NCBI RefSeq assembly: GCF_003610295.1
Contig: NZ_RAPV01000001.1
Span: forward strand, 4,526,001 to 4,590,000
Reading direction: 5' to 3'
Length of the DNA: 64,000 bases
Origin: Paraburkholderia sp. BL23I1N1
GTDB lineage: Bacteria > Pseudomonadota > Gammaproteobacteria > Burkholderiales > Burkholderiaceae
The notes beneath the pieces are model-generated. The model saw only the letters and a program-made list of their open reading frames with translations, was not told the DNA's origin and searched no databases. Positions 1 to 64,000 of this stretch are shown one piece after another. Position 1 is the first letter of the stretch. The number at the start of each line of letters is the position of its first letter. Position numbers and translations under genes: made by a program.

Positions 1-120
1 TCGCTCCTCTGGGATCGCGCGTCGACGCTGGACGGAGCGCGCGGGGTCAATGAGTGCGGCCATTGTTCCATGTTTTGCGCCGGGTGGTGCCGATGACCCT
101 TTCGCGGACGGGGCGCGAGC

Positions 121-1050
121 TCACTTCGGCCACTCGTCCATGGCGTCGTTGAAGAGTTCGGCGACGATACCGCGCAGCCAGCTCGCCCGCGGATCGTTAT
201 GAAACTTGCGATGCCAGTGCTGTCGCAGATCGAAGCGCGGCAACGGCAGCGGCGGCTCGACCAGCGTGATCGACGCATGCTCCGACACGTACGCGAAACC
301 GATGGCATGCGGCACGGTCGCGAGCAGATCGGTGCGTGCGAGGATGAACGGCAGACTCATGAAGTGCGGCGTTTCGAGTACGGCGCGGCGCTTGATGCGT
401 TTCTTTTCCAGGAAGTGTTCGAGGACTTCCTGACTGCGTCCTTCGGCCCGTACGACTGCGTGGCCCGACGCGACGTACTGCTGCAATGTGAGCGGCGCCT
501 TCGAAAGGGGGTGCCCTGTCCGCATGAGGCAGATGAATCGATGGGTGAAGAGCCGTTGCTGGAAGAAGTTGTTGCCTGACAGATCGGGGAAATAGCCCAC
601 GGCGAGATCGACGTCGCCCGATTCGAGTCCACGTTCCACGTGCGAGGGCGAGAGCGACACCGAGCGCAGATTCGCATATGGCGCGCGTTCGGCGAACAGT
701 TGCAGGAGCCGCGGCAGGAAGACGATTTCGCCGACGTCGGAGAGCGCGATGGAGAAGGTATGGGTGCTGGTGGCCGGATCGAAGTCCTGCACGTCGAGCA
801 TGCCTTTCTCGATACGCAGGAGCGCGTCGCGGGCGGCGGGGAGAATGGCGAGCGCGCGCGGCGTGGGTTCCATGCCTTTGGATGTTCTGACGAAGAGTGG
901 ATCGTCGAAGTATTCCCGTAGACGGCCTAGCGCGGTGCTGACGCGGGGTTGGCTGACGCCGAGTTGGTCCGCCGCGCGGCTGACATTGCAGGTGTCTTCC
1001 ATTGCTACGAGGTAGGGGATCAGGTTTAGATCCAGGTTTGTGTTGGGCAT
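121..1050 (-). CDS. LysR-family transcriptional regulator
   Basis: A 309-residue LysR-type regulator. The N-terminal winged helix-turn-helix covers about residues 8-67 (SRAADQLGVSQPRVSTALGR, then FDDPLFVRTSKGMEPTPRA), followed by a periplasmic-binding-like effector domain from about residue 95. Length is normal for the family and the sequence is close to the NodD/NahR-like branch. It is transcribed leftward, away from the repeat/IS region and the pca genes. The insertion-rich 2 kb between it and pcaI breaks any direct divergent-promoter relationship. It could once have controlled the pca operon, but nothing in the sequence proves this, so no pcaQ name is given. The AT-richer 1051-1140 stretch is its likely promoter region. 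Confidence 0.9.
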   Translation of the reverse strand: MPNTNLDLNLIPYLVAMEDTCNVSRAADQLGVSQPRVSTALGRLREYFDDPLFVRTSKGMEPTPRALAILPAARDALLRIEKGMLDVQDFDPATSTHTFSIALSDVGEIVFLPRLLQLFAERAPYANLRSVSLSPSHVERGLESGDVDLAVGYFPDLSGNNFFQQRLFTHRFICLMRTGHPLSKAPLTLQQYVASGHAVVRAEGRSQEVLEHFLEKKRIKRRAVLETPHFMSLPFILARTDLLATVPHAIGFAYVSEHASITLVEPPLPLPRFDLRQHWHRKFHNDPRASWLRGIVAELFNDAMDEWPK

Positions 1051-1140
1051 GCTGAGGTTTTTTGCCTGCGGCGCTTTTTCGGGGTTGGGTATTTGGTTTC
1101 TGGATAGAGGGTAGTTTAATAATCTTTGTTTTGGATAGTG

Positions 1141-1235
1141 GTTTTTTGCCGTGCGGCGCTTGGTCTTTTGTATGCCTACGGTGTTGGCCTTTCCTTGCTT
1201 TGTTAGTGGTCTATTAGCGTCGCCCCTGTGCGGGG
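1141..1235 (+). repeat. Intergenic repeat copy A, left part (interrupted by IS)
   Basis: About 95 bp that recur at 3140-3240 (inverted), 23335-23440 (direct) and 23962-24062 (inverted). The shared core is GGCCTTTCCTTGCTTTGTTA followed by GTGGT and a CCCCTGTGCGGGG hairpin segment. The copy is cut at its 3' side by the IS4-family element, and its continuation (CTGTGCGGGGCGGCA) is found at 2599-2613. A partial echo of its 5' end (TTTTTTGCCTGCGGCGCTTT) lies at about 1069-1088. It is non-coding; similar sequences are often mis-called as small ORFs. Confidence 0.85.
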
Positions 1236-2598
1236 CAATGCTCTCAACTTAAGCCCCACTGCATCAGGCGAGTTTGTAGGCGAGATGGAAGTGGGGCTTG
1301 GCTTTTCTGGGTGGCCTTGGATAGGAGCGTGAGGGCTGTATCCGGCATCGGGTCTGGTGGATCATTTCCAGCACACCGGCAAGGCCGTCCAGACAGCGCC
1401 GGATGCGCAGAAGGCACGCGCCGAGGATGGGCTTTAGTGCGCCCAGTGCGTACACCCGGTTAGGACGGCTGGCATGTCTGTCGTCGTGCGGCGCATCGAG
1501 ATCGCTGAGCAATGTACACAGGTTGTCGGCGAGGATTTTTGCACCGAAGTCCTGCTGCAATGCCAGGTAATCGAGGCCTGTAACGGCTTCCAGCCTGAGA
1601 CGGTGCTTGAGTCGTTTGAACGCCTCCTCGACCCGCCAGCGTTGGTGATAGAGCGCGCCGAACGATGCGGCCGGATAACGCTCGCCATCGAGCAGCGAGG
1701 TCATCAGCACACGCACGCGCCCGCCTGGCGTGACGTCGCGGATCAGCCGCACGGTCGTCGGCGTACGCGCCAGTTCATAGTCGCGGGCATCCAGTTCGCT
1801 GGGCGCCTCCAGTGTCACGACGCGCTCGGCTTTACCGCTGCGGGCAAAGACGGTGACGCACTTCCAGTTACGCGCATCCACGCGCATGCAGAACGGGATC
1901 TCGCGCTGCGCGAGCGCCGCCACCATCGCGTTGCCGATATAGCCGCGATCGAGCAGCAGCAGGTCGGTGCGCGGCTGCAGTACATCGAGGGCTTCGAACA
2001 GCATCTGCCGCTCGCCGCCGTCGGCGGGATGAAGTGCGGCGTGCAGGGTCAGTTCGGAGCCCGGCAGGAACAGCGCAAACGCGTAGTGATCGGCGCGCAG
2101 TTCATGGCCGCGACGCGTGCCCACACGCAGGCGACTACCGTCCGCTGCGACCAGTCTCAGCCCGTTCCAGCGCATCGAATCGATATGGGGTTGGGCCAGT
2201 GAAATCAGGCGGGTGCGGGCCAGTTCGAACAGTTCGGCAGACAGTCCCTGTCGCGCCTTGCTGAAGGCCTGTGCGCTGACAGCGCGGGTGCGTCCGCCGC
2301 TTCCCAGTGCGCCGAATAGCGCGTCAAGTTCGGTCTGCACGCTGGCGCACATGCCAGACATCATCAGCGCGGCCATGCGCGGCAAGGTCAGTCTGCGATT
2401 GCGGGTAAAGGCGGTCGGAGAACGACGCACGCGATCGGCGAGCGCCGGATCGAGCAGGAAATCGGAGAACTCAGCCAGAAACCGCGAGGACGCTGGTATT
2501 TGAGTTCATATCGTTGATTTATCAGTGAGTTATGCGATGAAGTTTACAGGAGCAATGCCTCGTTTACAAGCCCTTTAAGGCTTAAGTTGAGAGCATTG
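1236..2598 (-). mobile_element. IS4-family insertion sequence, complete ends with target duplication
   Basis: A 1363-bp element bounded by a perfect 20-bp terminal inverted repeat (CAATGCTCTCAACTTAAGCC at 1236-1255; its complement at 2579-2598). It is flanked by a 10-bp direct duplication, CTGTGCGGGG, at 1226-1235 and 2599-2608. Duplication length and transposase signature fit the IS4 family. The insertion landed in the GC hairpin of an intergenic repeat copy, and joining 1235 to 2609 restores that repeat. Intact ends and duplication suggest a fairly recent insertion, although the transposase N-terminus may be frameshifted. Confidence 0.9.
1264..2430 (-). CDS. IS4-family DDE transposase (possibly 5'-frameshifted)
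   Basis: 388 residues from a GTG codon. DDE features are visible: AADGSRL (first Asp), LLLLDRGYIG (second Asp) and the IS4 C-terminal signature Y-x2-R-x3-E-x6-K in YHQRWRVEEAFKRLK. In the same frame the reading continues upstream for about 25 codons to a TGA at 2512-2510, with typical N-terminal transposase residues (SSRFLAEFSDFLLDPALADR) but no normal start. An ATG at 2509-2507 lies in another frame, so one base may have been gained or lost just after the original start. Activity is therefore uncertain; a GTG start at 2430 is the alternative. Confidence 0.85.
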   Translation of the reverse strand: MRRSPTAFTRNRRLTLPRMAALMMSGMCASVQTELDALFGALGSGGRTRAVSAQAFSKARQGLSAELFELARTRLISLAQPHIDSMRWNGLRLVAADGSRLRVGTRRGHELRADHYAFALFLPGSELTLHAALHPADGGERQMLFEALDVLQPRTDLLLLDRGYIGNAMVAALAQREIPFCMRVDARNWKCVTVFARSGKAERVVTLEAPSELDARDYELARTPTTVRLIRDVTPGGRVRVLMTSLLDGERYPAASFGALYHQRWRVEEAFKRLKHRLRLEAVTGLDYLALQQDFGAKILADNLCTLLSDLDAPHDDRHASRPNRVYALGALKPILGACLLRIRRCLDGLAGVLEMIHQTRCRIQPSRSYPRPPRKAKPHFHLAYKLA

Positions 2599-2615
2599 CT
2601 GTGCGGGGCGGCAGG
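2599..2615 (+). repeat. Intergenic repeat copy A, right remainder
   Basis: Continuation of the repeat interrupted by the IS4 element. It contains the second target-duplication copy and then GCGGCA, matching the repeat at 23426-23434. Similarity ends here and gives way to IS3-derived sequence. Confidence 0.7.
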
Positions 2616-2622
2616 GAAATAG

Positions 2623-3098
2623 CTCGACTACGCCCTGTCTCTTACTCCACTGAGCACGCGTCAGGGCTGGTCCTATCTGGCCATCGTGATGGATCTGCAT
2701 TCGCGCCGAATCATCGGCTGGGCATTCGCGCTGCAGGCCGACACGGAGCTGGTGATCAAGGCCATCCAGCAGGCTCGCGCCAGACGGCGTCCACCACCCG
2801 GGGTGAAGTTTCATTCCGATCAGGGCTGTCAGTACACCAGCGCGTACTTTGTGGGCGATCTGAAGGCCAACGGCATGGTTCAGAGCATGAGCAGAAAGGG
2901 AAACTTCTGGGACACGCGGTCGTGGAGCGCTTCTTTAGAAGCCTGAAAAGTGAATGGCTGAACCCAAAGGGGTACCTCGATCACGCAGAAGCCGAACGCG
3001 ACATCAAGGCCTATATCGACGATTTTTATAACTGCCGGCAGATCCATTCGGCAACGAACGGAGTGCCGCCGGTGCGGCACGAGACTTCATTTTTTTAA
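2623..3098 (+). pseudogene. IS3-family transposase OrfB remnant, frameshifted and 5'-truncated
   Basis: C-terminal half of an IS3-type integrase/transposase. One frame (about 2650-2915) reads TRQGWSYLAIVMDLHSRRII and HSDQGCQYTS (second catalytic Asp), ending MSRKGNFWD. The next frame then reads VVERFFRSLKSEWL (catalytic Glu region) through to a stop at 3098. Normal proteins have KGNCWDNAVVERFF, so one base is missing near 2913-2916 (GACACGCG for GACAACGCG). Everything upstream of the second Asp region is gone. The right terminus of the element is about 3139, where CAAATTTACTTGACCACTACA resembles an IS3-type inverted repeat ending in CA. No matching left end is present, so this is a dead fragment. 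Confidence 0.85.
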
Positions 3099-3139
3099 CA
3101 ACTTCCTTTGTCGGTGTCCAAATTTACTTGACCACTACA

Positions 3140-3240
3140 GGTGCCGCCCCACACAGGGGCGACGCCAATAGACCACTAACAAAGCAAGGAAAGGCCAACG
3201 CCCCAGACATACAGACAAACAAAGCGCCGCGAAGGCAAAC
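3140..3240 (-). repeat. Intergenic repeat copy B (inverted relative to copy A)
   Basis: Reverse complement of the copy A sequence, from GTGCCGCCCC through ACTAACAAAGCAAGGAAAGG to GCGCCGCGAAGGCA. It starts directly after the IS3 right end. Copies A and B form an inverted pair like C and D at 23.3-24.1 kb, suggesting that the DNA once between them was lost or replaced during IS activity. 3241-3390 is AT-moderate non-coding sequence with nothing else recognised. Confidence 0.85.
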
Positions 3241-3390
3241 ACCGAAAAGCCCCCAAAAAGCCAGACAGACAACAAAGCAAACCGCCCCGCCGGGCAACCA
3301 AAAAAACCTATGATTAAGGGGAATCCCCAACCTTGACAACCCGCCCGAAGGGCAACCATAATCGCCTCAACGTTCGCCAAACGAATCCAT

Positions 3391-3405
3391 GTTCATATAT
3401 CGAAC
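3391..3405. promoter_or_regulatory. Candidate operator GTTC-N7-GAAC upstream of pcaI
   Basis: The 15-bp imperfect palindrome GTTCATATATCGAAC lies 157 bp before the pcaI start. Its length and half-sites resemble IclR-type (PcaR/PobR) operators of beta-ketoadipate genes. No IclR gene adjoins the cluster here, so the link is only an inference. Confidence 0.3.
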
Positions 3406-3561
3406 AATTCGACAGCGAACAAACGAAAGGCGCCAGCCCGCATCTCCACCCGGCGAGCCGCCGCCAGCACAGGCGTGGAGAGCATCTCGCTCAAGCCCAT
3501 GCCTGCAAAGGCAAAAAGCAGAAAGCCCAGCGGCACGCAGCGCCCCCAAAGGAAATTCGAC

Positions 3562-4266
3562 ATGATCAACAAGATTTTCGAGTCACTTCAATCGGCGATT
3601 GCCGATGTCCAGGACGGCGCGACCGTCATGATCGGCGGCTTCGGCACGGCCGGTATGCCGTCCGAACTGATCGACGCGCTCATCGAACAAGGCGCGCGCG
3701 AACTCACCATCGTCAACAACAACGCCGGTAACGGCGACATCGGCCTCGCGGCGCTGCTCAAAGCCAAACGGGTGCGCAAGATCATCTGCTCGTTCCCGCG
3801 CCAATCCGATTCGTATGTGTTCGACGCGCTCTTTCGCGCGGGCGAAATCGAACTCGAGCTCGTTCCGCAAGGCAACCTCGCGGAACGCATTCGCGCGGCG
3901 GGCGCTGGCATCGGCGGGTTCTTCACGCCCACTGGCTATGGCACCAAACTCGCCGAAGGCAAGGAAACGCGTCTAATTGACGGTAAGCATTACGTGCTGG
4001 AGTCGCCGCTGCATGCGGACTTCGCGCTGATCAAGGCGTTCAAGGGCGACCGTTGGGGCAATCTGGTCTATCGCAAGACCGCTCGCAACTTCGGCCCGAT
4101 CATGGCGAGTGCGGCGAAAACGGCCATCGCGCAGGTATCGCAAGTGGTGCCGCTCGGTATGCTCGATCCGGAACATATCGTCACGCCCGGCATCTTCGTG
4201 CAACGCGTGATCGAAGTGCCGCAAGCCGCGCATCAAGCCGAACTTGCATCCGCGACCGCAGCCTGA
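3562..4266 (+). CDS. pcaI: 3-oxoadipate CoA-transferase, alpha subunit
   Basis: 234 residues. With PcaJ it transfers CoA from succinyl-CoA to 3-oxoadipate, the penultimate step of the beta-ketoadipate pathway. The family I CoA-transferase subunit A signature is seen at residues about 18-32 (GATVMIGGFGTAGMP), along with the glycine-rich GFFTPTGYGT segment. The ATG at 3562 is chosen because AAAGGA precedes it at suitable spacing and the conserved fold starts there (MINKIFESL). The reading frame stays open about 87 bp further upstream but that part is not protein-like. pcaJ starts 10 bp downstream, so the two are co-translated. Confidence 0.95.
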   Translation: MINKIFESLQSAIADVQDGATVMIGGFGTAGMPSELIDALIEQGARELTIVNNNAGNGDIGLAALLKAKRVRKIICSFPRQSDSYVFDALFRAGEIELELVPQGNLAERIRAAGAGIGGFFTPTGYGTKLAEGKETRLIDGKHYVLESPLHADFALIKAFKGDRWGNLVYRKTARNFGPIMASAAKTAIAQVSQVVPLGMLDPEHIVTPGIFVQRVIEVPQAAHQAELASATAA

Positions 4267-4276
4267 GGAGACCGAC

Positions 4277-4936
4277 ATGAAAAAACTGACCCGTGATGAA
4301 ATGGCCAAGCGCGTTGCCCAGGATATCCCTGAAGGCGCTTACGTGAACCTCGGCATCGGCGTGCCCACGCTGGTTGCCAACCACCTCGCTGCCGACAAGG
4401 AAATCTTCCTGCACAGCGAAAACGGCTTGCTCGGCATGGGCCCGGCCCCCGCCAAGGGCGAGGAAGACGACGAACTGATCAACGCCGGCAAGCAGCACGT
4501 CACGCTGCTCACGGGCGGCGCCTACTTCCACCACTCGGATTCGTTCGCGATGATGCGCGGCGGCCATCTGGATTTCTGCGTGCTCGGCGCATTCCAGGTG
4601 TCGGCGAAAGGCGATCTGGCGAACTGGCACACCGGCGCGCCCGACGCAATTCCGGCAGTCGGCGGCGCCATGGATCTCGCCATCGGCGCGAAGCAGGTCT
4701 ACGTCATGATGGAGCACCTGACCAAGCAGGGCGAAAGCAAGATCGCCGCGGAATGCACGTACCCGGTCACGGGCGTGAACTGCGTCGACCGCATCTATAC
4801 GGATTTGGCGATGATCGACGTCACCGACAAGGGCCTAGTCGTGCGCGAGATCTTCTCGGACATCGACTTCGATGCGCTGCACAAGCTGACCGGCGTGCCG
4901 CTGATCGACGGCACGCAAGCGGCTCGCGCGGCCTGA
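4277..4936 (+). CDS. pcaJ: 3-oxoadipate CoA-transferase, beta subunit
   Basis: 219 residues, with the subunit B signature FLHSENGLLG. Glu48 of SENG is the catalytic residue that carries the CoA thioester in this family. It forms the heteromeric transferase with PcaI. A GAGGAG ribosome site overlaps the pcaI stop. It is followed by a 423-bp non-coding gap before pcaB. That gap holds a short tandem repeat but no recognisable gene, so pcaBDC may have their own promoter. Confidence 0.95.
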   Translation: MKKLTRDEMAKRVAQDIPEGAYVNLGIGVPTLVANHLAADKEIFLHSENGLLGMGPAPAKGEEDDELINAGKQHVTLLTGGAYFHHSDSFAMMRGGHLDFCVLGAFQVSAKGDLANWHTGAPDAIPAVGGAMDLAIGAKQVYVMMEHLTKQGESKIAAECTYPVTGVNCVDRIYTDLAMIDVTDKGLVVREIFSDIDFDALHKLTGVPLIDGTQAARAA

Positions 4937-5014
4937 GCAAAGGCGGCCAGCCGGACAGGCAGGTGTCTGCGCGCTTGTCTCGCGGAAAAGCCGAAACGCA
5001 GGCGCGGCGAGCGA

Positions 5015-5110
5015 AATGCGCATGCCGTGCCAGCGTTCCGTGGTGATTGCCCAGAATGCGCATGCCGCGACAGCGCTCCGCCGTCATCGCCCAGAATGCG
5101 CACGACGCAG
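5015..5110 (+). repeat. 40-bp tandem repeat, about 2.4 copies
   Basis: Units at 5015-5054 and 5055-5094 (each starting AATGCGCATGCCG and ending CGCCCAG or TGCCCAG), plus a partial third unit at 5095-5110. It lies in the pcaJ-pcaB gap. It is imperfect, has no spacers between units, and is not a CRISPR. The rest of the 4937-5359 gap shows nothing recognisable. Confidence 0.8.
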
Positions 5111-5359
5111 AATTGCTGCGTATCACCGGACATCACGGCGAATGGCGCACAGATGCTCTATACGGCAGATGCGGTGGGCAGATATAGCGGGCAGACGCGC
5201 GCATCCGGCCCGCCGTCGCGACGATGTTCGGAGCACAATGCGCCACAACGCCGTGTGCGGTACGCTCTCAATAGATAGCGCGTCTGGGTGCGCCTCACAG
5301 CGTGTCCAGGCCGCCCCGGCGAAACCTTCTCTTCCGTCTCCCTAGAAAACGACGCCACC

Positions 5360-6739
5360 ATGCTCGACTCCAGTGCCCGTCTGACCGGCCTTCTTTGCGG
5401 CACACAGCCGATGAACGACATCTGGGCGCCGCGTGCCACGCTGCAACGGATGCTCGATGTCGAAGCCGCGCTCGCGCGTGCTTCGGCTGCCCATAACGTG
5501 ATTCCGCCCAGCGCCGTGGCCGCGATCGAGGGGGCCTGCCAGGCCGATCAACTCGACGCCGACGCACTTGCGCGCGACGCGGCGCTCGGCGGCAATCTCG
5601 CGATTCCCCTCGTCAAGCAACTCACCGCGCGCGTCAAAGCGGCGGATGCGGAAGCGTCGAAGTACGTGCATTGGGGCGCGACGAGTCAGGACATCATCGA
5701 TATGGCGACGGTACTGCAATTGCGCGACACCTTCGATCTGCTCGACAGCGGCCTGCAAGCCACGTGCGACGCACTGGCGACACTCGCGGCCACCCATCGC
5801 GCGACGCCGATGATCGGCCGCACCTGGTTGCAGCAGGCGTTGCCCATCACGCTCGGCCTGAAATTCGCGCAGTGGCTCGACGCGTTGTTGCGTCATCGCG
5901 AGCGGCTCGATGCGCTGCGCACGCGCGTGCTGGTGCTGCAATTCGGCGGCGCGGCCGGCACGCTGGCGAGCCTGCGTGACGCGGCGCCGCAAGTCACGCA
6001 ATCGCTGGCGCAAGAACTCAGGCTCGCTGTGCCCACCTTGCCGTGGCATACGCAACGCGATCGCATCGCCGAAACTGCGTCGTTATTCGGCATGCTGATC
6101 GGCACACTCGGCAAAATCGCGCGCGATATCTCCTTGCAGATGCAAACCGAAATCGACGAACTGGCCGAACCCGCCGCAGCAGGCAAGGGCGGTTCGTCGA
6201 CAATGCCGCACAAGCGCAACCCGGTCGGCTGCGCCGCGGTGCTGACGGCCGCGACGCGCGCGCCGGGGCTCGTGGCCACGGTATTCGCCGGCATGGTGCA
6301 GGAGCACGAGCGCGCGCTCGGCGGCTGGCAAGCCGAGTGGGACGCGCTGCCGGATCTCGCGCGCCTCGCAGGCGGCGCGCTCGCCAACATCGAACAGATT
6401 GCCGTGGGGCTCAACGTGAATGTGCCGCGTCTCGCCGCCAATCTCGACGTTACGCACGGCTTGATTCTCGGCGAAGCGGTGATGCTCGCGCTTGGCGACA
6501 GCATCGGCCGGCTCGACGCGCATCTTCTGGTCGAGCGCGCATCGAAAGCGGCCATCGCCGAGCGCAAGACGCTCTTCGACGTGCTCTCGGCGGACCCCGC
6601 CGTAACCGAACATCTTTCGATCGAGCGCCTGAAGCAACTGCTCGATCCCGCTCAATACGTCGGCCAGGCGCACGCTTATGTGGACGCCGCGCTGGCACTT
6701 CATCACGCGCGCGCCCAGCGCGCTACTTCCAAGGAGTAA
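5360..6739 (+). CDS. pcaB: 3-carboxy-cis,cis-muconate cycloisomerase
   Basis: 459 residues of the fumarase/argininosuccinate lyase superfamily. It converts 3-carboxymuconate to 4-carboxymuconolactone in protocatechuate catabolism. The superfamily signature GGSSTMPHKRNP is at about residues 276-287, and the HWGATSQDIIDMA segment marks the bacterial PcaB type. The start at 5360 (MLDSSARLTGLLCG) matches family length. No strong Shine-Dalgarno is seen. pcaD follows after 5 bp. Confidence 0.95.
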   Translation: MLDSSARLTGLLCGTQPMNDIWAPRATLQRMLDVEAALARASAAHNVIPPSAVAAIEGACQADQLDADALARDAALGGNLAIPLVKQLTARVKAADAEASKYVHWGATSQDIIDMATVLQLRDTFDLLDSGLQATCDALATLAATHRATPMIGRTWLQQALPITLGLKFAQWLDALLRHRERLDALRTRVLVLQFGGAAGTLASLRDAAPQVTQSLAQELRLAVPTLPWHTQRDRIAETASLFGMLIGTLGKIARDISLQMQTEIDELAEPAAAGKGGSSTMPHKRNPVGCAAVLTAATRAPGLVATVFAGMVQEHERALGGWQAEWDALPDLARLAGGALANIEQIAVGLNVNVPRLAANLDVTHGLILGEAVMLALGDSIGRLDAHLLVERASKAAIAERKTLFDVLSADPAVTEHLSIERLKQLLDPAQYVGQAHAYVDAALALHHARAQRATSKE

Positions 6740-6744
6740 CCGGC

Positions 6745-7536
6745 ATGCCCTACGCCGCAGTCAACGGTACCGAGCTTCATTATCGAATCGACGGTGACCG
6801 TCACGGCAATGCACCGTGGATCGTGTTGTCGAATTCGCTCGGCAGCGATCTGTCGATGTGGACGCCGCAGGTCGCGGCGTTGTCCAAACACTTCCGCGTG
6901 CTGCGCTACGACACGCGCGGCCATGGTCATTCCGAAGCGCCGAAAGGTCCGTACACGATCGAAAAACTGGCCGGCGACGTGCTCGGTCTGATGGACACGC
7001 TGAAGATCGCTCGCGCGAATTTCTGCGGTCTCTCGATGGGCGGCTTGACCGGTGTCGCGTTGGCCGCGCGTCATGCGAATCGTCTCGAACGCGTTGTTTT
7101 GTGCAATACGGCGGCGCGCATCGGTTCACCGGAAGTGTGGGTGCCGCGCGCCGCGAGGGCGCGCACGGAAGGTATGTTCGCGCTGGCGGACGTGGTCTTG
7201 CCGCGCTGGTTCACCGCCGACTTTATCGAACGTGAACCGGTGGTGTTTGCCATGATCCGCGATGTCTTCGTGCACACGGATAAGGAAGGCTACGCATCGA
7301 ATTGCGACGCTATCGACGCCGCCGATTTGCGCCCCGAAGCCCACGGCATCAAGGTGCCCACGCTAGTGATCAGCGGCACGCACGATCTAGCCGCCACGCC
7401 GGCACAGGGCCGCGAACTGGCGCAAGCGATTCCGGGCGCGCGTTATGTCGAACTGGAGGCCTCGCATATTTCCAACATCGAAAGAGCCGAGGCCTTCACG
7501 AAGGCGGTGCTCGACTTCCTGACGGAGCAGAAATGA
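6745..7536 (+). CDS. pcaD: 3-oxoadipate enol-lactonase
   Basis: 263-residue alpha/beta hydrolase that opens 3-oxoadipate enol-lactone to 3-oxoadipate. The catalytic triad is readable: Ser97 in CGLSMGG, Asp214 in SGTHDLA and His241 in EASHIS. AAGGAG ribosome site upstream. The gene overlaps pcaC by 4 bp (ATGA). In some species pcaD and pcaC are fused; here they are separate but translationally coupled. Confidence 0.95.
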   Translation: MPYAAVNGTELHYRIDGDRHGNAPWIVLSNSLGSDLSMWTPQVAALSKHFRVLRYDTRGHGHSEAPKGPYTIEKLAGDVLGLMDTLKIARANFCGLSMGGLTGVALAARHANRLERVVLCNTAARIGSPEVWVPRAARARTEGMFALADVVLPRWFTADFIEREPVVFAMIRDVFVHTDKEGYASNCDAIDAADLRPEAHGIKVPTLVISGTHDLAATPAQGRELAQAIPGARYVELEASHISNIERAEAFTKAVLDFLTEQK

Positions 7537-7928
7537 ACGACGAAGACCGCTACGAAGCCGGACTTGATGTGCGCCGCGCAGTGCTGGGCAGCGCGCACGT
7601 CGACCGGTCGCTCGCCAATCGCACTGAGTTGACCGACGAGTTCCAGAACTTTATTACCCGCTACGCGTGGGGCGAAATCTGGACGCGCGAAGGCTTGCCG
7701 CGTCACACGCGCAGCCTGCTGACCATCGCGATGATGGTCGCGCTCAATCGCAGCGAAGAACTCGCATTGCATTTGCGCGCCGCGAAAAACAATGACGTGA
7801 CGCGCGAGCAGATCAAGGAAGTGTTGCTGCAAACCGCGATCTATTGCGGCGTGCCGGCGGCCAACTCGGCGTTTCATCTGGCCGATAAGCTGTTCCGCGA
7901 AGACGACGCTGCAGCCGCGAAGCCGTAA
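7533..7928 (+). CDS. pcaC: 4-carboxymuconolactone decarboxylase
   Basis: 131-residue AhpD-like/CMD-fold protein. It decarboxylates 4-carboxymuconolactone to 3-oxoadipate enol-lactone. Typical segments: RTELTDEFQNFITRYAWG, the helix ELALHLRAAKNN, and the tail AIYCGVPAANSAFHLA. It starts inside the pcaD stop. pcaHG (the dioxygenase) and pcaF (thiolase) are not in the window, so this operon covers only the middle and lower pathway. Confidence 0.95.
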   Translation: MNDEDRYEAGLDVRRAVLGSAHVDRSLANRTELTDEFQNFITRYAWGEIWTREGLPRHTRSLLTIAMMVALNRSEELALHLRAAKNNDVTREQIKEVLLQTAIYCGVPAANSAFHLADKLFREDDAAAAKP

Positions 7929-8022
7929 GGATGCCGCAATACGGACGCGGCACTCGCCGGCGCACCAAGCCCTGGCGCCGTTCCCGCAACGCCTATCTCC
8001 CACCGCAACAATGCGGCTCAAA

Positions 8023-8058
8023 GCCTGAAGCGTACGTCAGACAAACCGCTCTTCAGGC
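8023..8058. terminator. Possible bidirectional terminator between pcaC and tetR
   Basis: Perfect 8-bp inverted repeat GCCTGAAG (8023-8030) / CTTCAGGC (8051-8058) with a 20-nt loop, between convergent genes. It overlaps the stop codon of the TetR gene. No proper T tract, so weak. Confidence 0.3.
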
Positions 8059-8754
8059 AATCCTGCTCTCGTTCATCACTGCGGTTTCCGCCGGCAACTG
8101 CAAGCGCACCGCGCGCAACACCGTATCCTTGATGACCTCGCGCCAATGCGCGAGTGCGGCCTTGTCCATCAGCGCTTCACCGAGAAACGCACCCAACGTG
8201 TACTGATTGGCGTTATAGAAATAACCGAGCGACGCGATCATCAGGTACACGTCACGCGCCTTGACGTCCGCACGAAAGACGTTTTGCGCCTGACCTGCGT
8301 CCAATAGCTTCTGCACGACCGAAATCGCATAGCCGGAAATCTCCTTCAGCTTTAACGATTTCTTCGCGTGTTTGCCCTGGTGCAGATTTTCGCTCGACAG
8401 CAGCGTGACGAACTCGGGATGATCGAGGTAGTACTGCCAGACGAATTCGACCATTTGCTCGAGGCCATGCGCGGGATCGTCCAGGTCGAGATCGAGCTTG
8501 CTTTCGGCCTCGTTGAACTGCGCGTAGATCGTCTCCAGAACTTCGACAAATAATTGTTCCTTGCTGCCGAAGTAGTAATAGATCATCCGGTCGTGCGAAC
8601 GCGCGGCCTTCGAAATACTTTCGACTCGGCCGCTTGCAAAGCCCTGCTTTGCAAAGACCTTGATGGCCGCTTTGAGAATCTTGGCGCGCGTATCTTGTGC
8701 CTGCTTCGCTCGGATGCCGATAGCGCCCGGCTTGCGGGCGGCAGTGGGACTCAT
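8053..8754 (-). CDS. TetR-family transcriptional regulator, divergent from the nicotinate-type operon
   Basis: 233 residues. The TetR N-terminal helix-turn-helix covers about residues 20-66 (AKILKAAIKVFAKQGFASGR, then HDRMIYYYFGSKEQLFVEVL). The C-terminal ligand domain is of the TetR_C type. The start at 8754 is chosen because GAGATC precedes it and the family begins there; the frame is open to 8934 without protein-like content. It is divergent from the 9133-23330 operon with a 378-bp shared upstream region, so it is the obvious candidate regulator of that operon, with the ring compound or an intermediate as effector. Ligand unknown. Confidence 0.85.
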   Translation of the reverse strand: MSPTAARKPGAIGIRAKQAQDTRAKILKAAIKVFAKQGFASGRVESISKAARSHDRMIYYYFGSKEQLFVEVLETIYAQFNEAESKLDLDLDDPAHGLEQMVEFVWQYYLDHPEFVTLLSSENLHQGKHAKKSLKLKEISGYAISVVQKLLDAGQAQNVFRADVKARDVYLMIASLGYFYNANQYTLGAFLGEALMDKAALAHWREVIKDTVLRAVRLQLPAETAVMNESRIA

Positions 8755-8919
8755 GGCGGTCTCGGATCTCTTTGTTAGCGTCGGGTTGAACGGCATGCGC
8801 CGTAGCCGCTTAGGTGCGCTTAGGGTGCACAGGTACGCTTCAGCATGGCGCGACTTCATCATACAGCCCATATTACGCGCGACGAAATGCCCTGCGCGAT
8901 AACGTGCTTCGGCGTAGAT

Positions 8920-8933
8920 TGAATCGAGATTCA
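8920..8933. promoter_or_regulatory. Candidate TetR operator TGAATC-GA-GATTCA
   Basis: Perfect 6-2-6 inverted repeat in the region between the divergent TetR gene and the reductase gene. It is AT-rich relative to its surroundings and well placed for autoregulation plus operon control. The rest of 8755-9132 shows no gene. Confidence 0.35.
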
Positions 8934-9132
8934 TTCGGCGATGCCGCGCCGCAGCATCCCGATCTCCGCTGGGAAACTCATTGCGCAGTCTATTTTGATC
9001 GAGTAGATTTCAAGCAAGTTTGGTTTAGCAAATACTACACGAACGGTGAGTGACCGCAACATGGAAGAACGCGGGTCACGCGAAAGTCACTTTAAACAGG
9101 GGCTATTCGTCAGCCGGGCAGGACCGATTGTA

Positions 9133-10761
9133 ATGTCGTCGTATGGGAACCCCACCATGACAGAACATACGAAGGTCGATTTCGGTGCAGAGAGCGTCGA
9201 CGGCGAAACCGCCTCGACACCCGGTCCGACCGTGCTCGAGAAAGCGGCGCCGCGCAGCGAGCGGATGGCGTCGAACAAGATCGAATGCAATGCGTGCCCG
9301 GTGTTGTGCCAGATATCGGAGGGCCGCACGGGCGCATGCGATCGTTATGCGAATGCGGATGGGCGGCTGATTCGCGTCGACCCTGTGGTGTTTCTGTCGC
9401 GCGCGGCTTTACCCGAAGCGGGCACGAGCGCTGTGGATGCCACGGTCGAATTTGGTGCGTCGTCCGAAGCACGCGATCTTGCCTCGGAACAGGCGCTCTT
9501 CGTGACCGGCATTGGTGCATCGTCCACGTATCCTGACTACAAGCCCGCGCCTTTCATTGTTGCCTCGAAGCTCGACGACGTCGACATGATCACGGTCGTG
9601 ACCGAGGGTATTTTCAGCTATTGCAGTTTCAAGGTGAAGATCGATACCGACCGCTTTCTCGGGCCGGAGCAATCGAACGTGCGTTGCCAGGGCGAGATCG
9701 TCGGGCATGTGACCACGGCGGAGTATGGCTCGCAGATGCTGAGCCTCGGCGGCGTGCATCATCTGACTGGCGGCAGCAAGAAAGAAGGCCGCGTGACGTG
9801 CGACATGATGCTCGCGCTCGGCAACAAGGAAGCGGTGGAGTTGAGCATCGACGGCGGCGCAAGTTTGGTGATTCGCGCGGGCGCGGCGCCGATTGTCGAC
9901 GGCGTCGAAGAGCAGCGTATGCGGGTGGGCTGCGGGTCCGCCACCATCGGTATCTTCGCCAAGCAATGGTTCGGTCACGCCGACGAAGTGGTGGTGGTCG
10001 ACGATCACATCACGGGCGTGCTCACTGAACACCAGGCAGGCCGCTGCCTCGGCATGACGCGCTCAGGTCTGAAGATTCGCGGACGCAAATCGACCCCGGG
10101 CCGCTATTTCCAGGTCGCGAATCCCGGCACCGGATGGGGCGGCACCGACATTCAGGATCCGCTGGCGATTGTCGAAGGCTTCGATCCCGCCGTGGCGAAA
10201 CCGGGTATGCGCTTGCTGATGGTGTCGACTACCGGCGAACACGCGCAGTGGTATGAGCTCGATCAGGACCTCGTGCCGCGCATCGCCGCCATGCCGGATG
10301 CTGTGCGCCGCACGGTCGAACGGATCGGCGAAAATTGCGAGCCGTCGCTCGCCACGGTGCTGTTTCTCGGCGGCGCGGGCGGCAGCTTGCGAGCGGGCGC
10401 AACGGAGAATCCGGTCCTGCTCACACGCGCCATCAAACAGAAGCTGGTCAACGTAACATGTGGCGGGGCACCCGCGTATGTGTGGCCGGGTGGCGGCATC
10501 ACCGTAATGGTGGATGTTTCGCGCATGCCAGATCGATCGTTCGGCACCGTGCCGACGCCCGCGATCGTCGCGCCGATCGAATTCACCATGACGTATGACG
10601 CGTATCGCGATCTCGGCGGCCATCTTGACGCAGTGCGTTCGCTGGAAAACGTACTGGCGAACGGGCCCGAGCATACGGAAGGGGCGCCGCTCGCGCGCAG
10701 AACATTGGCGCGTAATCCCGACAACCCGTGGCCGCCCGCCATGCCGCGGATGCCTGGCTAA
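9133..10761 (+). CDS. 6-hydroxynicotinate reductase homologue (iron-sulfur protein)
   Basis: 542 residues. Best match by recognition is the family of clostridial 6-hydroxynicotinate reductase (Hnr), which reduces 6-hydroxynicotinate to 1,4,5,6-tetrahydro-6-oxonicotinate and carries Fe-S clusters and a covalently bound flavin. A cysteine motif C-x2-C-x3-C-x9-C (Cys52, 55, 59, 69; ECNACPVLCQ) looks like an Fe-S site. Seven further cysteines are scattered (YCSF, RCQG, TCDM, GCGS, RCLG, NCEP, TCGG). IDGGAS and GGAGGSLRAG are glycine-rich patches. ATG 9133 is preceded by AGGA; ATG 9157 is an alternative start. It is the first gene of the operon that also encodes enamidase and nicotinate dehydrogenase homologues. 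Function is by family and context, not proven. Confidence 0.75.
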   Translation: MSSYGNPTMTEHTKVDFGAESVDGETASTPGPTVLEKAAPRSERMASNKIECNACPVLCQISEGRTGACDRYANADGRLIRVDPVVFLSRAALPEAGTSAVDATVEFGASSEARDLASEQALFVTGIGASSTYPDYKPAPFIVASKLDDVDMITVVTEGIFSYCSFKVKIDTDRFLGPEQSNVRCQGEIVGHVTTAEYGSQMLSLGGVHHLTGGSKKEGRVTCDMMLALGNKEAVELSIDGGASLVIRAGAAPIVDGVEEQRMRVGCGSATIGIFAKQWFGHADEVVVVDDHITGVLTEHQAGRCLGMTRSGLKIRGRKSTPGRYFQVANPGTGWGGTDIQDPLAIVEGFDPAVAKPGMRLLMVSTTGEHAQWYELDQDLVPRIAAMPDAVRRTVERIGENCEPSLATVLFLGGAGGSLRAGATENPVLLTRAIKQKLVNVTCGGAPAYVWPGGGITVMVDVSRMPDRSFGTVPTPAIVAPIEFTMTYDAYRDLGGHLDAVRSLENVLANGPEHTEGAPLARRTLARNPDNPWPPAMPRMPG

Positions 10762-10824
10762 CAGCGATAACATGACCGGTGCAACGAACGCAACGAACGC
10801 AATCAACACAACGCAACGAACCCG

Positions 10825-11763
10825 ATGAACGCAACCCGCACCCAACTCGACGCGGCCCGCTGGCATTGGCAGCATGGTCCGATCGATCTGATCCTCAGCG
10901 CGGACGGCGAACCCTCGGCGGTGCAGGCCGCGTACGAGGCGTGCTGGGCGCGTTTTGTAGACGTGTTGCCTGAGTTGGTCGGCGAGTTGAAGCTGCTGCG
11001 GCAGCCAGTGCCGAGCGACGCGGCGCATGGCGACAACGTGCTGAACGGCTCCGTTGCGCGCCGCATGTGGAGCGCCTGCCATCCTCACCGCGCACGCTAC
11101 ATCACGCCGATGGCGGCGGTTGCAGGCAGTGTCGCGGATGAATTGATCACGGCGTTCGCAGGTGAAGGCATAGCGCGCGCCTTCATCAACAACTGCGGCG
11201 ACATCGCGCTCTATCTGAGCGAAGGGCAACAATACCGCGTCGGCGTGTTCGCCGATCTGGCGACGTTCTCCGGTACGACGCTGTCAGGCGATCAAGCGCT
11301 AGACGCAAACCTGACGCTCGACGCCGCCATGCCGATTCGCGGCGTCGCGACAAGCGGCTGGCGTGGGCGCAGCTTTAGCCTCGGCATTGCCGACAGCGTG
11401 ACGGTGCTCGCCCGCAACGCCGCCACCGCCGATGCCGCCGCGACGATGATCGCCAACGCCGTCAATCTCGACCATGCGGGCATTGTGCGCAGGCCGGCTT
11501 CGTCGCTGAAGGACGATAGCGATCTGGGCGACATGCTCGTGACGGTCGACGTGCCGTCCTTGCCGCAACCGTCGATCGATTTCGCGCTCGCGCGCGGCGT
11601 CGAGGCAGCGCGACGTTTGCAGGAACAAGGCTTGATCGAAGGTGCCGCGCTGTTCTTGCAAGGGCGGGCACGTGTGACCGATACGCATCGCAATGGCGCG
11701 TTATTCAGGAATCGCGCTGAAATAACAACGGAGGCTCCGTGTTCGAAATACGCCGCGTGCTGA
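10825..11763 (+). CDS. UPF0280 family protein (ApbE superfamily)
   Basis: 312 residues of the UPF0280/COG2122 family, distant relatives of ApbE FAD:protein FMN transferases. Recognisable segments: FAGEGIARAFINNCGDIALY (ApbE-like NxGGDI analogue), RGVATSGWRGRSFSLGIADS and the aspartate-rich SLKDDSDLGD. No signal peptide, so cytoplasmic. It sits between the reductase and the DUF1185 pair and overlaps the next gene by 25 bp. Because the characterised reductase has covalent flavin, a role in flavin attachment is a reasonable inference. The 60-bp gap upstream holds short CAACGAACG direct repeats. Confidence 0.75.
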   Translation: MNATRTQLDAARWHWQHGPIDLILSADGEPSAVQAAYEACWARFVDVLPELVGELKLLRQPVPSDAAHGDNVLNGSVARRMWSACHPHRARYITPMAAVAGSVADELITAFAGEGIARAFINNCGDIALYLSEGQQYRVGVFADLATFSGTTLSGDQALDANLTLDAAMPIRGVATSGWRGRSFSLGIADSVTVLARNAATADAAATMIANAVNLDHAGIVRRPASSLKDDSDLGDMLVTVDVPSLPQPSIDFALARGVEAARRLQEQGLIEGAALFLQGRARVTDTHRNGALFRNRAEITTEAPCSKYAAC

Positions 11764-12329
11764 CGCACGTCGAAGACATTTTCCACGAGTTCGGTCCCGC
11801 GCCCGCACAGCCGTTGCGGCGCGGCGCGATTGCCGCGGTAATGACGAATCCGTTCGCCGGCCGCTACGAAGCTAGAATCGAGCACGCGATGGAAGCGCTC
11901 AAGCCAATCGGCCTCGACATGGCGCAGCGGCTGCTGGCGGCGATGGCCGTGCCGCACGCGTCGATCGAAAGCTACGGCAAGGGTGCAATCGTCGGCTCGC
12001 GTGGCGAACTCGAGCACGGCGCGTTGTGGCATGTCCCCGGTGGCTATGCGATGCGCGAATTGCTGGAGAAAAACGGCGTGCCGACCAACGCAATCGTGCC
12101 GTCGACCAAGAAAGTCGGCGCGCCTTCCACCGCGCTCGACGTGCCACTGACCCATGTCAACGCGAGCTACGTGCGCAGCCATTTCGACGCGATCGAAGTG
12201 CGGGTGCCCGGTGCGCCCGCTGCGGACGAACTGGTGGTTATCCTCGTGATGAGCACCGGACAGCGCGTGCATGCGCGTGTCGGCGGGCTTGCGAAAGAGG
12301 CGATTGTGGGCAAGGACGGTCTGCGTTGA
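11739..12329 (+). CDS. Amino acid synthesis (DUF1185) family protein, copy 1
   Basis: 196 residues of the PF06684-type 'amino acid synthesis' family, whose biochemical role is unknown to me. Conserved features: NPFAGRYE near residue 37, SYGKGAIVGSRGELEHG near 75-90, PSTKKVGAP, LDVPLTHVNASYVRSHFDAI and the C-terminal GKDGLR. Start at 11739 overlaps the UPF0280 gene. It is paralogous to the gene at 12410. Presence of both in a pyridine-type catabolic operon suggests a hetero-oligomer or two related steps on ring-opened products. Confidence 0.75.
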   Translation: MFEIRRVLTHVEDIFHEFGPAPAQPLRRGAIAAVMTNPFAGRYEARIEHAMEALKPIGLDMAQRLLAAMAVPHASIESYGKGAIVGSRGELEHGALWHVPGGYAMRELLEKNGVPTNAIVPSTKKVGAPSTALDVPLTHVNASYVRSHFDAIEVRVPGAPAADELVVILVMSTGQRVHARVGGLAKEAIVGKDGLR

Positions 12330-12409
12330 GCGGCGTTTGATCCACGCAATGCGCTGAAGCAAAAAGCCGAAGCAACAGGCAGAACACGCATCGAAACCCG
12401 GAGAGTGAC

Positions 12410-12994
12410 ATGGCAATCAAGCTTCGCAAGCTCGTCGTACAGGTCGATGAAACACGCATTGAAATGGGGCAGGCCGTCGAGCCGCCGTCACGCCGTGCAG
12501 TCGCGATTGCGGTGATCGATAATCCGTACGCGGGCCGCTACGAACCCACGCTGGACGCGTTGATCGAAGCCGGCGAGGAACTCGGCGCGTTGCTCGGCAA
12601 TAAGTGCGTCGAGGCGTTAGGCATCAAACCGGGCGAAGCGCAAAGCTACGGCAAGGCGGCGATCGTCGGCGAAGCGGGCGAGCTCGAACATGCGGCCGCG
12701 ATCCTGCATCCCAAGCTCGGCGCTCCGCTGCGGGTCGCGGTCGAAAAGGGCGCGGCGCTGGTGCCATCGGCGAAAAAAATGGGTACGCTCGGCACTGCAA
12801 TCGACGTGCCGCTGGGCCACAAGGACGCCGCCTTCGTGCGCAGCCATTTCGACGCGATCGAGGCGCGGGTGTCGGACGCGCCGCGTGCGAACGAAATCGT
12901 CGTGGCCGTTGCGGTGACGGCTTCGGGCCGGCCGCTGCCGCGCATCGGCGGCTTGCAGGTGAGTGAAATCAAGGGCGAAGACGGTTTGCGCTGA
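12410..12994 (+). CDS. Amino acid synthesis (DUF1185) family protein, copy 2
   Basis: 194 residues, clearly a paralogue of the previous gene along its full length: NPYAGRYE, SYGKAAIVGEAGELEHA, PSAKKMGTLGTAIDVPLGHK, FVRSHFDAIEARV and GEDGLR at the end. It differs mainly in the middle (HPKLGAPLRVAVEKGAA versus the glycine/tyrosine-rich stretch of copy 1). GGAG ribosome site 6 bp before ATG. It follows copy 1 by 80 bp and precedes the transporter permease gene by 18 bp. Confidence 0.75.
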   Translation: MAIKLRKLVVQVDETRIEMGQAVEPPSRRAVAIAVIDNPYAGRYEPTLDALIEAGEELGALLGNKCVEALGIKPGEAQSYGKAAIVGEAGELEHAAAILHPKLGAPLRVAVEKGAALVPSAKKMGTLGTAIDVPLGHKDAAFVRSHFDAIEARVSDAPRANEIVVAVAVTASGRPLPRIGGLQVSEIKGEDGLR

Positions 12995-13012
12995 GTCATC
13001 TTAAGGGTCGCG

Positions 13013-14953
13013 ATGTTTTCGAATTTGCTGGTACAGCTGGTCAACGGACTCGCCGACGCGTCGACGCTGTTTCTCGTCGCCGCCGGTTTGTCGTTGATCT
13101 TTGGCGTGACGCGCATCGTCAACTTCGCCCACGGTTCGTTCTATATGTTCGGCATCTATGTCGCGTATAGCATCGCGAGCCGTTTCGGTCATACGGCGGG
13201 CGGCTTCTGGCTCTCGGTGTTGGCGGCTGCCCTGGTGGTCGCGGTGCTGGGCGCGCTGGTCGAAATGATCGTGTTGCGGCGTATCTACCAGGCCCCCGAG
13301 TTGTTTCACCTGCTGGCCACCTTCGCGCTCGTGCTGATCTTTCGCGATGCCGCGCTGTGGCTGTGGGGTCCGGAAGATCTCTTCGGACCTCGCGCGCCGC
13401 ATCTGGCAGGCGCGGTCGATTTCCTCGGCCATCCGCTACCGACCTACGATATCGCGCTGATCGTGATCGCGCCGGTGGTGTTGCTGCTGCTCTGGTATGC
13501 GTTGACGCGCACGCGCTGGGGCACGCTGGTGCGCGCCGCGACGCAGGATCGCGAGATGCTCGGCGCGCTCGGCATCAATCAGGCGTGGCTGTTTACCGGT
13601 GTTTTTTTCGTCGGCGCATTTCTCGCCGGCCTGGGTGGCGCGCTGCAAGGGCCGCGGATGTCGGCGAATCTCTCGCTGGATCTGGAGACCATCGGCAATG
13701 CGTTCGTGGTCGTCGTGGTCGGCGGCATGGGGTCGATTCCGGGCGCATTCGTCGCGGCCTTACTAATCGCCGAGATCAAGGCGCTGTGCATCGGCATCGG
13801 CCATGTGTCGGTGTTCGGTATCGATCTGTCGTTGAGCCGCTTTACGCTCGTCGCGGAATTCGTGGTGATGGCGGTGGTACTGGTGGTGCGGCCCTGGGGT
13901 TTGCTAGGGAAGGCGAGTGCCGCGGTGCGTGGCGTGGCGGCGCCTGAAGCGCCATTGAGGCCTGCAGGCAAGCGCCTGAAGTGGTTGGCGGCCATCGCGT
14001 TGCTGGTGCTGATACTCGCGCCGCTGGCGGCCAACGCATTTCCCTACATGCCGGTGCTGCTGGTTGAAATCCTGATCGCCGTGTTGTTCGCAACGAGTCT
14101 GCATTTCATCATGGGCCCCGGCGGCATGCATTCATTTGGCCACGCCGCGTATTTCGGCCTGGGCGCATACGGCGCCGCGTTGTTCCTCAAAGTGCTGAAT
14201 CTGCCGATGGAAGCCGCGCTGCTGCTCGGCCCCTTGCTCGCGGTGGCGGGCGCGATTGTGTTCGGCTGGTTTTGCGTGCGCCTCTCAGGCGTCTACCTCG
14301 CGATGCTGACGCTCGCGTTCGCGCAGATCGTCTGGTCGGTCGTGTTCCAGTGGGACGACGTGACGGGCGGCAGTAACGGCATTCTCGGCTTGTGGCCGTC
14401 GAACTGGTTGTCCTCGCCGGTGGCTTTTTACTATCTGACGCTCGCCTGTGCGGTGCTGGGAGTGTGGCTGCTGCGCAAGATGCTGTTCTCGCCGCTGGGT
14501 TATGCGATGCGGGCGTCGCGCGATTCGGTGCTGCGCGCCGAGGCAATCGGCATCGACGTGAAACGCGTGCAGTGGGCGGCGTTCGTCGTCGCGTCGCTAT
14601 TTTGCGGACTCGCCGGATCGCTTTATGCCTTCTCCAAGGGGACGATTTCACCGGAAGTGATCAGCGTGAGCCGCTCGGTGGATGGCCTCGTGATGGTGCT
14701 GCTTGGCGGCTTGCAAACCTTGACGGGCCCGATCGTCGGCGCCGCCGTGTTCACCTGGCTGCAGGACACCGTTGCGCGGCAAACCGATTATTGGCAGGCG
14801 TTGCTGGGGTTCGCGATCCTGCTGCTGGTGATTGCGTTTCCGCAGGGTATCGTCGGTTTCATTCGTGAGCGTTTTGGCGACGATACGGTGGATAAGGCCG
14901 AAGAGCGTTCCGCAGCGCCATCGCAAGGTGCGGCGATCAAGGAGGGGCTATGA
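13013..14953 (+). CDS. Branched-chain-type ABC transporter, fused LivH-LivM permease
   Basis: 646 residues. The N-terminal half (about 1-295) is a LivH-type permease (IFGVTRIVNFAHGSFYMFGI; GGMGSIPGAFVAALLIAE). A linker at about 300-320 leads to a LivM-type permease (about 325-620; FGHAAYFGLGAYGAALFL; VLLGGLQTLTGPIVGAAVF). About 16 membrane segments in total. The two permeases are usually separate genes; fusion is a known variant. The gene overlaps the ATPase gene by 4 bp. By context it imports the ring substrate rather than leucine, together with the binding protein at 22122. Confidence 0.9.
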   Translation: MFSNLLVQLVNGLADASTLFLVAAGLSLIFGVTRIVNFAHGSFYMFGIYVAYSIASRFGHTAGGFWLSVLAAALVVAVLGALVEMIVLRRIYQAPELFHLLATFALVLIFRDAALWLWGPEDLFGPRAPHLAGAVDFLGHPLPTYDIALIVIAPVVLLLLWYALTRTRWGTLVRAATQDREMLGALGINQAWLFTGVFFVGAFLAGLGGALQGPRMSANLSLDLETIGNAFVVVVVGGMGSIPGAFVAALLIAEIKALCIGIGHVSVFGIDLSLSRFTLVAEFVVMAVVLVVRPWGLLGKASAAVRGVAAPEAPLRPAGKRLKWLAAIALLVLILAPLAANAFPYMPVLLVEILIAVLFATSLHFIMGPGGMHSFGHAAYFGLGAYGAALFLKVLNLPMEAALLLGPLLAVAGAIVFGWFCVRLSGVYLAMLTLAFAQIVWSVVFQWDDVTGGSNGILGLWPSNWLSSPVAFYYLTLACAVLGVWLLRKMLFSPLGYAMRASRDSVLRAEAIGIDVKRVQWAAFVVASLFCGLAGSLYAFSKGTISPEVISVSRSVDGLVMVLLGGLQTLTGPIVGAAVFTWLQDTVARQTDYWQALLGFAILLLVIAFPQGIVGFIRERFGDDTVDKAEERSAAPSQGAAIKEGL

Positions 14954-15759
14954 GCTTGCTGCGCGTATCCGGCCTCTCCAAATCGTTCGGCGGATTGAAA
15001 GCGGTCGACGACGTTTCCTTCGATCTCGAAGCCGGTCAACTGCTGGCATTGCTCGGTCCGAATGGCGCAGGCAAGTCGACCTGCTTCAACATGGTCAACG
15101 GGCAACTGCGGCCGTCGTCCGGTTCGATTCGCCTCGACGATCATGAGCTGGTCGGCATGCAGCCGCGCGATATCTGGCGGCTGGGTGTCGGCCGCACGTT
15201 CCAGATTGCCGCGACCTTCAATTCGATGACCGTGCTCGAGAACGTGCAGATGGCGCTCGTCTCGCGCGAACGCAAGACGTTCGGCCTGTGGAAACCCGCA
15301 GGCTCGCGCTACGCCGATGAAGCCATGACGCTGCTCGAACAGGTTGGCATGGGCGCCGACGCGAACCGCGCCTGCGGCGTGCTCGCCTACGGTGACGTTA
15401 AACGCGTCGAACTCGCTATCGCGCTGGCGAACCGCCCCAAGCTGCTGCTGATGGACGAACCTACTGCCGGCATGGCGCCAAAGGAGCGCAACGATCTGAT
15501 GGCGCTGACCAAGCGTCTCGTCATGGAGCACAAAATCGGCGTGTTATTTACCGAGCACAGCATGGACGTTGTATTCGCGTACGCCGATCGCATGATCGTG
15601 CTCGCGCGCGGCAAGCTGATCGCGGAGGGCGACGCCGAAACGATCCGCAACGACGCACGCGTGCAGGAAGTCTATTTCGGCACGGGCAAGACCTTCCAGC
15701 CACACGCGCCGCTGCATGAAGCGGCCGGCGGCCATCTAGGACAAGGGGCGCTGCAATGA
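14950..15759 (+). CDS. livG: ABC transporter ATP-binding protein, LivG type
   Basis: 269-residue ATPase. Walker A GPNGAGKST at residues 36-44, LivG-type degenerate signature LAYGDVKR, Walker B LLLMDEPTAGM, and H-loop FTEHSMDVVF. ATGA overlaps with both the preceding permease gene and the following livF-type gene show translational coupling. livG here denotes the family, not a proven leucine role. Confidence 0.9.
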   Translation: MSLLRVSGLSKSFGGLKAVDDVSFDLEAGQLLALLGPNGAGKSTCFNMVNGQLRPSSGSIRLDDHELVGMQPRDIWRLGVGRTFQIAATFNSMTVLENVQMALVSRERKTFGLWKPAGSRYADEAMTLLEQVGMGADANRACGVLAYGDVKRVELAIALANRPKLLLMDEPTAGMAPKERNDLMALTKRLVMEHKIGVLFTEHSMDVVFAYADRMIVLARGKLIAEGDAETIRNDARVQEVYFGTGKTFQPHAPLHEAAGGHLGQGALQ

Positions 15760-16469
15760 GCGAGCCGATGCTGAAAGTCTCCGGCCTCAATGCGTTCTAT
15801 GGCCGCGCGCACATTCTGTTCGACGTGGGCCTCGAAGTCGGCCGCGGCGAAGTGGTTGCGCTGATGGGCCGCAACGGCGCGGGCAAATCGACAACGATGA
15901 AAGCGGTAATGGGTCTGCTGCCGCGCCGCCAGGGCGAAGTGCGCTTTCGCGGGCAAAACATCACGGCGTTGCCGCCGTATCGCATCGCTCGGATGGGCAT
16001 GGGTTTTGTCCCCGAAGACCGCCGGGTGTTCTCGGATCTGACGGTAATGGAAAACCTCGATACAGGCCGTCAACCACCACGCGAAGGCGCGCCGCAATGG
16101 ACGCCGGAAAAACTGTTCCGCCTGTTCCCCAATCTCGGCGAAATGCCGAAACGCCCAGGCGGCCAGATGAGCGGCGGCGAGCAGCAGATGCTCACGGTTT
16201 CACGCACGTTGATGGGCAATCCGTACCTGGTGCTGCTCGACGAACCGTCCGAGGGCGTCGCACCTGTGATCGTCGAACAGATGGCGAACATGATTCTCGA
16301 ACTCAAGCGTGAAGGGCTGTCAATTCTGTTGTCCGAACAGAATCTGCACTTCGCCGAGCTGGTCAGCGACCGCGCGTACGTCCTCGAAAAAGGACAGATT
16401 CGCTTCAGCGGCACGATCGGTGAACTCGCGAAGAACGAAACAGTGAGGCGCGCTTATCTGAGCGTGTGA
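15756..16469 (+). CDS. livF: ABC transporter ATP-binding protein, LivF type
   Basis: 237-residue ATPase. Walker A GRNGAGKST, signature MSGGEQQ, Walker B LVLLDEPSEGVAP, H-loop SEQNLHFAELV. It pairs with the LivG-type ATPase on the fused permease. A 91-bp gap separates it from the enamidase gene, with a GGAG ribosome site for the latter and no terminator, so the operon continues. Confidence 0.9.
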   Translation: MSEPMLKVSGLNAFYGRAHILFDVGLEVGRGEVVALMGRNGAGKSTTMKAVMGLLPRRQGEVRFRGQNITALPPYRIARMGMGFVPEDRRVFSDLTVMENLDTGRQPPREGAPQWTPEKLFRLFPNLGEMPKRPGGQMSGGEQQMLTVSRTLMGNPYLVLLDEPSEGVAPVIVEQMANMILELKREGLSILLSEQNLHFAELVSDRAYVLEKGQIRFSGTIGELAKNETVRRAYLSV

Positions 16470-16560
16470 GCTCATCGGCACAAGGCGTGCAGGGTATGCA
16501 CGCGCGCTGCGCCGGGCAGTCGTTGCGAACCGTTGTGAATCGTTGCACAAGGAGAAGCAG

Positions 16561-17760
16561 ATGGCAGCAGAGACGTTGACAGGCTTGTCGGGCAAGGTCG
16601 CCGTAACGAACATTGGTCTGCTGTTATCCGGCGATATCGACCAGCCGATTCTCGACGCGGACACGCTGGTGATCGACGACGGCGTGATCGTCGCGCTCGG
16701 CCGCGAGAAAGATTGCGACCTCGAAGGCGCGCGGACTACGGTCGATTGCAAAGGCACCACGGTCGCGCCGGGCCTGATCGACTCCCACGTGCATCCGGTG
16801 TTCGGCGACTGGACGCCGCGGCAGAATCAGATGGGCTGGATCGAATCGAATCTGAACGGCGGCGTGACGACCATGATTTCGGCGGGCGAAGTGCATTTGC
16901 CTGGTCGTCCGAAAGACGTGCTCGGCGTCAAGGCACTCGCGATTACCGCTCAACGCTCGTTCGAAGGGATGCGTGGCGCGGGTGTCGGCGGCGGCGTGAA
17001 AGTCATGGCGGGTGCGCCGGTGATCGAGAAGGGCATGGTCGAAGAGGACTTCAAGGAGCTCTCGGAGGCGGGCGTAAAGCTGCTCGGCGAAGTGGGCCTC
17101 GGCAGCGTGAAGGGTGGTGAGGAAGCGGGGCAAATGGTCGCGTGGGCGCGCAAGTATGGTATTCAAAGCACGATTCACACGGGAGGACCGTCGATTCCGG
17201 GCTCGGGTCTGATCGATCGGGACGTGGTGCTTGCGGCTGACGCGGACGTGATCGGCCACATCAACGGTGGGCATACGTCGCTTTCCTATCGGCATGTCTG
17301 CGATCTATGCGAGCAATCGAGCCGCGCGCTGGAGATCGTCCACAACGGCAACGAGCGGATCGCTTTGCTCACCGCGCGTCACGCGATCGAATTGAAATGC
17401 CCGCATCGGATCATTCTCGGCACCGATAGCCCGGCGGGTTCCGGCGTGCAGCCGCTCGGCATTCTGCGGATGATCGCGCTGATCTCCAGTCTCGCGGATA
17501 TTCCTGCTGAAATCGCCTTCTGTTTCGCGACCGGCAACACCGCGCGGCAACGCAATCTGCGGCAAGGGCTGATCGAAGTGGGCCGTCCTGCCGACCTCGT
17601 CTTCATGGACCGCGCGCAGCATACGGCGGCCGACACGCTGCTGGAAAGCGTGCAGCTCGGCGACATTCCCGGCGTCGGCATGGTGATGATCGATGGTTTG
17701 ATCCGCTGCCGGCGCAGCCGCAATACCCCACCGGCAACCGAAGTGCCGGTGGTGCTTTGA
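16561..17760 (+). CDS. Enamidase homologue (amidohydrolase superfamily)
   Basis: 399 residues of the amidohydrolase superfamily. It resembles enamidase, which hydrolyses 1,4,5,6-tetrahydro-6-oxonicotinate to ammonia and 2-formylglutarate. Metal ligands visible: His76 and His78 in GLIDSHVHPV, later HTGGPS and GHINGGHTS histidines, and Asp289 in ILGTDSPAGSG. The C-terminal beta-sandwich returns at QGLIEVGRPADLVFMD. Enamidases are Fe-Zn enzymes of this fold. No signal peptide. Placed between the ABC ATPases and nicA/nicB, it supplies the ring-opening step expected after the reductase. An imidazolonepropionase-like role is less likely given the neighbours. Confidence 0.8.
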   Translation: MAAETLTGLSGKVAVTNIGLLLSGDIDQPILDADTLVIDDGVIVALGREKDCDLEGARTTVDCKGTTVAPGLIDSHVHPVFGDWTPRQNQMGWIESNLNGGVTTMISAGEVHLPGRPKDVLGVKALAITAQRSFEGMRGAGVGGGVKVMAGAPVIEKGMVEEDFKELSEAGVKLLGEVGLGSVKGGEEAGQMVAWARKYGIQSTIHTGGPSIPGSGLIDRDVVLAADADVIGHINGGHTSLSYRHVCDLCEQSSRALEIVHNGNERIALLTARHAIELKCPHRIILGTDSPAGSGVQPLGILRMIALISSLADIPAEIAFCFATGNTARQRNLRQGLIEVGRPADLVFMDRAQHTAADTLLESVQLGDIPGVGMVMIDGLIRCRRSRNTPPATEVPVVL

Positions 17761-17791
17761 GCGCGCGCCGCACGGCGTGGCCGGCATTGTC

Positions 17792-18298
17792 ATGAACCGC
17801 CCGGCGCCTCTTACGCTGCACGTCAACGGCGCGACGCATGCTGTCAGCGCCGCTGCCGATACGCCGCTGCTCTATCTGCTGCGTAACGACCTCGCGTTGA
17901 ACGGTCCGAAGTTCGGCTGCGGTCTCGGCGAATGCGGTGCGTGTACCGTATTGCTCGACGGCATCCCTACGCGTTCATGCGTGACGACCGCGAAGGTTGC
18001 GTTAGGGCGTGAGATCACCACGCTCGAAGGACTGGGTACGCGTGCCGCGCTGCATCCCGTGCAGCAGGCTTTTATCGAAGAACAGGCCGCGCAGTGCGGC
18101 TATTGCCTGAACGGCATGATCATGACCGCCAAAGCGTTGCTCGATCGCGATCCGCATCCGGGTGTCGAGACGATTCGGCGGGAATTGTCGCGCAACCTCT
18201 GTCGCTGCGGTACGCATGTCGAGATCGTGCGCGCGGTGCAGCGCGCGGCCGTTTTGCTCGCCGAGCAACCGGCGCTGGATCAGGGAGCGTGTGCATGA
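17792..18298 (+). CDS. nicA: Nicotinate dehydrogenase-type 2Fe-2S subunit
   Basis: 168 residues with two [2Fe-2S] clusters. The plant-type cluster uses Cys43, 48, 51 and 63 (FGCGLGECGAC). The second uses Cys102, 105, 137 and 139 (QCGYC and NLCRCG). It relays electrons from the molybdopterin centre to the cytochrome domain of the next gene. Architecture and pairing with a molybdopterin-cytochrome c fusion match NicA of aerobic nicotinate hydroxylase. ATG 17792 is preferred over GTG 17777. Overlaps nicB by 4 bp. A hydroxylase for another N-heterocycle (isoquinoline 1-oxidoreductase-like) cannot be excluded. Confidence 0.8.
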   Translation: MNRPAPLTLHVNGATHAVSAAADTPLLYLLRNDLALNGPKFGCGLGECGACTVLLDGIPTRSCVTTAKVALGREITTLEGLGTRAALHPVQQAFIEEQAAQCGYCLNGMIMTAKALLDRDPHPGVETIRRELSRNLCRCGTHVEIVRAVQRAAVLLAEQPALDQGACA

Positions 18299-21200
18299 CC
18301 GGGCCGGATTTCAGTGTCGATCGCCGGGCCGCGCCGCTGTCGCGACGGCAGCTCTATGACGCGCAGAATGTGCTGATCGTCACGCGGCCGCCGCAGGCGC
18401 CGGTGCGAGCGGCGATTGGACAGCCGGGGTCGCGGTCTTCGTTCGTGCCGACGGAAGCCGACATGTTCCTCGTGGTGCGCGACGACGGCACGGTGGTCGC
18501 GTTCAACGGGCATGTCGATCTCGGGACCGGCATCGGCACGGCGCTTGCGCAGATCGTCGCGGAAGAACTCGACGTGCCGTTGACGCGTGTCTCGATCGTG
18601 CTCGGGCACACGAACGAAGCGCCGAATCAGGGTCCCACGATTGCGAGCGCCACGATCCAGATTTCGGCGGTGCCGTTGCGGCACGCGGCGGCGCAGGCGC
18701 GGCAGTTTCTGCTGGAGGAAGCAGCGCGACGCTTGAACGTGAGTGCCGACAATCTCGATGTGCGCGACGGTGTGGTTTTTCCGCGCGACGGCGGCAGCAC
18801 CCAGGGTATCGGCTACGGCGAACTGATCACTGGACGGCGAGTTGAATTGACGCTCGCCACCGATGCGCCGCTGAAATCGCCCGATACGTACAAGATCGTC
18901 GGCAAGAGCTCGCCGCGCGTCGATATCCCCGCGAAGGCCACGGGCGAATTGAGTTTCGTACATGACGTACGCGTGCCGGGCATGTTGCACGGCCGCGTGG
19001 TACGGCCGCCTTATGCGGGTGTCGCGCAGGGTGAGTTCATCGGCAATAGCCTGCTTCACGTCGACGAGAATTCTGTCAGCGACTTGCCCGGCATCGTCAA
19101 GGTGGTGGTGATCCGCGATTTTGTCGGCATCGTGGCGGAGCGCGAAGAGATCGCGCAACAAGCGGTGAAGCGCTTGAATGTGCAGTGGAAGGCGGTAGAG
19201 GGTTTGCCGCCGCTCGAAACCAGCGAGGAAGTGGAAGCTGCACTCAGAGCCAATCCGGCCAAACGACGCGACCTGGTGATCGAGGGCGATATCGACGCGG
19301 CACTCGCAGAAGACGCGTCTCGAACGCTGGAACGCACCTACGTATGGCCGTTTCAGATGCACGCGTCGATTGGACCCTCGTGCGCGGTGGCCGACTACCG
19401 GGAGGCGAAGCTGAAGGTTTGGTCGGGCACGCAGAATCCCCATTCGTTGCGTGCCGATCTCGCCTTGCTGATGGCGCTGGATGAATCGAACATCGAAATC
19501 GTGCGTATGGAAGCGGCAGGTTGCTACGGCCGCAATTGCGCGGACGATGTCGCCGCCGACGCCGCGCTGCTATCGCGCGCAACCGGCAGTCCGGTGCGCG
19601 TGCAGTTATCTCGCGAAGACGAGCATGCATGGGAGCCCAAAGGCGCTGCGCAATTGATGGACGTGCGCGGTGCATTAGATGCAGAAGGCGGACTCGCCGC
19701 ATACGACTTCGCGACGCGCTATCCATCGAACGACGCCCCCACGTTAGCGTTGCTTCTTACCGGAACCGTATCCGCGGAGCCGCAGGTATTCGAAATGGGC
19801 GACCGCACGTCTGTGCCGCCGTACGACTACCGGACCATGCGTATCGTCTGCGACGACACGCCACCGATTGTGCGAGCGTCGTGGTTGCGGGGCGTTTCCG
19901 CCTTGCCGAACACCTTCGCGCATGAGTCTTTCATCGACGAACTCGCGGCAGAAGCGGGCGTCGATCCCGTCGAGTTTCGGCTGAAGCATCTCACTGATCC
20001 GCGCGCGATCGATCTCGTCAAGGCGGTCGCGGAGAAAGCAGACTGGCAACTGCGTACAACCGCTTTGAAAGAAGCTCAGGAAGAGGGCGATGTTGCGCGC
20101 GGCAGAGGCTTCGCCTACGCCCGCTACGTGCACAGCAAATTTCCCGGCTTCGGCGCGGCGTGGTCCGCGTGGGTGGCTGACGTCGAGGTCAATCGCAAGA
20201 GCGGCGAGCTTGCCGTGACGCGCGTGGTGGTCGGGCAGGACACCGGCACCATGGTGAATCCTGACGGCGTGCGTCACCAGATACACGGCAATGTGATCCA
20301 GGCCACCAGCCGCGCGCTGAAAGAACGCGTGACGTTCGGCGAGAACGCGGTGACGAGCCAGGAGTGGGGGGCATATCCGATCCTGACTTTCCGTGAAGTG
20401 CCGGTGATCGACGTGGTGATGATGCCGCGCCACGGCGAGCCGCCGATGGGCACGGGCGAATCGGCTTCGCTGCCGGGCGCGGCGGCAATCGCCAACGCGT
20501 TGTACGACGCCACAGGTGTGCGTTTTCGCAGGCCGCCGTTCACGCCCGAGACGATTCGCGCCGCGCTCGCCGATGCGCAAGCGGATGAAGCGGCGGCACG
20601 CAAGAAGAGGCGCCGGCGGCTCGGTTTTCTCGGTGTAATCGCCGCGGGCGCGGCCGGCTGGCTCGGTGCATTAGCGATGACGCCACACGCCATTGCACCC
20701 CTTACGCCACCGCTCGCGAGCGCGTTCGCGCCCGACCTGGTGGCGCGCGGCAAACTGCTTGCGTCACTGGGCAATTGCGCGGTTTGCCATACCGCGCACA
20801 ACGGCGTGCCGAACGCGGGCGGTAAGCCGCTCGATACGCCATTCGGCACCGTCTACAGCACCAACATCACGCCGGACGGACAGACGGGCATCGGCACATG
20901 GTCGCTCGACGCATTCGTGCGGGCGATGCGCCAGGGGATCAGCCGCGACGGGCATCGTCTGTATCCCGCGTTCCCGTACACGTCGTTCAAAAACACCTCC
21001 AACGACGATCTGAAAGCGCTCTACGCGTACCTGATGGCGCAGACGCCGGTGCGCTCCCGTCCGCCGGAAACGAAGCTGGCCTATCCGTTCAGCGTGCGTC
21101 CGTTGATGGCCGCATGGAACGGGCTGTTTCTCGGGCGCAATACATTTGCAGCCAGTGCCACGCAAAGTGCGCAATGGAATCGCGGGGCGTATCTCGTGAA

Positions 21201-21906
21201 CGGCCTCGGCCATTGCAGCGCATGCCATACCCCGCGCAATGCGTTCGGCGCCGAGAAAACCGGCTCGGTCTTCATGGGTGGCGGCATGGCGGAAGGATGG
21301 GAAGCGCCCGCGCTGTCGACGCTTTCCAACGCGCCCGTGCCCTGGAGCGAAGACGAACTGTTCAGCTATCTGCGCTACGGTCACGCGCCGCTGCATGGCG
21401 TCGCAGCCGGGCCGATGGCGCCGGTGGTCAGCGATCTGACGGCATTGCCCGACAGCGATATTCGCGCGATGGCCGCGTATCTGGCGTCGTTGAATCCTCT
21501 TGAAGCCAACGCGGATCCTGTGGCGATGGCGCGTCAATACGAGCAGGCCAGCACGATGACGGGTACGGCGACCGGCCTTGGTGCACGTCTTTTCGACGGC
21601 GCGTGTGCGGCCTGTCATCACACGGGCAGCGGGCCGCAATTGTTTGGCGCGCATCCCTCGCTGGCGCTTAACACGAATCTGCACAGCACGACGCCCGATA
21701 ATCTGATTCGCGTGATTCTCGATGGGATCGGCTCGCCTGCGCGCCCCGAACTCGGTACGATGCCGGCTTATCGCGACAGTTTCAACGATGCCCAGGTCGC
21801 CGAGCTCGTGTCATACCTGCGTCAGCAATTTGCCGGCGGTAAGCCGGCATGGCAGGACGTCACGGCGAGCGTCGCCAGAATTCGCGCGACACCGCAGGCA
21901 GAGTGA
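18295..21906 (+). CDS. nicB: Nicotinate dehydrogenase-type molybdopterin subunit fused to tri-haem cytochrome c
   Basis: 1203 residues. The N-terminal 750 residues are a xanthine oxidase-family molybdopterin domain of the single-gene isoquinoline oxidoreductase type, ending with the catalytic-Glu motif MGTGESASLPGAAA. A basic linker (KKRRRR) and one membrane-spanning segment (about 780-800, GFLGVIAAGAAGWLGALAM) follow. Three cytochrome c domains then carry CAVCH at 828, CSACH at 974 and CAACH at 1104. This is the NicB layout: nicotinate is hydroxylated at C6 and electrons leave via cytochrome c to the respiratory chain. The start overlaps nicA. Confidence 0.85.
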   Translation: MTGPDFSVDRRAAPLSRRQLYDAQNVLIVTRPPQAPVRAAIGQPGSRSSFVPTEADMFLVVRDDGTVVAFNGHVDLGTGIGTALAQIVAEELDVPLTRVSIVLGHTNEAPNQGPTIASATIQISAVPLRHAAAQARQFLLEEAARRLNVSADNLDVRDGVVFPRDGGSTQGIGYGELITGRRVELTLATDAPLKSPDTYKIVGKSSPRVDIPAKATGELSFVHDVRVPGMLHGRVVRPPYAGVAQGEFIGNSLLHVDENSVSDLPGIVKVVVIRDFVGIVAEREEIAQQAVKRLNVQWKAVEGLPPLETSEEVEAALRANPAKRRDLVIEGDIDAALAEDASRTLERTYVWPFQMHASIGPSCAVADYREAKLKVWSGTQNPHSLRADLALLMALDESNIEIVRMEAAGCYGRNCADDVAADAALLSRATGSPVRVQLSREDEHAWEPKGAAQLMDVRGALDAEGGLAAYDFATRYPSNDAPTLALLLTGTVSAEPQVFEMGDRTSVPPYDYRTMRIVCDDTPPIVRASWLRGVSALPNTFAHESFIDELAAEAGVDPVEFRLKHLTDPRAIDLVKAVAEKADWQLRTTALKEAQEEGDVARGRGFAYARYVHSKFPGFGAAWSAWVADVEVNRKSGELAVTRVVVGQDTGTMVNPDGVRHQIHGNVIQATSRALKERVTFGENAVTSQEWGAYPILTFREVPVIDVVMMPRHGEPPMGTGESASLPGAAAIANALYDATGVRFRRPPFTPETIRAALADAQADEAAARKKRRRRLGFLGVIAAGAAGWLGALAMTPHAIAPLTPPLASAFAPDLVARGKLLASLGNCAVCHTAHNGVPNAGGKPLDTPFGTVYSTNITPDGQTGIGTWSLDAFVRAMRQGISRDGHRLYPAFPYTSFKNTSNDDLKALYAYLMAQTPVRSRPPETKLAYPFSVRPLMAAWNGLFLGRNTFAASATQSAQWNRGAYLVNGLGHCSACHTPRNAFGAEKTGSVFMGGGMAEGWEAPALSTLSNAPVPWSEDELFSYLRYGHAPLHGVAAGPMAPVVSDLTALPDSDIRAMAAYLASLNPLEANADPVAMARQYEQASTMTGTATGLGARLFDGACAACHHTGSGPQLFGAHPSLALNTNLHSTTPDNLIRVILDGIGSPARPELGTMPAYRDSFNDAQVAELVSYLRQQFAGGKPAWQDVTASVARIRATPQAE

Positions 21907-21943
21907 GATTGCCAGACGTAATGCAGTACGGTTTGCCGCGTCA

Positions 21944-22039
21944 CTTGCAGCATTGCTTGCAGTAGCTCTTGCAGTAGCTCTTGCAGCAGAACTTGCAGCA
22001 GAACTTGCAGCAGAACTTGCAGCAGAACTTGCAGCACGG
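21944..22039 (+). repeat. 12-bp tandem repeat, 8 units, between nicB and the binding-protein gene
   Basis: Eight 12-bp units of CTTGCAGCAGAA type: two CTTGCAGTAGCT, four exact CTTGCAGCAGAA and diverged ends CTTGCAGCATTG and CTTGCAGCACGG. Because 12 is a multiple of three, the frame of the downstream gene stays open through the array (reading LQQN). Slippage would change spacing in steps of 12 without breaking that frame. It lies 83 bp before the binding-protein start. Confidence 0.9.
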
Positions 22040-22121
22040 CTCGCTGACCGAATCGCGAAACGTTTTAACGCTTGATAAAAACGACCGCATTCCCGCAATC
22101 CTTTTGATAACGGAGAAACGC

Positions 22122-23330
22122 ATGACCACGCGCGCAGGATGGATCTCTCGCCTTACGGTTTCAACGGTGCTATCGCTCGCGGCCTTTGGCGCGAGCGCGC
22201 AGCAGACCATCAAGATCGGTGAAATCAACAGCTACAAGGCGCAGCCTGCCTTTCTCGGGCCTTACAAGAATGGTTGGAATCTGGCGCTAGACCAGGTGAA
22301 TGCGGCGGGCGGTGTCCTTGGCAAACAGCTCGAAGTCGTGTCGCGCGACGACAACGGCAATCCGGGCGACACGATCCGCGTCGCGCAGGAGTTGATTGCG
22401 CGTGAGCAGGTGCAATTGTTGTTCGGCGGATTCCTGTCGAACACGGGTCTTGCGTTGACCGACTTCGCGAAGCAGAAGAAGATTTTCTTCCTCGCGGCCG
22501 AGCCGTTGACTGACAAGATTGTTTGGGCTGACGGCAACAAATACACGTACCGTCTGCGTCCTTCGACGTATATGCAGGTGGCGATGCTGGTGCCCGAGGC
22601 GGTGAAGCTGAAGAAGAAACGCTGGGCGCTCGTGTATCCGAACTACGAGTACGGGCAATCGGCGGTGGCGACGTTCAAGAAGCTGATGATGGCGGCGCAG
22701 CCGGACGTGGAGTTTGTCGCCGAGCAGGCGACGCCGCTGGGCAATGTCGACGCGGGTGCGGTTACGCAGGCGATTGCCGATGCGAAGCCCGATGCGATTT
22801 TCAACGTGCTGTTTGGCGCCGATCTCGGCAAGTTTGTGCGCGAGGGTAATACGCGCGGGTTGTTCAAGGATCGCAGCGTGGTGTCGTTGTTGACGGGGGA
22901 GCCGGATTATCTTGATCCGTTGGGGGCGGAGGCGCCGACGGGCTGGATTGTGACGGGGTACCCGTGGTATTCGATCGATACGGCGGCCAACAAGAAGTTT
23001 GTGGACGCGTATCAGGCGAAGTATCACGATTATCCGAGACTGGGGTCGGTGGTCGGGTATTCGGCGTTGATGTCGATTGCTGCGGGGATTAAGAAGGCTG
23101 GGTCTACTGATCCGGATAAGTTGGCTGCCGCGTTTAAGGGGCTAGGGGTGGAGACGCCCTTCGGGCCGATTACCTTTCGGACGCAGGATAATCAGTCGAC
23201 AATGGGGGCTTTTGTCGGGGTTACCGGTCTTAAGGATGGCAAAGGGGTGATGACTTCGTATCGGTATATTGATGGGGCTAGTGTGCAGCCTTCTGATGCT
23301 GAGGTTAAGAAGTTACGGGCGAGTGAGTAG
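22122..23330 (+). CDS. Periplasmic substrate-binding protein of the Liv-type importer
   Basis: 402-residue type I periplasmic binding protein (Peripla_BP_6 class) with a signal peptide cleaved after about residue 28 (SLAAFGASAQQ). The mature part starts TIKIGEINSYK. Conserved family segments: ALDQVNAAGGVLGKQLEVV and RDDNGNPGDTIRVAQELI. The start at 22122 is set by CGGAGAAACGC and the signal peptide; the frame stays open upstream into the 12-bp repeat but a start there would bury the signal. It is the last gene of the operon and the partner of the 13013-16469 transporter genes. Ligand is inferred from context to be nicotinate or a related ring acid. Confidence 0.85.
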   Translation: MTTRAGWISRLTVSTVLSLAAFGASAQQTIKIGEINSYKAQPAFLGPYKNGWNLALDQVNAAGGVLGKQLEVVSRDDNGNPGDTIRVAQELIAREQVQLLFGGFLSNTGLALTDFAKQKKIFFLAAEPLTDKIVWADGNKYTYRLRPSTYMQVAMLVPEAVKLKKKRWALVYPNYEYGQSAVATFKKLMMAAQPDVEFVAEQATPLGNVDAGAVTQAIADAKPDAIFNVLFGADLGKFVREGNTRGLFKDRSVVSLLTGEPDYLDPLGAEAPTGWIVTGYPWYSIDTAANKKFVDAYQAKYHDYPRLGSVVGYSALMSIAAGIKKAGSTDPDKLAAAFKGLGVETPFGPITFRTQDNQSTMGAFVGVTGLKDGKGVMTSYRYIDGASVQPSDAEVKKLRASE

Positions 23331-23334
23331 GCGG

Positions 23335-23440
23335 GCTTTTTTTTGCCTGCGCGGCGCTTGTCTGTGTTGTTATGGTGTTGGCCTTTCCTTGCTTTGTTAG
23401 TGGTTTATTAGCGTTGCCGCTGTGCGGGGCGGCAACCTAC
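23335..23440 (+). repeat. Intergenic repeat copy C
   Basis: Direct copy of the roughly 100-bp repeat: CTTTTTTTTGCCTGCGCGGC, then GGCCTTTCCTTGCTTTGTTA, then CTGTGCGGGGCGGCAACCTA. It begins four bases after the stop of the binding-protein gene. Its T-rich start may end the operon transcript. Confidence 0.9.
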
Positions 23441-23961
23441 TTTTCTTTGCCTGCCGCAAAGAAAAGGCAAAAGAAAGCGGCTCACACCGTCAGCTCATAA
23501 GCGGGGCCCCCGCACAGCCACGGTAGTGGTGCATCTGGAATCCGTGCCCCCGCACACTCCGCGCTTGTGACAAAGCACTCATCAGCTCCCACTCCGCACT
23601 GCGTACGTCGCGGATAGGGCTGCATGGGAAACCAGGGGTTTCGTTTGCGCGCAGCGGGGGCCATCGGCTTCATCTCGGCGAGGCGCCGAATGCGCAAACA
23701 CGATGGGATTCTGGAAGGGCCGCCAGGCCGAGTAAAGCGGGATCGCGAAAACGGAGCGAGTGGTTTTACGAAATGCGCGTCGGCGCGCGCAGCGCCGCCG
23801 GAAGTATGACGGCCTTGTCACTGACGCCGAATGTGCGAGGGCACGGATTCCAGATGCACCACTACCCCCTCCAAGCCAGGGGACCCGCTTAAGAATTAGC
23901 GGTTTGAGCCGCTTTCTTTGCTTATCTTTCTTTGGGGCGGCCGGCAAAGAAAGTAAGTTGT

Positions 23962-24062
23962 AGTGCCGCCCAGCACAGGGGCGACGCTAATAGACCGCTA
24001 ACAAAGCAAGGAAAGGCCAACGCCATAAAAACACAGACAGAAAGCGCCGCGCAGGCAAAAAA
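23962..24062 (-). repeat. Intergenic repeat copy D (inverted)
   Basis: Reverse-complement copy: GTGCCGCCCAGCACAGGGGC, then CTAACAAAGCAAGGAAAGGC, then GCGCCGCGCAGGCAAAAAA. It ends against the stop of the small gene at 24068-24319 (minus strand), so the A/T run may also serve as that gene's terminator. Confidence 0.9.
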
Positions 24063-24067
24063 AGCCA

Positions 24068-24319
24068 CTACTCCTCTGCATCATGCTCAATCACAAACCG
24101 CCTCAAATAAGCCAGCACGGCGGCTTCCACCGCCCGATGATCAGCCGTACTCTTCGACCCCGCATTTTCCTCATCGCCAAACAATGAAGACGGCGCATTA
24201 TGCACATCCACTTCCTGACCTTCGCGAAACACGCGAATCTCATGAACGTCTTCAGCGTACTCCGCAACCCAATGCACACCTTCAATATGCGCGCCCGCGC
24301 GAACGGTAGGTATCTTCAT
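24068..24319 (-). CDS. Small conserved-looking hypothetical protein
   Basis: 83 residues, acidic and soluble: MKIPTVRAGAHIEGVHWVAE at the N-terminus, then alternating charged and hydrophobic residues and an acidic tail (VIEHDAEE). No signal peptide or membrane segment. A strong GGGAG ribosome site lies 6 bp before the ATG, which supports a real gene. It stands alone between the compound repeat and the transaminase gene. I do not recognise the family. 24320-24542 shows no gene. Confidence 0.6.
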   Translation of the reverse strand: MKIPTVRAGAHIEGVHWVAEYAEDVHEIRVFREGQEVDVHNAPSSLFGDEENAGSKSTADHRAVEAAVLAYLRRFVIEHDAEE

Positions 24320-24542
24320 GGACGTCTCCCGTCAGGTCGGACCACGGCGCCAACCCTAGTCCATCACGATACGCCGTCCAGGCGGCAGGCGCGAGCGCAA
24401 TAGGCCAATTTCCCGATATTTCGCTGCGCCGCAACACACAAGAACTTTGCCCGCGTCGCTAACGCCGGCGAGAGAGAGGACGCGACGCAGGCAAGCTAAA
24501 TGACGCGCGCAACATCTCACGCGCGCCACGTCACCATCCGTC

Positions 24543-25871
24543 TTACTGCACCGTCGCCAGCACATCACCCACCGTCTTGAAGATGTGCGCGATCTGCTCT
24601 TCGTCGATGATGAGCGGCGGCGAGAACGCCAGAATATCGCCGGTAAAGCGCACCAGCACGCCCGCTTCAAAGCACTTCACGAACGCTTCATAAGCACGCG
24701 CGCCCGGCGCGCCGTCGCGCGATTCGAGCTCGACGCCCGCGATCATGCCAAGGTTGCGAACGTCCTTCACATGCTTCGCCTCGCGCAGCGAGTGAGCGGC
24801 GGCTTCGAACTTCGGCGCCATCGTCGCCGCGCGCTCGAACAGGCCCTCGCGTCGATACAGGTCGAGCGTCGCAACCGCCGCAGCCGCCGCAGCCGGGTGC
24901 GCCGAATACGTGTAACCGTGGAACAGTTCGATGGCGCCCTGTGCGCCGCTGTTGACGATCGTGTCGTGGATCGTGCGGCTCGCGGCCACGGCGCCCATCG
25001 GGATCGCGGCGTTGTTGATCGCCTTGGCCATCGTGATCAGGTCCGGCGTCACGCCGAAGTATTCGCTCGCCGTCGCCTTGCCGACACGGCCGAAACCGGT
25101 AATCACTTCGTCGAAAATCAGCAGGATGCCGTGCTTCGTGCAAATCTCGCGCAGCTTCTGCAGATAGCCCTGCGGCGGAATCAGCACGCCCGTCGATCCG
25201 GCCACCGGTTCGACGATCACGGCGGCGATCGTCGACGCATCGTGCAGCGTGACGATGCGCTCGAGTTCGTCGGCGAGATGCGCGCCCCAGGCCGGCTGGC
25301 CCTTCGAAAATGCATTGTGTTCGAGGTTATGCGTGTGCGGCAGATGGTCGACCGCCGGCAGCAGCGCGCCGGAGAACGTCTTGCGGTTCGGTGCGATGCC
25401 GCCGACCGAAATGCCGCCGAAGCCCACGCCGTGATAACCGCGCTCGCGGCCGATCAAGCGCGTGCGCTGGCCTTCGCCGCGCGAACGGTGGTACGCGAGC
25501 GCGATTTTCAGCGCGGTGTCGACCGATTCCGAGCCAGAGTTCGTGAAGAAAATCCGGTCGAGACCTTCCGGCATCAGTTCAGCAACCTTCGTGGCTGCTT
25601 CGAATGCCAGCGGATGGCCCATCTGGAAAGTCGGCGCGAAATCGAGCGTCGACAGTTGCAGGGTGATCGCGGCGACGATTTCGTCGCGGCCGTGGCCGGC
25701 GTTCACGCACCAGAGGCCGGCGCAGCCGTCGAGCACTTCACGCCCGTCCGTGGTGCGGTAGTACATGCCCTTGGCCGATTCCAGCAGGCGCGGCGCAGCC
25801 TTGAACTGGCGGTTGGCGGTAAAGGGCATCCAGAAAGACGACAGGTCGTCGATGACGGGGCGCGAAGTCAT
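24543..25871 (-). CDS. Omega-amino acid--pyruvate aminotransferase (beta-alanine transaminase type)
   Basis: 442-residue class III PLP aminotransferase. Features: SSFWMPFTANRQFK at the N-terminus, typical of beta-alanine--pyruvate transaminases; GSESVDTALKIA; the Asp of IFDEVITGFGR; PLP Lys283 in TMAKAINNAA; and the F/Y GYTYSAHP motif. The start at 25871 is set by family length; the frame runs on to 26021 without protein-like content. It is divergent from a MocR/GntR regulator that itself has an aminotransferase-like domain, the usual arrangement for such pairs. Substrate within the omega-amino acids or amines is not certain. Confidence 0.9.
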   Translation of the reverse strand: MTSRPVIDDLSSFWMPFTANRQFKAAPRLLESAKGMYYRTTDGREVLDGCAGLWCVNAGHGRDEIVAAITLQLSTLDFAPTFQMGHPLAFEAATKVAELMPEGLDRIFFTNSGSESVDTALKIALAYHRSRGEGQRTRLIGRERGYHGVGFGGISVGGIAPNRKTFSGALLPAVDHLPHTHNLEHNAFSKGQPAWGAHLADELERIVTLHDASTIAAVIVEPVAGSTGVLIPPQGYLQKLREICTKHGILLIFDEVITGFGRVGKATASEYFGVTPDLITMAKAINNAAIPMGAVAASRTIHDTIVNSGAQGAIELFHGYTYSAHPAAAAAAVATLDLYRREGLFERAATMAPKFEAAAHSLREAKHVKDVRNLGMIAGVELESRDGAPGARAYEAFVKCFEAGVLVRFTGDILAFSPPLIIDEEQIAHIFKTVGDVLATVQ

Positions 25872-25924
25872 GGTTTTTTCCTCGAAGTGGTCCCCCAAGG
25901 GGACTTCCTTCGGGGCATAGCCAA

Positions 25925-26010
25925 AACTGTAGCGTTCGCGGTTTAATGGCGGCATAAACAGTTGACGCAGTGTGGCGCTAACTGTGTTGGTGGAATTGCG
26001 ATAACTGTGT
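25925..26010. promoter_or_regulatory. Candidate MocR binding array: repeated AACTGT half-sites
   Basis: In the 158-bp divergent region there are four AACTGT half-sites: 25925-25930, 25958-25963 (reverse) and two inside the longer direct repeat TAACTGTGT at 25979-25987 and 26002-26010, spaced 23 bp. MocR-type dimers commonly bind direct repeats, so this is a good candidate for control of the aminotransferase gene and autoregulation. Confidence 0.45.
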
Positions 26011-26029
26011 CGACTCCTCACTTCCGATC

Positions 26030-27445
26030 ATGATCGAACTACAACTTGAGCGTGACCGACGCGCCGCGCCCACGCTCGTCGAGCAGGTGGTGCAAGGCTT
26101 CGCGCGCGCCATCGAGGCGCAGTCGCTGCGCGCCGGCGCACTCTTGCCCTCGGTGCGGCAGTTGGCGCAAAGCCACGAACTGAGCACCTTCACGGTCACC
26201 GAGGCGTACAACCGTCTTGTTTCGATGGGCCTCGTGGTGGCGCGTCGCGGGTCCGGTTACCGCGTGGCGGCGCGCACGCAGTCCGCACGGGCCGCCTCAA
26301 CCGACTGGCAGCCGCCGAGCCTGACCGCGACCTGGCTGCTGTCCGATGTGTTCGCCGACCATTCGGTGCCGATCAAGGCGGGCGGCGGCTGGTTGCCCAA
26401 CGAGTGGATCAACGAGGCGGGTTTGCAGCATGCGTTGCGTGCCGTGAGCCGGGTGCCGGCGGCGCGGCTCGGCGACTACGGGCATCCGTACGGCTTCGCG
26501 CCGCTGCGCGAACGGATCGCCGAGCAACTCGACCGGCGCGGTTTGCCGGTCGACGTCTCCAACGTACTGCTCACGCAGGGTGCGACTCAAGGGCTCGATC
26601 TGATCGTCCGCACGCTGCTGCGCGCGGGCGACGCTGTGATCGTCGAAGATCCGGGTTATTGCAATCTGCTGCAGATTCTCAAGCTGGCGGGGCTGGTGGT
26701 GCATGGCGTGCCGCGCACCCCGGCCGGCGTCGATACCGAGGTGCTCGAAGCGCTGGTCGCGCAGCACAAGCCTAAGGCGATTTTCGTCAACACCACGCTG
26801 CAGAATCCGACCGGCGCGACCTTCGGCATGTCGGCGGCGTTCCGTCTGTTGCAGATCGCCGAGCGTCAGCGCATGTGGGTGATCGAGGACGATGTCAGCC
26901 GCGAACTGGCGCCGCCCGGCGCGCCTTTGTTTGCCGCCATGGAAGGCTTGCAGCGCGTGCTCTACGTCAGCGGTTTTTCGAAGACGGTGACGCCGGGGCT
27001 GCGCTGCGGCTATGTGGTCGCCGAGCGGGCGGTGTTGCGCGAACTCGCGCGCACGAAGATGGCGGTGGGTTTGACGTCGTCGGAAGCGATCGAGCGGATC
27101 GTCGACAAGGTGATGCTCGAAGGGCGCTATGCGCGTCACGTCGAAGCCGTGAACGAGCGGCTCAAGCTCGCGCATGCAACCGTCGAAGAACGGCTCGATT
27201 CGCTGGGCCTCGAACTGTTTCACCGGCCGCGAGCCGGGTTGTTCCTGTGGGCGCGGCTGCCGATCGAAGAGGAGCGCGCGGGGGAAGTGGCGACCGCCGC
27301 GCTCACGCATGGCATCTGGCTCGCGCCCGGCTCCTACTTTCGTCCCGACGACGCCCCGAGTGCCTGGTTCCGTTTCAACGCGCCGTACTCGACCGACGAC
27401 GCACTGTGGCGCTTCATCGAGCGAGTCGGGCAGGGTGCGATCTAG
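26030..27445 (+). CDS. MocR-type (GntR/aminotransferase fusion) transcriptional regulator
   Basis: 471 residues. GntR winged helix-turn-helix at about residues 10-78 (LPSVRQLAQSHELSTFTVTE; RRGSGYRVA). The rest is a fold-type I aminotransferase-like domain with the PLP-anchoring Lys318 in SGFSKTVTPG and LTQGATQGLDLI. Such proteins sense PLP and amino compounds and act as activators or repressors. Divergent from the transaminase gene, its probable target. Convergent with the LysE-type gene 12 bp downstream. Confidence 0.9.
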   Translation: MIELQLERDRRAAPTLVEQVVQGFARAIEAQSLRAGALLPSVRQLAQSHELSTFTVTEAYNRLVSMGLVVARRGSGYRVAARTQSARAASTDWQPPSLTATWLLSDVFADHSVPIKAGGGWLPNEWINEAGLQHALRAVSRVPAARLGDYGHPYGFAPLRERIAEQLDRRGLPVDVSNVLLTQGATQGLDLIVRTLLRAGDAVIVEDPGYCNLLQILKLAGLVVHGVPRTPAGVDTEVLEALVAQHKPKAIFVNTTLQNPTGATFGMSAAFRLLQIAERQRMWVIEDDVSRELAPPGAPLFAAMEGLQRVLYVSGFSKTVTPGLRCGYVVAERAVLRELARTKMAVGLTSSEAIERIVDKVMLEGRYARHVEAVNERLKLAHATVEERLDSLGLELFHRPRAGLFLWARLPIEEERAGEVATAALTHGIWLAPGSYFRPDDAPSAWFRFNAPYSTDDALWRFIERVGQGAI

Positions 27446-27457
27446 CCGTGCCCGGTC

Positions 27458-28087
27458 TTAAGCGGACTGGCCGAGCAGCTTCAGCGCGATCGGATACAGC
27501 GAGAGCACCAGCAGCAGCGCCATCACCACATTGAAGATGCGCAGGCGCTTGGGGTCCGACAGCACACGCCGCATCGCGGTGCCGAAACCGGCCCACAGGC
27601 AGATGCACGGAAAACCGATCACATAGAAGATCGCCGCCATCGCGATGGCGTTCACGCTGGTGCTCTCGCTCAGGTGGATCGTCGTGGCGGCGGTCAGCAC
27701 CATCATCCACGCTTTCGGATTGACCCACTGAAACGCGATGGCTTCATGAAACTTCATGGGCCGGCGATCGCCTTTCTTGACCTTCAGTTCGCCCGACGTG
27801 CCGATTTTCCACGCGAGATACAGCAGATACACGACGCTCGCCACTTCGAGCACCGTGTACAGCACCGGAAAGTGCACGAAGGCTTCGCCGAGACCAATCC
27901 CCACCGAGAGCATCAACAGGACGACCCCGGCGCTGATGCCGGAGAGATGCGGCAGCGTGCGGCGAAAGCCGAAGTTGACGCCGGAGGCCAGCAGCATCGT
28001 GTTGTTCGGACCGGGCGTAATGCTCGTGGCGAGCGCGAACAGAATGCCGGCGGGCAGCGCGCTGAGGCTGAGACTGAGGAAAGACAT
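27458..28087 (-). CDS. LysE-family amino acid exporter
   Basis: 209-residue inner-membrane protein with about six hydrophobic segments. LysE/RhtB signature near the N-terminus: ITPGPNNTMLLASGVNFG. The central VNPKAWMMV motif is also typical. It exports amino acids or their derivatives; the exact substrate cannot be read from sequence. It lies next to the MocR/transaminase pair and is divergent from the histone-like gene. Confidence 0.9.
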   Translation of the reverse strand: MSFLSLSLSALPAGILFALATSITPGPNNTMLLASGVNFGFRRTLPHLSGISAGVVLLMLSVGIGLGEAFVHFPVLYTVLEVASVVYLLYLAWKIGTSGELKVKKGDRRPMKFHEAIAFQWVNPKAWMMVLTAATTIHLSESTSVNAIAMAAIFYVIGFPCICLWAGFGTAMRRVLSDPKRLRIFNVVMALLLVLSLYPIALKLLGQSA

Positions 28088-28143
28088 GGGTGGCTCCGTT
28101 GGCGGTCAATAGGACCTCTGGAGCATTCTAGCGAAGCATGCCG

Positions 28144-28158
28144 GTACAGTACCTGTAC
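28144..28158. promoter_or_regulatory. Palindrome GTACAG-TAC-CTGTAC plus third half-site
   Basis: Perfect 6-3-6 inverted repeat in the gap between the LysE gene (leftward) and the histone-like gene (rightward), with a further GTACAG at 28179-28184. Position suggests an operator for the LysE-type gene. Binding protein unknown. Confidence 0.35.
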
Positions 28159-28238
28159 GGTTTGCGGGATGGTGCCCGGTACAGGTGATGGGGGCAATCC
28201 TTACCGGAACCCGGCCTCCAATAACAAGATAAACGATA

Positions 28239-28255
28239 TATACTGTTTATACAGT
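28239..28255 (+). promoter_or_regulatory. -10-like TATACT overlapping palindrome ACTGTTTATACAGT
   Basis: TATACT at 28239-28244 is a good -10 hexamer upstream of the histone-like gene. It overlaps the palindrome ACTG-TTTATA-CAGT at 28242-28255. No matching -35 was found. The site looks suited to repression, but it is too short for a LexA box. Confidence 0.35.
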
Positions 28256-28274
28256 TATCAACGCGGAGGACCAT

Positions 28275-28907
28275 ATGACAACACCCGTCACCAAAGAGCA
28301 CACCAAGAAGACGTTCCATTTCCCCAAGAGCTCGTCGAAGCACGCGGTAGATGGCGCGGAGCCGGCAGTCGCGGCTGAACAGCCTGCGCAAGCGGCGCCT
28401 GCGGTCGAAAAGGCGTCCAAAACAAAGCGCGCGGCCGCTGCGGAAGCCAAGCCCGTCGTCAAGAAAGCAGCCAAAAAAGCGAAGCCCGCCGTGAAGAAAC
28501 CCGCCAAAGCGAAGCGCGCGACCGCTGCGGAAGCGGCGCCCGCCGTTAAAAAAGCGGCCAAGGCGAAGCGCGCGGTAGCCGCGGAAACGGCCCCGGTCGT
28601 CGAGAAAGCGCCCAAGGCAAAACGCGCTGCCGCCGCGGAAGCCGCACCGGCCGCCGCTCCGGAAGCCAGGAAAGCCAAGCCGCCGAAGAAAGAGAAAGTT
28701 GTGCGCGACAGCTTCACGATGCCGAAGTCGGACTACGACAAGATCGCGTCTCTCAAGCAGAAGTGCCTCGACGCCGGCGTGTCGGTCAAGAAGAGCGAGC
28801 TGTTGCGCGCAGGCTTGATGATGCTGGAATCGGCCGCGCCGCAGCGTCTGCTTGCCACGGTGTCGTCGCTCGAGACCGTGAAGACGGGGCGTCCCGCGAA
28901 GGGCTAA
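28275..28907 (+). CDS. Histone H1-like Lys/Ala-rich DNA-associated protein with distinct C-terminal domain
   Basis: 210 residues. Residues about 45-142 are a low-complexity Lys/Ala/Pro tract with repeated blocks such as AAKAKRAVAAE and KKAAKKAKPAVKK, like the eukaryotic H1 tail and bacterial H1-like nucleoid proteins. The C-terminal 68 residues are ordered-looking: RDSFTMPKSDYDKIASLKQK, VSVKKSELLRAGLMML and an end in TGRPAKG. This could be a small ribbon-helix-helix-like or dimerisation unit. GGAGG ribosome site. Likely nucleoid binding; effect unknown. Repeat number may vary among strains. Confidence 0.75.
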   Translation: MTTPVTKEHTKKTFHFPKSSSKHAVDGAEPAVAAEQPAQAAPAVEKASKTKRAAAAEAKPVVKKAAKKAKPAVKKPAKAKRATAAEAAPAVKKAAKAKRAVAAETAPVVEKAPKAKRAAAAEAAPAAAPEARKAKPPKKEKVVRDSFTMPKSDYDKIASLKQKCLDAGVSVKKSELLRAGLMMLESAAPQRLLATVSSLETVKTGRPAKG

Positions 28908-28949
28908 TCCCGGCATCATGGTTCGATGCAAGGTTTAGTGGAAGGCGTG

Positions 28950-29012
28950 CCCGCCCGGGCGGTGTCGGACTGCAGCGCATCCGGCTGCAAGTTCTCGAGC
29001 CGCCCGGGCGGG
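28950..29012. terminator. GC-rich inverted repeat after the histone-like gene
   Basis: CCCGCCCGGGCGG (28950-28962) and CCGCCCGGGCGGG (29000-29012) form a 13-bp inverted repeat with a 37-nt loop, and each arm is itself palindromic. It sits between convergent genes (histone-like and phospholipase D-like). There is no T tract, so either it is a rho-assisted terminator or simply a stable structure. Confidence 0.4.
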
Positions 29013-29062
29013 GACGAAGCAACATTATTACATCGCCATATTGCTGGCGGGTGACGGACAAA

Positions 29063-30733
29063 TTACCTCCCCACCGGCGAAGCCAGATAATTCCAGTCGT
29101 GCAGGAAAATCTGCTCGAAATACGCCGCGGCATCGGCGCTATGAATGATCAGGCCGGCGTCGCGATTGCGCAGCGTGCCGTCCGCCGACCAGTTCTGACT
29201 ACTGACCAGAACCACGTTTCCGTCGACGACAATCCCCTTGTTGTGAACGTTCGCCTGCCGGCGCAGCACGGAGGAGGGCACACCCGCCGCGATCAGCTTC
29301 TCGACCCACGCGTCGTTCTGAAACTGACTGGTAATCAGGCGCACGTCCAGTTTTCGGTCGACAAGCGCCTTCACCGCTGCAATCAATGCGTCATGTTCTG
29401 CATCGTCGGGGCGTCCGCTCGGATGGATGTATTGCGTCTGCATGTAAAAGTGCTGCTGCGTGGACTCGATGAGCGCCAGAACATGCGGCTGATAGTTGTC
29501 GGGTGTGAGTAGCGGCTGGATCGTCACTTTCTCAGTCAATGTCTTCGGCGCGAAAAACTGGTGCGGAGCCTTTCCGGCTGCAAACGCTTCGAGCGGAACC
29601 TCGAGAGCGGCGGCTCCCGCAATCTTCATGTGCTGCGCCTTGGCCTCATTGATCGCGTCGTGAGAAACCGTATAGTCGTGCTGCAGGAATGCGCGGAACG
29701 TGTCTGCCAACGCCTTGCTCGTAACGATCACGTGCCAGTCGCGATCGTGCGTCTCGGCAAGCTTGTGCGCGGCTGCCACGTTCGACAGATCGATCTCCGG
29801 CTGATTGCTGTTGTTCCAGTTACCCGAAGAAAGCCAGAAGGTATCGTCTTCGCGCACGGCTACCTTGATGTGATACGCGTTCGGATAGATCCAGACGGGC
29901 GCCTTCGGATCGGCATTGGTGAGCGCCCACGTACCGGCAAAGCGCTCGCCGAGCTTGCTCGAGAGATCGGTCTGGGTTTCTTCGTCGGTCTGATCGGCCG
30001 TGGGATTCTTCGCGGGATGGTCGAGCGTGAGCGTCAACTTTTTGCCATCGGCAAGCGCGGCCTCGACTGCGGTGAGAATGTGCGCGGACGTGAAGTCGTA
30101 CATGCCGACCACCAGTTCTTCGCGAACGCCGGCAATGAAATTTGATAGCTCCGCCCATCCGGCATCGGGGCTCGCATGCAGGACCAGAGAGACCTGCTCC
30201 GTCACGGAATTGAGATTCGCGTCGGGCGCGGGCGTGTACGGAATCTCATCCTTGTGCGCACGGGCGGCAGCGAACGCCACGAGCGGCGCCGGCGGACTCG
30301 CCAGTGCGTTGCCTTGTTTGTCGAAGAACACCTGGTCCGCGAAATAGGGCTGCCGCAATTCGTGGCGTGCTTCGGCCAGTGCGCAATATCGTGAAGGGTC
30401 GAGCGCCTGCATCGATTCCATGGCGTCTGCAGCGCGTACGTCGACGGGCACGCCGTCGATCTGCCTGGGCAGTGCGCTCTGCAGCGTGGCCAGCTTGTCC
30501 GGCGTGACGGTCACGATGATCGCGCGCGTGGCAGTGTGTCCAGATGTCGGCCATTGCAAGCCGCTGCGCACGGACAACACGCCCGCGTGCCGGAACGACA
30601 CGGCGTGGGTATCGAGCATGGCCCGGATGTCGATTGACGCGAGGTTAGGGGGGGGCGCCTGCTCGGCGCCGTCGTCGTCGGCGTAAGGTGTCGTGGCGGG
30701 TTGCGACACAATTCCAGCACAAACAATCAGCAT
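29063..30733 (-). CDS. Phospholipase D-like domain protein, probably exported
   Basis: 556 residues with a short hydrophobic N-terminus (MLIVCAGIVSQPA), possibly a truncated signal peptide. Two PLD half-domains are visible. The first motif is HIKVAVRED (His288), with Glu where the canonical HxKx4D has Asp, followed by LSSGNWNNSNQ. The second is canonical HNKGIVVD (His497) followed by SSQNWSADG. The asparagine-rich GNWN/QNWS tails are typical of bacterial PLD-like hydrolases. Substrate (phospholipid or nucleic acid) cannot be decided. It stands alone, convergent with the histone-like gene. Confidence 0.8.
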   Translation of the reverse strand: MLIVCAGIVSQPATTPYADDDGAEQAPPPNLASIDIRAMLDTHAVSFRHAGVLSVRSGLQWPTSGHTATRAIIVTVTPDKLATLQSALPRQIDGVPVDVRAADAMESMQALDPSRYCALAEARHELRQPYFADQVFFDKQGNALASPPAPLVAFAAARAHKDEIPYTPAPDANLNSVTEQVSLVLHASPDAGWAELSNFIAGVREELVVGMYDFTSAHILTAVEAALADGKKLTLTLDHPAKNPTADQTDEETQTDLSSKLGERFAGTWALTNADPKAPVWIYPNAYHIKVAVREDDTFWLSSGNWNNSNQPEIDLSNVAAAHKLAETHDRDWHVIVTSKALADTFRAFLQHDYTVSHDAINEAKAQHMKIAGAAALEVPLEAFAAGKAPHQFFAPKTLTEKVTIQPLLTPDNYQPHVLALIESTQQHFYMQTQYIHPSGRPDDAEHDALIAAVKALVDRKLDVRLITSQFQNDAWVEKLIAAGVPSSVLRRQANVHNKGIVVDGNVVLVSSQNWSADGTLRNRDAGLIIHSADAAAYFEQIFLHDWNYLASPVGR

Positions 30734-30829
30734 GACATGTCTCCCGGGTGAAAGCGGAATGGCTCATCCCCAGCGTGACGCGTTGATATGGCGTAGCCAT
30801 GACAGCCAATCTCGAGCGTTCCAGATCCA

Positions 30830-31171
30830 TCAATCGATGCAGTGACGTCCCTGCAGTTCCAGGTGCAACTGAACGAGCCAGGCACGTGCGCAATACGCGT
30901 CGATCGATGCCTGGTCGGCGGGCTCGTCGATCAATCTTACCTGGTGTGCTTCAAAAGCCGCGTCGAACGCGCGGCGTGCCGCCCATCTCAACGAGAGCAT
31001 GACGAACAGTCCGAGTCCGATCGTGCCCACCCGATAGGGCAGCAAGGGCGCGTTGTCGTCGAACAGGCCCAACAGCACGGACAGGCTCAGGCTCGGGAGG
31101 GTGGCGATGCATGTCGAGAGGCAGAGAAGGACGGCGTTCGCGCGCAGGGCGGTGGTCGTGGTGGGTTTCAT
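30830..31171 (-). CDS. Small inner-membrane hypothetical protein
   Basis: 113 residues with two hydrophobic segments: about 10-36 (ALRANAVLLCLSTCIATLPS onward) and about 45-65 (VGTIGLGLFVMLSLRW). These are followed by a basic stretch RWAARRAF and a hydrophilic C-terminal tail. ATG 31171 is chosen; the frame is open upstream to 31204. It lies upstream of and divergent from mipA, so it may share the 11-bp-repeat control region. Family not recognised. Confidence 0.55.
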   Translation of the reverse strand: MKPTTTTALRANAVLLCLSTCIATLPSLSLSVLLGLFDDNAPLLPYRVGTIGLGLFVMLSLRWAARRAFDAAFEAHQVRLIDEPADQASIDAYCARAWLVQLHLELQGRHCID

Positions 31172-31221
31172 CGAGTGGGTTCCGCGATCGGATGTCGCTC
31201 CCAATGCTGAGCCCGCATGAC

Positions 31222-31325
31222 TTACCTGACACTTACCTGGCTCGTATCTGGCACTTACCCGCGCGCACGGCCGCCCCCGGACGTGCCGGTGTTCATCGCT
31301 TTTGAGTAAGTAACGAGTAAGTCCA
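31222..31325. promoter_or_regulatory. 11-bp direct repeats, OmpR/PhoB-type response regulator sites
   Basis: Four head-to-tail 11-bp units occur at 31222-31265: TTACCTGACAC, TTACCTGGCTC, GTATCTGGCAC, TTACCCGCGCG. Two more of opposite sense, GAGTAAGTAAC and GAGTAAGTCCA, occur at 31304-31325. An 11-bp period is the hallmark of tandem binding by OmpR/PhoB-family regulators, and such a regulator is encoded in the adjacent mipA operon. The array lies 48 bp upstream of mipA. Confidence 0.6.
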
Positions 31326-31372
31326 GCAGTCTTAGAGTCGATGCCGCCTCATCCATCTACTCAGGACTCGAC

Positions 31373-32191
31373 GTGAAAAAATCTCTTTACCGTGAGCGCA
31401 GGCTTCTGTTGGCGATCGCATCGTTCTTCATGGTTTCGCGTGTGGCCTGGGCCGACGGCCAGAGCCCGGAGCCGCCCACGGCGGACGATACAGGCTTCAC
31501 CGTGCTGAACAATGCGACCAACGTAACGCATTGGGGCCTGGGCGTGGGAGCCGGCATCGAGTCGGCGCCGTACAAAGGCTATGGCACGAAATACACGCCG
31601 ATTCCGCTGATTTCGTTCGACAACAAATGGGTGCATGCGTTTGGCACGGCCGTCGACCTGAAGATCGGCAAGTGGAGCAACGTGAGCCTCGCGCTGCGCG
31701 GACAGTACGCGATCGGCGACGGCTACAAGGCCTCCGATGCCCCGATTCTGAGCGGTATGCAGAATCGCAACGGTGCGTTCTGGTACGGTCCGGCGCTCGC
31801 ATGGCACACCGCATACGGCACGCTTTCGGGCGACATTCTGGAAGGCGGCAACAAGGGACAGAAAGCCACGATCGACTTCAGCAAGTCGTTCGAATACGGC
31901 AAATTCGCGTTCGAACCGCACGCCGGCGTGGATTGGCTGAGCAGCAAATATGTCGATTACTATTACGGCGTGCGCGCATCCGAAGTGCGCGCCGGGCGCC
32001 CGGCATATGCCGGCAAGGCGGCTTACGACATCTCGGTGGGAACGCGTGTCGACTACAAGTTCACGCGCCATCAGATCCTGATTCTCGACGTCGGCGTCGA
32101 GCACCTTGGCAGCGGCATCACCAACAGTCCGCTGGTGGGCAAGCGCTATATTCCGCAAGCCCGGATCGGTTACCTTTACGAATTCAATTGA
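31373..32191 (+). CDS. MipA/OmpV family outer-membrane protein
   Basis: 272 residues with a signal peptide (cleavage after about residue 27, VAWADG). It is beta-barrel-like: alternating aromatic and hydrophobic residues, THWGLGVGAGIESAPYKGYG, and a C-terminal strand ending in aromatic/polar residues (IGYLYEFN). The MipA/OmpV family includes scaffolding proteins for murein enzymes and porin-like proteins. The gene is followed after 10 bp by an OmpR-type regulator and then a histidine kinase, so it is probably both target and operon partner of that two-component system. Confidence 0.9.
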   Translation: MKKSLYRERRLLLAIASFFMVSRVAWADGQSPEPPTADDTGFTVLNNATNVTHWGLGVGAGIESAPYKGYGTKYTPIPLISFDNKWVHAFGTAVDLKIGKWSNVSLALRGQYAIGDGYKASDAPILSGMQNRNGAFWYGPALAWHTAYGTLSGDILEGGNKGQKATIDFSKSFEYGKFAFEPHAGVDWLSSKYVDYYYGVRASEVRAGRPAYAGKAAYDISVGTRVDYKFTRHQILILDVGVEHLGSGITNSPLVGKRYIPQARIGYLYEFN

Positions 32192-32201
32192 GCGCCACCG
32201 C

Positions 32202-32897
32202 ATGTCGCGAGTCGCACTGATCGAAGACCACGGTCGCCTGGCCGCGATGATCCGCCAGGCGCTTTCCGCTGCGGGCATCGAGACCGATGTGTTCGGCACC
32301 ATTTCGGAGGCGCACTATGGCGTGAGCCGGGGCGACTACGCGGTGCTTATCATCGATCGCGGTTTGCCGGACGGCGACGGCCTGACTTTTCTGCGGACGT
32401 TGCGCGCGGCCGGGCAGATGACGCCCTCGCTCATGCTGACGGCGCGCGACGCACTGCATGACCGCGTCGACGGACTGGAAAACGGGGCGGACGACTACGT
32501 GACCAAGCCCTTCGCCATGAGCGAGCTGGTCGCGCGGGTGCGTACGCTGATGCGCCGCCCGGTGGCGCTGACGGAACTGGTGATCTCGTTTGGCGACATC
32601 ACGGTCGATCCGCAGCAACGCGCCATGCGCTGCGGCGCGCAGTCCGTTCTGCTGGCGCCCGCCGAGTTGCAGATCGTGCTGTGCCTCGTGAAAGCGGCGG
32701 GCGCCACCGTACGGCATGCAACGCTCGAACATGCCGCATGGGGACTCGGCGAAGCCGTCACCCCCAACGCGCTCGAAGTCACGCTGCATCGGCTGCGCAA
32801 GAAGCTGACGGCGGTCGGCGCGACAACGCGGCTCGCCAACATTCGCGGCGCGGGCTTCGCGCTCCAGGTTGCCGCGGGTCCCACCGCGCAGCACTAA
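32202..32897 (+). CDS. OmpR-family response regulator
   Basis: 231 residues. Receiver domain with phospho-acceptor Asp52 in LIIDRGLPDGDG, conserved Thr/Ala in MLTARDA and Lys in YVTKPFAMSELV. C-terminal winged helix (about 130-222) with TPNALEVTLHRLRKKL and IRGAGFAL. It is encoded between mipA and its kinase and is likely to bind the 11-bp repeats upstream of mipA. ATG 32202 follows the mipA stop by 10 bp. Confidence 0.93.
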   Translation: MSRVALIEDHGRLAAMIRQALSAAGIETDVFGTISEAHYGVSRGDYAVLIIDRGLPDGDGLTFLRTLRAAGQMTPSLMLTARDALHDRVDGLENGADDYVTKPFAMSELVARVRTLMRRPVALTELVISFGDITVDPQQRAMRCGAQSVLLAPAELQIVLCLVKAAGATVRHATLEHAAWGLGEAVTPNALEVTLHRLRKKLTAVGATTRLANIRGAGFALQVAAGPTAQH

Positions 32898-32918
32898 ATC
32901 AACGGCCCATTGCTCACC

Positions 32919-34277
32919 ATGCTCAATCACTGGATTCGCAGTCTGTCCGCGCGGCTTTGGGTGACCAGCATTGCCGCTCTGGCGATCAGCCTGACCGTGC
33001 TGGCGACGGCTGCCACCTACGCGTTCAGTCACTACCCTCAGCAGATGCTCGGGCGGCACGAGGAGATGGAAAACGCCACGGAGATCATGAGCGGAATCCG
33101 CTTCGACAATGCCGGCCGTCCGGTTTCCGTGGCGCTTCCTGCGAAGAAGGCCTGGCTCTTCGAGGTAGCGCCAACGGAGCTGAAGTACCGGGTACTCGAC
33201 GAACGCGGCAACGTGTTGCTGGCCTCGAAAGGTGCTGAAGGGTATGAAGCATGGATCGCGGGCGATCCATCCGGGCTGGTCGGCAATATTCAGCGGGCGG
33301 AAATCGGCGCGAAACCGTTCGAAGTCCTGACGCTTCGGGCGCCGCATGGTTCGGCGGTTTTCTATACCCAGACCGCCACGTCGGAGCGTTTCGTCGACGC
33401 GCTGATCGACGCCAAGGTCAGGCCGATGCCGGCGATCATCAAGACGATCATTGTGGAGGCCACGATCATTTTTGGCCTGACTTTCCCCTTTACCGTGCAT
33501 CGGGTGCTCAGGCCGCTCAGAGAGGCCTCGCGCGCGGCGGCGCGCGTCACGCCGCGCAACCTCACCACGCGGCTCTCCACCGCGGGCGTGCCGAGTGAAA
33601 TCAAGCCGCTGATCCATGCCTTCAACGAAGCGCTCGACCGGCTCGAAAACGGTTTTGCCGTGCAGCAGCAGTTTCTCGCGTCGGCCGCGCACGAGTTGCA
33701 GACACCGCTCACCCTGATTCGCGGTCAGATCGAACTGCAACCCGGGATCGACGACAAGGACCTGCTGTTTCGCGAGATCGATCTGATGGCGCGTCAGGTT
33801 CGGCAACTGTTGCATCTCGCCGAAGTCAGCGAGTCGCAGAACTTCAGTTTCGGCGAGGTGAATATCGTCGACGTGGCGCAGGACGTGGTGACCTATCTCG
33901 CCCGCAAGGCCGAGCGCAAGGAGGTGACGCTCCGGCTCGAAACCGCGGTCGCGCCGTCGTCGATCTGGGCCGACCGCAGCGCATTGTTCATTCTGCTCAA
34001 GAACATTGTTGAAAACGCGATCAATGCGTCGCCGGCGCATAGCGCGGTCGTGCTGATCGTCGATGCCGTCTCGGTGCAGGTTCAGGACGAAGGTCCGGGC
34101 ATCCGGCAGGAGTACCTGCCGTTTCTCTTCAAGCGCTTCTGGCGAGCCCCGGATGCGAGGCATGACGGCGCCGGACTCGGGCTTGCGATCTGCAAGGAGA
34201 TCGCCACGGCTCACGAGTGGCGTTTGACCGTGAGCAGTCTGGTATCGGGCACGCGCTTCGCGGTGTGGTTCTCGTGA
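32919..34277 (+). CDS. Sensor histidine kinase
   Basis: 452 residues. First membrane segment about 14-37, a periplasmic sensor of about 130 residues, and a second membrane segment about 170-192 (IIVEATIIFGLTFPF). HAMP-like linker, then the H-box with phospho-acceptor His258 in SAAHELQTP, N-box NIVENAINAS, G1 DEGPGIR and G2 GAGLGLAI. HELQTP replaces the common HELRTP. Cognate partner of the upstream regulator. ATG 32919 is preferred over TTG 32910. Confidence 0.93.
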   Translation: MLNHWIRSLSARLWVTSIAALAISLTVLATAATYAFSHYPQQMLGRHEEMENATEIMSGIRFDNAGRPVSVALPAKKAWLFEVAPTELKYRVLDERGNVLLASKGAEGYEAWIAGDPSGLVGNIQRAEIGAKPFEVLTLRAPHGSAVFYTQTATSERFVDALIDAKVRPMPAIIKTIIVEATIIFGLTFPFTVHRVLRPLREASRAAARVTPRNLTTRLSTAGVPSEIKPLIHAFNEALDRLENGFAVQQQFLASAAHELQTPLTLIRGQIELQPGIDDKDLLFREIDLMARQVRQLLHLAEVSESQNFSFGEVNIVDVAQDVVTYLARKAERKEVTLRLETAVAPSSIWADRSALFILLKNIVENAINASPAHSAVVLIVDAVSVQVQDEGPGIRQEYLPFLFKRFWRAPDARHDGAGLGLAICKEIATAHEWRLTVSSLVSGTRFAVWFS

Positions 34278-34314
34278 CGCCGCGCCCTTTACCGTTCAAG
34301 CTGCTAAAGCTTGC

Positions 34315-35085
34315 TTATCCTTTGACGTGGTCCGTCGAGAGCCAGCCCCCGCTTACGCCGATCTGCGCCACCTGTTTTGCCACCGCGTCAGCAAGACGCT
34401 TGGCGTCCGCTGAAACACCGGCCTTCTTGGTTTCGGATACAGCGTGCAAGCCGCCGCCTACGGCCGCAGAAGTCGCAATGCTGCCCACCGCGGCGCCCGC
34501 GCCGGCTGTTTCGACCATGCCGGGTGCCTTGCCGCTGTCGCCGGTGGCATTGAAACTTTGCACCAGCCGCGCGGTGCCGCCCGCCGGTTTGTACAGAATC
34601 TGCACCGAGCTGCTGACCTCGCTCTTGCCCGCGCCCAGGCCGATCAGCACGCGGCGGCGGCGATTGCCCGCATCGATCTTGTCGAAGCTGCCTTGCACGA
34701 GCAGGACGTTCTGGTCGGCGGGGGCGGGAACGTCCGAGCGAATCGCGCGCAGCCCCATCGATTGCAATTGATGCACGATTTCGTTGGCGACCTGCTCACG
34801 CACGGCCACTGCATCGGCGGTTTGCTTTTGCGCGGCGGACGAGCCGTCGAAGTGCGATTCCAGTTTCTTCAGCATGCCGCCATTGTCCAGTTTCACCTGA
34901 TCCGGATTGCTGTCGAAGGTATAGACATAAATGTTGTCCGGGCGCACTTGCGGTTGAGCGCTGGTCTGGGTCGCGTTGTTGATGCTGCCGCCGGCGCAGC
35001 CGGTCAGAAGCGTGCCGCAGCAGACCATTGTGACGCATGCAAAACGAGCGGCTTTCTTTTTGAGGAAACTCACTGAAGTCAACAT
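34315..35085 (-). CDS. DUF4410-type lipoprotein
   Basis: 256 residues with a lipoprotein signal (GTLLTGCAGG, lipidated Cys near residue 24). The mature part resembles DUF4410 proteins: QLQSMGLRAI, VLLVQGSFDKIDAGNRRRR and GLGAGKSEV, with a glycine/alanine-rich segment (GAGAAVGSIATSAAVGGG) that may insert in a membrane. AAGGG lies 6 bp before ATG 35085; ATG 35091 is the alternative. Probably an outer-membrane-associated lipoprotein of unknown role. Convergent with the kinase gene. Confidence 0.8.
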   Translation of the reverse strand: MLTSVSFLKKKAARFACVTMVCCGTLLTGCAGGSINNATQTSAQPQVRPDNIYVYTFDSNPDQVKLDNGGMLKKLESHFDGSSAAQKQTADAVAVREQVANEIVHQLQSMGLRAIRSDVPAPADQNVLLVQGSFDKIDAGNRRRRVLIGLGAGKSEVSSSVQILYKPAGGTARLVQSFNATGDSGKAPGMVETAGAGAAVGSIATSAAVGGGLHAVSETKKAGVSADAKRLADAVAKQVAQIGVSGGWLSTDHVKG

Positions 35086-35349
35086 TTTCATCCCTTCGTC
35101 GGCACGCGGTGCCGTTATGTTCAAACGCATCTTCCGATGATCGGGCAACCGTGCGATCGATAATCATCGGGATTGCATTCGGACCAAATTACCCTTGATC
35201 TCATGCGTCTTTTTCGTACGCACCGGCAGCGAAACGAAGTATGGGCGAGTCACTTCCCGAACTCCATTCAACAATTATTTCGCGCTATGTCACGGCGAAA
35301 CAGGCGGCGGCGGGGGCTTCGGCATGGGATGAGAGCGACGGCGAGGGCG

Positions 35350-35433
35350 TCAGTTCAGGACGAGCCTGATGATGCAGAACAGAACGAGGACGAGCAGGGC
35401 GGCGGCGACGGCCACGTTGATTGGATAGCGCAT
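35350..35433 (-). CDS. 27-residue hydrophobic membrane peptide
   Basis: Short frame starting MRYPINVAVAAALLVLVLFC and ending IIRLVLN. One membrane-spanning helix makes up nearly the whole protein, with Arg near both ends. ATG is preceded by GGTG at about 4-nt spacing. Too short for standard gene calling. Composition is far from random for this GC content. Possibly a small regulatory membrane protein or a membrane-active toxin-like peptide. No partner is visible. Confidence 0.4.
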   Translation of the reverse strand: MRYPINVAVAAALLVLVLFCIIRLVLN

Positions 35434-35527
35434 TGTTCACCAGGCACGAGCGTTTCGGAGCTCTTATCCTAATCAACTGAAGGAAGATGAAAAGTGGGCA
35501 GAGCAGCGGCTATGTGCGACAGCTAAC

Positions 35528-35558
35528 GCAGCGTGCCGAACGGGTGCGCTGCTTTTTT
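35528..35558 (+). terminator. Orphan rho-independent terminator on the + strand
   Basis: GCAGCG (35528-35533) and CGCTGC (35547-35552) form a hairpin followed by six T (35553-35558). Both flanking annotated genes are on the minus strand, so the transcript it ends is unknown: a small RNA, or the 60-codon frame beginning at 35487 with an AAGGAAG site. The remainder of 35434-35685 shows nothing else. Confidence 0.5.
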
Positions 35559-35685
35559 GGCGGAAGCGCTTCCAACCCATTTTTCGGCGGGACGCATTGC
35601 TGGAATTGCACGGGGCGCGCGGTAGTCACGCTCTCCCGTGCGGCCTTCGAACGCGTGACAATCCGGTGACGTAGTCCGGCCCGTT

Positions 35686-36153
35686 TTACTGCGGTTGCGC
35701 AGACGGTTGTATGCCTGCCGGCATGCCGCGCGGCGGCTTGTTCACCGCAACGAGGTCTTCCGACAGACTGGTGCGCAACGTGGCAATGGCCGCGTCGGTA
35801 TTGGCCGGCTTCAACTGCTCGCGGGCCAGCGAGTCGTACACGTAGTGGCGCAGCATCGGATCTTGCGTCTTGTTCAACACCTCGTGATACACGGCCACTA
35901 TCTCGCCTTCACGCCCGCTCATTGCATAGAGGCGGCGCAACTGTTCCAGATCGTTGACCACGGCGAAACCGGGACCGATCGGTCCATTCGGTCCGTGCTG
36001 CCCGTGCGGTCCCGGCGGCCGGTCGCCGCGCTGCGGTTCTTCGCGCGCGTGAGCCGATGCGGGCAGCGGCGCTGCCGCTTCCTGTGCCAACGCGCCCGTC
36101 GCGGCCACGGTCAAAATGGCGGCCAGCGCCGCGCTCACCCATCCTTTTTTCAT
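35686..36153 (-). CDS. Exported hypothetical protein, proline/glycine-rich middle
   Basis: 155 residues. Signal peptide MKKGWVSAALAAILTVAATG cleaved near ALAQ-EA. Low-complexity middle RPPGPHGQHGPNGPIGPGF (residues about 46-65). The C-terminal half is helical (LEQLRRLYAMSGREGEIVAV, LRHYVYDSLAREQLKP). GGGAGCGAG ribosome site supports ATG 36153; the frame is open further up to 36399. Periplasmic; family not recognised. The 354-bp gap 36154-36507 holds no gene or clear site apart from the ribosome site of the next gene. Confidence 0.65.
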   Translation of the reverse strand: MKKGWVSAALAAILTVAATGALAQEAAAPLPASAHAREEPQRGDRPPGPHGQHGPNGPIGPGFAVVNDLEQLRRLYAMSGREGEIVAVYHEVLNKTQDPMLRHYVYDSLAREQLKPANTDAAIATLRTSLSEDLVAVNKPPRGMPAGIQPSAQPQ

Positions 36154-36507
36154 GATCTCGCTCCCATCGAGACAGTGCCGGCGCGACAGTGCGCCAGCAC
36201 ATTGGCAACGATAGTCGACCGGTCGTTTCGTAGGATTACCGAAGCTGTCATGTAACTTACCGGGCCTTGCATACCGCGTGGCCGAACCCGCAAAAAGTTT
36301 CAGTAAGAAGACGGCCGACGCCAGGGTGTGCCCGCTGGCGCAATGTGGCCGGATAGCGCATGATTGAAGCAATGTGCCGTCCGACCCCAGATGCAGCAAG
36401 CTTCAGCGGGAGGCGCGGCACACGCAACGCCACGGGTGCATATGCCGGAGAAACCCTTCGCGGCGATGCACCGCGGGCGAGAATTCAACCGTTAAGGAGG
36501 ATTTCGC

Positions 36508-36933
36508 ATGGACCGACCTGACGCCGCCAATCCGTTTGGCGATTTCACCAAAATGCTGGAGCAGTTCAAGCTCCCCGGCTTCGACGTACCTGCCATCATG
36601 GAAGCACGGCGCAAGGACATGGAAGCACTGGTTCAGGCGAATCAGATGGCATTCCAGGGCATGCAGTCGCTCGCGCAGAAACAGACCGAGATGTTGCGGA
36701 CCACGCTGGGCGAATTGCAGTCGCTCACCGGGCAATTGTCGGCCGGCAGCGCCGCGCCTCCGGCGAAAGCCGCCGAACTGATCCAGCAAAGCCTGCATAA
36801 GTCGCTTGCCGATATGCAGCAGTTGGCACAAGCTGCGTATCAGACGCAGGCGGAGTCGTATGCGGTAATCGCAAAACGCGTAGAAGAAAATGTACAGGAG
36901 CTTAAATCGCTCTTGCAGCAGCAGAAAAAGTAA
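36508..36933 (+). CDS. Phasin-like protein
   Basis: 141 residues, predicted almost wholly helical and amphipathic: FTKMLEQFKLPGFDVPAIME, LVQANQMAFQGMQSLAQKQT, then a coiled-coil-like C-terminus (VIAKRVEENVQELKSLLQQ). The pattern 'MLEQFKLPGFD..ARRKDMEAL.QAN' is that of phasins, which coat polyhydroxyalkanoate granules. AAGGAGG ribosome site, very strong, fits an abundant protein. Single-gene unit ended by the terminator at 37027. It may equally be a phasin paralogue with a regulatory role. Confidence 0.7.
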   Translation: MDRPDAANPFGDFTKMLEQFKLPGFDVPAIMEARRKDMEALVQANQMAFQGMQSLAQKQTEMLRTTLGELQSLTGQLSAGSAAPPAKAAELIQQSLHKSLADMQQLAQAAYQTQAESYAVIAKRVEENVQELKSLLQQQKK

Positions 36934-37026
36934 CGGACGCAGTCGCGTCGAATCGCTCGATCGGGATTTGAAGCGGTTCGCGGAAGTGACGATGAATTAG
37001 CAAGAAAGTCGTAAAGAAGCACCCGG

Positions 37027-37065
37027 TGCCGTGAATGACCATCTGGTTATTCGCGGCATTTTTTT
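37027..37065 (+). terminator. Rho-independent terminator after the phasin-like gene
   Basis: TGCCGTGAAT (37027-37036) pairs with ATTCGCGGCA (37049-37058) at 9 of 10 positions with a 12-nt loop, followed by seven T. The following non-coding stretch to 37550 contains only the palindrome at 37358. Confidence 0.75.
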
Positions 37066-37357
37066 GCCCCTCGAATCGTGCTTATGCCGCGATTTTCTCT
37101 TCACACAAAAGCGGCCTTCCCGCGCCGCAAATATCAGATGAAATAGGCCGGCCGGCGCGAATTATTCAGCGTGTGCTTACATTGCGCCCCACATGCGACG
37201 CGCATTGAAATTTTTCTGCTGTGGCCCCGTTATTTCATCAGTGGGTTCGCTTTAAACAGGGTGTATCGGAAAAAAATGCGCAGAAGCGCCGCCCCTTGGT
37301 GATCCTGTCCTCAATTGTCAAACAGGTTCAAACGATCGAACGCCCGTATAAGGTTTA

Positions 37358-37376
37358 AATCGTTCCGCAAACGATT
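37358..37376. promoter_or_regulatory. Palindrome AATCGTT-N5-AACGATT upstream of DUF2844 gene
   Basis: Perfect 7-5-7 inverted repeat in a roughly 480-bp AT-richer non-coding region before the DUF2844-DUF3443 pair. Candidate operator; no adjacent regulator gene. Confidence 0.35.
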
Positions 37377-37550
37377 GCCACGCCACTTTTCGACGGCTAA
37401 AGTTTCGCGCCGCCACTCCGTAGACGCATTCACGCAACCCAACCGGTGTGAACGCAATACCGGCACCACCGGTCAGGAGTGCGCCCCTGGATTCCCGTTC
37501 GTGATCGGCTCGCTCGCCAGTCACGAGCGTTTCACCTCGAAGGAAATCTC

Positions 37551-38009
37551 TTGAAACCGATGCTCTCTATCAGCATTGCTCGCGCAATGCTCGGGGCAAG
37601 CTGCGCGCTGTCGTTTGCCGCGCATGCCACGCTCGGCCAGAACGTCAGCACTGTCGACAGCGATCAGACGCGCCTTCATGCAGTTGCTCACACGGCCACT
37701 ACGCAAAGCGCGTATTCGGTACACCTGATTACGATGCCGTCCGGCACGCTGGTGCGCGAGTACGTCGCGCCTAACGGCATCGTCTTCGGTGTCGCCTGGG
37801 AAGGCCCGACGCTGCCGGATCTGAAATCCATGCTGGGCACGTCGTTCGACCAATACGTCGCGGCCACTGCGACGCGCCGTGGCACGCCGCTCGCGGTGTC
37901 CAACAGCGATCTGGTCGTGTACTCCGGCGGGCATCTGCGCGCGTTTGCCGGCCACGCCTATCTGCCGCCAGCGGTGCCCGCGGGCGTCGATGTCGGCGTC
38001 ATTCAATAA
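37551..38009 (+). CDS. DUF2844 domain exported protein
   Basis: 152 residues from TTG, which has AAGGA at 6-nt spacing; ATG 37560 is an internal alternative. Signal peptide ends near SFAAHA-TLG. The mature part has the DUF2844 pattern: YSVHLITMPSGTLVREYVAP, NGIVFGVAWEGPTLPDL and LRAFAGHAYLPPAVPAG. Periplasmic. Function unknown. Followed after 11 bp by a DUF3443 gene, the usual genetic partner of DUF2844 in Burkholderia-type genomes. Confidence 0.8.
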   Translation: MKPMLSISIARAMLGASCALSFAAHATLGQNVSTVDSDQTRLHAVAHTATTQSAYSVHLITMPSGTLVREYVAPNGIVFGVAWEGPTLPDLKSMLGTSFDQYVAATATRRGTPLAVSNSDLVVYSGGHLRAFAGHAYLPPAVPAGVDVGVIQ

Positions 38010-38020
38010 CGGAGCGAATC

Positions 38021-39283
38021 ATGCGTCATACGTCTTCGTTCGTGACCTTGTTGTGCGCGGCGCTGCTCGCGTTGCTCGTTAGTGCCTGCGGCGGCGGCGG
38101 CTCCGGCTCCTCGGCGAATTCCGGCAGCACGACGAGCTTGTCTGCCGGTCCCACCGTCACCAATACGTCGCCCTCGCCGCAAGTGGTGGCCGCCAACGCC
38201 GTGCGCGTGGCGGTCGACTCCGGCGTGAGCAACGTGCCGAACATGCCATTCGTCAGCATCACGATTTGCGCGCCGGGCACCAGCCAATGCCAAACCATCG
38301 ATCACATCCTGGTGGATACCGGTTCGTGGGGCGTGCGCGTGTTTGCCTCGCAATTGCCTGCTTCGACGGCGCTGCCGCAACAGAAGGACGCCTCGGGCAA
38401 TCTGGTTGCCGAATGCATGCAGTTCTTCGACGGCTACACGTGGGGCTCGGTGAAGCTCGCCGACCTGCAGATCGCCGGTGAAAAAGCGGCCTCGCTGCCG
38501 ATACAGGTGATCGACCCGAACTACGCTTCGTTGCCGTCCGATTGCGCGAGCTTCGGCGCATCGCGCAACACGCCGGGCTCGTTGCAGGCCAATGGCATTC
38601 TGGGCATCGGCGTGTTCAAGCACGACTGCGGCGCGAACTGCGTGCAGAAGGCCGTGGCCGGTACGTACTACGGTTGCAACGGCACGGCGTGCACGTCGAT
38701 TCCGCTTGCCGAGGCGCTGCAGGTCGCCAATCCGATTCCGTACTTCGCCACGGACAACAACGGCTCCATGCTGAGCCTGCCCATGGTGTCGGGCGGCGCG
38801 CAGTCGGTCACCGGGCAACTGGTGTTCGGCATCGGCACGCAGACCAACAATTCGCTCGGCAGCGCGCAGGTGATCGGGGTGAGTCCGTCGAATGGCACCT
38901 TCACGACGGTGCAGAACGGCACGACGTATTCGAGCAGTATTCTGGACAGCGGCTCGACGGGCCTGTTCTTCCAGACCAGTGCGATGCCTGCCTGCGCGAG
39001 CCCGAATAACGCGTACTACTGCCCGGTGTCGACCCAGTCGTTGAGCGCGATGATGCAGGGGGCGAACGGCACGACGAGCACGGTGAACTTCAGCGTGGGC
39101 AATGCCACGTCGATTTCACAGACGTACGGCGGCGATTCGGCCTTGCCGCTGCTGGCGGGTCCGGCGTTTGTGACCTCGTCGATTTTCGACTGGGGCCTGC
39201 CGTTCTTCTACGGCCGTAACGTGTATGCCGCGGTCGAGCAGCAAACGACGCCTGGCGGCGCGGGACCTTATGTGGCGTACTGA
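38021..39283 (+). CDS. DUF3443 domain lipoprotein/secreted protein
   Basis: 420 residues with a lipoprotein signal (ALLVSACGGGG). Mature protein has an aspartic-protease-like look: two D-T/S-G sites, HILVDTGSWGVRVF at about residues 96-109 and ILDSGSTGLFFQTS at about 308-321, plus GILGIGVFKHDCG with several cysteines. The D(T/S)G pair resembles pepsin-like or retropepsin-like folds, which is an inference, not a proven activity. Cell-surface or periplasmic. Operon with the DUF2844 gene; ends at the terminator at 39327. Confidence 0.8.
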   Translation: MRHTSSFVTLLCAALLALLVSACGGGGSGSSANSGSTTSLSAGPTVTNTSPSPQVVAANAVRVAVDSGVSNVPNMPFVSITICAPGTSQCQTIDHILVDTGSWGVRVFASQLPASTALPQQKDASGNLVAECMQFFDGYTWGSVKLADLQIAGEKAASLPIQVIDPNYASLPSDCASFGASRNTPGSLQANGILGIGVFKHDCGANCVQKAVAGTYYGCNGTACTSIPLAEALQVANPIPYFATDNNGSMLSLPMVSGGAQSVTGQLVFGIGTQTNNSLGSAQVIGVSPSNGTFTTVQNGTTYSSSILDSGSTGLFFQTSAMPACASPNNAYYCPVSTQSLSAMMQGANGTTSTVNFSVGNATSISQTYGGDSALPLLAGPAFVTSSIFDWGLPFFYGRNVYAAVEQQTTPGGAGPYVAY

Positions 39284-39326
39284 GATCGCTTATTGAGCGA
39301 TAGCCAGGTTTGGCTCCCGATGGAAG

Positions 39327-39363
39327 AAAGCCCGCTGCCGGTTGATTCGGCAGCGGGCTTTTT
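39327..39363. terminator. Strong bidirectional-type terminator between DUF3443 gene and metallopeptidase gene
   Basis: AAAGCCCGCTGCCG (39327-39340) and CGGCAGCGGGCTTT (39348-39361): perfect 14-bp stem, 7-nt loop, T tract on the + side and A tract on the other. The genes on both sides converge on it. Confidence 0.85.
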
Positions 39364-39369
39364 GGTGGG

Positions 39370-40446
39370 TTATCGAAGCCGCGTTTTATCGCCCGCTGCC
39401 GCAATCACCCGATGCACGAATCGCAGCTTGTCCACCACCGGCGAGGCCAGCGTGAACGGATAACCGTCGGGCATGCCGAGACTGCGGTTCAGGCTGTTCA
39501 ACGCATACGTGAGCGGAAACCAGCGCTTCATCAGATTCCCGAAGCTCGCGTCTTCCACGGGCGTGCGGTCGGTCAGCGTCGGCTCGCTCGGGTCGTCGGG
39601 CAACAAGGCGAGACCATACGAGGTCGAGGTATCCAGCACGTCGACGATCAGCAGGTAGTGCGCCCACGTTTCGGCCCAATCTTCCATGGGATGCATCGTC
39701 GCATAAGCGCTGATGGTCGAGGCCTGCCAGTCGGCCGGGGCGCCGTTGCGATAGTAGGCTTTCAGCGCCTCGCCATAGTCGGTGCGTTCGTCGCCGAACA
39801 GCTTGCGAAAGGGCACGAACCAGCGCGGATCGTTCTCGATCAACTGGCTGAAGTAGTAGTGGCCCGTCTCGTGGCGAAAGTGGCCGAGCAGCGTGCGGTA
39901 GGGCTCGCCCATCGCGCTGCGTACTTTTTCGCGGTAGGCGTCGTCGGCTTCGGCGATGTTCAGGGTGATGAGACCTTTGTCGTGGCCGGTCATGACCGGC
40001 GAACCGTCGCGGCGGTCTTCGAGGAACTCGAATGCGAGGCCATACGCGGGATCGGTCTGGCGCGACGGCACGTCGAGGCCGAGCGCGGCCAGTGTGTACA
40101 GGAGGCGCCGTTTCGCCGTCTCCAGCCGGTACCAGTAGAGCCGGTTATCCGGTGTGCCCAGATTCGGAATCGTGCGGGTGAGCTGGCACGCGCGGCACAG
40201 CGAGTCGGACGAGTCGGCGGAGATCATCCAGTTGCAGATGTTTTCGACCGCGTAGTTGTGGCACTGCCGGAATAGCGCCCCCTCGGCACGCGGATGCAGG
40301 CTGCGCCAGCGCCCTTCGCCGGCTTCTTCGAAGGCGCTGATCTCGGCCAGGTCAGGGACATACCCGAGCAATGACTCGCACCGTTCGCATCGAACGTTTT
40401 CATAGAACACGAGTTGCGAGCAGCGATTGCAGTGGAAGGTTCTCAT
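39370..40446 (-). CDS. Zinc-binding metallopeptidase with N-terminal zinc ribbons
   Basis: 358 residues. N-terminal Cys pairs suggest zinc ribbons: FHCNRCSQLV, CERCESLLGY, then CHNYAVENICNWM and CRACQLTRT. Catalytic motif HETGH (His192, Glu193, His196) in a gluzincin-like HExxH variant, with a downstream Glu-rich helix MEDWAETWAHYLLI. This is the 'putative zinc-binding peptidase' family that travels with transglutaminase/ATP-grasp gene sets. It is divergent from the 40844 gene, so it belongs to that cluster by context. Cytoplasmic (no signal). Confidence 0.8.
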   Translation of the reverse strand: MRTFHCNRCSQLVFYENVRCERCESLLGYVPDLAEISAFEEAGEGRWRSLHPRAEGALFRQCHNYAVENICNWMISADSSDSLCRACQLTRTIPNLGTPDNRLYWYRLETAKRRLLYTLAALGLDVPSRQTDPAYGLAFEFLEDRRDGSPVMTGHDKGLITLNIAEADDAYREKVRSAMGEPYRTLLGHFRHETGHYYFSQLIENDPRWFVPFRKLFGDERTDYGEALKAYYRNGAPADWQASTISAYATMHPMEDWAETWAHYLLIVDVLDTSTSYGLALLPDDPSEPTLTDRTPVEDASFGNLMKRWFPLTYALNSLNRSLGMPDGYPFTLASPVVDKLRFVHRVIAAAGDKTRLR

Positions 40447-40843
40447 CGATCGGGCCCGGGTGGTGGGTGACAATCCTGAAGCGGCTGGCGGGGCGATGTG
40501 TCGGCTGGCTGGCCACCGAGCGCCGGCCAGCGGGGATCGCGCGCATCCTCAAGCGCTTGCAAGAGCGAAGACGACGTGCAATCTTCATGCCGCAATTGCC
40601 AGACGTCACTGGTTTAACGCACATTACGTGCATGATCGTGCATCGGCGCTGCGCCGCTTTGGTGCGCGGCAGTTGAAAAGGCGGTGGAAAGGCGCGCTGA
40701 TCGATCGACCGGACGGTCGGCAGCCACGGCACACTTCGTAACAGGCGCTCATCCGGGCGGTACAGGCAGTTCACGCGGTTTTTCGATCAACGGCATGAAG
40801 CTTGCTTTTTGGCGGGCTGCCATCCCTTGTCCAGGAGTCCGGT
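40447..40843. other. 397-bp divergent intergenic region
   Basis: Non-coding stretch between the metallopeptidase gene (leftward) and the transglutaminase gene (rightward). It contains short GTGCATG/ATCGTGCAT repeats near 40630-40645 but no clear promoter hexamers or terminator. The open frames here lack ribosome sites and protein-like composition. The only confident element is the CCAGGAG ribosome site just before 40844. Confidence 0.4.
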
Positions 40844-43800
40844 GTGTCCATACGCGTCGCGTTGAATCACGTCACACATTACCGCTACGACAGGCTGGTT
40901 ACGCTGTCGCCCCAGGTCGTGCGCCTCCGGCCTGCGCCGCATTGCCGGACCCCGATTCTGTCCTATTCGATGCGGGTCGAGCCGGCCGAACACTTTATCA
41001 ACTGGCAGCAGGACGCGTTCGCCAATTATCAGGCGCGTCTGGTGTTTCCCGAGAAGACGCGCGAATTCAAGGTGACCGTGGATCTGGTCGCCGAGATGGC
41101 CGTCTATAACCCGTTCGACTTCTTTCTCGAACCGTCGGCGGAACAGTTCCCGTTCGAGTATGCGCCTGGCTTGCTGCTGGAACTCGCGCCCTACCTCGTC
41201 AAGCGGCCGATGACGCCACGCTTTGCCGAGTTCGTCGCGAGTATCGACCGGACGCCGATGATCACCGCGGACTTCCTCGTCGCGCTGAATCAGCGGCTGC
41301 AACGCGAGATCCGCTACCTGATCCGCATGGAGCCCGGGGTGCAGACGCCCGAGGAAACGCTGGTGAGCGCCGCGGGTTCGTGCCGCGATTCGGGCTGGCT
41401 GCTGGTCGAGACGCTCCGGCAATTGGGGCTGGCGGCGCGCTTTGTTTCCGGCTACCTGCTGCAACTCGCGCCCGACGTCAAATCCATCGACGGCCCGAGC
41501 GGCACCGAAGTCGACTTCACCGACCTGCACGCGTGGTGCGAGGTGTACCTGCCGGGCGCGGGCTGGATCGGCTTCGATCCGACCTCCGGCCTGCTCGCCG
41601 GAGAAGGCCATATCCCCGTCGCCTGCACCCCCGAGCCGGGTAGCGCGGCGCCGATTTCCGGCGCGGTCGACGAATCCGAAGTCGAGTTCGAGCACACCAT
41701 GTCGATTGAACGGGTTCTGGAGACGCCACGCGTCACCAGGCCGTTCAGCGAAGGGGTATGGGACGACGTGCTGAAAATGGGCGAGCAGGTCGACCAGCGC
41801 TTGTCCGAGATGGACGTGCGCCTGACGATGGGCGGCGAGCCGACCTTCGTGTCGGTGCGCGATCGCGACGCCGCCGAATGGAACACCGACGCGCTCGGCC
41901 CGACCAAACGCGGCTATGCGGTCGCGCTGATGGACAAGCTGCGCTCGCGCTACGGTGCGAACGGCTTTCTGCATATCGGCCAGGGCAAGTGGTATCCGGG
42001 CGAACAGTTGCCGCGCTGGGCGATGTCGCTCTACTGGCGCGCCGACGGTGAGCCGTGCTGGCAGGATCCCACGCTATTCGCCGACGAACGCGAGCCGGGC
42101 ACGTACACGGCAAAAGACGCCCAGCGTTTCCTCGCCCATCTGGCGGCGAAGCTCGAGCTCGACAAGGACTGCATCCAGCCCGGCTTCGAAGACGTCTGGT
42201 ACTACCTGTGGCGCGAGCGCCGTCTGCCGGTCAACGTCGATCCGCTCGACGCGCGCCTCGACGACGAACTGGAGCGGGTGCGTTTGCGGCGCGTGTTCGA
42301 CGCGGGGCTGGGCGGCGCGACCGGTTATGTCTTGCCGCTGGCGCGCGAACGCGACGTGCCGAACGAGGCGCCGAAGTGGGTCAGCGGCCGCTGGTTCTTC
42401 CGCGACGAACGCATGTTCCTGATTCCCGGCGATTCGCCGATGGGATATCGCCTGCCGCTCGATTCGCTGCCGTGGGTCTCGGAGACAGACTATCCGTATC
42501 AGCACGCGCACGATCCGTTCGCACCGCCGGTGCCGTTGCGTCCGGCCGCGCAATTGCGCATGCAATACGAAGGCGACGGCGAGGTCCACCGCACCCTGGA
42601 CACCACCGAGGCGCGGCGCGCGGCGGCCTTGTCGTCGTCAGCGGCAGATTTGCTGAGCGGCATGGCGGGCAGCGGCGTGCTGGCCTTTGCGCCTCAGCCG
42701 GGAGACGGCCAGGCGCCGGCACGCGGGCAGTCGTCGAAAGAAACGTTGCGCACGGCGATCTGCGTCGAAGCGCGCGATCCGAAACGGGCTGCCGGTCCGA
42801 AGGCGGAAACCGAAGCGTTTGGCAGCGGCCGCTCGCTGCTGCATGTGTTCATGCCGCCGCTCACCGAACTCGACGACTATCTCGACCTGCTCGCGGCAAT
42901 TGAAGCCACCGCCGCCGAATTGCGGATGCAGGTGGTGCTCGAAGGCTATCCGCCGCCGCGCGATGCGCGCCTGAAGGTCCTGCAGGTGACGCCGGACCCG
43001 GGTGTGATCGAGGTGAACATTCATCCGGCTTCGAGCTGGGAGCAACTGGTCGACAACACGGAGTATCTGTATCAGTCCGCGGCCGAGAGCTATCTGAGCA
43101 GCGAGAAGTTCATGACCGACGGCCGGCATACGGGAACCGGCGGCGGCAATCACTTCGTGCTCGGCGGTGCGACGCCCGCCGATAGTCCGTTCCTGCGCCG
43201 TCCCGATCTGCTCGCGAGTCTGATCGCGTATTGGCACAACCATCCTTCACTGTCATATCTGTTTTCCGGGCTGTTCATCGGGCCGACGAGTCAGGCGCCG
43301 CGCGTGGACGAGGCGCGCAACGATCAGGTGTACGAACTCGAAGTGGCGTTCCGCGAATTGCAGCGGCAGATCGATCAGCTCGGCGGCCGCGGCGGCGCGA
43401 ATCTGCCGGCGTGGATGATCGACCGCTCGTTGCGCAACATCCTGATCGACGTGACCGGCAACACGCACCGTGCCGAGTTCTGCATCGACAAACTCTATTC
43501 ACCCGATGGTCCGACCGGCCGCCTCGGCCTGCTCGAATTGCGCGGTTTCGAAATGCCGCCGCATGCGCGCATGAGTCTCGTGCAGCAGTTGCTCTTGCGC
43601 GCACTGGTGGCGCGCTTCTGGCACACGCCGTACACGCAGCGGCTGACGCGCTGGGGCACGGAACTGCATGACCGCTTCCTGCTCGGCACCTTCGTGAAGA
43701 TGGATTTCGACGACGTGCTCGGCGAACTCAACCAGGCAGGCTTTGCCTTCGAGAGCAGCTGGTTCGCGCCGCACTTCGAATTCCGCTTCCCGCTGGTTGG

Positions 43801-44326
43801 CGAGGCCACGGTGAACGGCGTTTCGCTGACCATCCGCAATGCACTCGAACCCTGGCACGTGATGGGCGAGGAGGGCTCGCCGGGCGGCACGGTGCGTTAC
43901 GTGGATTCGTCGGTGGAAAGGCTCGAAGTGCGTGCGCTCGGGTTGAACGGCAACCGTCACGTGCTGACCGTGAACGGCGTGCCGTTGCCCTTGCAACCAA
44001 CCGGCCGCGTCAGCGAATATGTGGCCGGCGTGCGCTTTCGCGCCTGGTCGCAACCGTCGGCGCTGCATCCAACCATCGGTGTGGACGCGCCACTGACCTT
44101 CGATCTGGTCGATACATGGACTGGCCGCTCGGTCGGCGGATGCCAGTATCATGTCGCTCATCCGGGCGGGCGCAGCTATGACACCTTCCCGGTCAACGCC
44201 TACGAGGCGGAAAGCCGACGGCGTTCGCGCTTCTTCGCCTCCGGCCATACGCCGGGGCCGCTCACGGTCGGGATGCCGCAGCGCAGCCTGGAATTTCCGT
44301 TCACGTTGGACTTGCGTTACTGGTAA
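40844..44326 (+). CDS. Transglutaminase-like protease fused to DUF2126
   Basis: 1160 residues. Residues 1-290: transglutaminase N-terminal beta domain (NHVTHYRYDRLVTLSPQ) and transglutaminase-like cysteine protease core with Cys180 in AAGSCRDSGW, His in DLHAWCEVYLPG and Asp in FDPTSGLLAGEGH. The remaining 850 residues are DUF2126: RLTMGGEPTFVS, HIGQGKWYPGEQLPRWA, DPGVIEVNIHPASSW and GTGGGNHFVLGGA. GTG start at 40844 with AGGAG 7 bp before. Family members are linked to ATP-grasp/alpha-E proteins. The set is predicted to make or process peptide-type modifications, but the substrate is unknown. Confidence 0.88.
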   Translation: MSIRVALNHVTHYRYDRLVTLSPQVVRLRPAPHCRTPILSYSMRVEPAEHFINWQQDAFANYQARLVFPEKTREFKVTVDLVAEMAVYNPFDFFLEPSAEQFPFEYAPGLLLELAPYLVKRPMTPRFAEFVASIDRTPMITADFLVALNQRLQREIRYLIRMEPGVQTPEETLVSAAGSCRDSGWLLVETLRQLGLAARFVSGYLLQLAPDVKSIDGPSGTEVDFTDLHAWCEVYLPGAGWIGFDPTSGLLAGEGHIPVACTPEPGSAAPISGAVDESEVEFEHTMSIERVLETPRVTRPFSEGVWDDVLKMGEQVDQRLSEMDVRLTMGGEPTFVSVRDRDAAEWNTDALGPTKRGYAVALMDKLRSRYGANGFLHIGQGKWYPGEQLPRWAMSLYWRADGEPCWQDPTLFADEREPGTYTAKDAQRFLAHLAAKLELDKDCIQPGFEDVWYYLWRERRLPVNVDPLDARLDDELERVRLRRVFDAGLGGATGYVLPLARERDVPNEAPKWVSGRWFFRDERMFLIPGDSPMGYRLPLDSLPWVSETDYPYQHAHDPFAPPVPLRPAAQLRMQYEGDGEVHRTLDTTEARRAAALSSSAADLLSGMAGSGVLAFAPQPGDGQAPARGQSSKETLRTAICVEARDPKRAAGPKAETEAFGSGRSLLHVFMPPLTELDDYLDLLAAIEATAAELRMQVVLEGYPPPRDARLKVLQVTPDPGVIEVNIHPASSWEQLVDNTEYLYQSAAESYLSSEKFMTDGRHTGTGGGNHFVLGGATPADSPFLRRPDLLASLIAYWHNHPSLSYLFSGLFIGPTSQAPRVDEARNDQVYELEVAFRELQRQIDQLGGRGGANLPAWMIDRSLRNILIDVTGNTHRAEFCIDKLYSPDGPTGRLGLLELRGFEMPPHARMSLVQQLLLRALVARFWHTPYTQRLTRWGTELHDRFLLGTFVKMDFDDVLGELNQAGFAFESSWFAPHFEFRFPLVGEATVNGVSLTIRNALEPWHVMGEEGSPGGTVRYVDSSVERLEVRALGLNGNRHVLTVNGVPLPLQPTGRVSEYVAGVRFRAWSQPSALHPTIGVDAPLTFDLVDTWTGRSVGGCQYHVAHPGGRSYDTFPVNAYEAESRRRSRFFASGHTPGPLTVGMPQRSLEFPFTLDLRYW

Positions 44327-44373
44327 CCTGGTGGGCTGAAGAGCCGCAGCATCCTTTTAAAAACGATACGACC

Positions 44374-47052
44374 TTGGCCTTTCAATCGACTTTTCCTTTC
44401 GAAACGTCCGCGACTCGTGCGGACGCTTCGTCCTTATTGCGGCTGTTGCCGGCCTACGAAGGACATTGGGACGAGTTACGCGACGCCTCTGGCGCGTTGC
44501 GCGAACCGTGGCGGCAATTCTTCGAGCGGCTCGGCGAAGACGGCATCGCGCGCCTGGAGGATCACTACGCGTCGATCGCGCAGCAGATCCGCGACAACGA
44601 CATCAGCTACAACGTCTACGCGGATAACGGCGAGCCGCGGCCGTGGGCGCTCGACCTGCTGCCATTGCTGATCAGCGAGGCCGAGTGGGCGCATATCGAG
44701 CGGGGCGTGACGCAGCGCGCGCATCTGCTCAATGCCATCGTCGCCGATATTTATGGGCCGCAGACCTTGCTCGAGCGAGGGCAGTTGCCGCCCGCGCTGG
44801 TGTTCGGGCATCCGGGTTATCTGCGCTCCGTGAAGGGTTTCACGCCGCCTGGCGAGCAATATCTGCAGGTGGTGGCCGTCGATCTGGCGCGTACGCCAGG
44901 CGGTGAATGGACCGTCATGGCGCATCGCACCGAGGCGCCTTCCGGGCTCGGTTATGCGCTGGAAAACCGGCTGATCGTGTCGACGCTGTTCGCCGTTCCG
45001 TTCCGCGCGATGCACGTGAGCCGTCTCGCGCCAACTTACTCGCAACTGATCGCGACGCTCGTGCAGGCCGCACAGGCCACGATGCAGCCCGACAGTTCGG
45101 GGACCGACGGCGCGCTCCATATCGCGTTGCTCACACCTGGGCCGTTTAGCGAGACTTACTTCGAACACGTGTTTCTCGCGCGCTATCTCGGCGTCACGCT
45201 GGTGGAAGGCAAAGACCTGACCGTGCGCGACGACATGCTGTATCTGAAGACGCTCGCCGGTCTCGAACGCGTGCATGTCGTGCTGCGCCGTCTGGACGAT
45301 GCTTTCTGCGATCCGGTCGAACTGCGCGCGGATTCGAGCATCGGCGTGCCGGGACTGTTGCAGGTAATGCGCGCGGGCAATGTGATCGTCTCGAATGTAC
45401 CGGGATCGGGCTTTGTCGAATCGCCGGCCTTGCATGGCTTTTTGCCGGGCATTGCCGAAGTGTTGCTCGACGAAGACCTGGTGCTGCCGAGCGTGGCGAC
45501 CTGGTGGTGTGGCGAACAAGCGGCGCGCGAGCACGCGTTCACGCGTCTGGACGAAGCGTTCATTGTGCCGACCTGGCCGGTCGCGCCACGCGATGCGCCG
45601 CCTGGCATCGAGCAGGGCAGACAGCGGCTTTCGACATGGCGCGAGCGCATCGAAGCGATGCCCGACACCTACACGATCCAGCAGCCGCAGCGCTTTTCCT
45701 GCACCCCACGTTACGAAGACGGCACCATTGGCCGCCGTCCTTCGGTGCTGCGCGTCTATGCGATTGCCGACGTCAACGGCGGCTGGCATGTGATGCCTGG
45801 CGGCTTCACGCGAATGGCCGCCGAGCGTCAGGCGACGGTGTCGATGCAATACGGCGGCAGCAGCGTGGATACGTGGGTGCTGTCGAGTCAGCCGACGTCG
45901 ACCTTCACCCTGCTGCCTTCGCCGATGCAACCCGCCGACCTCGCGCGCAAGCATCGCACCGTCTCGAGCCGCGCGGCTGAAAATCTGTTCTGGGCCGGAC
46001 GTTATGGCGAACGCGCCGAAAACAATGTGCGGCTGTTGCGCCTGATTCTCGGTTCGCTGGAAGGCAACGACGCCGATGCGATGTTCCCCACACTGGTCGA
46101 GCTCGCCATACAGTGCGGTCTCGTGCCGTCCGGCGACATGTCCTCGCCCTATTCGCCGCAGGCATTCGAGCGTGCGCTGGTCGCGAATCTGAGCGAGAGC
46201 ACCGGCGCTGCGAGCATCGGCCAGAACCTCAACTACCAGGCGCGTGCGAATGGCGAAGTGCGTGGGCGGTTGTCGAACGATCATTGGCGCACGATTCTCG
46301 CGGCGCGCAACGATTTCCGCGATGCTTTGCAGACCTTGATGCCGGCCGCGGGTTTTAACGGCAATGGCAGTGGCAACGGTAGCGCCGGTGGTGCATCGCA
46401 ATCGCAGGGCAGTGCGAATGGTCTAGGCCGCGCCGAGCGCAGTGAGCGCTACGACCGTTATGACCGCGTGACGCTGATGAACGCGCTCGAACGTTTGTCG
46501 GTGCAATTGTCGGCGATCAGCGGCGCGCAAGGCGACCGTATGACACGCGACGAAGCGTGGCGTCTGCTATTCGTCGGGCGGCATATCGAACGCGTGTCGG
46601 CGATGACGTCGTTCTTGCGTGTGGTCGCCGATAATGGCCAGCTCGCGACACCGGCCGGGTTCGATCTGCTGCTGCAATTGTTCGACAGCACGCTGACGTA
46701 TCGCTCGCTGTATCCGGGCCGTTTCGAAGTGCCGGCTTTGCTCGATCTGCTGGTGATCGAGCCCACTAATCCGCGCGGCGTCTACGGTGTCTATGAGCGC
46801 CTGCGTAAAAAGCTCGACGAGATTGCCGTGGCCGCGGGCAGCATGCGGCATCGCCCGTTTGCAGAATTGATGCCGCACGCCGATTCGTTGCCGACGCTCG
46901 AATCACTGTGCGCCGTCGACGAAAACGATTCGTATGCCGACCTGATTGCAGTATGCGATCAGATTGGCGGCCATGTCGGCGCGGCGGCGCATGAAATCAG
47001 CGCGCGCTATTTCAGTCACGCCAGTACGGTGGCTTCGCAGGTGTGGTCATGA
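44374..47052 (+). CDS. Circularly permuted ATP-grasp protein fused to alpha-E domain
   Basis: 892 residues from TTG; no ATG suits and no strong ribosome site is seen. Residues about 90-480 are the circularly permuted ATP-grasp type 2 (DUF404/DUF407): NDISYNVYADNGEPRPW, HPGYLRSVKG, VEGKDLTVRDDMLYLKT and VPGSGFVESPALHGFLPGI. Residues about 520-885 are alpha-E (SSRAAENLFWAGRYGERAEN). A Gly/Asn/Ser-rich linker (NGNGSGNGSAGG) interrupts alpha-E around residues 665-690. In many genomes these are two genes; here they are fused. The ATP-grasp part suggests amide/peptide ligation. Confidence 0.88.
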   Translation: MAFQSTFPFETSATRADASSLLRLLPAYEGHWDELRDASGALREPWRQFFERLGEDGIARLEDHYASIAQQIRDNDISYNVYADNGEPRPWALDLLPLLISEAEWAHIERGVTQRAHLLNAIVADIYGPQTLLERGQLPPALVFGHPGYLRSVKGFTPPGEQYLQVVAVDLARTPGGEWTVMAHRTEAPSGLGYALENRLIVSTLFAVPFRAMHVSRLAPTYSQLIATLVQAAQATMQPDSSGTDGALHIALLTPGPFSETYFEHVFLARYLGVTLVEGKDLTVRDDMLYLKTLAGLERVHVVLRRLDDAFCDPVELRADSSIGVPGLLQVMRAGNVIVSNVPGSGFVESPALHGFLPGIAEVLLDEDLVLPSVATWWCGEQAAREHAFTRLDEAFIVPTWPVAPRDAPPGIEQGRQRLSTWRERIEAMPDTYTIQQPQRFSCTPRYEDGTIGRRPSVLRVYAIADVNGGWHVMPGGFTRMAAERQATVSMQYGGSSVDTWVLSSQPTSTFTLLPSPMQPADLARKHRTVSSRAAENLFWAGRYGERAENNVRLLRLILGSLEGNDADAMFPTLVELAIQCGLVPSGDMSSPYSPQAFERALVANLSESTGAASIGQNLNYQARANGEVRGRLSNDHWRTILAARNDFRDALQTLMPAAGFNGNGSGNGSAGGASQSQGSANGLGRAERSERYDRYDRVTLMNALERLSVQLSAISGAQGDRMTRDEAWRLLFVGRHIERVSAMTSFLRVVADNGQLATPAGFDLLLQLFDSTLTYRSLYPGRFEVPALLDLLVIEPTNPRGVYGVYERLRKKLDEIAVAAGSMRHRPFAELMPHADSLPTLESLCAVDENDSYADLIAVCDQIGGHVGAAAHEISARYFSHASTVASQVWS

Positions 47053-47939
47053 AGAACGCACCCACCGTGTTGTCCGTCTCGCATCGCACGACCTACCACT
47101 ACTCCACGTATGTGGAGACCGCCCAGCATCTCGCGACGATCCGGCCGATCGTCTGTGCGTGGCAGCGCGTGGTCTCGCACGCCGAAAAGATCGAGCCCGA
47201 GCCGTCCTATCAAACGAGCCGTATCGACGCATTCGGCAACGACGTCCTGTACTTTGCGCTGGACGCCCCGCACGAGCGCCTGCAACTCGTTAGCGAAACG
47301 ACGGTGGCGCTCCTGCCGCGCTGGACCGACCTCGACCCCGATGAAACGCCGGCCTGGGAAGACGCGGCGGACGCGTTGCGGTTTTGGGTCGGCGGCGAGT
47401 TCCGGCCCGAGGTGGAGTTTCGCTTTGCATCGCCGAACATCGTGCCGCGGCCGTCGTTGCGCGCTTATGCGCTGCCGAGCTTTCCGCCCGGCATGCCGAT
47501 CGTGGCGGGTGCGATCGATCTGATGCACCGGATTCACGAAGACTTCGAGTACAAACCGTCGGCGACGATGTTCGACACGCCCGCCGAGCGCGCCTTCGAA
47601 TTGAAGAGCGGGGTATGCCAGGACTTCGCGCAGGTGATGATCGGCTGCTTGCGCTCGCTGGGCTTACCGGCGCGCTACGTGAGCGGTTATCTGCGCAACG
47701 ATCCGCCGCCTGGGCAGCCACGTTTGATCGGCGCGGACGCCTCGCATGCGTGGGTGTCCGTCTATTGCCCGACGAGTGGCTGGATCGATCTCGACCCCAC
47801 TAATGACGTGCTCGCCGATACGGATCACGTGACGCTCGCGATCGGGCGCGATTACAGCGACGTGTCCTTGCTGCGCGGGACGATCCTGGGGGGCGGGGAG
47901 CATCGGGTGGAAGTCGCTGTGACCGTGCTTGCGCTTTAA
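47049..47939 (+). CDS. Transglutaminase-like cysteine protease family protein
   Basis: 296 residues. N-terminal transglutaminase beta domain (SVSHRTTYHYSTYVETAQH), then the protease core with Cys190 in KSGVCQDFAQVM, His in ASHAWVSVYCP and Asp in WIDLDPTNDVL. The triad is complete. It overlaps the ATP-grasp/alpha-E gene by 4 bp (ATGA), so it is its translational partner. Together with the 40844 gene, the cluster has two transglutaminase-type cores. A peptidase or amide-transfer role on the ATP-grasp product is the usual prediction. Confidence 0.88.
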   Translation: MKNAPTVLSVSHRTTYHYSTYVETAQHLATIRPIVCAWQRVVSHAEKIEPEPSYQTSRIDAFGNDVLYFALDAPHERLQLVSETTVALLPRWTDLDPDETPAWEDAADALRFWVGGEFRPEVEFRFASPNIVPRPSLRAYALPSFPPGMPIVAGAIDLMHRIHEDFEYKPSATMFDTPAERAFELKSGVCQDFAQVMIGCLRSLGLPARYVSGYLRNDPPPGQPRLIGADASHAWVSVYCPTSGWIDLDPTNDVLADTDHVTLAIGRDYSDVSLLRGTILGGGEHRVEVAVTVLAL

Positions 47940-47981
47940 CCCTTCAGCAAGCCACTTTCTGGTCAGACGAAATCGCTCGAC

Positions 47982-48010
47982 GTGCCGCGCGTGCGCTTCG
48001 GCACGCTCTT
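47982..48010 (+). terminator. Probable terminator after the transglutaminase gene
   Basis: Overlapping hairpins GTGCCG/CGGCAC and GCGTGC/GCACGC around 47982-48006, followed by TCTTTT. Moderate strength. Confidence 0.45.
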
Positions 48011-48079
48011 TTACCCCACTTTCGGGGAAAACCCTCGCTTCTTATTCCCATTCAGCGGGAATCCATTTTTTTCAAACCG

Positions 48080-48089
48080 AGAATATTCT
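48080..48089. promoter_or_regulatory. Palindrome AGAATATTCT upstream of IclR gene
   Basis: A 10-bp perfect palindrome 41 bp before the IclR start, followed by a half-site ATTCT. Possible autoregulatory site. Confidence 0.3.
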
Positions 48090-48129
48090 GGCATTCTGAT
48101 TTCGTTATTCATTGTGGATAGTTTTCATC

Positions 48130-48879
48130 GTGAACGCGGAACAGAGTGTGACAGGGGCTGAACGGGTGCTGCTGGTGCTGGCGGCGCTCGCCAGTCATGG
48201 CAAGGCCATGTCGGTCAAAGATCTGCTCGCCGTCACTGGTCTCGCGCAAAGCACGCTGTACCGGCAGATCGCTTTGCTCAAGCGTTGGGGGTTCGTCGCT
48301 GAAAATGCGGGCCATTACGCGCCGGGCCCGATCAGCCTGCAACTTGCGCTTGGCTTCGATGTGAATTCGCTGCTCGTCGAAGCGAGCCGTACTGAAATGC
48401 AGCAACTGGCGCGCGCGTCGCAGGAAAGCATCGGCCTTGTGGTCGCGGTCAAGCATCAGGTGATGTGCCTGGAAATGGTCGAGAGCCAGCACTCGTTGCG
48501 CTGCTCGTTCGAAAAAGGCCGTGCCGTGCCGCTGAAAGCGGGCGCTTCGGCGAAATCGCTGCTGGCGTTCATGACCGACAAGGCCCGTACTGAAGTACTC
48601 GATAGCGTGTTCGACAACGACCCCGCCGGCCGTGCCGCGATCGAAGCCGAACTCGAACAGATTCGCGCTCAGGGCTACGCCGTCAGCGACAGCGAAGTCG
48701 ATCCGGGCGTGTGGGGCGTGAGCGCTCCAATATTTCATCGTAACGGACGCGGCGCCGGGAGCAGCGCGTCGATCACGCTGATGGCGCCGTCCACGCGCGC
48801 CATCGGCCGCGAAAGCCAATTCATCGACGGGACGCTACGTACGGCCCGCGCTATTTCCGAGCATATGCAAACCGATTGA
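48130..48879 (+). CDS. IclR-family transcriptional regulator
   Basis: 249 residues. Winged helix-turn-helix at about residues 8-60 (VTGAERVLLVLAALASHGKA; LLAVTGLAQSTLYRQIALLK). C-terminal IclR effector domain with EMVESQHSLRCSFEKGRAVP and LKAGASAKSLLAF. GTG 48130 is used; GTG 48112 is the alternative. It heads the same-strand transporter-hutG-like operon with a 92-bp gap, so it probably controls it. Confidence 0.88.
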   Translation: MNAEQSVTGAERVLLVLAALASHGKAMSVKDLLAVTGLAQSTLYRQIALLKRWGFVAENAGHYAPGPISLQLALGFDVNSLLVEASRTEMQQLARASQESIGLVVAVKHQVMCLEMVESQHSLRCSFEKGRAVPLKAGASAKSLLAFMTDKARTEVLDSVFDNDPAGRAAIEAELEQIRAQGYAVSDSEVDPGVWGVSAPIFHRNGRGAGSSASITLMAPSTRAIGRESQFIDGTLRTARAISEHMQTD

Positions 48880-48971
48880 TCGGGCAAGGCCGTGCGCGGC
48901 CAGAATTCGATCTGGATACCGAACGAACTGAACACGCTGAACGAACCGAACGAACCACAAGGAGCCCTCCC

Positions 48972-49718
48972 ATGAAACTGAATCGACTGTTGTCCCTCGC
49001 ATGCGTCACGTTTGCGGTGACCTTTTCCGGTGTGGCGTCCGCACAAACGCCGGACGTGCTGAACGTTGCCACCGACGCGACCTTCCCGCCGATGGAGTAC
49101 ACGGAAAACGGCGCACGCACCGGCTTCGACGTCGACATGATGAATGCACTCGCGAAAGCCATGGGAAAACGCGTGCAATGGACCGATATCGACTTCAAAG
49201 GCCTGATTCCGGGCTTGATCGCGCATCGTTTCGACGTGGCGATCTCCGGCATTTACATCACAGATGAGCGCGCGAAAGTAGTCGACTTCACTGATTCGTA
49301 CTACGCGGGCGGCCTCGTCGCCCTGGTGAAAAGCGATTCGCCAATCAAGTCCGTGGCCGATCTGAACGGCAAGAAAGTGTCGGTTCAGGTGGGTACGAAG
49401 TCGGTCAACTTCCTGCGCGACAACTTCCCTCAAATCAACCGCGTCGAAGTCGAGAAGAATCAGGAGATGTTCGACCTGGTGGGGATCGGCCGTGCCGATG
49501 CCGCCGTGACCGGCAAGCCGGCCGCGTACCAGCTGGTGAAAACGCGCGGCGGTTTTCGCGTGCTCGACAAGCCCCTCACGACCGAAGCCTACGGCATCGC
49601 CGTGCGCAAGGACGAACCGCAACTGAAGGCGGCATTCAACAAGGCGCTGGCGATGATCAAGGCCGACGGCACGTATGCGGCAATCGTGAAGAAGTGGTTC
49701 GGCGCCACCGCGCAATAA
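48972..49718 (+). CDS. Polar amino acid ABC transporter substrate-binding protein
   Basis: 248 residues of the SBP family 3. Signal peptide cleaved after about residue 25 (SGVASAQ). Mature motifs: TDATFPPMEYTENGARTGFD, DVAISGIYITDERAKVVDF and VQVGTKSVNFL. It binds a polar amino acid in the periplasm. Given the hutG-like gene in the operon, histidine or a breakdown product such as formiminoglutamate is plausible. AAGGAG ribosome site. Short GAACGAAC-type repeats lie in the gap before it. Confidence 0.9.
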   Translation: MKLNRLLSLACVTFAVTFSGVASAQTPDVLNVATDATFPPMEYTENGARTGFDVDMMNALAKAMGKRVQWTDIDFKGLIPGLIAHRFDVAISGIYITDERAKVVDFTDSYYAGGLVALVKSDSPIKSVADLNGKKVSVQVGTKSVNFLRDNFPQINRVEVEKNQEMFDLVGIGRADAAVTGKPAAYQLVKTRGGFRVLDKPLTTEAYGIAVRKDEPQLKAAFNKALAMIKADGTYAAIVKKWFGATAQ

Positions 49719-49735
49719 CCGGCTGAGCAGACATA

Positions 49736-50404
49736 ATGGAACTCGACTTTTCGCCGGTGATTGCCGGCTTGCCGGACATCATGCATGGGGCGGTGGTGAC
49801 GGTCGAAGTAACTGCCGCCGCGCTCGCGCTGAGTTGCGTACTGGGCCTGCTGATCGGTATCGGCCGGCTCGCGCCGAAGCGGCGCGTCGTGTACGGCTTC
49901 TGTACGGCGTACCTCACGTTTTTCCGCGGCACGCCGTTGCTCGTGCAACTTTTCCTGCTGTTCTTCGGATTGCCGCAATTCGGCATTCTGTTGCCGGCTT
50001 TCGTGTGCGGGATGCTGGGGCTCGGCCTGTACTCGGCGGCCTATGTATCGGAGATTGTGCGCGGTGCGATCCAGTCCGTGGATCGCGGGCAGATGGAAGC
50101 GGCGCGTTCGATCGGCATGTCGTCGGGTCAGGCAATGCGCGCAGTCATTCTGCCGCAGGCGATCGTCCGAATGATCCCGCCGCTCGGCAACGAGTTCATT
50201 GCGCTGATCAAGAACTCGGCGCTGGTGTCGTTGCTGACGATCGACGATCTGATGCACGAAGGGCAGAAGATCATCAGCGTGTCGTACCGTTCGCTTGAAG
50301 TGTATCTGGCCATCGCGCTGGTGTATCTCGTGTTGACGCAGGCGACTAATTACGCGCTGCATCGTGTGGAGCGTCGCTTGCGCGCAGGAGGAATGGTGCA
50401 ATGA
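49736..50404 (+). CDS. Polar amino acid ABC transporter permease
   Basis: 222 residues, about five membrane segments, HisM/GlnP type. The inner-membrane component EAA loop is seen: [20 protein letters not shown], and the N-terminal [16 protein letters not shown]. Only one permease gene is present, so it probably acts as a homodimer. It overlaps the ATPase gene by 4 bp. Confidence 0.92.
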
Positions 50405-51177
50405 ATACCGTGGCCAAAGTGGATGAACCCATCGTCAGCATTCGTGGGCTGACCAAATCGTTCGGCTCGCATACCGTGCTTAACGGCATCGACTTCGATA
50501 TTCAGCCGCAGCAGGTGGTAGTCGTGATCGGGCCGAGCGGTTCGGGAAAAAGTACTTTCCTGCGTTGCTGCAACGGGCTCGAACAGCCGGAAGGCGGCAC
50601 GGTCGATATCTGCGGACATCGGCTGATGGATCACGGCGCGATGCTCAAGGAGCGTTCGCTGAATGCGCTGCGCACCGAAGTGGGCATGGTGTTTCAGTCG
50701 TTCAATCTGTTTCCGCATCTGTCGGTGCTGCATAACATTACGGTCGGTCCGCGAATGTTGCGTGACGCCAGCAAGGCCGAAGCCGAAGCGGCTGCAATGG
50801 CGTTGCTGGAGAAAGTCGGGCTCGCTCACAAGGCGCATGTCATGCCGGCGAGCTTGTCGGGTGGTCAGAAGCAGCGCGTTGCCATTGCTCGCGCGTTGGC
50901 AATGCAACCCCGCGTGATGTTGTTCGACGAGCCTACTTCAGCGCTCGATCCCGAGCTGGTCGGCGAAGTGCTGCAAGTGATGAAGCTGCTCGCGAGCGAA
51001 GGGATGACGATGGTGGTCGTCACGCACGAAATGGGCTTTGCAAAGGAAGTCGCCGACGTGGTGGTGGTGATGGACGGCGGTGTTATCGTCGAGGCCGGGC
51101 CGCCTGCCGAGATTTTCTCGGCGCCGTCGCAGCCGCGCACGCGAGCTTTCCTGCAGGCGGTGTTGTCGCGCGCATGA
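50401..51177 (+). CDS. Polar amino acid ABC transporter ATP-binding protein
   Basis: 258 residues. Walker [10 protein letters not shown], signature LSGGQKQR, Walker [16 protein letters not shown]-loop [12 protein letters not shown]. GlnQ/HisP type. ATGA overlaps at both ends couple it to the permease gene and to the ureohydrolase gene. Confidence 0.93.
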
Positions 51178-52166
51178 GAATTCCATTCGACGACAAGGTG
51201 TGGAGCGGCCGTTCCGACGATGATGAACCCGGCGACACCCGGCGTATTTTCAATCAGGTGGTGCCGTTCCGCGACGCGTCATGCATTGAAAGCGATGCGC
51301 CGGTGATTGTCGGTTTTGGTTCCGATGAAGGCGTGCGGCGCAATCAGGGGCGTATCGGCGCGGCCCATGCGCCGAGAGAACTGCGCCGTGTTCTTGCGGG
51401 TCTGCCGGCGAAAACGTCGATGGGAGTGCTTGCCGATGCGGGCGATGTGGTGTGTGACGATGGCGATCTCGAAGGCGCGCAGGCGGAACTTGCGAGCGTG
51501 GTGAGCGACGTGCTCGCGAGCGGCGGCCGGCCGTTGGTGTTCGGCGGCGGCCATGAGGTTGCGTGGGGGACGTATAGCGGTTTGCGCTTGCATCAGGATC
51601 GCGTGGCTGTGGCTGCAAGTGCCGGTGGGATTTCGAAATTTCCGCCAACCACTGCACCCCGCAAGCTGCTCGTCGTCAACTTTGACGCCCACTTCGATCT
51701 GCGCCAGAAGCGGCCCGCGAATTCCGGCACGCCGTTCGATCAGATTGCGAGCGACTGCGCCGAACGAGGCGTGCCGTTCAACTACGCCTGCTTTGGTATC
51801 AGCGATCTGGGCAACACCGGTTCGCTGTTCGCGCATGCGGAGCGACTGGGCGTACGCTACGTGCTCGATATCGACATGCAGGAACCGCAATTGCCGCAGC
51901 GTCTGGACGATCTCCAGCAGTTGCTGGATTCAGCGGACGACATCTATCTGACCATCGATCTCGACGTGCTCCCGGCCGCCACTGCGCCGGGTGTATCGGC
52001 GCCTGCCGCATTGGGCGTGCCTTTGTCGGTAGTTGAAGCGATGGTGCAGCGCGTGCGGGCGTCGGGCAAGCTGCGCGCGGCGGATATTGCGGAATACAAC
52101 CCGTCTCTCGATCAGGACAAGCGCACGGCGAGGGCGGCAGCGCGTCTCGCATACCGATTGCTTTGA
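51174..52166 (+). CDS. hutG: Formimidoylglutamase-like ureohydrolase
   Basis: 330-residue arginase/agmatinase superfamily enzyme with two-manganese site motifs: [19 protein letters not shown] and [14 protein letters not shown]. Spacing and the GTPFDQI segment fit formimidoylglutamase, which splits N-formimidoyl-L-glutamate into glutamate and formamide at the end of histidine catabolism. The other hut genes are not here. It is coupled by overlap to an amino acid importer, suggesting use of an imported formimino- or guanidino-compound. Another guanidino-acid hydrolase remains possible. Confidence 0.75.
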
Positions 52167-52314
52167 CGCGCTAACCGCGCCGCGCCGATTGGGTTACCGT
52201 AGGCGCCGGCGATTGTCACGCCGACGCGCCTTTAAAAAAATCGTATGAATAGACTGTCGCTTCGAAGGTACGTGCTGCCGATTCTTTCGAGGTACCTGCC
52301 GGGCAAAAATAAAC

Positions 52315-52343
52315 TTGACTCTGTGCGTATGCACTTATACACT
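52315..52343 (+). promoter_or_regulatory. marR1 promoter with operator in the spacer
   Basis: -35 TTGACT (52315-52320), 17-bp spacer, -10 TACACT (52338-52343). The spacer holds the palindrome GTGCGTATGCAC (52323-52334), also present (reverse complement) before marR2 and the efflux operon. Expected transcription start is about 52350, at or next to the GTG start codon (52351), implying a leaderless mRNA. Confidence 0.6.
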
Positions 52344-52350
52344 CCCCAAC

Positions 52351-52773
52351 GTGACCCGTCCTCTCTCCTACGACGAATGCAACTGTTTCGCGCTGCGCCA
52401 GGCGGCCCGGCACGTCACGCAAATCTACGAGCGCCATCTCGGCGAGGTAGGGCTGACGGCTGCGCAGTTCACGATTCTCGCCAAACTTGCGCGCACGCCG
52501 AACCTGTCAATGATCGACCTCGCTGAGGCGATGGTCATGGAGCGCACCACGCTGGTTCGCGCCATGAAACCGTTGCAGCGTGACGGGCTGGTGGTAACCG
52601 AATCAGCGGAGCATGACAGCCGCACGTTTCTGTTCAGTCTCACGGAGAAGGGCGAAACGACCTTCGACCAGGCGGCCACCGCATGGCGTGCCGCGCAAGA
52701 CGAGTTCGAGGAAAAGTTCGGCCACGCGCGTGCCAAGGCGCTGCGCTCGGAACTCTTCAGCATCACCGGATAG
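52351..52773 (+). CDS. MarR-family regulator 1
   Basis: 140 residues. MarR winged helix: FALRQAARHVTQIYERHLGE, LTAAQFTILAKLARTPNLSM, ERTTLVRAMKPLQRDGLV, then the wing ESAEHDSRTFLFSLTEKG. GTG start at 52351 without a Shine-Dalgarno and with a -10 box 7 nt away; a TTG start at 52315 would lie in the -35 box. It is paralogous to MarR 2 next door (same order FA-RQAAR-V-QIY-RHL). Probable repressor of itself and of the efflux operon. Confidence 0.85.
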   Translation: MTRPLSYDECNCFALRQAARHVTQIYERHLGEVGLTAAQFTILAKLARTPNLSMIDLAEAMVMERTTLVRAMKPLQRDGLVVTESAEHDSRTFLFSLTEKGETTFDQAATAWRAAQDEFEEKFGHARAKALRSELFSITG

Positions 52774-52785
52774 GCAAAGCGTATG

Positions 52786-52808
52786 AGCTCGTTTCGGCGA
52801 GCTTTTTT
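52786..52808 (+). terminator. Rho-independent terminator after marR1
   Basis: AGCTCG (52786-52791), 6-nt loop, CGAGCT (52798-52803), T run to 52808. Shows that marR1 and marR2 are separate transcription units. Confidence 0.8.
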
Positions 52809-52820
52809 ACGCCGGATTAT

Positions 52821-52832
52821 GTGCATACGCAC
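52821..52832. promoter_or_regulatory. MarR-type operator GTGCATACGCAC before marR2
   Basis: Same 12-bp motif (GTGC-N4-GCAC) as before marR1 and the efflux operon, 21 bp upstream of the marR2 start. Here a normal AGGAAGGA ribosome site follows. Confidence 0.6.
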
Positions 52833-52853
52833 TTACGAACAGGAAGGACAGCA

Positions 52854-53276
52854 ATGGACGGACTCTTCGACGACGACTGCTTTGCGATCCGCCAGGCCGC
52901 ACGCTATGTGTCGCAGATTTACGACCGCCATCTCGAGAATGTCGGCCTGACCATCACACAGTTTTCGCTGTTGGGGCGCCTGAACCGCACCGGTCCGATG
53001 ACCATGAAGCAACTGGCCGAAACCATGCGTATGCAGCGCACCACGCTGGTTCGCACGATCCAGCCGCTGCGGCGCAACGGCCTGGTGTCGAGCGAGACAC
53101 TTGGAGCGGATGCGCGGGCGTTGTCGATTGCACTGACGGCCGCCGGCGAAGCGCGTTTGCAAGCAGGGCGCAAGCATTGGCATGCGGCGCAAGCCGAATT
53201 CGAGAATCGCTTCGGCGCGCGGCGCGCGGCGGCCTTGCGCTCCGAGCTGTTCTCCATCACAAGCGATTCCGCGTGA
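52854..53276 (+). CDS. MarR-family regulator 2
   Basis: 140 residues, tandem paralogue of MarR 1: FAIRQAARYVSQIYDRHLEN, LTITQFSLLGRLNRTGPMTM, QRTTLVRTIQPLRRNGLVSS, and the same C-terminal ALRSELFSIT. ATG 52854 with AGGAAGGA. The N-terminus MDGLFDDDCFA is slightly shorter in charge pattern than copy 1. Two similar MarR proteins in front of one pump could form heterodimers or respond to different ligands at the same operator. Confidence 0.88.
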   Translation: MDGLFDDDCFAIRQAARYVSQIYDRHLENVGLTITQFSLLGRLNRTGPMTMKQLAETMRMQRTTLVRTIQPLRRNGLVSSETLGADARALSIALTAAGEARLQAGRKHWHAAQAEFENRFGARRAAALRSELFSITSDSA

Positions 53277-53304
53277 ATCAGGCCCGCATGGAGCGGGTCA
53301 AGCC

Positions 53305-53330
53305 CGGCGCCGTCCAACGCGCCGTTTTTT
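53305..53330 (+). terminator. Rho-independent terminator after marR2
   Basis: CGGCGC (53305-53310), 8-nt loop, GCGCCG (53319-53324), six T. It separates marR2 from the efflux operon. Confidence 0.8.
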
Positions 53331-53342
53331 CAAGCTAGACGA

Positions 53343-53354
53343 GTGCATACGCAC
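53343..53354. promoter_or_regulatory. MarR-type operator GTGCATACGCAC before the efflux operon
   Basis: Third copy of the shared palindrome. It overlaps a -10-like CATACA (53354-53359) that sits 7 nt from the ATG at 53367, the same distance as in marR1. No ribosome site fits between, so the membrane-fusion gene may also be read from a leaderless mRNA. Confidence 0.6.
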
Positions 53355-53366
53355 ATACAGACCATC

Positions 53367-54455
53367 ATGTCCACTACACCCTCGACTATTGCACCGCCTA
53401 GCGTGGCAAACGCCGCCAAACCGGCACGGCGCATTCCGTGGATGCTGCTCGCGATCATCACGGTGCTCGCGGTGCTGGCGCTTGCCGCGTCGTACTGGTT
53501 CTTCGTCGGCCGCTTTGTCGAAACGACCGACGATGCGTACGTCGGCGGCGATGTGACCGTGATGTCGCCGAAAGTGAACGGCTTCGTGACCGATGTGCTG
53601 GTGCACGACAACCAGTTCGTCCATGCGAATCAGGTGCTGATCCGGCTCGACGCGCGCGATTACGACGCTCGTCTCGCCCAAGCCAGCGCGGAAGTCGAGA
53701 GCGCGCAAGCCGCCGTCATCGAGTTGCAGGCGAAGAAATCCTTGCAGCTTGCCACCATCAACGAGCAGGCCGCCGAGGTCCGCGCGTCCGGCGCCGAGCT
53801 GACGCGCAGCGCCGCCGACCAGACGCGCTATCGCGAACTGGTGAAGGACGATGCGGTGTCGAACCAGGTCGTGGAACGCGCGGATGCCGACCTGACCAAG
53901 GCACATGCCGCGGTTGACCGCAGCAGCGCGGCGTTGATTGCGGCGCAACGGCAAATCGCCGTGCTCGACGCGCAGATCGGCGACGCCGAGGCGCGCATTG
54001 CCACGGCAAAAGCGGCGCAGCGGGTCGCGGCATTGAACGTGGAATACACCACGATCCGCTCGCCGATCGACGGTTACGTCGGCAATCGCACCGCGCGCGT
54101 CGGCCTGCTGGCGAACACGGGCGTGTCGCTCCTGACCGTGGTGCCGTCGAGCGGATTGTGGATCGACGCCAACTTCAAGGAAGACCAGTTGAAGAAGATG
54201 CACGTCGGCGACGGTGTCGACGTCGATCTCGACGCATCGAGCGAACGGATTCGCGGCGTGGTCGAAAGTCTTGCACCCGCAACCGGCGCGACCTTCAGCG
54301 TGCTGCCGGCGGAGAACGCCACCGGCAACTTCACGAAGATCGTGCAGCGCGTGCCGGTGCGCGTGCGTCTCGAGGTGCCGAAGGAGATGCAAGGCGTGCT
54401 GCGCCCGGGCCTATCGGCGACGGTGAAAGTCCACCTCGACGCTGCTCGCGGTTAA
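53367..54455 (+). CDS. HlyD/EmrA-type membrane fusion protein
   Basis: 362 residues. Cytoplasmic N-terminus, one membrane segment at about 25-47 (MLLAIITVLAVLALAASYWF), biotinyl-lipoyl-like halves (VETTDDAYVGGDVTVMSPKV; IRSPIDGYVGNRTARVG) around a long coiled coil (about 100-205). It links the inner-membrane pump to an outer-membrane channel. Operon: 8 bp before the MFS pump gene. Equivalent to EmrA. Confidence 0.92.
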   Translation: MSTTPSTIAPPSVANAAKPARRIPWMLLAIITVLAVLALAASYWFFVGRFVETTDDAYVGGDVTVMSPKVNGFVTDVLVHDNQFVHANQVLIRLDARDYDARLAQASAEVESAQAAVIELQAKKSLQLATINEQAAEVRASGAELTRSAADQTRYRELVKDDAVSNQVVERADADLTKAHAAVDRSSAALIAAQRQIAVLDAQIGDAEARIATAKAAQRVAALNVEYTTIRSPIDGYVGNRTARVGLLANTGVSLLTVVPSSGLWIDANFKEDQLKKMHVGDGVDVDLDASSERIRGVVESLAPATGATFSVLPAENATGNFTKIVQRVPVRVRLEVPKEMQGVLRPGLSATVKVHLDAARG

Positions 54456-54463
54456 GGACGATC

Positions 54464-56035
54464 ATGACTCAGGTCTTAGCCAACCCCGCCGACCTGCCGA
54501 CGCGCACCAAAGTTGTTGCGTTCGTGCTGATGTGCCTCGGTTTTTTCATGGCGACGCTCGATATCCAGATCGTGGCGTCTTCACTCAAGGATATCGGCGG
54601 CGGCTTGTCCGCGAGTCAGGATGAGCTCTCGTGGGTGCAGACCTCGTATCTGATCGCGGAGATCCTCGTGATCCCGATGTCCGGCTGGCTCACGCGTGTG
54701 TTCTCGACGCGCTGGGTGTTCGCGTTTTCCGCGCTGGGCTTTACGGTCACCAGCATGCTGTGCGGCCTGGCATGGGACATCAATTCGATGATCCTGTTTC
54801 GCGGTTTGCAGGGCGCGCTCGGCGCCGCGATGATCCCGACCGTGTTCACCACGGCGTTCGTGCTGTTCCCCGGCAAGCAGCGCCTGATTGCGTCCACCAC
54901 CATCAGCGCGCTCGCCACGCTCGCGCCGACCGTCGGTCCAGTGATCGGCGGTTGGATCACATCGCAATGGTCGTGGCACTGGCTGTTCTATCTGAACCTG
55001 GTGCCGGGCGTCGCCGTTACGCTGTTGGTGCCGAAGTACGTGCACTTCGACAACGTCGATCTCTCGCTGCTGAAGAAGGGCGACTATCTCGGCATGCTTT
55101 TGATGTCCGGTTTTCTCGGTTGCCTTGAATACGTCCTGGAGGAAGGGCCACGCAAGAACTGGTTCGGCGACGACGTGATCCTGACGTGCACCTGGGTGGC
55201 GGCGATCTGCGGATTTCTGTTCATCGTGCATGCGTTCACCGCTAAAGAGCCGATCGTCGACTTGCGCGCGCTGGCAATCCGCAACTTCGGCATTGGCAGT
55301 TTGCTGTCGTTCATCACCGGGATCGGGATTTTCTGCGCGGTGTTCCTGACGCCCGTGTTCCTGTCGCGTGTGCGTGGCTTCGATTCGTTGCAGATCGGCG
55401 TCGCATTGCTGTCGGTGGGGTGCTTTCAGTTGCTCGCGATGGTTGCGTATTCGATCGTCGCGCGTTTTGTCGATATGCGCTGGCTGCTGGTGTTCGGCCT
55501 GGTACTGTTCGGCGCGGGCTGTTATCTGTATGTACCGCTGACCAATCAGTGGGGCTGGCAGGAGTTGCTGATCCCGCAGGCGTTGCGAGGCATCGGCCAG
55601 CAGTTCTGCATTCCGCCCATCGTCACGATGGCGCTGGGTTCATTGCCGATGTCGAGGCTTCGATCCGCCAGCGGCCTCTTCAATCTGATGCGAAATCTAG
55701 GCGGCGCGATTGGCATTGCCGTGAGCAGCACCATGCTCAACGATCGTTTGAATCTCCATTACGAGCGGCTCGACGAACATTTGAGCGCGGGCCGTCCGGT
55801 GGTCGAATCGATTTTGCAGCAGCAAAGCGCGCACTTCGCGGCAGTCGGTGGCGACGTGCTGAATGCGGCCAATGCGGGCCTCGGCGAGTTGCATGCGCTG
55901 CTGATGCGTGAAGCGCTCGTGCTCACGTTCTCCGACACCTTTTTTGCGCTGTCGCTCTGTTTTGTTGTCGGCTTGCTGAGCGTGGTGTTCTCGCGCCCGT
56001 TTGGCAATACCGCACCGCCGCCGGATGCACATTGA
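54464..56035 (+). CDS. DHA2-family (EmrB-type) MFS drug efflux pump
   Basis: 523 residues with about 14 membrane segments. DHA2 motifs: FFMATLDIQIVASSL in the first helix, SWVQTSYLIAEILVIPMSGW, RGLQGALGAAMIP and the antiporter motif C-like LAPTVGPVIGGWI. Proton-driven export in complex with the EmrA-type protein. ATG 54464 with AAGGA; the much longer open frame upstream belongs to the overlapping reading of the previous gene and is not coding. Confidence 0.92.
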   Translation: MTQVLANPADLPTRTKVVAFVLMCLGFFMATLDIQIVASSLKDIGGGLSASQDELSWVQTSYLIAEILVIPMSGWLTRVFSTRWVFAFSALGFTVTSMLCGLAWDINSMILFRGLQGALGAAMIPTVFTTAFVLFPGKQRLIASTTISALATLAPTVGPVIGGWITSQWSWHWLFYLNLVPGVAVTLLVPKYVHFDNVDLSLLKKGDYLGMLLMSGFLGCLEYVLEEGPRKNWFGDDVILTCTWVAAICGFLFIVHAFTAKEPIVDLRALAIRNFGIGSLLSFITGIGIFCAVFLTPVFLSRVRGFDSLQIGVALLSVGCFQLLAMVAYSIVARFVDMRWLLVFGLVLFGAGCYLYVPLTNQWGWQELLIPQALRGIGQQFCIPPIVTMALGSLPMSRLRSASGLFNLMRNLGGAIGIAVSSTMLNDRLNLHYERLDEHLSAGRPVVESILQQQSAHFAAVGGDVLNAANAGLGELHALLMREALVLTFSDTFFALSLCFVVGLLSVVFSRPFGNTAPPPDAH

Positions 56036-56045
56036 GGAATTCAGC

Positions 56046-57488
56046 ATGAAACCAATCGTTATCAAAGTACTCGCGAGCGCGGCGCTCCTAACGCTCGCGG
56101 CATGCGCGGTGCAACCGGAAACGCATGCGGACCTGCCGCACACGGTGCAGACCGTCGCGCCGGCAGCGTGGAATGTCGATGCCCCTCAGGACAGCATCAA
56201 CGCCGGTACGTGGTGGGCGCAATTCGGCGATCCTGTCATGCATCAACTGGTGGAATCGGTGCTGACCGGCAACCTCGACGTGCAGGCCGCGGTTGAACGC
56301 GTCAAGCAGGCGCAGGAAATCGCGACGCAAAATCGCGCGGCCTTGCTGCCAGAGTTGAATGCCAGCGCGAACGCATCCGACGCTCGCCAGAACACGCCGC
56401 CACCGCTCGGCTATGTGCGTCAAGCGGGCGTCGGCTTGACGGCGAGCTGGACGCCGGACGTTTTCGGCGGCGAACGTCTTGCTGTTCTCGCCGCGCAGGC
56501 GCAAGTGTCGGGCCGGCAAGCCGCCTTGAATCAACTGCGTCTGGCACTCGCGGCGAATACGGCGGCGGCATATATCGATCTGCGCTGGGCGCAAGCGCAA
56601 CTGCAGATTCTCAGCGACAACGAACAGATTCGCGCCCGCGCCTTGAAACTCACGCAACAGCGTTTGCATTACGGACTGTCGACGCAACTCGACGTCGCGC
56701 GTGCGCAGAACCAGTTGGAGGATTTGCAGGCGCAGATTCCGCGCGTGCAGTCGGCAGTGCAGCATCAATTGAGTTTGATCGCGGTGTATTCGGGGCGCAC
56801 GCCGGAGAGCGTCGACGGCTTGCTGCTCGCCGATGCACATCAGGCACGCGACATTCCGGTGCCTGCGCAAAGCGTGCCGCAGACGCTGCCGTCCGACGCT
56901 CTGCTGCAGCGGCCCGACGTGCGCAACGCCTATGCGACAGTCGAACAGCGCGCCGCGGAAGTGGGCGTGTTCAAAGCGCAGCGCTATCCGCAGTTCAGGC
57001 TCAATCTCGCCGATGGCTTGCTGGCCTCGTCGTATCTCGGCTTGCCGACGCTGACCGATAACCTCTTCAGCGCCGCCTTGAACGCGACCAGTCCAATCTT
57101 CAACGCCGGCCGCATCACCGCGAATATCGACGCGAGCGAGAGCCGGATGCGTGAATCGCAACTCGGCCTGCGGCAGATCATGCTGCAAGCGTTGAAAGAA
57201 ATCGAGGACAACCGCAGCGATCTGGTGAGTGGCGCGGTACAGGTACAACGCCTGGGCGGCGCGCTCGATGCATCGGACCGTGCGCTGCATCTGTCGAGTG
57301 AGCTTTACAAGGGCGGCGCGACGGATTTTCTCGATGTGCTCGCCGCGCAGGAGGCGTACTTGCGTGACGCGGAATCGCTAAACCAGGCCAAGCGCGAGCA
57401 TGCGCTCGCGGCGGTGGCGTTGTACCGCTCGCTGGGTGGCGGCTGGGATGTGCCCGGCACAGCGGTTACGGCGGCATCGGCTAATTGA
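56046..57488 (+). CDS. NodT/OprM-type outer-membrane efflux lipoprotein
   Basis: 480 residues. Lipoprotein signal (LLTLAACAVQ, lipidated Cys20). Two outer-membrane efflux repeats: WWAQFGDPVMHQLVESVLTG with NLDVQAAVERVKQAQ in the first; FKAQRYPQF, NAGRITANIDASESRMRES and GATDFLDVLAAQEAYLRDAE in the second. It forms the TolC-like exit channel of the pump. It completes a three-gene tripartite system, 10 bp after the MFS gene. Confidence 0.93.
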   Translation: MKPIVIKVLASAALLTLAACAVQPETHADLPHTVQTVAPAAWNVDAPQDSINAGTWWAQFGDPVMHQLVESVLTGNLDVQAAVERVKQAQEIATQNRAALLPELNASANASDARQNTPPPLGYVRQAGVGLTASWTPDVFGGERLAVLAAQAQVSGRQAALNQLRLALAANTAAAYIDLRWAQAQLQILSDNEQIRARALKLTQQRLHYGLSTQLDVARAQNQLEDLQAQIPRVQSAVQHQLSLIAVYSGRTPESVDGLLLADAHQARDIPVPAQSVPQTLPSDALLQRPDVRNAYATVEQRAAEVGVFKAQRYPQFRLNLADGLLASSYLGLPTLTDNLFSAALNATSPIFNAGRITANIDASESRMRESQLGLRQIMLQALKEIEDNRSDLVSGAVQVQRLGGALDASDRALHLSSELYKGGATDFLDVLAAQEAYLRDAESLNQAKREHALAAVALYRSLGGGWDVPGTAVTAASAN

Positions 57489-57557
57489 TGTGTGTGGGCG
57501 TGACAGCGAAGCAGCTAATGGGTAAGGGGTCATGGGTAGTCCAACTGGAGATGAATG

Positions 57558-58742
57558 ATGAGTACGCGAGAAGTGGTGATCTGCAATCCGGTGAGAACGC
57601 CGATCGGCGCATTCGGCGGATCGCTGAAAGAGGTGCCTGCAACCGAACTCGGCGCGGTTGCCGTACGTGAGACGCTGCGGCGCAGCGGCCTCGATCCGGC
57701 CGCGCTGGCTTCGGTGGTCATGGGCAACGTGATTCAGGCCGGCAACAGGATGAATCCTGCTCGTCAGGCGTCGATTGGCGCGGGCGTGCCGGTGGCGGTG
57801 CCTGCGCTGACGGTCAATCGCGTGTGCGGGTCGGGCGCGCAGGCGATTGCGTCCGCGGCCCAGGAAATCTGGCTCGGCCTCGGCGATGCCGCCGTGGCCG
57901 GCGGCATGGAAAACATGGATCGTGCGCCGTATCTGCTCGACGGCGGCCGCTGGGGCTATCGGATGGGCAACGCGCAAATCCACGACAGCCTGCTGCGCGA
58001 CGGTCTGAACGATGCGTTTTCCGGCGAGCATTCGGGCTGGCATACCGAAGACCTCGTCGCGCAGTTCGACCTCACGCGTGAAACGCAGGACCGTTGGGCC
58101 GCGCGTTCGCAACAGCGTTTCGCCGAAGCGCAGGCGCGTGGCGATTTCGATGCCGAGCTGGTGGCCGTCGAGATTCCGGGGCGCAAGGGTCGGCAGCAAT
58201 TTGCGAGCGATGAACAGCCGCGCCCGGATACCACGGTCGAAACGCTCGCCAGGCTGCGTCCGGCATTTCGTCCGGACGGCACGATTACCGCAGGCAACGC
58301 GCCGGGATTGAACAGCGGCGCAGCGGCGATGCTGGTCGCCGAGCGTGGCTTCGCCGAAGCGCGCGGCATCGAGCCATTCGCGCGGCTGGTGGCGTATGGC
58401 GTCGCGGCCGTCGAGCCGGGCATGTTCGGCCTCGGCCCGGTGCCGGCTGTGCAGATGGCCTTGGCCCGCGCGGGTTGGCAACTTGACGACGTCGAACGCT
58501 TCGAGATCAATGAAGCCTTCGCGGCCGTGCCGCTCGCGGTGGCGCGCAGACTTGGCATTGAGGATGAACTGATCAACGTGCAAGGCGGCGCGATCGCGCA
58601 CGGTCATCCGATCGGCGCGACCGGTGCGGTATTGATGACCCGCTTGCTGCACTCAATGCGCCGCGACGGCCTGAAACGCGGCGTGGTTACGTTGTGTATC
58701 GGCGGCGGGCAGGGGATTGCGCTGGCATTGGAACTGATCTGA
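57558..58742 (+). CDS. Thiolase (acetyl-CoA C-acetyl/acyltransferase)
   Basis: 394 residues. Catalytic Cys90 in NRVCGSGAQAI, His350 in GHPIGATGA, Cys380 in LCIGGGQG. N-terminal VICNPVRTPIGAFGGSL is typical of the biosynthetic/acetoacetyl-CoA type. ATG 57558 has GGAG at 7 nt; 57555 is adjacent. It is not a clear PcaF: the beta-ketoadipyl-CoA thiolase has NRLCASGMDAI at the active cysteine. Single gene; ends at the hairpin at 58757. Likely interconverts acetyl-CoA and acetoacetyl-CoA or short acyl-CoAs. Confidence 0.9.
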   Translation: MSTREVVICNPVRTPIGAFGGSLKEVPATELGAVAVRETLRRSGLDPAALASVVMGNVIQAGNRMNPARQASIGAGVPVAVPALTVNRVCGSGAQAIASAAQEIWLGLGDAAVAGGMENMDRAPYLLDGGRWGYRMGNAQIHDSLLRDGLNDAFSGEHSGWHTEDLVAQFDLTRETQDRWAARSQQRFAEAQARGDFDAELVAVEIPGRKGRQQFASDEQPRPDTTVETLARLRPAFRPDGTITAGNAPGLNSGAAAMLVAERGFAEARGIEPFARLVAYGVAAVEPGMFGLGPVPAVQMALARAGWQLDDVERFEINEAFAAVPLAVARRLGIEDELINVQGGAIAHGHPIGATGAVLMTRLLHSMRRDGLKRGVVTLCIGGGQGIALALELI

Positions 58743-58756
58743 TATCGGCCGTTGCT

Positions 58757-58797
58757 GCGGCGCGTTTGCGGTGCCTGAAAGCACGCAAGCGCGCCGC
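58757..58797. terminator. Long hairpin between convergent thiolase and gltS genes
   Basis: GCGGCGCGTTTGCGGTGC (58757-58774) pairs with GCACGCAAGCGCGCCGC (58781-58797) with one bulge and a 6-nt loop. No clear T tract; probably a bidirectional rho-assisted or structural terminator. Confidence 0.5.
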
Positions 58798-58808
58798 GGC
58801 CTTATCGG

Positions 58809-60035
58809 CTAATGAAAGATCGGCAAAGCCAGATAACCCTTGATGACGAGCGCGTTGGCAATGTCGATAAAGAAGGCGCCCACCATCGGCACGACCAGAA
58901 AGGCGAGGTGCGAATGGCCGAAGCGGGCTGTGACGGCTTGCATATTCGCGATGGCCGTGGGCGTCGCGCCGAGTCCGAAGCCGCAATGGCCGGAGGCGAG
59001 CACGACAGCATCGTAATTGCGGCCCATCACGCGGAACGTGACGAAGATCGCATAGAGCGCCATCAAAACCGTCTGCGCAACGAGAATCGAAATGACCGGC
59101 AGCGCCAGCGAGGCGAGGTCCCAGAGCTTGAGCGTCATGAGCGCCATGGCGAGGAAAAGCGCGAGGCTCACGTTGCCGAGCAGGGCCACGGCGTGATCGA
59201 GAACGGGTTTGCCCGCAAGCCCGAGTGCATTGCTTAGCACCACGCCGACGAAGAGCACGCAGACGAAAGTCGGCAGTTCGATCGCCGTGCCGGCCAACAG
59301 CTGTGATAGCGCATTGCCGGCCGCGAGGCTGATCGCGATCAGCGCGAGCGTCTCGATGAAGGCGGCTGGCGTGGTGGCTTGCTCCGCTTTCGGTTCTTCG
59401 AAGGCGAGCGGCGCTTTGGCTGGGCTCTCGTTGTGGTTCTCTGTGTGATTCCCTGGGTGCGCAACGTCCTTCTTCGCGACTTGCCGCATCAGCAACCGTG
59501 CCACCGGGCCGCCGAGAATGCCGCCCATGACGAGGCCGAAAGTCGCGCAGGCGATCGCGGCCTCCGTGGCGGACTGAAGCCCGTGGTGCTCGGCGAACAC
59601 CTTGCTCCATGCAGCGCCGGTGCCGTGACCGCCAGACAAGGTGATCGAACCGACCAGCAAACCGTACAGCGGATCGATGCCCAATAGATAGGTGAGCGCG
59701 ATGCCCACTGCATTCTGCAAGACCAGAAGGCCGATCACGAGGCCCAGAAAACGCAGCAACAACGGACCGCCGGACTTGAGGCTGGCGAGGTTGGCGTTGA
59801 GACCGATGGTCGCGAAGAAGGCGAGCATCAGCGGCGTTTGCAGCGCGGTATCGAAGCGCACTTCAACGTGGCTCGTTGTGCGCAGGATCAGTAGGACGAT
59901 TGCCACGAGGAGACCGCCGGCAACGGGTTCGGGAATCGTATAGCTGCGCAGTAGAGGGATCCACCCGACCAGCCTGTTTCCCAGCAGCAGAACCAGTGAA
60001 GCCGTGACGAGTGTTCCATAGATACCGATGTTCAT
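58809..60035 (-). CDS. gltS: Sodium/glutamate symporter
   Basis: 408 residues, about ten membrane segments in two inverted halves. GltS-type pore motifs: GSITLSGGHGTGAAW in the first half and ASGHCGFGLGATPTAIANMQ in the second. The hydrophilic loop at about 195-235 (HPGNHTENHNESP) is unusually His/Asn-rich. It imports glutamate with Na+. Single-gene unit, divergent from the nucleoside operon with a 241-bp gap that shows no gene. Confidence 0.93.
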   Translation of the reverse strand: MNIGIYGTLVTASLVLLLGNRLVGWIPLLRSYTIPEPVAGGLLVAIVLLILRTTSHVEVRFDTALQTPLMLAFFATIGLNANLASLKSGGPLLLRFLGLVIGLLVLQNAVGIALTYLLGIDPLYGLLVGSITLSGGHGTGAAWSKVFAEHHGLQSATEAAIACATFGLVMGGILGGPVARLLMRQVAKKDVAHPGNHTENHNESPAKAPLAFEEPKAEQATTPAAFIETLALIAISLAAGNALSQLLAGTAIELPTFVCVLFVGVVLSNALGLAGKPVLDHAVALLGNVSLALFLAMALMTLKLWDLASLALPVISILVAQTVLMALYAIFVTFRVMGRNYDAVVLASGHCGFGLGATPTAIANMQAVTARFGHSHLAFLVVPMVGAFFIDIANALVIKGYLALPIFH

Positions 60036-60276
60036 AAGCGACCTCGATAAGCATGAGTGATGGTCACAGCGCGATGCAACATCTGACGGCGTGTGGAACG
60101 GCAGGAACGCCTACGGCGTGAGAGTACCTGATCGGGGTTGATCCAACAACGATTGCGGCGAAACACACTGTCGCGGACCGGCTGGCACCCGGTACCGGGA
60201 TAAGGTCGTATTTAATTTTTCTCCCGCATCGGTTTCGTTTAGGATCATTGCCACTTTCACAAGAACACCACGAGAC

Positions 60277-61554
60277 ATGGCACTGATCGCACGAAACATC
60301 CTCGGCATTGGCGTACTGCTGCTTATCGCTTTCATTTTTTCGACCAACCGGCGCGCCATCCGCGTACGCACCGTCATCCCGGCGCTGCTTGCGCAGGTCG
60401 GTATCGGCGCCTTCATTCTCTTCGTGCCGATCGGCAAGACGGTTCTCGCGGCCGCTGCGTCAGGCGTCAATCACATACTTGGTTATGGCAACGCGGGCAT
60501 CGAGTTCCTGTTTGGCGGCCTCGTGCAGGCGAAGATGTTCCAGGTGTTCGGCGACGGTGGTTTCGTGTTTGCCGTGCGTGTGCTGCCGGCCATCATCTTC
60601 GTCACTGCGCTCATTTCCGTGCTGTACTACCTCGGCGTGATGCGCTGGATCGTGATCGTGCTTGGCACAATTTTCCAGAAGCTGCTCGGCGTATCGAAGA
60701 TCGAGTCGTTCTCGGCCGTGACCACGATCTTCCTGGGTCAAAGCGAAATGCCTGCCGTGGTCAAACCGTTCACGCGCGACATGACCGGCGCCGAGCTGTT
60801 TGCTGTCATGTCGAGCGGCATGGCGGCAGTTGCAGGTTCAGTGCTGGCGGGCTATGCGGGTCTCGGTGTGCGGATTGAATATCTGCTGGCCGCGTCGTTC
60901 ATGGCAGTGCCGGGCGGCTTGCTGTTCGCCAAGATCATTCATCCGACCACTGAGTCGAGCCGCGTGCATCTCGAGCACCTCAGCTTCGATGAAAAGCGTC
61001 CCGCGAACGTGATTGAAGCCGCGAGTTCCGGCGCGACAGTGGGCCTGAGAATCGCCGTGATGGTCGGCGCGATGCTGATCGCGTTCGTCAGCCTGATCGC
61101 GTTGCTCAACGGCGTTGTGGGCGGCATAGGCGGCTGGTTCGGCCATCCGCAACTGTCGATGCAGTCGATACTCGGCACGGTGTTCGCGCCGCTCGCGTAT
61201 CTGATCGGCGTGCCGTGGAGCGAAGCCGCCATCGCCGGCAATTTCCTCGGACAGAAGATCATTCTCAACGAGTTCGTCGCTTATGCGTCGCTGTCGCCGT
61301 ATCTGAAAGATGCCGCCAGCGTGAGCGCGGCCGGCCTGCAAGCGCTCGATCCGCGTACCATTGCGATTCTGTCGTTTGCGTTATGCGGCTTCGCGAACTT
61401 TGCGTCGATCGCGGTGCTGACGGGCGGCTTTAGCGCCGTCGCGCCGGAACGCCGCGCCGAAGTCGCACGCTACGGCCTGCGTGTCGTGCTCGCCGCCACG
61501 CTCTCGAACCTGATGAGCGCCACGATTGCGGGCATGTTCCTGACGCTGAATTGA
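60277..61554 (+). CDS. nupC: Concentrative nucleoside transporter (CNT/NupC family)
   Basis: 425 residues, about eight to ten membrane segments plus re-entrant loops. CNT motifs: FLGQSEMPAVVKPF (nucleoside and ion site), EFVAYASL and CGFANFASIAVLTGG. It imports nucleosides with H+ or Na+. First gene of a nucleoside salvage operon with cdd and a nucleoside hydrolase (15 bp to cdd). Confidence 0.93.
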   Translation: MALIARNILGIGVLLLIAFIFSTNRRAIRVRTVIPALLAQVGIGAFILFVPIGKTVLAAAASGVNHILGYGNAGIEFLFGGLVQAKMFQVFGDGGFVFAVRVLPAIIFVTALISVLYYLGVMRWIVIVLGTIFQKLLGVSKIESFSAVTTIFLGQSEMPAVVKPFTRDMTGAELFAVMSSGMAAVAGSVLAGYAGLGVRIEYLLAASFMAVPGGLLFAKIIHPTTESSRVHLEHLSFDEKRPANVIEAASSGATVGLRIAVMVGAMLIAFVSLIALLNGVVGGIGGWFGHPQLSMQSILGTVFAPLAYLIGVPWSEAAIAGNFLGQKIILNEFVAYASLSPYLKDAASVSAAGLQALDPRTIAILSFALCGFANFASIAVLTGGFSAVAPERRAEVARYGLRVVLAATLSNLMSATIAGMFLTLN

Positions 61555-61569
61555 ATCGAGGATCGTTGC

Positions 61570-61959
61570 ATGAACATGGAACAACTGTTGGAACGCGCCG
61601 GTGTCGCGCGAGAAAAGGCCTATGCGCCGTATTCGAAGTTCAAGGTCGGCGCCGCGCTGCTGACCAAAGACGGCACGGTATTCGACGGCTGCAACGTGGA
61701 GAATGCCTCGTACGGATTGTGCAATTGCGCTGAACGTACGGCATTTTTCAGCGCGATTGCCGCGGGCTATCAACGTGACCAGTTCGCCGCGCTTGCCGTG
61801 ATCGGCGATACGGATGGACCGATCGCACCGTGCGGCGCGTGCCGCCAGGTGATCATCGAACTGGGCGGCCCGGAATTGCCGATCCGGCTCGGCAATCTGC
61901 ATGGCGCCACCCGCGACACCACCGCGCGCGAACAATTGCCGGACGCGTTCTACCTATGA
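61570..61959 (+). CDS. cdd: Cytidine deaminase
   Basis: 129-residue homotetrameric-type deaminase. Zinc and catalytic residues visible: Cys53 and Glu55 in CNCAERT, Cys89 and Cys92 in PCGACRQV, and the substrate motif CNVENASYG. It converts cytidine and deoxycytidine to the uridine forms. It overlaps the hydrolase gene by 4 bp. Confidence 0.95.
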   Translation: MNMEQLLERAGVAREKAYAPYSKFKVGAALLTKDGTVFDGCNVENASYGLCNCAERTAFFSAIAAGYQRDQFAALAVIGDTDGPIAPCGACRQVIIELGGPELPIRLGNLHGATRDTTAREQLPDAFYL

Positions 61960-62957
61960 GCCAGCGCAAGGTTATCTACGACACCGATCCCGGTGTGGAC
62001 GACGCGATGGCGCTCGTTTTCCAGGCGCTGCATCCGGACATCGAATTGCTCGGTCTGACGAGCGTATTCGGCAACGCCACGATCGAGACCACCACGCGCA
62101 ATGCGCGTTTCCTGGCCGGGCGATTCGCGCCGGGCGTGCCGGTCGCGCAGGGCGCCGCGGCACCGCTCAGGCGCGAAGCACCCGAGCCGCTCGCCTGGAT
62201 TCACGGCGACAACGGGCTTGGGAACATCGTGCTTGAAGCGGGTCTTGAAGCGGGTCTTGAAGCCGGTCTTGAAGCGGCGCTCGACGCACGCCCCGCACAC
62301 CGCTTCATCATCGACACGGTGCGCGCGCATCCCGGTGAAGTCACGTTGATCGCAGTGGGCCCGCTCACGAACATGGCCTTGGCGCTGGCTGACGATCCGC
62401 AGATCGCCTCGCTCGTCAAACAGGTGGTGATCATGGGCGGCGCGTTCGGCACGGACGGCGTGCTCGGCAACGTGACCCCCGCCGCCGAAGCGAATATCCT
62501 TGGCGACCCCGATGCCGCCGACCTTGTGCTCGGCGCGCCTTGGCCGGTTGCGATTGTCGGGCTCGACGTCACGCAGCGCACCATCATGAGCCAGGATTAT
62601 CTGGCGTCGCTGCGCGATCGCGGCGGCGCAGCAGGGCAGTTTGTGTGGGACGTGTCACGGCACTACCAGGCCTTTCACGAGCAAAGCGCGCAACTCAAGG
62701 GTATCTACGTACACGACTCGTCGGCGGTCGCCTATGTGCTGGCGCCGCATCTTTACACGACTCGCAGCGGACCCGTACGCGTGCTGACGGACGGTATCGC
62801 GGTGGGCCAAACCATCCAGAAACCTTCCACGATGCCGGTGCCCGCGCCGGACTGGGACACCCGGCCCGGGAGCACAGTTTGTCTCGACGTGGACGTGCCC
62901 GGGATGCTCGCGCTTTACGAACGCACTTTGTGCGGCACGGCGATTGATCTGACATAA
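61956..62957 (+). CDS. Inosine/uridine-preferring nucleoside hydrolase
   Basis: 333 residues. The Ca2+-binding DTDPGVDD motif at residues 9-16 (Asp11, 15, 16), plus GNIVLEAG and IMGGAFGTDGVLGNVTPAAEAN and the C-terminal HDSSAVAYVLAP Asp. It hydrolyses (pyrimidine) nucleosides to base and ribose, following cytidine deaminase. A 12-bp tandem repeat inside the gene (62232-62278) encodes LEAG four times at about residues 93-108, an insertion beyond the normal family loop. Confidence 0.93.
   Translation: MSQRKVIYDTDPGVDDAMALVFQALHPDIELLGLTSVFGNATIETTTRNARFLAGRFAPGVPVAQGAAAPLRREAPEPLAWIHGDNGLGNIVLEAGLEAGLEAGLEAALDARPAHRFIIDTVRAHPGEVTLIAVGPLTNMALALADDPQIASLVKQVVIMGGAFGTDGVLGNVTPAAEANILGDPDAADLVLGAPWPVAIVGLDVTQRTIMSQDYLASLRDRGGAAGQFVWDVSRHYQAFHEQSAQLKGIYVHDSSAVAYVLAPHLYTTRSGPVRVLTDGIAVGQTIQKPSTMPVPAPDWDTRPGSTVCLDVDVPGMLALYERTLCGTAIDLT
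62232..62278 (+). repeat. 12-bp in-frame tandem repeat inside the nucleoside hydrolase gene
   Basis: CTTGAAGCGGGT twice, CTTGAAGCCGGT once, then a truncated CTTGAAGCGGC. It encodes repeated LEAG. It stays in frame, so unit gain or loss would only lengthen or shorten the loop. Confidence 0.9.
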
Positions 62958-63156
62958 ACAAACAATTCGGGATCAACGCGGTAGCAGCGCCGAAACCAAA
63001 CAACCGCAATGCATTGCAGCAAACCGGCCCGGCATGGTTGGCCGATGCGTATCGCCAATTTTTGCTACATTTCTCCAGACGTGCTGCGTACGCGGTCCTG
63101 GAAGCCTTTGCTGATCGAACCGGCGCGCGTGACCCAAATCTATCAAGAGGCAAAAG

Positions 63157-64000
63157 ATGCGAATTCTAGTAGTAGGGGCGGGCGCCGTGGGCGGCTATTT
63201 TGGCGGACGTCTCGCGGCGGCGGGGCAGGACGTGACCTTCCTCGTGCGCTCCGGCCGCGCGGAAAAACTCGCGCGTGACGGTCTCGTCATCAACAGCGTG
63301 CGCGGCAATCTCGCGTTGCACGACGTCAAGACGATACTCGCCGGTGTCGGCGCCGAACCGTTCGATCTCGTGCTGCTCAGTTGCAAAGCCTACAGTCTCG
63401 ACGACGCGATCGATTCCTTCGCACCCCTGGTCGGCGAATCGACGCTGATTCTGCCGATGCTCAACGGCATGCGCCATATCGACGTGCTCAAGGAAAAGTT
63501 CGGTGCGTCGCGCGTCCTGGGTGGGCAATGCGTGATTGCTGCGACGCTCAGCCCCGAGCAGCACATCATGCATCTGAACGAAATGCATGCGATCACTTTC
63601 GGCGAACTCGAGGGCGGCACCTCCGAGCGCGTCCAGGCAATCGCGGATGCGATGGCCACCGCGAATTTCGACGTGACGGTCAGCGACAACATCCTGCTGC
63701 GCATGTGGGAAAAGTGGGTGTTCCTGGCCACACTGGCGGCGAGTACGTGCTTGATGCGCGGTTCGGTCGGCGATATTCTGGCTGCGCCGGATGGCAAGCG
63801 CATCATCGAAAACCTGCTCGGCGAGTGCCGCGGCGTGGCGGAACACAATGGCTTTACGATGGGGCCGGACTTCGACGCCCGGGCCACCCAAACGCTCTTT
63901 ACGCCCACGCCGCTCACGGCTTCGATGCTGCGCGACGTCGAAAACCACTCGCATACCGAGGCGGATCACATCCTCGGCGATCTGATCTCGCGCGGTGGCG
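63157..64000 (+). CDS. Ketopantoate reductase (2-dehydropantoate 2-reductase) family protein, partial at window end
   Basis: 281 residues are visible; the gene continues past the window. N-terminal NAD(P)-binding Rossmann motif VVGAGAVGGYFGG, then LLSCKAYSLDDA, LPMLNGMRHID and WEKWVFLATLAAS with the family lysine. Members include PanE (pantoate synthesis) and paralogues acting on other 2-keto acids; with no pan genes nearby, a paralogue is likely. AAGAGGC ribosome site before ATG 63157. The 199-bp gap before it shows nothing else. Confidence 0.88.
   Translation, partial: MRILVVGAGAVGGYFGGRLAAAGQDVTFLVRSGRAEKLARDGLVINSVRGNLALHDVKTILAGVGAEPFDLVLLSCKAYSLDDAIDSFAPLVGESTLILPMLNGMRHIDVLKEKFGASRVLGGQCVIAATLSPEQHIMHLNEMHAITFGELEGGTSERVQAIADAMATANFDVTVSDNILLRMWEKWVFLATLAASTCLMRGSVGDILAAPDGKRIIENLLGECRGVAEHNGFTMGPDFDARATQTLFTPTPLTASMLRDVENHSHTEADHILGDLISRGG

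Follow-up and report, generated by a model that had tools for sequence, protein, structure and literature searches.

A probable aerobic reductive nicotinate operon in Paraburkholderia and the genomic coupling of Hnr with UPF0280

Genes and features of the operon

The window, a stretch of 64,000 nucleotides from Paraburkholderia sp. BL23I1N1, contains a single co-directional gene run (9133-23330) that is faced by a TetR gene (Table 1). The preliminary description had recognized homologues of 6-hydroxynicotinate reductase (Hnr), enamidase, NicA and a NicB with haem motifs, together with a Liv-type importer, and all of these are indeed in place. The run also encodes a UPF0280 protein and a pair of PF06684 proteins, which were absent from that description. 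Since the gene order is repeated in other Paraburkholderia loci, the arrangement is not a matter of chance. One strain with the cluster is P. xenovorans LB400 (locus L012), whose Hnr shows 95% identity.

The TetR start was picked by eye in an open reading frame that extends to 8934. For the Liv-type binding protein the true start is likely near 22122, ahead of a signal-peptide-like stretch (also by eye). A palindrome is found at 8917-8936. A similar sequence (at most four mismatches) is present in just 9 of 80 loci, and the palindrome is therefore not put forward as the TetR operator.

Table 1. Genes of the operon and its regulator
Feature	Position	Strand	Basis or remark
TetR-family regulator	8053..8754	-	divergent from operon; TetR_N and TetR_C_29
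Hnr, 6-hydroxynicotinate reductase homologue	9133..10761	+	annotated homologues, alignment, published cluster
UPF0280 (COG2122), distant ApbE relative	10825..11763	+	NF003322, 405.6 bits (cut-off 290)
PF06684 (DUF1185/AA_synth) protein 1	11739..12329	+	PF06684, E 3.5e-66
PF06684 protein 2	12410..12994	+	2qtp, 289.6 bits; 3byq, 118.2 bits
Fused LivH-LivM permease	13013..14953	+	BPD_transp_2, two stretches
LivG-type ATPase	14950..15759	+	profile matches
LivF-type ATPase	15756..16469	+	profile matches
Enamidase (amidohydrolase)	16561..17760	+	2vun, E 6.5e-110
NicA-like subunit, 2x[2Fe-2S]	17777..18298	+	Fer2, Fer2_2; 66% identical to BYT-5 NicA
NicB-like Mo hydroxylase with hydrophobic span and three haem-c motifs	18295..21906	+	domains, motifs, tree
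Liv-type substrate-binding protein	21981..23330	+	profile match

The hydroxylase pair has the typical two-subunit make-up of NicAB: a small subunit with two [2Fe-2S] domains and a Mo subunit with haem c. The latter, NicB, combines Mo-cofactor domains with a hydrophobic stretch (residues 776-794) and three CxxCH motifs. It is 55-60% identical to six examined plasmid NicB proteins, all six from classic nic-type clusters, and is interleaved with the NicB of such clusters on the tree. Queries for NicC, NicX, NicE and NicF matched nothing in the 64-kb window at E 0.001, and the only NicD hit, which lies beyond the run at 6763-7041, was weak (32% over 94 residues). The earlier statement that the operon is free of NicC/NicX/NicD/NicF-type genes holds at this threshold.

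The enamidase matches that of Eubacterium barkeri (2vun) over 384 residues, nearly its full length, with 371 bits. Both contain HVH, GEVGLG, HTGG and HINGG, with GTDSP opposite GNDAP. The shared motifs include those of the amidohydrolase metal site.

For Hnr, no Pfam or NCBIfam model matched at E 0.001, and the protein is named after plasmid homologues that carry the annotation '6-hydroxynicotinate reductase' and after the published cluster. GCV_T_C matches the family weakly (E 0.032 at residues 165-200 of the window protein; 2.1e-4 for the best of 32 members). Seven cysteines are invariant across 32 aligned sequences, namely the four of the N-terminal CxxCxxxC...C (C52, C55, C59 and C69) as well as C164, C267 and C402. 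The E. barkeri Hnr carries a [2Fe-2S] cluster, two [4Fe-4S] clusters and a covalent flavin, the flavin reportedly described by Alhapel in 2006. The AlphaFold model of the window Hnr is of low confidence (mean pLDDT 63.4, pTM 0.51; below 50 at residues 208-220, which include the TGGS stretch). A ferredoxin-NADP reductase like that of locus L103 accompanies 8 of the 80 genome_contigs loci and was not found in the window.

Distribution of Hnr, UPF0280 and the flanking modules

Hnr and UPF0280 are confined to the identical 32 of 398 sampled Pseudomonadota genomes. In these counts, one Hnr match (G245; 37 residues only, E 3.2e-4) and two UPF0280 matches (G293 and G373; below the cut-off) were dropped, while a UPF0280 match with one internal TGA (G386) and an Hnr match in two pieces (G016) were included. 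Of the 80 genome_contigs loci, 79 have UPF0280 just downstream of Hnr; the remaining one, L047, stops 103 bases past Hnr. All 26 plasmids with Hnr also carry UPF0280, and 26 of the 27 with UPF0280 carry Hnr. In the last one, from Hydrogenophaga BPS33, a C-terminal remnant of Hnr (30 residues, 50%, E 1.9e-4) persists between IS1071 and UPF0280, so that this plasmid is not counted against the pairing. The coupling in genomes and plasmids is a new result and points to one specific client on which the function of the UPF0280 family can be tested. PF06684 occurs in 31 of the 32 Hnr genomes (missing from G139) and in 28 genomes without Hnr; it was not found near Hnr in loci L066, L077, L078 and L080.

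The genes for the two ends of the pathway are more variable. The hydroxylase of Hnr loci is either NicAB or of the XDH type, the ring opener is either the enamidase or HyuAB, and all four combinations occur. This exchange is likewise new. The Hnr tree holds 46 selected rows (the window, 28 other loci including only two from Paraburkholderia, and 17 of 18 further regions; L134, the locus of G016, was omitted). Both ends are assigned in 26 rows. Each of the other 20 lacks an assignment for one end, owing either to a short stretch or to a gene that was not detected, and such gaps should not be read as absence. In L048, L069, L135 and L136, NicAB was called from NicA plus, at most, a portion of NicB. 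The Hnr-linked NicB proteins do not form one clade (AU p 7.6e-6) in a tree of 20 rows, several of them with a NicB cut short; some others were omitted because their locus ends within the gene. These patterns suggest that the pathway ends are interchangeable around Hnr and have been swapped between species. Through this exchange, 6-hydroxynicotinate stands out as a branching compound at which oxidative and reductive pathways have been recombined.

Possible role of UPF0280

The window UPF0280 protein scores 22 bits against Pfam ApbE, below the cut-off of 25.6. By eye, no counterpart of the segment with the catalytic His of ApbE could be matched, leaving the Asp-Ser-His triad incomplete. All of the 30 sequences compared retain Ser177, Asp203 and Thr207 together with the N, N, G and D of NNxGD; again by eye, the conserved Ser and Asp seem to correspond to two members of the ApbE triad. 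On the side of Hnr, the flavinylation motif D-x-x-[S/T]-G-A-[S/T] is present in none of the 32 sequences, and the looser xxxTGGS occurs once in each. The window protein is also matched by 2o34, a D. vulgaris-type protein.

It is proposed that UPF0280 is a maturation factor dedicated to Hnr, perhaps installing its flavin. A broader reading is that UPF0280 would be a divergent, His-less flavin-installing enzyme for the single client Hnr, and that the two would form a fixed ring-reducing core with interchangeable hydroxylases (cytochrome- or FAD-linked) and ring openers (hydrolytic or ATP-driven). As a whole, this reading is tentative and possible rather than probable. If UPF0280 does install flavin without the His, this would also point to COG2122 acting on a cofactor in homocysteine synthesis.

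Alternatively, UPF0280 may act on Hnr without flavin transfer, either by a maturation of the Fe-S or persulfide type or by serving as a structural subunit. Only the flavin part of the proposal is at odds with this alternative, whose chances fall just short of even. It is favored by the missing ApbE His segment, the missing flavinylation motif of Hnr and the persulfide role that other authors suggested for COG2122 with DUF39 (PMC5764234), whereas the strict conservation of the residues named above, and the apparent match of Ser and Asp to the triad, argue against it. In Desulfovibrio, COG2122 is required for homocysteine synthesis, with no flavin role shown there (PMC5764234). That protein belongs to the same broad family; however, its partner is DUF39, while the partner here is Hnr. 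A search of 200 Pseudomonadota genomes found DUF39 in none of them, and it is rejected as the partner of UPF0280 in this group.

The proposed route and its relation to known systems

Hnr, the enamidase, a nicotinate hydroxylase and a transporter stand together here, as in the Azorhizobium-type cluster. Leaving the helper roles aside, the run is very probably an aerobic reductive nicotinate operon of this type. We infer the following reactions, electron path and helper roles. The Liv importer would take up nicotinate, which NicAB would convert to 6-hydroxynicotinate, passing the electrons via the NicB haems to the respiratory chain. Hnr, as a flavin/Fe-S enzyme, would reduce the ring to 1,4,5,6-tetrahydro-6-oxonicotinate. 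The enamidase would open this intermediate to 2-formylglutarate and ammonia, and decarboxylation and oxidation to glutarate may follow. The PF06684 pair may carry out the enamine or formyl-acid step, and UPF0280 may mature Hnr, possibly placing its flavin.

Could the names Hnr and enamidase be misleading, with the operon degrading a different pyridine carboxylate or a closely related N-heterocycle? Hnr is also found with XDH-type hydroxylases and with HyuAB in place of the enamidase, and substrates may therefore differ among loci; the host moreover has a second pyridine-type locus (C1, 2.25 Mb). The interleaving of NicB with the classic nic-type proteins and the almost end-to-end match to the E. 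barkeri enamidase nevertheless make another substrate improbable. It is still less credible that NicAB feeds an oxidative maleamate route encoded elsewhere, the reductive genes serving another purpose. A separate nicC-nicX-nicDEF locus, for which a search had been recommended, was recovered in part: relatives of NicE (80%), NicD (56%), NicX (52%) and NicF (36%), compared with the BYT-5 plasmid, lie together at C1 2.25 Mb. However, the best NicC matches of the genome are partial (39% over 82 residues, 30% over 186), with none in that locus. A Mo hydroxylase, a Rieske oxygenase and a PF04909 protein are encoded within the locus itself, as would be expected for a different substrate such as picolinate. 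The genes for Hnr and the enamidase are co-directional with nicAB.

The operon can be compared with three known systems. The nic cluster of Pseudomonas BYT-5 (plasmid pBYT5-1) shares the NicAB hydroxylase (66% identity for NicA, 55% for NicB), but proceeds via NicC, NicX, NicD, NicE and NicF, where the present operon has Hnr and the enamidase instead. E. barkeri reportedly possesses a nicotinate fermentation cluster with Hnr and enamidase (Alhapel, 2006), and both are common to the operon. Its nicotinate dehydrogenase is the four-subunit NdhFSLM, in contrast to the cytochrome-linked NicAB, and profile searches recognized none of its methyleneglutarate-branch genes in the operon.

The closest likeness is to the cluster published for A. 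caulinodans (AZC_2804-2790), B. japonicum (blr3818-3830), Rhodopseudomonas palustris HaA2 and strain SG-6C; PMC3511419 also describes degradation of nicotinate and 6-hydroxynicotinate by SG-6C in growth and resting-cell tests. As listed there, it likewise has Hnr, genes for the first three steps, an ABC transporter and two conserved unknown proteins; the organisms differ, and the likeness concerns listed gene content. The initial reading of an aerobic reductive nicotinate pathway is well supported by homology and context. It treated the genetic basis as an open matter and cited only the biochemical report on Azorhizobium, but a cluster of this kind is already in print (PMC3511419). The aerobic oxidize-then-reduce route and its cluster type are known from other bacteria; the operon extends this published route to Paraburkholderia, and the presence of Hnr in 32 of the 398 genomes indicates its frequency.

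Gene content of the operon

The gene run proposed in the preliminary description, in which homologues of 6-hydroxynicotinate reductase (Hnr), enamidase, NicA and NicB are accompanied by a Liv-type importer and face a TetR regulator, was recovered at the place described. The host genome measures 9.1 Mb, and the contig that bears the window 6.98 Mb. Hnr shares 97% identity with its counterpart in Paraburkholderia haematera; Paraburkholderia or Burkholderia account for 49 of the 80 Hnr loci kept from 101 found in genome_contigs.

Coordinates of the operon and of other features discussed
Feature	Position	Content
Operon	window 9133-23330	In order: Hnr (9133-10761), UPF0280, two PF06684 genes, LivHM, LivG, LivF, enamidase, NicA, NicB, binding protein; TetR facing
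Tandem repeat	window 21943-22036	12-base unit repeated 7.8 times; separates nicB from the likely binding-protein gene start
beta-Ketoadipate (pca)-like set	window 3475-7928	Just upstream; CoA-transferase subunits, PcaB-like and PcaC-like proteins (read by eye)
Weak NicD-type match	window 6763-7041	alpha/beta hydrolase, inside the pca-like stretch
Second pyridine-type locus of host	L115 3591-15630 (contig C1, 2.25 Mb)	NicX, NicD, NicE and NicF relatives, Rieske oxygenase, three-gene Mo hydroxylase, PF04909 protein
Third PF06684 gene of host	L144 5926-7907	Adjacent to genes of a Liv-type importer and to an ORF that looks amidase-like by eye
Hydrogenophaga BPS33 plasmid	L145 8799-9852	IS1071, short Hnr C-terminal remnant, then UPF0280

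The enamidase is assigned by its match to the Eubacterium barkeri structure 2vun, and NicB by sequence identity and gene context. NicB contains a Mo-type GTGE motif as well as a hydrophobic span (776-794) and three CxxCH motifs (828, 974 and 1104), from which we infer that its electrons could exit toward the periplasmic side and into the respiratory chain. Elsewhere in the host, NicB matches covering most of the length reach 34%, and partial ones reach 38% for the Mo part and 46% for the haem part.

Hnr and UPF0280

Among 398 Pseudomonadota genomes, Hnr was matched in 33 (32 once a 37-residue match in G245 is dropped) and the neighboring UPF0280 in 34, with 32 above the cut-off. The two sets of 32 are identical and span 15 genera. 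UPF0280 lies downstream of Hnr on the same strand in all 32, the largest computed gap being 525 bases (spacing computed for 19 genomes, read from match tables for the other 13). In 78 of the 80 genome_contigs loci UPF0280 lies within 300 bases of Hnr. Its distance is 1.5 kb in L080, while the L047 sequence stops before a UPF0280 gene could be seen. On plasmids, UPF0280 is present in 26 of 26 Hnr records, and the sole extra UPF0280 record (Hydrogenophaga BPS33) bears a truncated Hnr end. Since all three sets include kin, these co-occurrences are not independent events. The BPS33 record has UPF0280 at four places.

Thirty aligned UPF0280 proteins keep N122, N123, G125, D126, an ATSG stretch with S177, D203 and T207. 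For the flavin transferase ApbE, a review gives an Asp-Ser-His triad (PMC12052999). Matching by eye shows equivalents of the Ser and the Asp in UPF0280, but for the His none was seen in the 30 proteins. Of the two putative roles, we therefore regard 'maturation factor' as firmer than 'flavin transferase'.

A ferredoxin-NADP reductase gene, possibly encoding an electron donor for Hnr, lies near Hnr in eight of the 80 loci (L047, L048, L053, L056, L059, L060, L065 and L069).

Hydroxylases and ring openers around Hnr

Within the stretches covered, the 46 rows of the Hnr tree combine NicAB with the enamidase in 14 cases and with the alternative opener HyuAB in two (L102, L131). The alternative XDH-type hydroxylase occurs with the enamidase in five (L067, L070, L071, L075, L124) and with HyuAB in another five (L078, L104, L126, L128, L130); one end is without assignment in 20. 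This quick tree, with SH-aLRT support only, implies at least four changes of hydroxylase type and at least two of opener. In six Alcaligenaceae loci (L049, L051, L054, L057, L058, L062), neither NicAB nor an XDH-type gene was seen within the stretch covered. Rieske ring-hydroxylating oxygenase genes share the stretch with Hnr in L049, L054, L062, L066, L071, L079 and L104.

The NicB tree, also a quick one, in which one row is long and the outgroup very long, implies at least two changes between Hnr-linked and nic-linked rows; forcing the 13 Hnr-linked rows together versus the six nic-linked ones was rejected (p-AU 7.6e-6). NicB matched 1079 plasmid records, 40 of them listed and six opened (H27, H30, H32, H34, H37, H41). 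In all six, NicB is adjoined by an alpha/beta hydrolase, an Asp/Glu racemase and an N-carbamoylsarcosine amidohydrolase or isochorismatase-family protein, together with an FAD-dependent monooxygenase (named NAD(P)-binding protein in H37). A gene named 2,5-dihydroxypyridine 5,6-dioxygenase is nearby in four, its place being taken by a 'leucyl aminopeptidase' in H32 and H37. We read these neighbors as NicD, NicE, NicF, NicC and NicX. Among the other listed matches, H44 and H53 have NicB at most a few kilobases from Hnr.

PF06684 and relation to known pathways

PF06684 (DUF1185) occurs in 59 of the 398 genomes, namely in 31 of the 32 with Hnr (absent from G139) and in 28 without. It matched 388 plasmid records, of which 60 were listed as a spread and five opened. 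Four of these have an alpha/beta hydrolase, a flavin reductase, an LLM flavin-dependent oxidoreductase and an aldehyde dehydrogenase nearby, presumably as trigonelline-type clusters; the fifth is without that set. No trigonelline-type genes stand beside the host's third PF06684 gene. The DUF1185 protein HcdD is reported to be related to TgnF of trigonelline degradation, yet no stimulating effect of HcdD was seen there (PMC7913881); a chorismate-mutase-like fold is given for the family (PMC2954203). Taken together, the presumed contexts and the TgnF relation, set against the missing stimulation, make a role of the operon pair at the formyl-dicarboxylate or enamine step a weak suggestion.

The preliminary description had reported no NicC/NicX/NicD/NicF-type genes in the operon and pointed to a genome search for a separate nicC-nicX-nicDEF locus. 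Relatives of nicX, nicD, nicE and nicF do cluster elsewhere in the host (NicX: 52% over 342 residues), whereas full-length NicC was not found in the genome, the query returning partial pieces of 28-46%. We guess, by analogy with pic clusters, that this locus may serve picolinate.

Work by Kitts in 1992 and Alhapel in 2006 is reported to have described a hydroxylase that is membrane-bound and linked to a c-type cytochrome path, a glutarate branch, a covalent flavin in Hnr and the first three pathway genes in nine Proteobacteria. Among the matches listed, no closer account of the reductase, the enamidase or relatives appeared in the literature searched. Several nicotinate dehydrogenases are reviewed as cytochrome-linked (PMC10331938), and a nicotinate dehydrogenase mutant of Azorhizobium caulinodans keeps 6-hydroxynicotinate use (PMC3357923). 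An Hnr-type nicotinate cluster was already described in four Alphaproteobacteria, with degradation of nicotinate and 6-hydroxynicotinate measured for strain SG-6C (PMC3511419), and a pathway comparison places A. caulinodans together with E. barkeri (PMC9304392).
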